The notes below the pieces were generated by a model. It was not told the origin of the DNA. It did no database searches and worked only from the letters and a program-made list of their open reading frames with translations. Below, piece by piece: positions 1-33,082 of a stretch of DNA of 33,082 nt. The position numbers and the translations under genes were made by a program. Each line of letters begins with the position of its first letter. Positions within the stretch are counted from its first letter, which is position 1. Source of the DNA: Sulfuricurvum sp. (GTDB taxonomy: Bacteria; Campylobacterota; Campylobacteria; Campylobacterales; Sulfurimonadaceae); assembly GCF_028710345.1 (NCBI RefSeq), contig NZ_JAQTUH010000004.1:1-33082 (forward strand), given 5' to 3'.

Positions 1-3000
1 AGAGACCCGTTAATATTCTCTATATTAGCAATTGTATCAATTCCATCACCTATTGTATCTTGTGCTGTGCTAACTCCTAGATTCACTTTCACACCCGCGC
101 TGGCTGTAATGTAGGTTAGGGTATCTATTCCTGTACCCCCATCGAGAAGATCGTTACCTGCTCCGCCATCTATAGTATCATCACCAACTCCGCCATTGAT
201 GGTATTATTGAAATCATTTCCGATGAGGATATTGTTTTGAGCATTACCAGTCGCATCAATATTTAGAGAACCGATTAAAGTAAGGTTTTCAGTATATTGT
301 CCTACTAAGCTAAAGCTAACAGAGGAGTTTACCGTATCGGTTCCACCACCGTTTAGTTCGATCGCTTTATCACCTACATTATCAACATAGTAGGTATCAT
401 TACCGAATCCTCCGCTCATAGTGTCAGCTCCGGCTCCACCGTTAATGCTATTGACATTATCATTTCCGCTTAGGACATCATCACCCGAACCACCGATAAT
501 ATTTTCAATATTGATCAAAGTATCGGTTGCAAATGTTGAAGTGGTAGTACCCAAAGAAAGATTAACGGTGACAGCTACAGTACTTTGAAAATAAGTAACC
601 GTATCGATTCCATCACCGCCATCAATAGTATTAATCCCAGCACCACCGTTTAGTATATCATTACCTGCACCGCCATAAAGTAAGTCATTACCCATATTAC
701 CATTTATGACATCTGCATCAATTCCACCATAAACGGTATCATTTCCTTGTCCGCCTGAAAGGGTATTTAAGCCTGCTCCGCCGTTAATAGTGTCATTACC
801 TGCACCTCCAGACAAACTGTCATTTCCAGCTCCACCAGTAATTATATTATTTCCACTATCTCCAGTAAGGGTGTCATTAAATTCTGATCCTATTAAGTTC
901 TCAACATTAATAATGGTATCAGTACCTGATCCAAGAGTGTCTTGAACAGTAAGAGCTAGGTTAATAGTAACGGCAGAGGTTGCACTAACATAAGAAACCG
1001 TATCTATTCCTGCTCCGCCATCAATATACTCATTACTGCTTGATGAAAAAAAAGTATCCTCTCCATTTCCTCCATACAAAGCGTCATTCCCACCCATACC
1101 ATCAATAATATCGTTTCCATCATTCCCTGATATTATATTACCACTACTGTTTCCATAGAGAGTATCATTAAATGTAGACCCTTCAAGATTTTCGACATTG
1201 ATAATCGTATCGATACCAGCTCCAATGGTATTTTGAGCTGCAGTGACATAAAGCTTAACGGTAACACCTGATACAGCATCATAATAATTTATTCCGTCTA
1301 CGCCTGCTCCACCATCGATAGTATCATCGCCTGCATTACCAGCAATAGTATCATGACCATCACCACCATACATAACATCGGTCCCTGCTCCACCAAGCAA
1401 AAAGTCATTCCCTGAGTTTCCATCAAGAGTATCGTCACCATCTCCACCACTAAGGGTATTCGCTCCGCTGTTACCAGTTAGGGTATTAGCAAGTTCGTTA
1501 CCGATACCATTTATATCTGCGGTTCCCGTAAGATTTAAGTTTTCAACATATTGTCCAATTAAACTAAAGCCAACAGATGCATTGATAATATCGATTCCTT
1601 CATTATTAGCTTCGATTACTGTATCACCTACATTATCAACATAGTAGGTATCATTACCAAGCCCTCCACTCATAGTGTCAGCTCCCGATACACCATCAAT
1701 AAGGTTGTCTCCACCATTTCCAGTGAGGGTATCATTAAAGTCTGAACCCATCAAGTTTTCAAAACCTGTAAGAGTATCACTACCAGATCCATTGGTAACT
1801 TGCAAAGCCGTATTAGCCAAATCAATCGATACAGAAGCTGATGCATAAAAATATGACACCATGTCAGTTCCATATCCGCCATTTAGTACATCATTACCTC
1901 CTCCAGCAAAAACAAAATCATTACCATCACCCGCTTGAATACCACAACTACTATCATTGGCACGAAGTACATCTCCATAGTTTGACCCCCATAAATTCTC
2001 AAAACCGGAAATATTATCAGGTCCTGATCCACCAGTTACTTGCCAGTTTGGATCAGCAAGATCAATCCATACACCAGCTGAAGCATACGTATAGGACAAA
2101 GTATCAATACCACTTCCCCCGTCTAAAATATCACTACCAGCACCCGCATAGAGTATGTCATTTCCTCCTGCTCCATAAAGATCATTTCCGTTACTACCAG
2201 CAATAAGCACATCTCCATAATTTGATCCGTATATCGATTCAATTCCAGTGATTGTATCTGTATCATTTCCTGATCCAATATATTGTGCGGTAGTTTTAGA
2301 GAGATCAACCCCTACTGCGGCAGATGAGTTTTCATACCATAAGTAATCCCAACCATCTCCACCATCTATAATGTCATTACCAGGATCACCATAAAAACCA
2401 TCATTACCCGCCCCTCCAATCAATGTATCATTGCCGTTTCCACCCAAGAGACTATCATTACCATCATTTCCATATATGATATCATTGCCGTCCAATCCTG
2501 ACAAAAGATTATCTGCTGAGTTACCATTAAGAACATTATCTTTGGCATTCCCCGTCCCACTTATAGAATCTATTCCGGTAAGGGTTAAAGTTAGGTATTT
2601 ATCTGCTAATGTGGTAGTCACTGAAGAAAATATTTCAAACGAAAAATTGGCAATATGACTCAATTGTGTATCACTCAATCCAGCTAAATATGCACTATCC
2701 GATAAACTCATAATGTTATTACCTAAAGTTACTGCTGTAGCCGTATCCACAGTCGGAGCATAAAAATGCATAATGCTCTTTGTCTCTCCCGGTGCTAATG
2801 TTAAGGTAAATGTTGTCGCCAAATAATCAGCACCTGTTTTTAAAACAGATGTTATTGGGGTAATGGATCCTGAACCCAATATAACATGCACTGAATTTGG
2901 ACGCGTTGTATAAAAAGAGTTCCCAACACTATACCACTGATCCGCAGTTGTGAATGTGGTATCTCCGGATGAAGTTTGAGTAACGGTTGTACTTCCATTA

Positions 3001-3338
3001 TAATAAATGTCATCCGTCAATGTTATAGTTAATGTTTTAGCAACACTATCCGTATTGGTAAAGTTTTCTATAAACCGCCCAAATCCATTTCCGATATAAG
3101 CATCTCTACTCAATATAATCTTATTGGTAGCATCCGTTGCAGTGGTTGTGTTAGCATTAGCACTGGTCACTGTTGGCACCCAATCTCCGATTGCAAATGT
3201 GATAGGCGTAGTACCGCTTACGATGGAAAGCATCGCACCTGCATCATAGATATCACTAGGAGATTGAAGTCTAACCAGCTGACCATCCAAGCCGATTTGC
3301 CAATTATTTAAACTGCTATCTGTGTAACTTAAACTCAT
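1..3338 (-). CDS. Large RTX-type calcium-binding protein, 5' part (C-terminus off left edge)
   Basis: The frame is open from the ATG at 3338 to base 1, about 1112 codons without a stop. A TAAGG ribosome-binding site (3346-3350) lies 7 bases before the ATG. The first ~255 residues (start [20 protein letters not shown]) hold no RTX motifs, have no signal peptide and belong to no family I recognise. From about residue 258 onward the protein is made of calcium-binding nonapeptides of the GGxGNDxLx type, in blocks joined by segments such as [19 protein letters not shown] and [14 protein letters not shown]. One block type, with [16 protein letters not shown], occurs twice (about + 1540-1690 and 270-440). 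RTX proteins are normally exported by type I secretion through a C-terminal signal, which would be off the window; no transporter genes are seen here. Likely an extracellular or cell-surface protein; the specific role (adhesin, protective layer, enzyme carrier) cannot be told. Confidence 0.88.
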
Positions 3339-3380
3339 GACGTGACCTTATGTTTATTTTTATCTGTAAATAATTATAAA

Positions 3381-3410
3381 TATATAATCTTAAATTGTAC
3401 TATAAATCAA
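3381..3410 (-). promoter_or_regulatory. Possible promoter of the RTX gene
   Basis: On the minus strand TTGATT (3410-3405) is followed 18 bases on by TATATA (3386-3381), in a very AT-rich leader about 45 bases before the ATG. The elements are degenerate, and AT-rich leaders give such matches by chance, so this is weak. Confidence 0.3.
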
Positions 3411-3454
3411 TTTTTGTTACATCATAAGGAGTCTAGTGAGGTAAAATCAAGAAT

Positions 3455-3469
3455 TACCCGCGAGGGGTA
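3455..3469 (-). terminator. Weak hairpin after the HDOD gene
   Basis: TACCC (3455-3459) and GGGTA (3465-3469) form a 5-bp stem with a 5-base loop, 24 bases past the HDOD stop codon. On the minus strand it is followed by AATTCTTGATTTT, which is only moderately U-rich. It may be a weak terminator, leaving some read-through into the RTX gene. Confidence 0.35.
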
Positions 3470-3492
3470 TTGTTAAGAAGAAACGTTAGTAG

Positions 3493-4302
3493 TTACGCCG
3501 CGAGGATTTTTTCAACCGTCTCATCGAAAAGGTTTTGGTTCATTCCATATTCTTCGATCAACTCACGGGCATTTTTGAGGGTAGCTTCAGTCATCGTTCC
3601 ATCGAGACTAATCGCCTCTTTGGCTACTTTGAGAAATTTTGCCATCTCTTGGGTCTCAGGATCGGATGCATCTTCCGGCTCATTAGCAAAACGGATCAAA
3701 TGAACTAAATCAGGGTCAAAGTTCCATCGGTAAAAAAGAGTTGCGGTCACATCTTCAGATTTTGAACCACAGGCAATAATTTCTGCTTGTTTGGTAGTAC
3801 CCCCATTAGCTAATGCTTCACTCAACAATGCACCTTGTCCAGATTCAATCAGATAGCGACTAATAACTACTTTACCAAGTTCAAGCAAAAATGAGGCGAG
3901 TGAAAGATGTCCTAATAATGAACGATCTACTTTGGATACCCAACGGCTAACCAGTGCATTTTGGAGCTGTGCGCGTGCCAAATAGTTATTTTGAGTCATC
4001 CCATACGGAGAGAGATCGATGTCCATACAGTTATTGGCGGCAGAAGCAATCGTAAAAGTGCGTACAGTATCTTTACCCAACAACGAAATCGCTTGTGCAA
4101 CATCGGTAACGGTACGGCTTAGACCATACATCGGAGAGTTTGCGGTTTTGAGGATATAAGCGGTGATAATCGGATCATCTTTGATCGCATTTGCCATCTC
4201 ACTCACACCGCTGTTAGGATTATTATAAACCGCTTCTACTTTTTGGACGGTTTCAGGGAGCATCGGAACATGCTCTATTTGTTGCATTAACTCTGGTTTC
4301 AT
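3493..4302 (-). CDS. HDOD-domain protein
   Basis: This 269-residue protein is a single HDOD domain, a catalytically degenerate relative of HD phosphohydrolases found in bacterial signalling proteins. The family hallmarks are visible: VPMLPETVQKVEAVYNNP near the N-terminus, the AIKDDPIITAYILKTANSP core (residues ~40-58), and AQAISLLGKDTVRTF (~70-84). HD metal ligands are not evident, as expected for HDOD. There is no attached receiver, GGDEF or other output domain, so it is probably a small cytoplasmic regulator or adaptor whose partner is unknown. GGAG lies 6 bases before the ATG, and a TATAAT -10 box sits at 4341-4336. It is transcribed in the same direction as the upstream SRP RNA gene but is separated from it by that gene's terminator. 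Confidence 0.85.
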   Translation of the reverse strand: MKPELMQQIEHVPMLPETVQKVEAVYNNPNSGVSEMANAIKDDPIITAYILKTANSPMYGLSRTVTDVAQAISLLGKDTVRTFTIASAANNCMDIDLSPYGMTQNNYLARAQLQNALVSRWVSKVDRSLLGHLSLASFLLELGKVVISRYLIESGQGALLSEALANGGTTKQAEIIACGSKSEDVTATLFYRWNFDPDLVHLIRFANEPEDASDPETQEMAKFLKVAKEAISLDGTMTEATLKNARELIEEYGMNQNLFDETVEKILAA

Positions 4303-4335
4303 TTAATTCTCCAAAATAATTAACTATTTGAGAAG

Positions 4336-4341
4336 ATTATA
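4336..4341 (-). promoter_or_regulatory. -10 box (TATAAT) for the HDOD gene
   Basis: A perfect TATAAT is found on the minus strand 33 bases before the HDOD start codon, in an AT-rich region. No good -35 hexamer is seen at the right distance; sigma-70 promoters of Campylobacterota often lack a conserved -35 box and rely on upstream AT-rich sequence, so this is a reasonable candidate. Confidence 0.5.
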
Positions 4342-4405
4342 GAACATTGTAGATTAAATTTATTCTTTAATTTAAAAATTTGATGAAAGGGTGATGAAAG
4401 TGTGT

Positions 4406-4424
4406 AAAAAAGAGGAGACTCCCC
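4406..4424 (-). terminator. Rho-independent terminator of ffs
   Basis: Read on the minus strand, GGGGA-GTC-TCCTC (4424-4412) makes a 5-bp stem (one G-U pair) followed directly by six Us (4411-4406). It sits at the 3' end of the SRP RNA gene, where a terminator is expected. Confidence 0.7.
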
Positions 4425-4522
4425 ATCAGATACCTGCGGCACAAAATCGGTTTAGGTGTGCTGCTGTATTCCTACCCTGACACGATGTCCAAACAAACCC
4501 TTGCACAGGTCTAATGAAGAGA
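4412..4522 (-). ncRNA. ffs: Signal recognition particle RNA (small bacterial type, 4.5S-like)
   Basis: The minus strand carries the universally conserved helix-8 signature of SRP RNA: GTCAGG, then a GTA-GGAA-TAC stem with a GGAA tetraloop, then AGCAGC (about 4485-4460). Flanking strands pair into the long hairpin expected of the Alu-less bacterial form: ACCTG near the 5' end with CAGGT near the 3' end, and GGTTT with AAACC further in. Ffh binds this hairpin to target nascent membrane proteins to FtsY and SecYEG. The 5' end is placed about 7 bases after the TACAAT -10 box (4534-4529), and the 3' end at the terminator stem. Exact mature ends cannot be told; 5' trimming is likely. No protein gene fits this stretch. 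Confidence 0.87.
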
Positions 4523-4528
4523 GCTGAA

Positions 4529-4558
4529 ATTGTACCCGTACTTAGCTTATGATACAAT
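4529..4558. promoter_or_regulatory. Face-to-face bidirectional promoter (ffs / nucleosidase operon)
   Basis: An inverted pair, ATTGTA (4529-4534) and TACAAT (4553-4558), gives a sigma-70-type promoter in each direction. Plus strand: TTGTAC (4530-4535), 17-base spacer, TACAAT (4553-4558), predicting a start near 4565. Minus strand: TTGTAT (4557-4552), 17-base spacer, TACAAT (4534-4529), predicting a start near 4522. The -35 of each promoter overlaps the -10 of the other, so two polymerases could not bind at once. The plus-strand start would coincide with the ATG of the next gene. Confidence 0.6.
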
Positions 4559-4564
4559 TAGAGT

Positions 4565-5344
4565 ATGATTTATATTATTACCGCACTCGATGCTGAGGCA
4601 CGTGCTCTTATCGACTTTTATGGATTAAAGCGGGATATGTCACTCCCCTATACCCTCTATAGCGGGGAGGATATTCTCTTGCTCATCACCGGAGTGGGAG
4701 AAAAAAACGCCATGATGGCGGTGAGTGCCCTGCTGGGGTGGAAAACGCCCACAAGCAATGATTGTCTTATCAACATCGGTATTTGTGCCGCTGAGTACGA
4801 GATTGGGGAGGCTCTTCTCATCCATCAGATTATCACACAGGGCAAAACCTATTATCCCGATATCCTCTATCCCCATACGCTACGTGAAAGCTCCCTGCTT
4901 TGTGTGAATACACCGCAATCTTCGATAACAAACCATCCCGTCGATATGGAGAGTGGCGGAGTTTTTTGTGCCGCTGAGCGTTTTTTCAAACTCCACCAAA
5001 TGGCGTTTCTCAAAATCGTCTCCGATCATTTCGAACCGCAATCGCTCTCTAAAGAGTTGGTGATATCGCTCATCCACTCCCATCAACGCACCCTAGAATC
5101 CATCATCCAAAGCCTCTCACAGTTGTGTTCGAAACCTCCCCTTTTTAGTGAGCATGAGAGGGAGGCTATCGAAGGAGTTAAAGGATATTTCACCAAAAGC
5201 CAAGGGGATATCCTCGAGGATGCCTTCTGTTTTTTTCGTCTCAAACACCCTGCAAAACCGCTCCCACTAGAGATAGCAGAGCCCACATCCAAACACCATA
5301 GGAGTCAGTTGCATGAGCACCTCATCCACACCCTCGTCTCCTAA
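4565..5344 (+). CDS. MTA/SAH-nucleosidase-like protein (PNP/UDP phosphorylase fold)
   Basis: This 259-residue protein has the nucleoside phosphorylase fold. Key positions of MTA/SAH nucleosidase (E. coli MtnN numbering) appear kept: Glu11 in ALDAEARAL aligns with the base-binding-side Glu12, Glu129 in VDMESGG with the ribose-binding Glu174, and Asp154 in KIVSDH with the catalytic Asp197. The glycine motif ITGVGEKNA (residues 41-49) is also present. Known relatives hydrolyse the glycosidic bond of methylthioadenosine, S-adenosylhomocysteine or 5'-deoxyadenosine. A ~100-residue C-terminal part after KIVSDH is unlike the short end of MtnN (about 232 residues in total), so the substrate may differ. 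The gene overlaps the next one by 32 bases. No Shine-Dalgarno sequence precedes the ATG, and the promoter predicts a start at the ATG itself, so the mRNA may be leaderless. Confidence 0.72.
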   Translation: MIYIITALDAEARALIDFYGLKRDMSLPYTLYSGEDILLLITGVGEKNAMMAVSALLGWKTPTSNDCLINIGICAAEYEIGEALLIHQIITQGKTYYPDILYPHTLRESSLLCVNTPQSSITNHPVDMESGGVFCAAERFFKLHQMAFLKIVSDHFEPQSLSKELVISLIHSHQRTLESIIQSLSQLCSKPPLFSEHEREAIEGVKGYFTKSQGDILEDAFCFFRLKHPAKPLPLEIAEPTSKHHRSQLHEHLIHTLVS

Positions 5345-6332
5345 GCTCTTTTCCCATCTCTATATCGAGAAAGCTGTTTTGAATCATCCCCAAACACTCG
5401 CCATTCGTGCAAAATTTTCCTCCTCACACACCATCATCATCGACCATTACAAAGATGTTTTTAACCGTCCAAACCAAAGTTTCGCCGCCCAAAGTGACTC
5501 CAAAAAGCTCATCCTCGCCCGCAAAGAGGGGAAATTTTTACACGAGGGGAGCCAATACAGTGATGGGTTCGATCATGAACAGTTTTTTTATGCCTCCAGC
5601 GTGATGGGGTGTTTGTATGATTGCGACTATTGCTACCTCCAAGGGCTCTATCCATCGGCTAACACCGTGTTATTCGTCAACCTCGAAGATGCCTTTGCTC
5701 AACTCCTCCCCTATCTGGGGCGCGATACTCTGGTAGCGACATCGTATGACACCGATACGCTGGCTATCGAGTCACTAACACACCAAACATCCACGTGGTT
5801 AGAGTTTGCCCAACATCACCCCAACCTCTACCTCGAAATCCGTACCAAAAGTGCCAACATCAACGCCCTAAAAAATACGCTCCCAAATGAGCGCGTCACC
5901 CTCGCATGGACCCTCTCACCCCAAGCAATCATCGATGCGTATGAACATTCTACCCCATCACTCTCAAAACGGCTAAGTGCGATAAGCGAAGCGATAAAGT
6001 TAGGGTGGAAAGTGAGGCTCTGCGTCGATCCGATCATCCATACCGATGATTTTGAAACCCTCTACCCCCCTCTCATCGAGACGATTTTTGAGCGTATCGA
6101 TCCCAACGCTATCGAGCATTTAACACTGGGGAGTTTTCGGATGAGCCAGAGCCATCTGCGCTCACTCAAAAAACTCCGCCGTAGCGACATCGCTTTTTAC
6201 CCCTATACAGTTAAAGATGAGATGGCAACCTACCCAGAAACACTCGAAACAGCTATTTTAGAGAAAATGTTAGCAAAAGCGACTAATTTTATACCGATAC
6301 AAAGGATACGAACATGGCAACGGCAATCGTAA
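5313..6332 (+). CDS. Spore photoproduct lyase-like radical SAM protein
   Basis: This 339-residue protein carries the radical SAM cluster motif Cys100-x3-Cys104-x2-Cys107 in CLYDCDYCYLQ, which matches the CxxxCHYCYLQ motif of spore photoproduct lyase (SPL), including both tyrosines (106, 108) next to the cluster. SPL repairs the UV-made thymine dimer of spores with a 5'-deoxyadenosyl radical. Oddity: the conserved CTS motif of SPL, whose cysteine (Cys141 in B. subtilis) donates a hydrogen atom in the last step, reads Ala142-Thr-Ser here. A non-sporulating host and the lost cysteine suggest a different reaction or substrate. AGGAG lies 8 bases before the ATG. The neighbouring nucleosidase could clear 5'-deoxyadenosine; this is inference. 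The gene overlaps the next one by 19 bases. Confidence 0.82.
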   Translation: MSTSSTPSSPKLFSHLYIEKAVLNHPQTLAIRAKFSSSHTIIIDHYKDVFNRPNQSFAAQSDSKKLILARKEGKFLHEGSQYSDGFDHEQFFYASSVMGCLYDCDYCYLQGLYPSANTVLFVNLEDAFAQLLPYLGRDTLVATSYDTDTLAIESLTHQTSTWLEFAQHHPNLYLEIRTKSANINALKNTLPNERVTLAWTLSPQAIIDAYEHSTPSLSKRLSAISEAIKLGWKVRLCVDPIIHTDDFETLYPPLIETIFERIDPNAIEHLTLGSFRMSQSHLRSLKKLRRSDIAFYPYTVKDEMATYPETLETAILEKMLAKATNFIPIQRIRTWQRQS

Positions 6333-6997
6333 GTGGAACAAGCTCTGGAATCGGAGAAGCTATTGCTCAAATGCTACTCGATAATGGGTACAAAGTAATC
6401 GGTCTCTCTCGGAGCGAAGGGAGCTTAAATCACCCTAATTTTATTCACATCGCGTGTGATTTACGCCATATTCATGAGATCGAAGTGCTCAAAACATTAG
6501 AGTCCAACGATTTGAAATTACTCATCAACGCTGCCGGATTTGGACGGTTTGAACCCCACGAAGAGTTGAGCCTCTCTACTATCACCGATATGATTGCCCT
6601 CAATCTCACCGCCCCAATCGTCCTCTCAAACCTCTTTTTACGTACCCTCAAAGCCAATCAGGGGAAGATTATCAATATCACCTCTATCGAAGCAACCCGT
6701 AGTTCTAAATTTTCCGCCCTCTACAGCGCGACTAAATCAGGGTTGCGTGCGTTCGGGCATTCACTGTTCGAAGAGGTGAGAGCGAGCGGGGTCGGGGTTC
6801 TCACCATCAACCCCGATATGACCGATACGCCGTTTTTTGATGATTTGCGTTTTGGTGTCGGTGAAAGCGAAGAGAGTAAACTTTTCGCATCCGATATCGC
6901 CAAATCCCTCCTCAATCTCTTATCAATGCGCGATGGAATGTGTACTACCGAACTCACATTGAGACCACAACGGTTTGGGATTACCAAAAAACACTAA
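6314..6997 (+). CDS. SDR-family oxidoreductase
   Basis: This 227-residue protein is a classical short-chain dehydrogenase/reductase. It has the cofactor glycine motif GTSSGIG (residues 8-14), the NAAG motif (~73-76), a catalytic Ser in NITSIEA (~121), and the YSATKSG motif with catalytic Tyr and Lys (~135-139). SRSEG after the second strand, with a basic residue, suggests NADP(H) preference. The C-terminus is short compared with the usual 240-250 residues. An AAAGGA site precedes the ATG by 7 bases, and the start overlaps the SPL-like gene by 19 bases, so it is the third gene of that operon. The substrate cannot be told. The sigma-54 promoter for fliD begins right after its stop codon. Confidence 0.83.
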   Translation: MATAIVSGTSSGIGEAIAQMLLDNGYKVIGLSRSEGSLNHPNFIHIACDLRHIHEIEVLKTLESNDLKLLINAAGFGRFEPHEELSLSTITDMIALNLTAPIVLSNLFLRTLKANQGKIINITSIEATRSSKFSALYSATKSGLRAFGHSLFEEVRASGVGVLTINPDMTDTPFFDDLRFGVGESEESKLFASDIAKSLLNLLSMRDGMCTTELTLRPQRFGITKKH

Positions 6998-7014
6998 AGG
7001 AACTCTTTTTGCTT
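6998..7014 (+). promoter_or_regulatory. Sigma-54 promoter upstream of fliD
   Basis: AGGAACTCTTTTTGCTT has GG at 6999-7000 and GC at 7011-7012 with exactly 10 bases between, matching the GGAA...TTTGCTT form of RpoN promoters known from Campylobacter flagellar genes. Transcription would start near 7024. It begins one base after the SDR stop codon. Confidence 0.8.
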
Positions 7015-7038
7015 TTAGTATAACTGTAGAAAATTGAC

Positions 7039-7065
7039 TAATCTTTTAACCTTTTTGGTCGATAT
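7039..7065 (+). promoter_or_regulatory. Possible second, sigma-28-like promoter of fliD
   Basis: TAATCTTT, 11 bases, then GTCGATAT resembles the FliA consensus TAAAGTTT-N11-GCCGATAA at 12 of 16 positions with correct spacing. It lies 30 bases before the fliD ATG. The match is moderate; the sigma-54 element upstream is stronger. Confidence 0.4.
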
Positions 7066-7094
7066 TATCTACACTAAATGTAAAAGGATTTACT

Positions 7095-8753
7095 ATGGCA
7101 GTCAGTTCACTGGGAGCAGGATCGGGAGTACTTACTCAAACCGTTATTGATCAGCTTAAAGCTGCTGATACAAAATCTATCATTACCCCTATTGATAACA
7201 AAATTACTTTACAACAACAAAAAAGCAGTGCTATCAGTTTGCTAGACAGTCTACTTACCACATTTAAAAGCAGTGCCAGCGCACTAGACAATGATGCACT
7301 GTATCAAAAACGGACCGTATCGGGGAATACTAGCGGTGTGAGTGTTACCGCTAATTCTGGGGTTGACGTGCAATCTTTTTCGATTTCTAATGTCTCCTTA
7401 GCACAAAAAAATGTCTTAGAATCAGGAAGTTTTCTTTCCAATACTGCGAGCATCGCTTCGGGTTCAGGTACCATGAAAATGACAGTGGGAGGACTAAGCT
7501 ACAGCATTGATTATACATCAACAACATCCCTTACGGATCTCAAAAACTCAATCAATACTGTAGCGGGTTCGAGCGTAAGAGCCTCTATTTTACAAGTCGG
7601 AACTAATGACTACCGATTGGTTATGAATTCTCAAAAAACCGGTGCCGATCAAAATATTGTCATCTCTGATTCCTCAACGGGTACTCTTAATAATACATTA
7701 ACTTCTTATAAAGCTATTAGTTCCCAAGCTTTCTCCTCTCCCATCGATACGGTTGCTTCTGGAGCAGGTGATTTAACAGTGAGCGTAGGAGGCAGTAGCT
7801 ACAATGTCGCCTATGATGCATCTACCTCACTAGAAAATATTCGAGACCTTATTAATGCTTCTGTCGGCTCTTCGGTTGCCACTATCGATGGAAATAACAA
7901 ACTTATTTTACGTTCATCCGTAGCCGGAGATAGTGCTAGTGTCTCATTAACCGACAATTCAGGGCTTTTAGACTCTAAATTAACGACAACTACCGCTATG
8001 GATAAAATTGGGGAACTTCAAGCAGCAACCAATGCCCAATTTAAGTACAATGGGATTACCATCTCTCGTAGCAGTAATACCATCAGCGACCTAACCGTAG
8101 GGGTAACGATCAATCTTCTCGAAAATAGCGGAAGTGCTAATATCTCAATCGCTCAAGATACCCAAGCGATTAGTGACGAGATGAACACCTTTGTCCAAAA
8201 CTACAACTCGCTAACCTCACAGCTTAACAGTATGACAAGCTCCGACACTACAACCGGAACTGTCGGTATTTTTAGTGGTGACAACTCTATCAACTCTATC
8301 CGAAGAGAGATAAACCGTGTTGTAACTTCTATGAACAGTAGTGGTATGTCTCTCTCTCAATTTGGAATTGATTTAAGTGAAACAGGGACAATGAGCTTTA
8401 ATTCTTCCACATTTCTTTCCAAATTCAATACAGATACTACTGCCTCTGAGAAATTTTTAAGCGGGTATACCAAAGTTGACAGTTTAGGACATAGCACAAC
8501 AACCGATGGTATTTTTACCACTTTAAATACCATGCTAGACCGTTTTCATACAAACATGACCAATTTGACTACCAGTTCAACCAATCAAATCAAGTCACTT
8601 AATGACAATAAGACACGTTCTCAAGCATTGCTCGATGCACGTTATACCGCTATGACTGCTCAGTTCGTCCAATACGATACCATTATGACCAAATTAAAAA
8701 ATCAATTTGCATCCCTCCAAACACAAATCAGTGCATACACAACCGGTAATTAG
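7095..8753 (+). CDS. fliD: Flagellar filament cap protein FliD
   Basis: This 552-residue protein is FliD (HAP2), which forms the pentameric cap at the filament tip and guides flagellin folding during growth. The N-terminal FliD domain is clear: start AVSSLGAGSGVLTQTVIDQL, then LDSLLTTFKSSASAL and the TVSGNTSGVSVTANSGV segment. The C-terminal coiled region (about 470-552) includes ALLDARYTAMTAQFVQYDTIM, typical of the family end. The middle has two related domains, each with an SGTMKMTVGGLSYSIDY / AGDLTVSVGGSSYNVAY motif (~125-145 and ~220-240). No cysteine was seen. An AAAAGGA site lies 6 bases before the ATG, and a sigma-54 promoter lies upstream. No fliS or fliT follows, unlike many flagellar loci; the pseudaminic acid genes come next. 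Confidence 0.93.
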   Translation: MAVSSLGAGSGVLTQTVIDQLKAADTKSIITPIDNKITLQQQKSSAISLLDSLLTTFKSSASALDNDALYQKRTVSGNTSGVSVTANSGVDVQSFSISNVSLAQKNVLESGSFLSNTASIASGSGTMKMTVGGLSYSIDYTSTTSLTDLKNSINTVAGSSVRASILQVGTNDYRLVMNSQKTGADQNIVISDSSTGTLNNTLTSYKAISSQAFSSPIDTVASGAGDLTVSVGGSSYNVAYDASTSLENIRDLINASVGSSVATIDGNNKLILRSSVAGDSASVSLTDNSGLLDSKLTTTTAMDKIGELQAATNAQFKYNGITISRSSNTISDLTVGVTINLLENSGSANISIAQDTQAISDEMNTFVQNYNSLTSQLNSMTSSDTTTGTVGIFSGDNSINSIRREINRVVTSMNSSGMSLSQFGIDLSETGTMSFNSSTFLSKFNTDTTASEKFLSGYTKVDSLGHSTTTDGIFTTLNTMLDRFHTNMTNLTTSSTNQIKSLNDNKTRSQALLDARYTAMTAQFVQYDTIMTKLKNQFASLQTQISAYTTGN

Positions 8754-8763
8754 TCTGTATTAA

Positions 8764-9822
<1,059 letters not shown>

Positions 9823-9828
9823 CGTCTA

Positions 9829-10956
9829 ATGCTACCGTACTCTACTCAGTTTATCGAAGAAGATGATATATCTGCCGTCGTAGAAGTACTGCGCAGTTCC
9901 CATCTCACCCAAGGGGCTAAAGTTGAGGAGTTTGAATCGGCTATTGCCTCGTATGTCGGTGCCAAACATTGTATCTCCTTTAACTCTGCTACTTCGGCAT
10001 TACTAGCGGCTTACGCTGTTGGTGAGATCAAAGAGGATGATGAGATTATCACGACACCGATTAGCTTTGTGGCAACGTCAAATATGGCTATTGCACTGGG
10101 GGCTAATCCTAAATTCTGTGACATAAAAATGGATGGCAATATCGATGAGCATCTCATAGAATCACTCATCACACCCCATACAAAAGCGATTGTCCCCGTC
10201 GATTTTGCCGGTAAACCGGTGGCGATAAAAAAGATAAAAGAGATTGCTCAAAAACATAATCTTTTGGTCATCGAAGATTCTTCCCACGCTTTGGGGAGCG
10301 GTATCGGACATCAAAAAATAGGTTCTTTTGCCGACATGACGATCTTTAGTTTCCATGCTATCAAACCGATTACGACCGGAGAGGGGGGAGCAGTTGTCAC
10401 CGATAACGACGAGTTCGCACAACGGCTTCGTCTCTTTCGCTCACACGGCATCATCAAAAAACAGCTGTGGAATTCGGATATGGTGAGCTTGGGGCATAAT
10501 TTCCGTCTCACCGAATTTGCCGCCGCACTGGGGCTTTCACAACTCCATAAACTAAACCGTTTTCTTGAGACACGGGAGCATATTGCCCGCTATTATGATG
10601 AGCGTTTTTCGGAACACAAATTGTTCACGACAATCAGTATCGATTCATCTGAACAGAGTGCACGTCATCTTTATCCACTGTTACTCAATCCAGAGCTTCA
10701 TTGTGTTAAAGAGGAGATTTTTGCCGAATTGCAAACACGGGGGTTAGGGGTGCAAGTCCACTACAAACCCATCTATCAAAACAGTTTTTATAAAGAAAAA
10801 TTTGGAGAACAACGTCTCGCCACCACAGAGCTTTTTTATAAAAGTGAACTCTCCATCCCCTGCCATCAAAAGATGACGATGGAAGAGGCTGTAACGATTG
10901 CCGATACCGTTCTTGACGTGATAGAAAAATACAGTTACAGAGGATGCAGTTTCTAA
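9829..10956 (+). CDS. pseC: UDP-4-amino-4,6-dideoxy-N-acetyl-L-altrosamine transaminase, PseC
   Basis: Second pathway enzyme, a PLP-dependent sugar aminotransferase (DegT/DnrJ/EryC1 family) that adds the 4-amino group, with glutamate as donor, to the PseB product. Its 375 residues match the family. Visible motifs are FNSATSALLAA (~51-61, cofactor phosphate site), VIEDSSHALGS (~148-157, the Asp that contacts the PLP ring nitrogen) and Lys179 in SFHAIKPITTGEGG, the Schiff-base lysine. It starts 6 bases after pseB, and its TAA stop overlaps the ATG of pseF by one base. The pairing with PseB rather than a legionaminic-type dehydratase supports pseudaminic acid as the product. Confidence 0.93.
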   Translation: MLPYSTQFIEEDDISAVVEVLRSSHLTQGAKVEEFESAIASYVGAKHCISFNSATSALLAAYAVGEIKEDDEIITTPISFVATSNMAIALGANPKFCDIKMDGNIDEHLIESLITPHTKAIVPVDFAGKPVAIKKIKEIAQKHNLLVIEDSSHALGSGIGHQKIGSFADMTIFSFHAIKPITTGEGGAVVTDNDEFAQRLRLFRSHGIIKKQLWNSDMVSLGHNFRLTEFAAALGLSQLHKLNRFLETREHIARYYDERFSEHKLFTTISIDSSEQSARHLYPLLLNPELHCVKEEIFAELQTRGLGVQVHYKPIYQNSFYKEKFGEQRLATTELFYKSELSIPCHQKMTMEEAVTIADTVLDVIEKYSYRGCSF

Positions 10957-11642
10957 TGCGTATATGTATCATTCCAGCTCGTGGAGGAAGTAAACGGATA
11001 CCCCGAAAAAATATCAAACCGTTTCACGGCAAACCGATTATTGCCTATAGCATCGAAGCGGCATTGACTTCTTGCTTATTTGATAAAATTATCGTTACTA
11101 CCGATGATGAAGAGATTGCCGAAGTAGCACGTAAATTTGGTGCTGAAGTCCCTTTTATGCGACCTAAAGAACTCAGTGATGATCACACCGCTACCATCCC
11201 CGTTATCGCTCACGCTATCCAAACACTTCAAAACAATTCGGTTATCGATTATGCCTGCTGTATCTATGCCACAGCCCCATTTATCCGTGCTGAAGACATC
11301 CATAATGCCTATAACTCCCTTATCACCCATAACAAACAGTACGCTTTTCCTGTTACGACGTTCCCTTTCCCGATTCAGCGTGGTGTGAAACGAGATAATA
11401 AGGGTAATATCGACATGTTTTATCCTGAACATTTTGCAACACGCTCTCAAGATCTCGAAGAAGCGTATCACGATGTGGGGCAATTTTATTGGGGAACTCG
11501 TGAAGCATGGCTGGAGGGAAAACCGATTTTCTCCGATGCAGCCACGACAATCGTTCTACCCCGACATCTCGTCCAAGATATTGACACTCCAGAAGATTGG
11601 ATCCGAGCAGAATTGATGCATAAGGTACTCTTCAACACATGA
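10956..11642 (+). CDS. pseF: Pseudaminic acid cytidylyltransferase, PseF
   Basis: Last pathway step: it joins CMP from CTP to pseudaminic acid, giving the sugar donor for Maf. The 228-residue protein belongs to the CMP-NeuNAc synthetase family, with the nucleotide-binding N-terminus CIIPARGGSKRIPRKNI (residues ~4-20), IIVTTDDEEIA, and IDTPEDWIRAE near the end. I chose the ATG at 10956 (TAATG overlap with pseC) because the earlier in-frame ATG at 10944 abuts the GAGGA sequence with no spacing and adds the atypical residues MQFL. PseG follows with a 4-base ATGA overlap. Order pseC-pseF-pseG is common in Campylobacterota islands. Confidence 0.9.
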   Translation: MRICIIPARGGSKRIPRKNIKPFHGKPIIAYSIEAALTSCLFDKIIVTTDDEEIAEVARKFGAEVPFMRPKELSDDHTATIPVIAHAIQTLQNNSVIDYACCIYATAPFIRAEDIHNAYNSLITHNKQYAFPVTTFPFPIQRGVKRDNKGNIDMFYPEHFATRSQDLEEAYHDVGQFYWGTREAWLEGKPIFSDAATTIVLPRHLVQDIDTPEDWIRAELMHKVLFNT

Positions 11643-12511
11643 ATCTTCTTATTCGCGCAGATTCCTCTAGCACCATAGGGTTGGGACATATTATGCGCGA
11701 TTTGGTGCTCGCTCAACAATATCCTCATGCCCATATTACATTTGCTTGCCAAAATTTAGTGGGTAATATCATCGATAAAATCCCTTATCCTGTCCATATT
11801 CTCAGGACAAATGAGCCCGAAGAGCTGATTAATTCTATAACCTCATTAAAAATCAATATGGTTATTTTTGACCATTACGACATCGATTACTCTTTTGAAA
11901 AAAAGATTAAAGAGGCTACTCATATTACGATTATGAGCCTTGATGATACTTACAACTCACACTATTGTGATATTTTACTTAATCACAATATTTCTGCGGA
12001 CGAAAATCGCTATAAAGATTTGCTCCCTGTGCACTGTGAGCTTCATTGCGGAAAAGATTACACATTAATACGAGATGAATTCCGATCCGAAAAAGAAATT
12101 TCTCGAGAAAAAATTTATGATATTTTCATCTCAATGGGAGGGACAGATAGCAGTAATATAACACTTGATATACTAAAATCGATCCCTTGCTCCAAAAAAG
12201 TGTGTCTTGCTACTACAACCTCTAATCCAAATTTAAATACTTTATTAACATATACACTCAAATCAACTCAGATCAAAATTCATCTTAACTCCAATGAAAT
12301 TGCTAAACTCCTCCATCAAAGCCACTTAGCCATTATTACACCTAGTGTGATGGTTCATGAAGTACTGTTTATGGAAATGCCATTTATTGCGATTCAAACC
12401 GCATCCAATCAAGACGATATCGTTCAATACTTACATAAACATAATTTCTGTATACTTAATGAATTTGAAGCCACCCAATTTCAAAAACAACTTCAAAGGT
12501 TTTTGCCATGA
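11639..12511 (+). CDS. pseG: UDP-2,4-diacetamido-2,4,6-trideoxy-altropyranose hydrolase, PseG
   Basis: It removes UDP from the PseH product to release 2,4-diacetamido-2,4,6-trideoxy-L-altrose, the substrate of PseI. The 290-residue protein has the MurG-like GT-B fold, with the family motif IGLGHIMRDL holding His17, which matches the catalytic His17 described for Campylobacter jejuni PseG. ISMGGTDSSN (~165-174) is the UDP-binding glycine loop of the second domain. Length is typical of the family. It overlaps pseF by 4 bases. From this gene onward the DNA is visibly more AT-rich than pseB-pseF. Its stop overlaps a possible 13-codon coupling ORF that leads to pseI. Confidence 0.9.
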   Translation: MNLLIRADSSSTIGLGHIMRDLVLAQQYPHAHITFACQNLVGNIIDKIPYPVHILRTNEPEELINSITSLKINMVIFDHYDIDYSFEKKIKEATHITIMSLDDTYNSHYCDILLNHNISADENRYKDLLPVHCELHCGKDYTLIRDEFRSEKEISREKIYDIFISMGGTDSSNITLDILKSIPCSKKVCLATTTSNPNLNTLLTYTLKSTQIKIHLNSNEIAKLLHQSHLAIITPSVMVHEVLFMEMPFIAIQTASNQDDIVQYLHKHNFCILNEFEATQFQKQLQRFLP

Positions 12512-12549
12512 AATACTTTTTTAATTTTATAAATAAGAGTTATACATGA
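12508..12549 (+). other. 13-codon mini-ORF bridging pseG and pseI
   Basis: ATG at 12508 overlaps the pseG TGA (ATGA), and the mini-ORF TGA (12547-12549) overlaps the pseI ATG (12546) in the same way. It would encode MKYFFNFINKSYT. AAAGG lies 9 bases upstream. It fills the only sizeable gap in the operon and could pass ribosomes from pseG to pseI, or be chance in AT-rich DNA. Confidence 0.3.
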
Positions 12550-13553
12550 TTGAAATAATCGGTGAAATAGGGACGAATCATAACGGTGATATCCAAACAG
12601 CCTATCAACTGATAGATATAGCAGCGGAGAATGGATGTCATACCGTTAAATTACAAATATACGATGCCAACGATATTGTATCTTCACGTGTATCTCCTGT
12701 ACTTTATGGTTATCAAAATGATTATTCAACATGGGCTGAATATATTAATGCCAAGCTTATTACGCCTAAAGAATGGCTTCCTGAACTTGTCGCATATTCT
12801 CATAAAAAGAATCTTGATATTATCGCAACACCTCATAGTTTAAAAAATGCCATTATTTGCTTAAATGCAGGGATTAAGCGCTTAAAAATTGCCTCCATGG
12901 ATTGTAACCATATCCCGTTTATACATGAGTTATCCAAATTACAAGTACCTTTGTTGCTTTCAACGGGTATGGCTACTAGAGCTGAAATCATTGATGCATT
13001 TGAAACCATTAGTGCTTATCACTCTGATATAACCCTTTTTCATTGCGTTTCAACCTATCCAACACTTTATCCTGAAGTCAATCTTTCCTTTTTTGAATTT
13101 CTTAAAACTCTGACTTTAAATATCGCTCTCTCAGATCATAGTGAAAAAAATGATATAGCCATGATGAGCGTTGTGTACGGGATCAAAGCAGTCGAAAAAC
13201 ATATTACTCTTGATAAAAATCAACTTGGTCCAGATCACTCTTTTGCGCTAGATGCTCAAGGAATTCGTGACCTTTCAATGAGTTTACAAAATGCCCAAAT
13301 GGCTATGGGTACTCCTACAAAAATACTTTCCTCAAAAGAACAAAAAGGACGAACACTTTACAGACGTGTTATGATTGCAAACAAACCCCTCTCTATTGGG
13401 CATATCATCACCGAAAATGATTTCTATTTTGCACGGCCTGAAGCAGTTTTCAATGACACTATCCCGCCAAAAGAGGCTTCTTTATGGGTTGGATGGAGTG
13501 TTAAAATGCCCCTTGATGAGCACCAAGCTATTAGACGAGAACATTTTCAATGA
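12546..13553 (+). CDS. pseI: NeuB-family nonulosonic acid synthase, presumed pseudaminic acid synthase PseI
   Basis: Condenses a 6-carbon amino sugar with phosphoenolpyruvate to make a 9-carbon nonulosonate. The 335-residue protein has the NeuB barrel (IIGEIGTNHNGDIQTAYQLI at the N-terminus, LLSTGMATRAEI ~137-148, HCVSTYPTLYPE ~175-186, SDHSEKNDIAM, EKHITLDKNQLGPDH ~218-232) and the C-terminal antifreeze-like SAF domain (VMIANKPLSIGHIITENDF). It is the only such synthase in an operon with pseB, C, F, G and H, so PseI is the natural assignment. The sequence is not the textbook PseI: the usual AELSANH start reads GEIGTNH, and the STPF motif reads ATPHS. A legionaminate/NeuB-like origin or altered substrate is possible. 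Its stop overlaps the next gene by 4 bases. Confidence 0.75.
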   Translation: MIEIIGEIGTNHNGDIQTAYQLIDIAAENGCHTVKLQIYDANDIVSSRVSPVLYGYQNDYSTWAEYINAKLITPKEWLPELVAYSHKKNLDIIATPHSLKNAIICLNAGIKRLKIASMDCNHIPFIHELSKLQVPLLLSTGMATRAEIIDAFETISAYHSDITLFHCVSTYPTLYPEVNLSFFEFLKTLTLNIALSDHSEKNDIAMMSVVYGIKAVEKHITLDKNQLGPDHSFALDAQGIRDLSMSLQNAQMAMGTPTKILSSKEQKGRTLYRRVMIANKPLSIGHIITENDFYFARPEAVFNDTIPPKEASLWVGWSVKMPLDEHQAIRREHFQ

Positions 13554-14434
13554 GCCGCATTTTATTAAGTGCCGTAGGGGGATCGGTTGCCATCTCTATT
13601 ATTCGTCATCTTCAATCATTAGGGCATACAATTTTGGGAATGGACTCGAATAATGAATGTCCGGCACGCTATTTTGTTGATGAATTTTTTTGTTCTCCCT
13701 CTATTGAAAATGTAGATCAATATCTCTCTTTTATTGCGCACTTAAATTTTGATCTTTTTTTTCCTTGGCTTGATGAAGAGCATCGTTTATTCGCTACCGT
13801 AAAAATAGATCCGATATTACGTAAACGCATCGTTACCTCATCACCACTGAGTATTTTAACTGCTACAAGTAAACTCTCAACATATAACTTTGCTCAAACC
13901 CATAGAATCAGAGTTGCTGATTTAACACGCACTGCTCCTGCCTTTGTTCGAAAAGATTTTAGCAGAGGGAGTAAAGGTGCGTGGCTTGAATCATCACCTG
14001 AACTACTTGCTCAACTTGATCACTCATCTCATATTATTCAAACGCTTCTCATAGGGGATGAATTTACGGTCGATACTCTCTCTGATTGTAGTGGAAAACC
14101 CCTGTTTGCTCTGGCAAGGAAACGGATAAAGGCATCTAACGTCAGCCTCATCGGCGAGGTAGTAGATGAGCCCGAAATTATTGAAATTGCATTAAAACTA
14201 CTTGCCAATCTCCCAATTATTGGACCAGCGAATATCCAATTTATTAAAAATGAAGAAGGGATATTTCTAATTGAGATCAATCCCCGTATTGCAGGCAGTG
14301 CTATTTTATCGATACACGCTGGATTTGATCCATTAAACAGTTACATCAAAATTTTTCACAATGAAGGGTTTGAGCTACCTAAACCGAAATATGGTCTCAA
14401 AATGTATCGTTATTTGACGGAGCATTATGTCTAA
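13550..14434 (+). CDS. ATP-grasp carboxylate-amine ligase-like protein
   Basis: This 294-residue protein has the layout of carbamoyl-phosphate-synthase-like ATP-grasp enzymes: an N-terminal pre-ATP-grasp domain (RILLSAVGGSVAISIIRHL), a phosphate-binding loop VRKDFSRGSKGAW (residues 133-145), the GDEFTVDTL motif (169-177), and the metal-binding EINPR (242-246). The family activates a carboxylate with ATP and couples it to an amine, often an amino acid. Placed directly after the nonulosonate synthase (ATGA overlap) and before a HAD phosphatase, it may attach an amino or acyl acid to a free amine of the sugar, or act on the sugar carboxylate; this is inference from context. Its substrate is unknown. 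It overlaps the next gene by 8 bases. Confidence 0.78.
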   Translation: MSRILLSAVGGSVAISIIRHLQSLGHTILGMDSNNECPARYFVDEFFCSPSIENVDQYLSFIAHLNFDLFFPWLDEEHRLFATVKIDPILRKRIVTSSPLSILTATSKLSTYNFAQTHRIRVADLTRTAPAFVRKDFSRGSKGAWLESSPELLAQLDHSSHIIQTLLIGDEFTVDTLSDCSGKPLFALARKRIKASNVSLIGEVVDEPEIIEIALKLLANLPIIGPANIQFIKNEEGIFLIEINPRIAGSAILSIHAGFDPLNSYIKIFHNEGFELPKPKYGLKMYRYLTEHYV

Positions 14435-15017
14435 TCTAGCTACCATGCTTACAGAATATGATACTGTACTATTTGATCTTGATGGTACACTTTTTTCACA
14501 AATTGACTATGACTATAGAGTTTTTACCTCTTTTTTTAAGGATCATACGATTGCAATGATGTTGGCAAATTTTAAAGCATCTTTGGGTTATGCCCATCCG
14601 AATGTTTTTGATTTATTTGCTGTCCAACATTCAGAAATCGATTTTTCTGTACAAGAGTTACTATCTTTTTATCGTACTTATCTACCTGATTTATCCGATT
14701 TGAAAACTTTATCGCCATTACTGTCACAACTTTGTGAAAAAAGAAAAATTCTCATCTCTAATGGAGGTGAAATAAAACAATGGCATAAAATAAGATCTTT
14801 GAATCTTGAAAGTTTTTTTGAAACAATCATTATCTTAGACCCCCATCGTAATGATCTTCTAAAACCATCTCCTCAATCTTTTCTCACCCTTGAACCTTTT
14901 CCTGCTAAAGCAGTAATGGTTGGAGATCAAGAATCTACAGATGGAGTTTTTGCTTCTAATTGTCATATACCATTTATCTTTTTCCAATTTCCATCCGATA
15001 TTACCTCAAAGGAATAA
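14427..15017 (+). CDS. HAD-superfamily hydrolase
   Basis: This 196-residue protein has all HAD motifs: the nucleophile motif FDLDGTLF (Asp17, Asp19), motif II Ser in ILISNGG (~112), motif III Lys in LLKPSP (~148), and the acidic motif IV VGDQESTDG (~170). An alpha-helical cap lies between motifs I and II (subclass IA-like). Most relatives are phosphatases of small molecules. In other nonulosonate pathways a HAD enzyme removes the 9-phosphate, but the pseudaminic route needs no such step, so a phosphate-bearing intermediate of the extra cassette is the likelier substrate (inference). The ATG at 14427 overlaps the ATP-grasp gene; an in-frame ATG at 14445 is an alternative. Confidence 0.8.
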   Translation: MSNLATMLTEYDTVLFDLDGTLFSQIDYDYRVFTSFFKDHTIAMMLANFKASLGYAHPNVFDLFAVQHSEIDFSVQELLSFYRTYLPDLSDLKTLSPLLSQLCEKRKILISNGGEIKQWHKIRSLNLESFFETIIILDPHRNDLLKPSPQSFLTLEPFPAKAVMVGDQESTDGVFASNCHIPFIFFQFPSDITSKE

Positions 15018-15019
15018 TT

Positions 15020-16252
15020 ATGCATTGCCCACACTGTTCATCAGCGAGTAATAAAGTTTTTTTTACACGCTCTATACCGATTTATCCGTTTACTGTCTCT
15101 CCCGAAACTGCTCTCACAATGCCAAATGAGCTCACACAAGTTATAGAACTGAATTACCTTTATTGTTCTCAGTGTGGGTTAGTATACAGTCATCTCCGCC
15201 CTCAAGATCATGAATTACTCAATACCATCTATGAAAAATTCTATTTTTATATCTCTCGAACCAATATCATTGACTATGAATTATCATCATTTTTGGATGT
15301 AACAGCTCAATGGATCAATCATAAATCTACCGTTGCTGAAATAGGGTGTTATGATGGGTCACTATTAGCACTTATACGTGAACGTTTCGATATTTCTAAT
15401 CTGATAGGCATTGAACCTTCCCGCAAGGGTGGAGAGACGGCTAGAGAACGTGGAATTACAGTAATCACTGATTTTTTTCCGACCAATCAACTCGTCACGA
15501 AATGCGATACGATTATTTCCAGACACGTTATTGAACACATCAGTGATATCAAAACTTTTTTAGTCAGTCAGTTTAAGGCGATTAGTGATGATGGGATAGT
15601 AATTTGTGAAACACCCAATGTAGATTGGGCGCTTATACACGGAAGTGATAAACCTTTTCATTTTCAACATATCACCCTTTTGACAAAGCAATATTTTTTA
15701 ACTCTCCTCAAAGAGATCGGTGTTAAGTTTGTATCTATTATAGAGCTTGATTATCGAATTATCGTTGCAGCATCTCATATCCCCCATACCAAAATGGTTC
15801 CGATCGAAACAGTTATCCAAGATAATAATCTTTTTATTTCCCATCTAACCTCTTTTCAAAATCGTGTTGATACCCATTTTTTAAGAGTTAAAAACCTATT
15901 AGATCAGATCAATGGTTCAGTCGCTATATGGGGTGCAGGAAGCTTTGGTGGGAATATTGTAGCCAATTTACCTCTTAATTTACTCCAAAAAATTGATTAT
16001 ATTATTGATTCTGACACGTCGAAAGAAGGGTATAAGTTTTTATTCTTTGATATCTTAGTTTCATCCCCTCACGTTCTCATTAACAATGATATTACACATA
16101 TCTTAATTATGTCAACCTATGAAAAAGAAATTTTTGAAGTAATACAGCAAATTTCGCCCTCTCAATCTATTATGATTGTAACCATGTATACCGATGTTGT
16201 TTTATATCAATACCATCCGGATAGCAAACAAATTATTAGAGTTTCTCAATGA
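15020..16252 (+). CDS. Zinc-ribbon SAM-dependent methyltransferase with C-terminal nucleotide-binding-like domain
   Basis: This 410-residue protein begins with a zinc-ribbon, CPHC (Cys3, Cys6) and CSQCG (Cys49, Cys52), followed by a class I methyltransferase domain with SAM motif VAEIGCYDGSLL (~105-116) and acidic IGIEPSRKGG, then a Rossmann-like C-terminal domain with AIWGAGSFGGNI (~301-312). This three-part order is that of TylC3-type sugar C-methyltransferases and of relatives in polysaccharide loci. In this operon it probably methylates the nonulosonate, a precursor, or an acyl group added to it; position and acceptor (C, N or O) cannot be read from sequence. The ATG at 15020 is chosen for its AAGGA site; an in-frame ATG at 14960 lies inside the HAD gene. 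ATGA overlap with the next gene. Confidence 0.8.
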   Translation: MHCPHCSSASNKVFFTRSIPIYPFTVSPETALTMPNELTQVIELNYLYCSQCGLVYSHLRPQDHELLNTIYEKFYFYISRTNIIDYELSSFLDVTAQWINHKSTVAEIGCYDGSLLALIRERFDISNLIGIEPSRKGGETARERGITVITDFFPTNQLVTKCDTIISRHVIEHISDIKTFLVSQFKAISDDGIVICETPNVDWALIHGSDKPFHFQHITLLTKQYFLTLLKEIGVKFVSIIELDYRIIVAASHIPHTKMVPIETVIQDNNLFISHLTSFQNRVDTHFLRVKNLLDQINGSVAIWGAGSFGGNIVANLPLNLLQKIDYIIDSDTSKEGYKFLFFDILVSSPHVLINNDITHILIMSTYEKEIFEVIQQISPSQSIMIVTMYTDVVLYQYHPDSKQIIRVSQ

Positions 16253-16926
16253 AGCGTATTTTAATTGTTGCAGCACACCCTGATGATGAAGTACTTGGTT
16301 GCTTCGGAACTGTCGCACGCCTCATCTCAGAAGGTTACGAAGCTTATACCCTCATCCTAGGGGAAGGAATCACCAGTAGAGCGGATAAACGTAACCCAAA
16401 ATTGCATCAAGAAGCACTCGAAACATTGCACCGCAATATCCATGAAGCCAATAATTCTATCGGAATAAAAAAGGTATTTATAGAAAACTTTCCGGATAAC
16501 CGTTTTGACAGTGTTGATTTATTAGACATTATCAAAGTAATTACCTCCATAAAAGAAGAGATACAACCGCAAATTATATTTACCCATTATCCGCATGATC
16601 TTAATATTGACCATCAAATCACCTATCAAGCTGTCTTAACCGCAACCCGTCCTATGAGTAATGAATGCGTCAGAGAGATCTATGCTTTTGAAGTTCTATC
16701 ATCCACTGAATGGAATTACCCTCTCTCTTTTTCTCCTGATTTGTATTATGATATTACTAATACTCTGCCATTAAAAGTCAAAGCTATGGAACATTATCAT
16801 GGAGAACTTCGAGATTTTCCCCATCCTAGAAGTCTTGAAGGGATTGAACTGGTTGCTACTTACTGGGGAATGCGTACTGGAATTTCCAAGGCTGAAGCTT
16901 TTAAAACCGTCCGTATGCTTCGATGA
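16249..16926 (+). CDS. PIG-L/LmbE-family N-deacetylase
   Basis: This 225-residue protein shows the PIG-L signature AAHPDDEVLG, with zinc ligands His10 and Asp13 and the catalytic-base candidate Asp12, and the second motif HYPHDLNIDH (113-122), whose His122 completes the zinc site. The family removes N-acetyl groups from amino sugars (GlcNAc-PI, mycothiol and bacillithiol precursors). Here it could free an amine on pseudaminic acid or an intermediate so that the ATP-grasp enzyme, the methyltransferase or another acyltransferase can modify it. It is coupled to the methyltransferase gene and to pseH by 4-base ATGA overlaps at both ends. The assignment to sugar tailoring is from context. Confidence 0.85.
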   Translation: MKRILIVAAHPDDEVLGCFGTVARLISEGYEAYTLILGEGITSRADKRNPKLHQEALETLHRNIHEANNSIGIKKVFIENFPDNRFDSVDLLDIIKVITSIKEEIQPQIIFTHYPHDLNIDHQITYQAVLTATRPMSNECVREIYAFEVLSSTEWNYPLSFSPDLYYDITNTLPLKVKAMEHYHGELRDFPHPRSLEGIELVATYWGMRTGISKAEAFKTVRMLR

Positions 16927-17384
16927 GTATGATTAATTTTACACATCTTACACTACAACAAAAAGAGGATGTATTATTATGGCGGAATCATCCAAATGTC
17001 AGAAAATGGATGTTACATTCTGATCCAATCACGCTCCAAGAACATCTGCTTTTTATTAATACACTTCAAAATGCCCCTACAAAACAATATTTTTTAATTG
17101 AAGACTATGGAGTTATCTATTTTTCAGAGATTGATTTTGAACAAAAAAATGCTTATTTTGGACTTTATGCAAACCCCTATTCTACTGTAACAGGAAAAGG
17201 GAAGATATTGATGGAATCAATTTTAGCTTATGCTATTAATCATTTGCAACTTGATACTTTAAAGCTAGAAGTTTTTGCAAACAATTTTAATGCAATACGT
17301 TTATATCAACAATTTTCTTTCGTTGAAATTGAGCGTATTCATACGAATAATAATAATTTGCTCGTTATGAAACATACTTTTTAG
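16923..17384 (+). CDS. pseH: UDP-4-amino-4,6-dideoxy-N-acetyl-altrosamine N-acetyltransferase, PseH
   Basis: Third pathway step: it acetylates the 4-amino group made by PseC, using acetyl-CoA. The 153-residue protein is a GNAT acetyltransferase with the PseH-like N-terminus DVLLWRNHPNVRKWML, the core GLYANP...TGKGKILME (the Q/RxxGxG/A-type CoA site, ~88-105), and LEVFANNFNAIRLYQQFSF (~118-136), the usual GNAT end. It is the last gene of the operon, away from pseG, although the reaction belongs between PseC and PseG. ATGA overlap with the deacetylase gene; a second in-frame ATG lies two codons on. Its last 20 bases overlap the 3' end of maf, which is read from the opposite strand. Confidence 0.85.
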   Translation: MSMINFTHLTLQQKEDVLLWRNHPNVRKWMLHSDPITLQEHLLFINTLQNAPTKQYFLIEDYGVIYFSEIDFEQKNAYFGLYANPYSTVTGKGKILMESILAYAINHLQLDTLKLEVFANNFNAIRLYQQFSFVEIERIHTNNNNLLVMKHTF

Positions 17385-19302
17385 ACATCTCAATTATCTC
17401 TTTAAATTTATCCTCGTTTTCCCACATTAACACACCTTTGGAAACTCTAATAAGGGTACTTTGAATCGATCCAGCCATCGAAAATAACCAAAATTTATGG
17501 GCATAAATCCAATCAATCAGTTTGATTTTTCTCTCTAAATCATCTTCTACATTACGCACCATAATCGTTGCTAATTCAATCTCTTGATGAAGCATCAATG
17601 GCATCATAACCGTACCAAAAAGTTTATCAAAACGTTCATCTTCAAACAATTCTTTTATTGCATCAATTTTTTTATTCAATCCAAGCAAAAGGTCAAAATC
17701 AATCTCGTCCAATTTCTCTTCATTTTTGAGTTTTTCAATCTTTTCCAATTCCTCAACTGTCTCCAAAAAGACCTTTTCACACTCGCTTTTTACACGTTCA
17801 CCATGCTCAAAAAAATCTTTGATTGTAGAGATAGTTAAACCAATTGCTTTGTTACAGATTTCATCATTCGGAGTATTTAGTTTTATCCGTGCTTTTTTAA
17901 ATGTTGTATCAACAAATTCTGAAAGAAATGTCTCAAAAGGGATCTCAATTGCCCCTTCAATACGTGCACCCCCTTCAGTAGCATTGTACGCGATAAAGCG
18001 ACCTGCATCATTCATTTGCGCTATAGAGATTTCAAAATAGTTTTTAAACATCTGCCATACAAGTGTCGTTCTTACTTCGCCATCTCCCCCGTACGCTGTT
18101 GTATAGAGATCAGATTCTTTTTGTTTTACTTCATCATCTCCAAATATATGCCCTTTAGCGTGCGATAATCCATCTTTGGCATACGCCAAATCTTGACCAA
18201 TTAATACTATCTTATCAAAACCCGATAAGGCGGCAAATTCAAATGCCATATTTGCAGCACTCATACCGGAACCAATATAACCCCATTCATGGTGTTCAAA
18301 ACCTGTCAAATATCCAAAAGGTCTCATGCTAAGCTGTAATGTCCCTCCGACAATATTCTCTATTAACTCTTGATGTGCAATAGATGAAATCATAAAATTA
18401 ACACCTTTAAAAGCACTTTTCGGCGTTTTTTTATAAAATGATGCTGTTGCAGATACCCGCTCAATCGAAAAAACCATATCAGGCTTAATTTTATGTGCTA
18501 CTAATATAGGAAAACTTGCATCCAATGATAAAATAGTAATATGTTGTTGATATTTTTTTAGCAAAGGGAGTTGTTTTGCTAACGATGGACCTGTTGAGAC
18601 AATGACTGCGATTGAACTATTTTTTCCCTTTTTAACCGCTTCGTACAAAGTAGGACCATGAATCATTCGAGGCAAATTTCGTATATGATGTTCCACCCCT
18701 ATCAGCGAGTCTACAACATCATTACCAATCGCATATGCCAAATGTTTTAAACTATCCACTACCAAGGTATTAATTCGCGATATATCATCAAAATATTTTT
18801 CATAAAATCCAAATGGTATTAAGAGATTATATACTTTTGCATACAATTTGGCCGTACCGCTAAAAATAACATTGACCATACGATCAAACGTCATATCTTC
18901 ACTCAGTTCAACCCGAAATCTCCGTTCCATAATCTCTTGACTAAAATCAATCATATTGAGAACAATATAGATAATCTCTAATTCCGGTTCGAAAATGACT
19001 AAACGTTGATGTACCGGGTTTTGCAGCAACATTTTATACAGTATACCATTCCCTAAACCAAAAAAATAGAGATAAGGATAACGTTGATAGTTTATACAAT
19101 CTTTATAGGCAAGCTCTGTTTCTTCAATAGGTTTACCACAATAAATTGGTGTTAAATCATTTTTAGAAATAATATTAATATTGGCGGGATCACTATCAAC
19201 ATAAACCTCAAAAGAGTTATTTTCACGTAATTCAAATATTTTTGCCGTCAAAAGAGGATCAACACTGAGCAGTGCTTCCAAATTGCGTTGTAAAATATCC
19301 AT
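17365..19302 (-). CDS. maf: Motility-associated factor (Maf) glycosyltransferase
   Basis: This 645-residue protein belongs to the Maf family (MptE-like/DUF115 core), thought to transfer pseudaminic or legionaminic acid from its CMP form to Ser/Thr of flagellin in the cytoplasm before export. The N-terminal domain includes YPYLYFFGLGNGILYKMLL (~75-93). The central domain has the family landmarks IAVIVSTGPSLAKQLPLL (~230-247), LSLDASFPILVAHKIKPDM, and SAANMAFEFAALSGF followed by LIGQDLAYAKDGLSHAKGH (~360-390). A charged, partly coiled C-terminal region follows. AAAGGA lies 5 bases before the ATG. It sits 121 bases downstream of the flagellin gene, its probable substrate, on the same strand. Confidence 0.92.
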   Translation of the reverse strand: MDILQRNLEALLSVDPLLTAKIFELRENNSFEVYVDSDPANINIISKNDLTPIYCGKPIEETELAYKDCINYQRYPYLYFFGLGNGILYKMLLQNPVHQRLVIFEPELEIIYIVLNMIDFSQEIMERRFRVELSEDMTFDRMVNVIFSGTAKLYAKVYNLLIPFGFYEKYFDDISRINTLVVDSLKHLAYAIGNDVVDSLIGVEHHIRNLPRMIHGPTLYEAVKKGKNSSIAVIVSTGPSLAKQLPLLKKYQQHITILSLDASFPILVAHKIKPDMVFSIERVSATASFYKKTPKSAFKGVNFMISSIAHQELIENIVGGTLQLSMRPFGYLTGFEHHEWGYIGSGMSAANMAFEFAALSGFDKIVLIGQDLAYAKDGLSHAKGHIFGDDEVKQKESDLYTTAYGGDGEVRTTLVWQMFKNYFEISIAQMNDAGRFIAYNATEGGARIEGAIEIPFETFLSEFVDTTFKKARIKLNTPNDEICNKAIGLTISTIKDFFEHGERVKSECEKVFLETVEELEKIEKLKNEEKLDEIDFDLLLGLNKKIDAIKELFEDERFDKLFGTVMMPLMLHQEIELATIMVRNVEDDLERKIKLIDWIYAHKFWLFSMAGSIQSTLIRVSKGVLMWENEDKFKEIIEMSKKYVS

Positions 19303-19333
19303 GCTATTCCTTTAGAGATGATACGGTGCAGTA

Positions 19334-19356
19334 ATCACCCTTTACTGAGGGGTGAT
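19334..19356 (-). other. Stem-loop in the flagellin-maf gap
   Basis: ATCACCC (19334-19340) and GGGTGAT (19350-19356) are a perfect 7-bp inverted repeat with a 9-base loop, 32 bases before the maf ATG. No U-tract follows on either strand, so it is more likely an mRNA leader hairpin or protein site than a terminator. Confidence 0.4.
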
Positions 19357-19373
19357 GAAAATAGGGAGAAATG

Positions 19374-19398
19374 CCTTAGTTACTGAAGTAACTTAAGG
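19374..19398 (-). terminator. Probable terminator or 3' stem-loop of the flagellin gene
   Basis: Minus strand, 25 bases past the flagellin stop: CCTTA-(A)-GTTAC, TTCA loop, GTAAC-TAAGG, i.e. a 10-bp stem with one bulged A. The following CATTTCTCCCTATTTTC is pyrimidine-rich but not a clean U-run, so termination may be partial and allow some maf transcription. Confidence 0.5.
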
Positions 19399-19423
19399 AT
19401 ATTTTCTAAAGAAACGACTAAAA

Positions 19424-20845
19424 CTATTGTAATAATTTTAGCACGTTTTGTTGAACAGCATTTGCTTGAGACATAGCATAAGAGCCAGACTGAGCAAGGA
19501 TGTTGTATTTAGAGAAGTTCGCAGATTCTGCCGCAAAATCGACATCACGAATATTCGACTCTGCCGCTTTAACATTTACTTGCGTTACAGAGATATTATT
19601 GATCGTTGATACCATTTGATTTTGGACTGAACCAAGATCCGAACGGATAGAATCAAGCAATTTTTGTGCTGATTCAGCAATATCCATAACCAACATCGCT
19701 CCGCGAAGTGTCTCAACACCCGTACCGAGTGCGCTAGTTGCACTTGAAAGAACATGTGCTCCGGCTGCACTCGCAACATTGGCATCAAAAGAATTGATAA
19801 CATCGTTCAAGTTGACAGTTGTATTTGCTGAATTAGCCATCCCCGCACTTGTCATTGTGATATCACGTGAATCCAAGCGAGTCAATGTCAATCGTCCGTA
19901 CGTTGTAACCCCTGAGAAGGTACCTGCTCCGGCAGTTGCTACAATACCGCGTCCATCAAGGCTTCGCAAATGCAATTGACCTTGTGTATCGGTAAATGCT
20001 TCTACTCCGGTTTGCGTTTTAACCGCATTGATCGCATTCACCAAACGTCCGTCATTATCTCCGGTTTGTACACCGCTGATCGTTCCGATTTTAACACCAT
20101 TAATAGAAAGACTAACAACATCTCCAGCTGTTAGGGATGCTGTCATTGAATGCTCAACATTTGCTGTCGCACGAACACCAAGTTGATCTTGGTTTTTGTT
20201 GATAACAGCCGCAAGAGCACCTAATCCGCTCCCTGCACTGGTACTGATTTTTACAGACTCTAGTGTTACACCGTTGATCACGGCTGCAAGATTACTTGAA
20301 GCTGTTACAGTAGCACCTGTCTCTACGTGTATTGAACCGATTTTGGTTGCTTGGGTTGACCCGATACTCGCTTTAACGGTTTGGTTTGAGTATGCTCCGA
20401 TTTGGAACTCTTTATTACTAAATCCACCAGATAGCATTTGTTGACCGTTGAACGAAGTGGTATTGGCAATAGTGTTCAAACTCTCAATCAAACGTGTAAT
20501 GTCTTTTTGGAGTGCTTTACGAGAATCGGCTGTTTGACCGTCTTGTGCCGCTTGAGTCGCTTTGGTTTTAATTGTATCAAGAATTTTTAGTTGTTCGTCC
20601 ATTGCTTTATCGGCAACTTGGATCATACCAATTCCGTCATTCGCATTCGATATCGCTTGTCCTAATGCACTTGATTGTGATCGTAGTGAATCCGCAATCG
20701 CCATTCCTGATGCATCGTCCGCCGCTGTATTGATACGAAGACCACTTGAAAGTTTAGAGAGAGAACTATCCAAACTACGGTTATTAATCATCGCGTTGTT
20801 GTGAGCATTTAATGCCGCTATGTTTGTGTTGATTTTAAATCCCAT
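19424..20845 (-). CDS. flaA: Flagellin
   Basis: This 473-residue protein is the filament subunit. The N-terminal D0/D1 region ([18 protein letters not shown]..., [20 protein letters not shown]) and the C-terminal region ([20 protein letters not shown]...LKLLQ) are full and canonical. The [18 protein letters not shown] segment (~89-106) is the Campylobacterota version of the site that mammalian TLR5 recognises in other flagellins. The variable middle (~170-390) is rich in Ser and Thr, the residues that Maf enzymes glycosylate in this phylum. No cysteine is present. An AGGGA site lies 6 bases before the ATG. A sigma-54 promoter lies upstream; in C. jejuni the sigma-54 flagellin is flaB while flaA uses sigma-28, so the symbol here only marks the family. 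No second flagellin gene is in the window. Confidence 0.93.
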
Positions 20846-20855
20846 GATAAATCCC

Positions 20856-20893
20856 TAATGTGATTTTGGCGTCTACACGCTTTAATCACATTA
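20856..20893. promoter_or_regulatory. Perfect dyad at the flagellin transcription start
   Basis: TAATGTGATT (20856-20865) and its exact complement AATCACATTA (20884-20893) flank 18 bases that hold a smaller GCG/CGC pair. The right arm abuts the sigma-54 -12 element and the predicted start (about 20884) falls at its edge, so a DNA-binding site is likelier than a full RNA hairpin. Function is not known. Confidence 0.45.
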
Positions 20894-20910
20894 AAGCAAA
20901 AAGGATTCCA
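20893..20910 (-). promoter_or_regulatory. Sigma-54 promoter of the flagellin gene
   Basis: Minus strand TGGAATCCTTTTTGCTTT: GG (20909-20908) and GC (20897-20896) are separated by exactly 10 bases, in the GGAA...TTTGCTT form of Campylobacterota RpoN promoters. It lies between the giant gene stop codon and the flagellin ATG, so the flagellin gene has its own promoter. Confidence 0.82.
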
Positions 20911-20921
20911 GTTTTAGCAGA

Positions 20922-23900
20922 TCATCCGTAGATGAAATCTGCTGCAGTAATATTCGAAGATGTTACCCCTGTAAGTGTAATCGTATCTCCACTTGCAAGA
21001 GTTATTAATGTATCAGCACCGGCGTTAGCTGAAGCAATCGTTGCATACGTGTCAATATCACCCACTGCTATTGCAGTACCAGCTACTTTACCAGTCACAG
21101 TTATCGCAATTTTGTCTGACGCATCTGTAAAGTCGCTAATCGTATCATTTCCATTGGTTGGCGCATTAGCGTATACAAAAATATCAGCACCACCATTACC
21201 GGTAAGAATATCATTCCCTAGAGAACTGTAGAATTTATCCGCACCGGCACCACCGGTCATCGTTATTGCTCGGCTTGATATACCATCATCCATTGCTTTA
21301 GCATTAATAATCACGCTATTAGTCCCTGTAAGAGCATGTCCATCAACCGTATTTATTCCTGCTGAAAATGCCAATGTTCCTAACGTGATTGATTGCGCTG
21401 CAAAATCCCCAAGAACTATTTTTTCTACTCCACTTACATGGGTCAAATCAGCATCGAGTACGGTTGCCGCATCACTAAAGACCATACTGTCTGTCCCTCC
21501 GTTACCGGTAATGGTATCAGTGCTTGTCAAGTGAATATTTTTCATTGTAAAGGTATCGTTTCCGCTACCTCCAATCATTGTCATAGTACTATCGGTTGTC
21601 ATTGCATTGGTTATGGATGATGCAGCGGTACTTGCGCTCATATCGATTTTGGTAATTCCTGCTGTTTTTGCTAGGTTACCCACGGTCACAGCTTGAGCAC
21701 CTGTCCCTAATAGGGTAAGCGTCTCTACTCCTGTCACTTTTGTAAATTGTGCATCTGCTATAGTCGCCGCAGCATCTCCAATTTTAATCGTATCAGACCC
21801 CGCACCCGCTGTTACTGTATCAGTAGCGCTTAAATCTGCCGCATTAAATTTGAAGCTATCATCTCCCGCTCCGCCAAGCACTGCCATATCATTCGTTGTC
21901 GTACCGCTAAGATCATACGTGACACCGGATGCAGATAACGATCCATCAACGGTTCTAATTCCAGCTGCTACCCCTAAAGTTCCTACCGTAATATTTTGCC
22001 CTGCAAAATTACCTAATTTGATACTTTCAACACCACTCACCAAAGTAAAATCAGCATCAATGACCGTAGCCGCATCACTAAAGACAATTTTATCAGCAAT
22101 ACCGCCTGCTGCTGTAATAGTATCCGCAGCGGTAAAGTCAGCGGCTTTAAGAGTAAACGTATCATTCCCTGCCCCTCCAATAAGTGTCAAGACAGACGCA
22201 CCCATACCGCTTACATTCATGCTCACGGCATTTGTTCCGCTAAGGACACTACCATCTACTTTATTAATACCTGCTGCTGTTGCAGCCGTTCCCAGTGTAA
22301 TACTTTGTGTACCGAAATTTGCAAGTTGAAGTACTTCTACACCGCTTGAGAGGGCAAAATCGGTATCAATTACCGTTGCCACATCACTAAAGATGATTGT
22401 GTCCGCTGTTCCTGCACCACCTACAACGCTATCTAAAGAGTCAAAAAAGGCACTTTTTAGTTTAAACGTATCGCTTGCTGCTCCACCTTTAAGTAAAAGG
22501 GCTGCTGCTGTCATCGAGAGGGTATCGATCGTTACTGCATTTGTCCCAGTAAGAAGTGACCCGTCTACCGTTCGAATACCTGCTGTGGTTGCTAATGTTC
22601 CCAACGTTACCACTTGTGATGCAAAATCCCCCAATTTAAGAGTCTCTAAACCAGTTACTTTAGTAAATTGAGCATCTGTTTGTGTAAGTGCCGTTGCCGC
22701 TGTACCCAATACAAGGGTATCACTACCCAATCCACCAGTAAGTGTATCAGTAGCTGAAAAGTCTGCTACATTAAAGGTAAAGGTATCTGCTCCCGCGCCC
22801 CCAATTAATGTAACATTATTGATTGTTGTTCCACGTACATCCATAGCAACACCATTAGATGCAGTTGTTAATGATGCATCCACTTTTTTAAGTCCTGCTG
22901 TCATAGCGTTGGTACCCAATGTCACACTTTGACTTCCAAAGTCACCGAGCTTAATCCCATCTAACAGTGTGAAATTTGTACCAAACATACTATCCACTAC
23001 TGTAGCCGCATCCGCAATTTGGATGGTATCAACCCCCGCACTTCCGGTAAAGGTATCGGCGGATGTTAAATGCCCATTATTAACTTTAAGGGTTGCTGCA
23101 CCACCCCCTATAACCGTAAATGTAGCATTTGTCGACATCCCAGAAATATCAACCAATATCGTATTGGTTGTCGTTGTCACAGCAGATGCATCGACTTTCA
23201 CAACTCCTGCCGTAGATGCAGCATTGCCTAATGCCAATGATTGCCCTGAAAAGTTGCCCAGTTTAATCGCTTCCACTCCAGTAACATGAGCAAAATCAGT
23301 ATCTATGACCGTTGCCGCATCACTAAAGACGATCGTATCCGCTGTTCCAGCATTGCCGGTAATAGTATCAGCATTGGTCAAGTGGATATTTTTCATAGTA
23401 AACGTATCATTACCCGCTCCTCCAATCATTGTCATAGTGGTATCGGTTACCATCGCATTTGTAATTGAAGCACTGCTACTTAAATGAGCATCAATTGTTG
23501 TGAGACCTGCTGTATTGGCCACACTACCGATACTAACCGTTTGCGCCCCTATTCCTGCAAGTTGAAGTATTTCTACCCCTGTGATTTTAGTAAAGAGAGC
23601 ATCAGTGACCGTTGCCGTAGCATTCGCAATTTGCAGTGTATCACTACCACCATTACCCGCTATAACATCGGTTGCAGAGATATCGGCAAGATTAGCTTTA
23701 AAAGTATCAGCACCTGAACCTCCAAGTAATGTGATGTTATTCGTTACTGTCCCTCTTGCATCCAATGTCACGCTATACGTCGAAGCAGTTGCATCCACTT
23801 TTTTGAGTCCTGCATTCATAGCATTCACACCCAGTGTCACACTTTGACCTGTAAAATCACCCAATTTGATCACATCGAGTCTAGTATAACTTGTATCAAA

Positions 23901-26900
23901 CATTGAATCCACTACTGTTGCAGCATCTGCAAATTCAATAGTATCGATCCCCGCTCCACCGGTAAAGGTATCGGCAGTCGTTACATGAGCTGTTTTAGCC
24001 TTAAGTGTCGTAGCCCCTCCCCCTAAAACACTTAAGGTAGCATCTGATGTCATCCCCGAAACATCTACGACAACAGTGTTCGCTCCACTTACTGCTGTTG
24101 CATCTACTTTAGTAATACCTTCAACTCGTGCGATTTCACCCAATGCGAGATTTTGTCCTGAAAAATTACTCACTTTAAGTGTACCAACACCGCTAACCGC
24201 GGTAAAGTCACTATCGACTACACTGGCTGCATCTCCAAATACAATTGTATTGGCTCCGCCTGCGGCAACAATAGCATCTGCAGAAGTAAAATCAGCTGAT
24301 TTGAGTTTGAATATATCATCACCAGCTCCACCTTTAAGGGTTAGAGTTGCTCCTCCCATCGCCGTTGTATCAACAGTAAGGGCATTGGTCGCCGTAACAA
24401 TTGCTGATCCATCTACGGTTGTGATTCCCGCACCTGTTGCCAATGTTCCTAACGTGATTGATTGCGCTGCAAAATCCCCAAGAACTATTTTTTCTACTCC
24501 ACTTACATGGGTCAAATCAGCATCGAGTACGGTTGCCGCATCACTAAAGACCATACTGTCTGTCCCTCCGTTACCGGTAATGGTATCAGTGCTTGTCAAG
24601 TGAATATTTTTCATTGTAAAGGTATCGTTTCCGCTACCTCCAATCATTGTCATAGTACTATCGGTTGTCATTGCATTGGTTATGGATGATGCAGCGGTAC
24701 TTGCGCTCATATCGATTTTGGTAATTCCTGCTGTTTTTGCTAGGTTACCCACGGTCACAGCTTGAGCACCTGTCCCTAATAGGGTAAGCGTCTCTACTCC
24801 TGTCACTTTTGTAAATTGTGCATCTGCTATAGTCGCCGCAGCATCTCCAATTTTAATCGTATCAGACCCCGCACCCGCTGTTACTGTATCAGTAGCGCTT
24901 AAATCTGCCGCATTAAATTTGAAGCTATCATCTCCCGCTCCGCCAAGTAATGTTACGTCATTAGCTAGTGTTCCACTCATATCCAGTGTAACGCCATGGA
25001 GAACTGTTGTTGCAGTTGCATCCACTTTTTTGAGCCCTGCTGTCATTGCCGCAGTTCCTAAAGTGACAGTTTGCCCACCAAAATCACCCAGTTTGATCCC
25101 TTCAAGCAATGTAAAGCCTGCATCAAACATTGTATCGGTAATTGCAGCAACATTCAGAATTTCAATCGTATCAGTTCCTGCACCACCGTCAATCGCATCA
25201 GCATTATTCAAATCGCCATTATTGACACGGATAAGGTCATCTCCGCCACCGGCAGTAACAATATCATTACCACTTCCTAAAGTAATAGTATCTTTAAAGT
25301 TACTACCTGTAAACGCATCATCACCTACTGAGCCATTCAGAATCATTCCACGAGTCATACCAGACACATTAATACTGCCTGATGCCCCTAAATTTACCGT
25401 GGTTACCCCCATCGCTGACGCTTTAGCCGAAAGGGTCGCAGGGGAGAAAAGACCTGTCCCTGCACTAAAATTAAGAATTTCTATACCTGTCTTATTACTC
25501 AACTGAGTATCGACAAGACCACTTATATTTGTTATTTCAAGCGTATCTACCCCCACTGATCCATCAATAATATCGGTAGCATTCAAATTTACACCAGTCG
25601 TTTTAATAAGGTCATTGCCGGCACCCACTTTAACCGTTTCGATTATTGTTGCACTGTTAGTTCCCAAGGTGACTGTATCTGCACCGCTACCGAGATTAAT
25701 AGCTACTGATTGAAGCAATCCGCTTCCGATACTCACAGTTGCTGCATTCGTTAATGCTACACCATCGATTGTTTTAAAGGTAGCATCGGCACCGAGAGTG
25801 AGAGTATTACCTGCACCGTTAAAAAGTTTAAGGCTTTCAACATTGGTAATTCCGGTAAAACTTGATAATGTTCCAGCATCAAGCAATGAGATCGTATCAA
25901 TTGCAGCCCCGCTTCCCAAATCAATCGTATCATTAAGATTTCCAATCGTCGTAATAACAGTATCCGCACCTGTTCCGGTTGTAATCGTATCAGTATTACT
26001 ACCAAGTTTCACAACCGTTGATGATGTTTTGGCAGATGCGATAATCGTACTGTTGCCTACTGAAGTGGTCAAATCTACCGTGCTAATACCCGATGCTTGT
26101 GCTTTTACATCCAAAGTCACAGAACCACCAGCATCCAATTTTACAACTTCTGCCCCTTTTACCAAGGTAAATGCGGTGTCAGCAACTGATGCGGCATTGG
26201 TAATTTCGATAGTATCGGTTCCAATACCTAAATCAATATTATCACTAGCACTTAGATTAGCGGTAGCAATTTTAACAGTATCATTTCCAGCACCCGCAAC
26301 AATAATTTGATCCGTTGCACCAAGAGTTACCGTTTCATTACCTGCACCCCCTTTGAAGGTTACTGTTGCATTCATGGCACTAAGATTGTACGTCGATGTG
26401 TCGGTTGCGATTGACGCGGTAGCATCAAGTGTTGTAAAGGTTGATGCAGCTTCCGCACCAAGCGTAGCATTATTTGCCCCTTGCGCGAACTTCAACACTT
26501 CTACGTTGGAAACATTCGTAAATTGTGTATCAACGATTGTACCGGCGGTCGTTAGTGTAATGGTATCAACTGCTATTCCCGTTCCCAGATTAATAGTATC
26601 GTTTAAGTCAGCAGCAGCAACCGAAACACTATCTGCTCCGATCCCCGTTGTAATAGTATCTGTATTGCTACCGAGCTTCACCGTAGTCGCTATTCCCATC
26701 ACAGACGCGTCTACTGTACTGTTTGCCGTTCCAGTCAAATCAATCGTTGTGATGCCAGCTGTTTTGGCGGCCGTTCCAAGAGTAGCAGTACCGCCAACAT
26801 CCAGTTTTAATATTTCTACTGCCGTTGTTTTAGCAAAATCAGCATCAAGAATAGACGCTGCTGTCGTAATCTCCAAAGTATCACTACTTGCATATCCCAT

Positions 26901-29900
26901 GATAGTAGAGGCTGCTGTTGTTGAATCAAATGCCGTCTCACTTAGTTTAAATACATCGATACCAGCAGATCCTTTGTAAATTCCTCCAGGAGAACTTTGT
27001 AAAATAGTTAATGAACCTGTAAATGCAGTACGATCATAGGTATAGTTTGCCGGATCAATCCCTGTTAAATCAAGAACTTTAATCCCTGCTGCCATAGCTT
27101 TTGCCCCTAATGTAATCACTTGACCTGATACATTTGAGGTGAGTTTAAGCGTTTCAATACCTTTAATTCCTGTAAACATTGCATCTGTTATTGATGCAGC
27201 ATCTGTAATAACTAAGGTATCGTTATCTCCTGCTGAATCAACAATTTTATCATTTAAAGTCAAATTATTATTTTTAAATCGATAAATATCATTACCTGCG
27301 CCACCATTGAGTATATCATTTCCAGTACCTGCGGTAATTGTATCAATTCCATTGCTTCCATTGACTGTAATTCCATTAAAATTACTAGCATCTAGCGTTA
27401 CACTGGTAGATCCAGTCGCATCGACTGTTTTAATCCCTGCAGCAAAAGCTTTATCTGCAACCGTAAGAGTTGTCGTCCCCGCAGCCAATTTTAAAATCTC
27501 AGTATTGACAATCCCATTAAATGCACTATCTACAATAGTTCCCGCATCGCTTATCAGTAATGTATCAAGCCCGATACCACCATCAATCACATCACTGCCG
27601 TCAAGTTTTGCAATCGCTACCGTGATAGTATCATTTCCGGCTCCGGTATTGATACTATCATTTCCTCCGCCGATACTCACAATATCATTTCCTGCTCCAC
27701 TATTAATAGTGTCTCCATAATTACCAACTGATGTTATGGTGATGATATCATTACCATCGCTTCCTGTAACTGTGATCGCTTTTTCCATTGACGATTCAAC
27801 CGTTGTTGTCACCGTCGCAGTTGTTATCAAAGAGAGGTCAACACTATTAATCCCTTCAGAATCAGCAGCGTTACCTAAACTCAATGTTTGTCCCGCAAAG
27901 TTGCTCAATGCAATCGTTTCAAAGCCGGTAACTCCCGTAAGAGCAGTAAAATCCAAGGAGGATAATGTTGTAATTTGATCAGCAATCACTAATTTATCAG
28001 TACCGGTTCCACCACTAAGTACATCTGTGCCGTTCAAATAAGCTTTTTTTACAATGACAGTATCATTGCCTGCACCTGTTTGAATAGTAATATCAGCTGT
28101 AGTCATTGCCGTCGTATCAATGGTTACACCATTACTTCCAGTCAACCCTATTGCATCGATTTTTACAATCCCTTTAGCTTGTGCATTGAGCCCTAATGTA
28201 ACTGATTGGTTACCAAAATCACTAAGTTTAATTCCCTCAATATTCGTTACATTGGTAAAAGCAGTATCGATAATCGTTGCAGCATCAGTGATTTCAAGAA
28301 TATCCCCAGTACCTACACCTCCATCGATTTTATCGAGTGAATCAAATCCAACACTCGCTATCTTGATTGTATCATTTCCAGCACCCGCATTAATTGTATT
28401 ATTCCCTTTTGTCGCATAGAGGATATCAGCACCTGAACCACTGTTTATGGTTAATGCAATCGTTGCCTCAGATGCATTAATCGTTACACTATTGGCTAAT
28501 GCACCAGTAGCATCAATCGTTTTGATAACATTGGTATTTACTACTGCACCAGTAATGTCTTTACCCGATGCATAATTACCAAGGGTTACCGTTTGCCCGG
28601 CAAAATTACCGATTGCTAGTGTTTCAATCCCTTGTATGCCCGTAAAGTCATCGTCAGTAATCGTAGCTAGTGTACTAATAGAGAGCGTGTCATTGCCTGT
28701 ACCACCATCTAGCTTATCAAATGATGTCAAATAAGCACTTGCCATATTAATCGTATCATCTCCTGCTCCTCCAATGACCGTATCATTACTGTTCCCAAGA
28801 GTGAAGGTATCATTACCGGTACCCCCTTTTAGTGTAATTGAGGAGTTCATAGCAGAACTATCGACACTAACGGCATTAGTCCCAGTAAGCAACGTTGCAT
28901 CAACCGTTGTAATACCGGCTAAGCGAGCATTACTTCCTAAAATGACATTTTGATTTGCAAAGTTAGAAAGTTTAATAATCTCGACATCGGTCATATTCGT
29001 AGTATCAGCATCACTAATCGCGTTTACACCCGTAGATGCTGTCGTAATCAAGAGTGTATCAATCCCTGCTCCACCATCAATCATATCCGCTGAGGTAAGA
29101 TTTTCTGCTGTGATTTTAATTGTATCTGCTCCAGAAGAGGCTGAAACTTTAGAGATACCACTACCCAAAGTGATCGTATCCGTTCCTGCTCCTGTTTTTA
29201 CTTCAACATTACTCGTCATACCGCTCACATCAATTGTTGCTTTATCGGTTGCCAATACACCGGTCAATGTTGATGCATCAACTAATGTAATACCAGCCAG
29301 ATCTGCATTCGTACCCAATGTTGCTTTTGATTCTCCTGTGATATTACTAAATTTCAGAATCTCTACATTAATCGTTCCGCTAAATGCAGTATCCGTAATA
29401 TTCATCAAATTAGTTATCAAAATGGCATCGTTCGTACCGGCACCACCATCGACACTATCACCTGCAAATGTTGTCGATGTAAATTTAATCGTATCATCTC
29501 CTGCACCCGCGATAATAGTATCATTTAGTGTTCCTGATGAGATAATATCATCCCCTGATCCCGTGGTAATACTCATAGCAGCTGTTGCAACTGATGCATC
29601 AACCGTAACACTATTAGAACCACTAAGTGCTGACGCATTAATAGTTGTTAAGCCAGCAAGTTTTGCTTTTGCCCCTACTGTCACTTTTTGATTATTTCCA
29701 TCACCCAATACCAATGTTTCTAACCCCGTAATATTGGTAAAATCGAGATCGACAACTTCATCTGATCCCGCCGTGGCTGCGGTTGTTAAAATCAATTTGT
29801 CACTACCGCCACCCAATTTTAAACTATCTACCGATGTCAAATGGGCGGCTTGCATTTTAATCGTATCATCTCCCGATCCACCAGTAACATTGGTAGTAAC

Positions 29901-32900
29901 ATCACTGGTCATTGTTGAATAATCAATCGTTGCTCGATTCCCACTTGCAAGAACAGAAGCGTCAATAATCGTGATTCCTTTGGCAGCAGAAATATCTCCT
30001 AATGTAACACTTTGATTATCGAATGCAGCAAGTTTAATCCCCTCTATACCGTTAAAATTTGTAAAACTGCTATCACTAACCGTTACGGCATCAACAAACT
30101 GCATTATGTCTGCAGTTCCTGCTCCTCCATCTACATTGTCGTTGCTATCAAGATATGCATTGGCAACTTTAATGATGTCATTTCCAGCACCTGCGATGAT
30201 AGTGTCATTACCTTTACCCATAGTGATAGTGTCATCACCGGCTCCGCCTTTAATCGTCATATCATTCGTCATTTGAGATGCATCGATTACTGCTTTTTTG
30301 GCAGCTGTCGTACCTACGACTACCAAGGCAGTTGCGTCAATTTGCGTTAAACCGCTATTTTTTGCATACGTTCCCAATGTAACCGTTTTATCTTTGGTGG
30401 CATCATTAAGAATCAAAGTCTCTACCCCTGTTACATGGGTAAATAGATCATCGCTTACAGTCCCCGCATCCGTAAGTGTCAACGTATCATTACCGCCACC
30501 CATTGCAATCGTATCGGCTGATGTCCATCCTAACGTTGTGATAGTAAGAGCATCGTCACCCAAACCTAACGAATAGTTATCAACACCGGTTCCGGCAGTA
30601 ACGGTTTCTGCTCCTGCTCCACCTATCACATTCATCGCAGTGGTAAACCCAGAAACATTAATCGTTGCAGTTCCTGCTGTTACAGCACTTGCATCGATAG
30701 TATTCAATCCACTTGCCATAGCTTTTGTTGCGGTACTCAGAGTAACAGTATGCCCTGTTATATTGGCGAGTTTGATTGTTTCAATACCAGTAATATGGGT
30801 TCCAAAAAATGCATCTGTTATAGTTTGCGCAGAAGCAGTAGTAAACTGAAGAGAGTCATTTCCAGCACCACCGTGAATCACATCATTTGCACTTGTAATC
30901 TCTGTAGTCGCCCCAAATTTAATAAGGTCATCTCCTGAGCCAGCATCAATTGTATATTTTGTTGTTGCACCGTTTGTACTTCCAGTGATGATCGTATCAT
31001 TACCATTTCCGGTAGTGATTGTCATATCAGTCGTCATTGCCGATGCATCGACCGTAACACTGTTTGTACCCAATAATGCTGATGCATCAACAGTTGATGC
31101 AAGACCTGCTTTAAGCGTCAATACTTGCGCTGCAGGAACTGAGAGATTGGATAATTTAATGGTATCGATACCGCTAACATTTGTAAAAGCGGATGTGTCT
31201 GCAAAATTAACCGCTGACGTAAATTCAAGAACATCGGTTCCTGTTCCACCATCAATAGTATCCGCTGAAGTGAGCTTATCACCGGCAACACGGATGGTAT
31301 CATTACCTCCACCAGTTTTAATAGTATCGACTGCTTGCCCCATAACAATGGTATCTGCTCCAGATGCAGCTGACAAGTCAATACTCATATTAGTTGTCAT
31401 TGCTGAAACATCAAGCTTAATTTGCGTTGTTCCACTAATAACGCTGGTATCAATTGTATCAATTCCAGCTGTTGCTGCATTGCTTCCTAAAGTAAAGTCC
31501 TGATTTTGATTATCTAATTTCAATGTTTTGATACTGGTAAGGGCTGCAAAAACATCATCTTTTAGAATTCCTGTTCCTGTCAACCAAATAGTATCATTTC
31601 CGAGTCCACCATCAATATGATCGTCAGTACTCAACTGTGAAGCAGCCATTATGATTGTATCTGCTGCTGATCCACCAGTCACAGTAGCACCTAAACTAAT
31701 ATCTGAACCCATATTTAATGTCAAGTTTAATGCTGATGTAGACGCAGCACCATCAATTGTATTTATCCCTGCAGAACGAGCCAAATCACCTAATACGACT
31801 GTATTTGCACCATTTGCTAATACAATTTTTTCCAATCCATTCACGTTGGTGAACATTGTATCATCAACCGTCGCAGCATTGGTAAATTCTAAAATATCTG
31901 CGCCTACTCCAAAATTGATATTATCTGTAGATGTTAAACGTCCACTGAGCGTTTTAACAGTATCTGCTCCGCTTCCTAATACGATTGTATCAACACCTTG
32001 TCCTAATGTAACCGTATCTGCACCACCTGATGTCGTTAATTTGAGGTTATTTGTCATCAAAGTAGCATCAACAGTTACTTTATCTGTTGTTAAATTAGTA
32101 ACCGCATCAATTTCTAATGCAGAACCGTATGCGTTAAGGGTAAGTTTTTGGTCATCACCTGCATGTAATTTAATTTTTTCTACATCAACATGAGCGAGAA
32201 TCGTACTATCAGTACTATTTATAGCGGTTGTAAATTCTAAAAGATCGCTACCGCTATTACCAATAATTGTATCGGCAGAAGTCAAATCTCCTGCATTCAT
32301 TTTAATCGTATCAGCTCCAGCACCACCTTTAATCGTGTAACCACCATTCGTTGTTGCAGTTGAAAAATCAAACGTAGTGATATTCCCACCTTGAACAATT
32401 CCACTTGCATCGATTGTCGTAATACCGGCACCTTTTGCCTCCTCAGCAAAAGTGATTGTATTGGTTGCAGTTGTTGCACTGCTCGTCAATTTTAATGTTT
32501 CAATACCGCTTACATTGGTAAGATCAGCATCAGCAATTACTATAGAACCTGTACCGATTATTTCAAGTGTATCCACTGTTGTATTAGTGCCGCCATTAAT
32601 TGTATCAGCGCTTGTCAAGTAACCGGCTTTCATTTTTACAAGATCATTACCGGTTCCGGTCGTGATACTCATCGCAACATCCGCTGTTGTCATACTGGAT
32701 AAATCTACACTGCTCGCCGCGGTACTTGCACTCGCATTGATGGTTCTTACACCCGCAGTTTTACCGAGTTCTCCCATAACAACGCTTGCTGCACCCGTAT
32801 CGGACAAGGTCACTTTTTCAAGTCCGCTTACTAGGGTAAAGTCTGCGTCAACAACGCTTCCTGTTCCGGTCAAGATGAGTTCATCCGCCCCTGTCCCTAC

Positions 32901-33082
32901 AGCAATTGTATCGGTTGATGCCAAGTCTGCTTGGCGCATTGTGATTGTATCCGCCCCGGTTCCGGTCGTGATACTCATCGCAACATCCGCTGTTGTCATA
33001 CTGGATAAATCTACACTGCTCGCCGCGGTACTTGCACTCGCATTGATGGTTCTTACACCCGCAGTTTTACCGAGTTCTCCCA
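20922..33082 (-). CDS. Giant repeat protein with RTX/type I secretion C-terminus, 3' part (start off right edge)
   Basis: At least 4053 codons are open from base 33082 to the TGA at 20922-20924. The ATG at 32999 is not the start: the 27 codons before it repeat the protein sequence seen ~102 residues later, so the gene continues beyond the window. Almost all of it is built of about 40 units of ~102 residues. A unit reads roughly GxGxDTI...LTSADTIDGGxGxDTLEIxDAATVxDxxFTxVxGxExLKLxxFxxQxVTLGxxAxxAGIxxVDAS...MT, mixing RTX-like calcium motifs with beta-strand segments. No cysteine and only two tryptophans were found. The last 110 residues hold two RTX nonapeptides, DTISDF, and the DTLITLASGDTITLTGV...AADFIYG end typical of type I secretion substrates. 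It is likely a secreted surface adhesin or S-layer-like protein; Campylobacter fetus and C. rectus S-layer proteins also use type I secretion. No transporter genes are nearby in the window. Confidence 0.9.
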   Translation of the reverse strand, partial: GELGKTAGVRTINASASTAASSVDLSSMTTADVAMSITTGTGADTITMRQADLASTDTIAVGTGADELILTGTGSVVDADFTLVSGLEKVTLSDTGAASVVMGELGKTAGVRTINASASTAASSVDLSSMTTADVAMSITTGTGNDLVKMKAGYLTSADTINGGTNTTVDTLEIIGTGSIVIADADLTNVSGIETLKLTSSATTATNTITFAEEAKGAGITTIDASGIVQGGNITTFDFSTATTNGGYTIKGGAGADTIKMNAGDLTSADTIIGNSGSDLLEFTTAINSTDSTILAHVDVEKIKLHAGDDQKLTLNAYGSALEIDAVTNLTTDKVTVDATLMTNNLKLTTSGGADTVTLGQGVDTIVLGSGADTVKTLSGRLTSTDNINFGVGADILEFTNAATVDDTMFTNVNGLEKIVLANGANTVVLGDLARSAGINTIDGAASTSALNLTLNMGSDISLGATVTGGSAADTIIMAASQLSTDDHIDGGLGNDTIWLTGTGILKDDVFAALTSIKTLKLDNQNQDFTLGSNAATAGIDTIDTSVISGTTQIKLDVSAMTTNMSIDLSAASGADTIVMGQAVDTIKTGGGNDTIRVAGDKLTSADTIDGGTGTDVLEFTSAVNFADTSAFTNVSGIDTIKLSNLSVPAAQVLTLKAGLASTVDASALLGTNSVTVDASAMTTDMTITTGNGNDTIITGSTNGATTKYTIDAGSGDDLIKFGATTEITSANDVIHGGAGNDSLQFTTASAQTITDAFFGTHITGIETIKLANITGHTVTLSTATKAMASGLNTIDASAVTAGTATINVSGFTTAMNVIGGAGAETVTAGTGVDNYSLGLGDDALTITTLGWTSADTIAMGGGNDTLTLTDAGTVSDDLFTHVTGVETLILNDATKDKTVTLGTYAKNSGLTQIDATALVVVGTTAAKKAVIDASQMTNDMTIKGGAGDDTITMGKGNDTIIAGAGNDIIKVANAYLDSNDNVDGGAGTADIMQFVDAVTVSDSSFTNFNGIEGIKLAAFDNQSVTLGDISAAKGITIIDASVLASGNRATIDYSTMTSDVTTNVTGGSGDDTIKMQAAHLTSVDSLKLGGGSDKLILTTAATAGSDEVVDLDFTNITGLETLVLGDGNNQKVTVGAKAKLAGLTTINASALSGSNSVTVDASVATAAMSITTGSGDDIISSGTLNDTIIAGAGDDTIKFTSTTFAGDSVDGGAGTNDAILITNLMNITDTAFSGTINVEILKFSNITGESKATLGTNADLAGITLVDASTLTGVLATDKATIDVSGMTSNVEVKTGAGTDTITLGSGISKVSASSGADTIKITAENLTSADMIDGGAGIDTLLITTASTGVNAISDADTTNMTDVEIIKLSNFANQNVILGSNARLAGITTVDATLLTGTNAVSVDSSAMNSSITLKGGTGNDTFTLGNSNDTVIGGAGDDTINMASAYLTSFDKLDGGTGNDTLSISTLATITDDDFTGIQGIETLAIGNFAGQTVTLGNYASGKDITGAVVNTNVIKTIDATGALANSVTINASEATIALTINSGSGADILYATKGNNTINAGAGNDTIKIASVGFDSLDKIDGGVGTGDILEITDAATIIDTAFTNVTNIEGIKLSDFGNQSVTLGLNAQAKGIVKIDAIGLTGSNGVTIDTTAMTTADITIQTGAGNDTVIVKKAYLNGTDVLSGGTGTDKLVIADQITTLSSLDFTALTGVTGFETIALSNFAGQTLSLGNAADSEGINSVDLSLITTATVTTTVESSMEKAITVTGSDGNDIITITSVGNYGDTINSGAGNDIVSIGGGNDSINTGAGNDTITVAIAKLDGSDVIDGGIGLDTLLISDAGTIVDSAFNGIVNTEILKLAAGTTTLTVADKAFAAGIKTVDATGSTSVTLDASNFNGITVNGSNGIDTITAGTGNDILNGGAGNDIYRFKNNNLTLNDKIVDSAGDNDTLVITDAASITDAMFTGIKGIETLKLTSNVSGQVITLGAKAMAAGIKVLDLTGIDPANYTYDRTAFTGSLTILQSSPGGIYKGSAGIDVFKLSETAFDSTTAASTIMGYASSDTLEITTAASILDADFAKTTAVEILKLDVGGTATLGTAAKTAGITTIDLTGTANSTVDASVMGIATTVKLGSNTDTITTGIGADSVSVAAADLNDTINLGTGIAVDTITLTTAGTIVDTQFTNVSNVEVLKFAQGANNATLGAEAASTFTTLDATASIATDTSTYNLSAMNATVTFKGGAGNETVTLGATDQIIVAGAGNDTVKIATANLSASDNIDLGIGTDTIEITNAASVADTAFTLVKGAEVVKLDAGGSVTLDVKAQASGISTVDLTTSVGNSTIIASAKTSSTVVKLGSNTDTITTGTGADTVITTIGNLNDTIDLGSGAAIDTISLLDAGTLSSFTGITNVESLKLFNGAGNTLTLGADATFKTIDGVALTNAATVSIGSGLLQSVAINLGSGADTVTLGTNSATIIETVKVGAGNDLIKTTGVNLNATDIIDGSVGVDTLEITNISGLVDTQLSNKTGIEILNFSAGTGLFSPATLSAKASAMGVTTVNLGASGSINVSGMTRGMILNGSVGDDAFTGSNFKDTITLGSGNDIVTAGGGDDLIRVNNGDLNNADAIDGGAGTDTIEILNVAAITDTMFDAGFTLLEGIKLGDFGGQTVTLGTAAMTAGLKKVDATATTVLHGVTLDMSGTLANDVTLLGGAGDDSFKFNAADLSATDTVTAGAGSDTIKIGDAAATIADAQFTKVTGVETLTLLGTGAQAVTVGNLAKTAGITKIDMSASTAASSITNAMTTDSTMTMIGGSGNDTFTMKNIHLTSTDTITGNGGTDSMVFSDAATVLDADLTHVSGVEKIVLGDFAAQSITLGTLATGAGITTVDGSAIVTATNALTVDTTAMGGATLTLKGGAGDDIFKLKSADFTSADAIVAAGGANTIVFGDAASVVDSDFTAVSGVGTLKVSNFSGQNLALGEIARVEGITKVDATAVSGANTVVVDVSGMTSDATLSVLGGGATTLKAKTAHVTTADTFTGGAGIDTIEFADAATVVDSMFDTSYTRLDVIKLGDFTGQSVTLGVNAMNAGLKKVDATASTYSVTLDARGTVTNNITLLGGSGADTFKANLADISATDVIAGNGGSDTLQIANATATVTDALFTKITGVEILQLAGIGAQTVSIGSVANTAGLTTIDAHLSSSASITNAMVTDTTMTMIGGAGNDTFTMKNIHLTNADTITGNAGTADTIVFSDAATVIDTDFAHVTGVEAIKLGNFSGQSLALGNAASTAGVVKVDASAVTTTTNTILVDISGMSTNATFTVIGGGAATLKVNNGHLTSADTFTGSAGVDTIQIADAATVVDSMFGTNFTLLDGIKLGDFGSQSVTLGTNAMTAGLKKVDASLTTASNGVAMDVRGTTINNVTLIGGAGADTFTFNVADFSATDTLTGGLGSDTLVLGTAATALTQTDAQFTKVTGLETLKLGDFASQVVTLGTLATTAGIRTVDGSLLTGTNAVTIDTLSMTAAALLLKGGAASDTFKLKSAFFDSLDSVVGGAGTADTIIFSDVATVIDTDFALSSGVEVLQLANFGTQSITLGTAATAAGINKVDGSVLSGTNAVSMNVSGMGASVLTLIGGAGNDTFTLKAADFTAADTITAAGGIADKIVFSDAATVIDADFTLVSGVESIKLGNFAGQNITVGTLGVAAGIRTVDGSLSASGVTYDLSGTTTNDMAVLGGAGDDSFKFNAADLSATDTVTAGAGSDTIKIGDAAATIADAQFTKVTGVETLTLLGTGAQAVTVGNLAKTAGITKIDMSASTAASSITNAMTTDSTMTMIGGSGNDTFTMKNIHLTSTDTITGNGGTDSMVFSDAATVLDADLTHVSGVEKIVLGDFAAQSITLGTLAFSAGINTVDGHALTGTNSVIINAKAMDDGISSRAITMTGGAGADKFYSSLGNDILTGNGGADIFVYANAPTNGNDTISDFTDASDKIAITVTGKVAGTAIAVGDIDTYATIASANAGADTLITLASGDTITLTGVTSSNITAADFIYG
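20925..21254 (-). other. C-terminal RTX and type I secretion signal region of the giant protein
   Basis: The last 110 residues depart from the 102-residue repeat. GGAGADKFYSSLGNDILTGN and GGADIFVYA are classical RTX nonapeptides, then NDTISDFTDASDKIAI, then the ITLASGDTITLTGV / ITAADFIYG tail shared with serralysin-type and other large type I substrates. Confidence 0.75.
21369..21878 (-). repeat. 510-bp perfect repeat, copy 1
   Basis: Compared base by base by eye, it is identical to 24438-24947, offset 3069 bases. It covers 170 codons, about 1.7 repeat units, and is flanked by clearly diverged sequence on both sides. It encodes the GITKIDMSASTAASSITNAM section. Confidence 0.95.
24438..24947 (-). 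repeat. 510-bp perfect repeat, copy 2
   Basis: Identical to 21369-21878. A third, diverged relative lies around 23270-23470 (same gtggatatttttcat landmark at 23382), showing that identity between copies 1 and 2 is not a general feature of this unit type. Confidence 0.95.
32650..32776 (-). repeat. Tandem repeat, internal copy
   Basis: 127 bases identical to 32956-33082, offset exactly 306 bases (one 102-codon unit). The match stops at 32650 and is cut off on the other side only by the window edge, so it is a minimum length. Confidence 0.93.
32956..33082 (-). repeat. Tandem repeat, copy at right edge
   Basis: Identical to 32650-32776 as far as the window shows. It proves that the giant gene's reading frame continues upstream of 32999. 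Confidence 0.93.

Follow-up and report, generated by a model that had tools for sequence, protein, structure and literature searches.

A probable N-acyl exchange module in the flagellar pseudaminic acid operon of a Sulfuricurvum species

Introduction

N-acyl variants of pseudaminic acid (Pse) and legionaminic acid (Leg) are common, and only a small number of their genes have been identified. The flagellin glycan of Treponema denticola is reportedly Pse-configured and bears a single N-acetyl together with a single O-methylated polyhydroxyacyl group. A value of 450.2 Da is given for this glycan (PMC9481697). Flagellin of Campylobacter jejuni carries N5-(2,3-di-O-methylglyceroyl) Pse, a form associated with Cj1295 (PMC3068675). 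Tannerella forsythia has an N-glyceroyl pseudaminic acid, Pse5Am7Gra (PMC6120980, PMC6388019); the gene responsible for its glyceroyl group has been termed elusive (PMC6120980), and knowledge of such N-acyl enzymes scarce (PMC6388019). In Neisseria, PglB acetylates, and its counterpart PglB2, an ATP-grasp/phosphoglycosyltransferase, yields a glyceramido sugar instead (PMC11130364, PMC6959607). The region just downstream of pglB2 is labelled 'HAD' in one methods text (PMC10948894), which we read as a HAD-family gene. In Shewanella oneidensis, NeuB-family, methyltransferase and ATP-grasp genes of sfmABCDE are needed for normal flagellin modification, and the flagellin carries a nonulosonate with a single acetyl group (274 Da), to which an O-methylated moiety is added (PMC3765264).

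Results

Organization of the locus

The window, by which we mean the whole stretch of 33,082 nucleotides that was analysed, contains a fliD–pse–maf–flagellin locus with the following genes.

7095..8753, +, FliD, flagellar hook-associated protein 2 (FliD_C 129 bits, FliD_N 47 bits)
8815..9822, +, pseB, UDP-GlcNAc 4,6-dehydratase (inverting) (TIGR03589 563 bits, cut-off 408; alternative TTG start 8800)
9829..10956, +, pseC, aminotransferase (TIGR03588 477 bits, cut-off 424)
10959..11642, +, pseF, CMP-pseudaminic acid synthetase (TIGR03584 348 bits, cut-off 206; longer form from 10944)
11639..12511, +, pseG, UDP-sugar hydrolase (TIGR03590 225 bits, cut-off 154)
12546..13553, +, NeuB-family nonulosonate synthase, not PseI (PF03102 185 bits, with SAF)
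13550..14434, +, ATP-grasp carboxylate-amine ligase, predicted sugar N-acyl ligase (ATPgrasp_Ter 64.5 bits)
14427..15017, +, HAD phosphatase, predicted to release the acid used by the ligase (PF13419, HAD_2 40.9 bits; motifs)
15020..16252, +, SAM methyltransferase with N-terminal Cys pairs, C-terminal domain and sugar C-methyltransferase fold (Methyltransf_23 56.7 bits)
16249..16926, +, PIG-L/LmbE-type N-deacetylase (PF02585 87.9 bits, above its cut-off; HPDDE at residue 10)
16923..17384, +, pseH, N4-acetyltransferase (TIGR03585 142 bits, cut-off 93)
17365..19302, -, Maf flagellin glycosyltransferase, convergent with the operon (PF01973 128 bits, PF20157 28 bits)
19424..20845, -, flagellin (named from sequence alone; similar ORFs in loci L035 and L170)

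PseB, PseC, PseF, PseG and PseH all score above the curated cut-offs of their TIGR models. The four-gene cassette at 13550-16926 had been recognized in a first-pass annotation, whose positions and + strand for the four ORFs are exact and whose family names are borne out by Pfam matches and intact motifs (HPDDE in PIG-L; DLDGT, SNG, KPSP and GDQESTD in HAD). The methyltransferase has Cys at positions 3, 6, 49 and 52; its ORF starts at ATG 15020, with a longer form from TTG 14960 in the ORF list. We take HPDDE, the HAD motifs and these Cys residues to be catalytic or zinc motifs. The junctions had been described as 2-base gaps or ATGA-type overlaps. This is correct for HAD/methyltransferase (2-base gap) and for synthase/ATP-grasp, methyltransferase/PIG-L and PIG-L/pseH (ATGA), but ATP-grasp and HAD share an 8-base overlap of another kind. 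The proposed flagellar setting is supported by FliD upstream and by Maf and flagellin downstream.

The nonulosonate synthase

The gene upstream of the cassette had been taken for pseI. Its product reaches 182 bits on the PseI model (cut-off 340) and 227 bits on NeuB_NnaB, TIGR03569 (cut-off 400), and belongs to a distinct clade of 25 synthases (SH-aLRT 100, stem 1.55); the assignment to PseI was rejected on the score below the PseI cut-off and the separate clade. It is the sole NeuB-family match found in the genome, in which no PseI match at E 1e-90 was detected. Some relatives of the window organism have full-length PseI of 388-431 bits, and no cassette was seen there, the loci themselves being uninspected. 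Five of the six synthases from the full cassettes described below share a clade (SH-aLRT 99) that excludes 31 distinct other PseI rows, and the window synthase has its own clade, separate from these five. The sixth, from L036, sits on a long branch outside the clade of the others. A low PseI score is not peculiar to cassette loci.

Comparison with described systems

The predicted product resembles the flagellar Pse of the Cj1295 system of C. jejuni, in which the N5 acetyl is presumably taken off and a methylated glyceroyl put in. The deacylase proposed there differs in being aminopeptidase-like, and the available account names no ligase (PMC3068675); a Pfam scan of ten operon proteins gave no aminopeptidase-like deacylase. 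In T. forsythia, by contrast with the window, the glyceroyl is at C7 and belongs to an S-layer glycan (PMC6120980, PMC6388019). The S. oneidensis system differs in its five genes, two of which encode a TPP enzyme and a ketoreductase, and no PIG-L or HAD appears in the description available (PMC3765264); neither a TPP-dependent enzyme nor an SfmC-type ketoreductase was found by Pfam among the same ten proteins. PseB is a short-chain dehydrogenase-type dehydratase, not of the SfmC type.

By description, the Neisseria system resembles what is predicted for the window: there, an ATP-grasp protein takes the place of the acetyltransferase of a sister pathway and puts an acid on an amine of a diamino-trideoxyhexose. 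Unlike the window protein, PglB2 is a fusion with a phosphoglycosyltransferase and works on pilin glycans (glyceramido-acetamido trideoxyhexose), and the accounts of it at hand mention no deacetylase, methyltransferase or nonulosonate synthase.

The methyltransferase

The model of the methyltransferase matches sugar C-methyltransferases over its full length, and the full three-domain fold (PF08421-MT-PF08484 type) is present. Compared with the sugar 3-C-methyltransferases MtmC, TcaB9 and KijD1, the protein is 17-18% identical and lacks PF08421 and PF08484, neither of which gave a Pfam match at E 0.001. At the TcaB9 catalytic positions, listed from PDB mutant titles and aligned by sequence via KijD1 only, His225 is kept, Glu224 is replaced by Gln and Tyr222 by His. 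Because of this fold, N-methylation is disfavoured, and the methyl group may go on O or on C.

Recurrence of the cassette and of the ATP-grasp/HAD pair

ATP-grasp, HAD, PIG-L, methyltransferase and synthase genes were found together beside pse genes in six other loci, L032 and L034 to L038. The contig end truncates the methyltransferase of L032, and in L034 the HAD match is spread across two frames that overlap. Cassettes with Pse genes occur in Gammaproteobacteria, one alphaproteobacterium and Desulfobacula. Because the genes turn up again near pse genes of other classes, their grouping is not due to chance. The neighbourhood search suggested in the first-pass annotation thus finds the full set with pse genes in other classes. 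Among 200 relatives it gives no close ATP-grasp gene (best match 71.5 bits at 29% identity); a legionaminic acid cluster in one of these relatives, G188, combines ATP-grasp, HAD and PIG-L with a different methyltransferase.

ATP-grasp and HAD are a mobile pair. The two genes adjoin in the window, as in the PglB2-type pair, and also in L171, L176 and L177, where sugar transferase, ATP-grasp, HAD, aminotransferase and dehydratase genes are related to those of the window.

PIG-L and acetyltransferase genes

Eleven nonulosonate loci with ATP-grasp and HAD but without PIG-L (L044, L046, L047, L119, L165, L166, L170 and L172-L175, the last four collected after the rule had been noted) have no PseH/LegH acetyltransferase in the sugar-gene run, flanking ORFs having been scanned in part, so that acetyltransferases farther out may exist. 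In L047, a GNAT ORF (1314-1883, 65 bits), missed by the GNAT profile used, lies about 1 kb outside the run, which slightly lowers our confidence in acyl exchange. All ten loci with PIG-L (the window, L032, L034-L038, L055, L118 and L169) carry an acetyltransferase, eight GNAT and two hexapeptide; no HAD gene was seen in L055. In a further locus, L167, PIG-L is at the contig end and no acetyltransferase was seen in the 12 kb read.

PseH above its cut-off is found in none of the seven genomes of L172-L175, L119, L165 and L166. As just one of eight other genomes of the same search has it, this absence alone says little. Thirty of 34 PseI-bearing relatives without PseH are outside the four loci confirmed to have the pair, so that the pair is, at best, one way of making up for the lack of PseH; among the thirty is G143, in which an ATP-grasp gene adjoins PseI (L021). 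The two GNATs scored from other cassettes reach 30.9 and 32.6 bits on PseH, short of its cut-off, and therefore it is unsure which amine each enzyme serves. The window retains pseH and adds PIG-L. The best reading is that the ATP-grasp ligase acylates a sugar amine: the PseC-made amine where PseH is lacking, and the other amine, uncovered by PIG-L, where PseH is present.

Discussion

We consider it probable that the four genes serve the pseudaminic acid pathway as a module for N-acyl exchange, acting by PIG-L deacetylation, ATP-grasp acylation and methylation. The scheme builds on the gene order, families, motifs, folds, recurrence and mutual PIG-L/acetyltransferase pattern observed in the loci examined; its reactions, the acid, its position and the order of steps are all predictions. 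PseB, PseC and PseH would give a 2,4-diacetamido sugar whose second amine stays acetylated. PIG-L would remove the GlcNAc-derived acetyl group, and the ligase would join to the exposed amine a carboxylic acid, likely glycerate, that HAD may free from its phosphate. The methyltransferase would methylate the acylated product, and the non-PseI synthase would condense the altered hexose with PEP. Since hexose C2 is nonulosonate C5, the exchanged group would be at N5. PseF would activate the altered nonulosonate, which Maf would load on flagellin.

A hydroxy acid is predicted as the cap because the pair seems to replace PseH/LegH elsewhere and resembles the Neisseria PglB2 layout; PglB2 makes a glyceroyl-bearing sugar, and glycerate is therefore the likely acid. 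Existing N-glyceroyl Pse (Pse5Am7Gra and the C. jejuni form) supports acyl exchange, as does the fold of the ATP-grasp protein, for which PylC and amino-acid ligases are high-ranking matches. Counted against it is that a keto-sugar C-methyltransferase fold suits an O-methylated glyceroyl group poorly. The first-pass interpretation as a whole is partly supported: there is support for an inserted tailoring set whose deacetylase could free an amine and whose ligase could cap it, but the aminoacyl or N-methyl form that it gave as an example gives way, on the apparent replacement of PseH/LegH, the PglB2-like layout and the C-methyltransferase fold, to the predicted hydroxy acid.

Such an aminoacyl cap, in which the ligase adds an amino acid (e.g. 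glutamate or alanine) and the methyltransferase N-methylates it, has a parallel in the flagellar sugar Leg5GluNMe7Ac of Clostridium botulinum, in the synthesis of which a PtmH-type methyltransferase presumably takes part (PMC13317340), and fold comparison of the ATP-grasp protein places PylC and L-amino-acid ligases close to it. It would leave HAD without a role, although HAD adjoins the ligase gene in all six full cassettes; the PglB2 layout is closer and the full-length model match of the methyltransferase is to sugar C-methyltransferases, so we regard it as quite improbable. The methyltransferase could instead act early, on the 4-keto sugar from PseB next to the ketone, to give a branched nonulosonate, with the other three genes adjusting acyl groups. 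This we judge rather unlikely: PseC is canonical (477 bits) yet would have to take a branched sugar, the window enzyme lacks the two Pfam end domains of the C-methyltransferase family, and beside the same pair in the legionaminic cluster L118 is a TylF-like methyltransferase, of an O-methyltransferase family by Pfam name.

Two further readings move the cassette, or part of it, away from acyl exchange. If the divergent synthase, which scores higher on NeuB than on PseI, used a 6-phosphate, HAD could dephosphorylate like N-acylneuraminate-9-phosphatase, to which it has weak PDB matches (E 0.002-0.003), the ligase acting elsewhere. The product of PseB is a 6-deoxy sugar. It offers no C6 hydroxyl for a phosphate, and the pair is also found beside a PseI above cut-off (L119) and in the sugar-transferase locus L171, whose sequence, as far as read, has no synthase; this route is scarcely credible. 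It is very improbable, too, that the cassette serves lipopolysaccharide or capsule and is in the operon by chance. PIG-L and ATP-grasp genes do occur in other sugar-gene stretches (e.g. L039-L042), but here the genes overlap between synthase and pseH, flagellar genes flank the operon on both sides, the only NeuB-family match of the genome is in this operon, and full or partial sets in L034, L035 and L170 are also near flagellin-like or Maf-like genes.

Within N-acyl exchange, we tentatively raise a more specific possibility: a second kind of nonulosonate synthase, paired with its own acyl-exchange cassette, might build an undescribed flagellar nonulosonic acid. The acyl swap, perhaps with a methyl branch, would then take place on the hexose before condensation, so that the backbone rather than finished CMP-Pse is tailored.

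If the prediction is true, a gene set can be assigned to a kind of decorated flagellar sugar. The loci suggest a rule in which the ATP-grasp/HAD pair replaces PseH or LegH, and PIG-L is present where the acetyltransferase remains. Should this rule hold, gene order could be used to predict glycan chemistry in flagellar loci across several phyla, and the enzymes would help in making N-acyl variants of bacterial sialic acid-like sugars.

Gene order of the window locus

The pseudaminic acid (Pse) genes of the window follow fliD on the + strand, in the order pseB, pseC, pseF, pseG, NeuB-family synthase, ATP-grasp, HAD, methyltransferase, PIG-L and pseH. Gene calls and family profiles place them as follows:

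8815-17384, + strand: pseB to pseH

A Maf gene and a flagellin gene on the - strand adjoin this operon. For the four genes between synthase and pseH (the cassette), the first-pass annotation gave correct coordinates; it had described every junction as a 2-base gap or ATGA-type overlap, which is so except between ATP-grasp and HAD, which overlap by 8 bases. The G+C content is 0.43-0.44 in pseB, pseC and pseF as against 0.29-0.39 across pseG to maf (11639-19302). The lower values are compatible with, but do not prove, a later arrival of the pseG-to-maf part. Elsewhere in the window we observed:

3-3338, - strand: long ORF of 1112 residues that continues past the left edge; 640-692 and 1309-1368 hold imperfect 27-base repeats
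4420-4517, - strand: bacterial small signal recognition particle RNA (57.9 bits)
20922-32999, - strand: repetitive ORF of 4025 residues adjoining the flagellin gene, perhaps a surface or secreted protein

A separate clade of synthases

PseB, C, F, G and H of the window all score above curated cut-offs. The synthase, the single protein of the genome to match the NeuB family, stays below them (PseI, 182 of 340 bits; NeuB, 227 of 400 bits). Judged by its sequence it is not PseI, as the first-pass annotation had called it. A protein search yielded 24 close relatives with 45-79% identity, beyond which identity does not exceed 36% among the matches listed (120 of 1034). Together these 25 proteins form one clade (SH-aLRT 100, stem 1.55) apart from a solved PseI; here and below, synthase trees are quick trees with SH-aLRT as the sole support. 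Among the matches listed for 200 related genomes, no synthase is more than 35% identical to that of the window, and PseI above cut-off occurs in 116 of them. Several clade members lie on contigs equal in size (5459, 7071, 7705 and 13388 bases) to contigs with proteins of the ATP-grasp and methyltransferase families. The clade synthases thus appear to travel with these two families, contig sharing being judged from the sizes only.

A catalytic Glu-to-Asp exchange was ruled out as a mark of the clade: by a simple pattern, which has no match at all in 28 of the 95 other NeuB proteins listed, Asp occupies this position in 22 of the 95. Viral contigs gave one weak synthase relative (L117, 28% identity).

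The full cassette in other genomes

Scanning genome contigs identified 51 loci, with genes listed for L032-L040, L044, L046, L047 and L055 and the rest known by similarity matches only. ATP-grasp, HAD, PIG-L, methyltransferase and synthase genes occur together in six of them.

Loci with the full set
L032: Colwellia; methyltransferase cut at contig end
L034: Cellvibrionaceae; HAD match spread over two overlapping frames
L035: Alteromonadaceae; adjoining flagellin-like ORFs
L036: alphaproteobacterium
L037: gammaproteobacterium
L038: Desulfobacula

The synthases of L034, L035, L037 and L038 score above the PseI cut-off (389-427 bits) and that of L036 below it (299); L032 was outside the scoring. 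Five of the six group together in one clade (SH-aLRT 99), separated from the 31 other distinct PseI rows, which come mostly from the order of L035; the L036 synthase stands elsewhere in the tree, on a long branch. Of the 33 PseI scores obtained from 79 genomes of the order of L035, that of the cassette is the lowest. As an indicator of the cassette, a low PseI score loses weight through full-length PseI of 388-431 bits in relatives of the window in which no cassette was seen, the PseI loci themselves not having been inspected.

The cassette ATP-grasp is rare: within the phylum, 6 of 397 genomes match at E 1e-15 (window genome counted), and within the order of genome G501, 5 of 295 at 1e-20 (G501 counted). 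A tblastn search with it at E 1e-8 returned three plasmid records and no phage records.

Two further observations concern neighbouring genes. An HpcH/HpaI-type aldolase gene (L036, 6677-7660) directly follows the cassette and could be a source of acid for the ligase. A class-III aminotransferase lies beside, or is fused to, a cytidylyltransferase in L032 (5823-8249), L033 (4774-7654), L037 (1906-3975) and L118 (3611-5655), accompanied by an aldo/keto reductase in L032 and L033.

PIG-L is accompanied by an acetyltransferase in the loci tallied

The adjoining ATP-grasp and HAD genes, the pair, are more widespread than the full cassette. Without PIG-L they occur in the Pse loci L119, L165, L166, L170 and L172-L175, the last four from the family of the window, and in the legionaminic acid (Leg)-type loci L044, L046 and L047. 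None of these 11 has a PseH- or LegH-like acetyltransferase in its run of sugar genes, that is, the unbroken series around the pair (in L166, pseB and pseC fall outside the run read; flanking ORFs were scanned in part). The search used similarity, Pfam on selected genes, and profiles and queries from the GNAT and hexapeptide proteins of the cassettes. Outside the run there is one exception, a GNAT ORF in L047 (1314-1883) about 1 kb before the sugar genes; the GNAT profile missed it and is therefore not exhaustive.

By contrast, all 10 tallied loci with PIG-L carry an acetyltransferase. Eight have a GNAT (the window, L032, L034-L038 and L055), which in six cases is a fusion with PseG; the two Leg loci, L118 and L169, have a hexapeptide-type enzyme. 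The legionaminic acid cluster of L118 (3611-14461), from a genome of the window's order, combines PIG-L, ATP-grasp and HAD with a TylF-like methyltransferase.

Loci L172-L175 (genomes G115, G104, G102 and G109) obey this rule, which was formulated before they were retrieved. FliD is followed there by pseB, pseC, pseF, pseG, ATP-grasp, HAD and pseI in variable order, with neither PseH nor PIG-L in the gene run. Genome-wide, PseH above cut-off is absent from all seven genomes without cluster PIG-L (G451, G538, G507, G115, G104, G102 and G109) and present in only one of the eight others in this comparison. The PIG-L genomes except that of the window likewise lack such a match, because their GNATs are divergent. 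At 1e-15, 34 of the 116 PseI-bearing relatives have no PseH match; all four genomes of L172-L175 belong to this group of 34, and none to the 82 that have PseH. Of the remaining 30, G143 carries an ATP-grasp gene next to PseI. Given these 30, the pair is at best one way of making up for the lack of PseH. In the ATP-grasp tree, presence (15 rows) and absence (14 rows) of PIG-L are separated by 2 changes, as against 9.9 in shuffles.

ATP-grasp loci of the window's relatives were read 1.5 kb to each side, save those fetched later. Outside the tally stand L167 (PIG-L at the contig end, no acetyltransferase seen), L033 (GNAT present, contig ending before the PIG-L position), L039-L042 (lacking a synthase in the stretch, and outside the acetyltransferase comparison), L045, L053, L120 and L168 (PIG-L accompanied by a weakly matching ATP-grasp), and L171, L176 and L177 (no nonulosonate synthase in the stretch). 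The Pelagibacter loci L039 and L040 were considered as evidence for action of the pair without nonulosonates; this was rejected, since in both genomes the contig of the locus also bears a NeuB gene.

Predicted role of the pair

The ATP-grasp protein was modelled with a pLDDT of 94.7. The nearest folds are 2pn1 and the ligase PylC, followed closely by amino-acid ligases and PurK. Among studied systems, Neisseria PglB2 has the closest layout; this ATP-grasp/phosphoglycosyltransferase is reported to produce a glyceramido sugar, PglB being the acetylating counterpart (PMC11130364, PMC6959607). The methods of PMC10948894 label the region downstream of pglB2 as HAD, and pglB2 and ORF8 are described as moving together; we infer that ORF8 is this HAD gene. 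Three loci, one of them plasmid-borne in Priestia, show a split PglB2-like layout with proteins related to those of the window. Genes for a sugar transferase, an ATP-grasp protein, a HAD protein, an aminotransferase and a dehydratase adjoin one another there; the L171 pair is 26% and 25% identical to that of the window.

Adjoining aminotransferase, sugar transferase, ATP-grasp and HAD genes
L171: 6141-9574
L176: 9165-12456
L177: 8003-11252

From the PglB2 precedent and these loci, the pair likely adds glycerate: HAD would free it from phosphoglycerate, and the ligase would attach it. N-glyceroyl Pse (PMC6388019) and di-O-methylglyceroyl Pse (PMC3068675) are reported products. The calculated residue mass would be 362 Da with glyceroyl in place of acetyl, 376 Da with one additional methyl and 390 Da with two, compared with 316 Da for Pse5Ac7Ac; for the di-O-methylglyceroyl form of C. 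jejuni an oxonium ion at 391 is reported (PMC3068675). Two rivals to glycerate addition are kept, a 9-phosphate route and an aminoacyl route, the latter a product type that the first-pass annotation had offered as an example.

The combination of genes in the cassette, the rule linking PIG-L and acetyltransferase, and the separate synthase clade were not found in searches of open-access literature. Titles and abstracts searched, with most subscription journals outside this scope, contain no description of the ATP-grasp/PIG-L set in pse clusters; the nearest published systems are Shewanella sfm and Clostridioides difficile type B. While the component families are already known, the window locus is, on the sequence evidence, a genuine, informative variant of the nonulosonate pathway, with a predicted product and predicted reactions.
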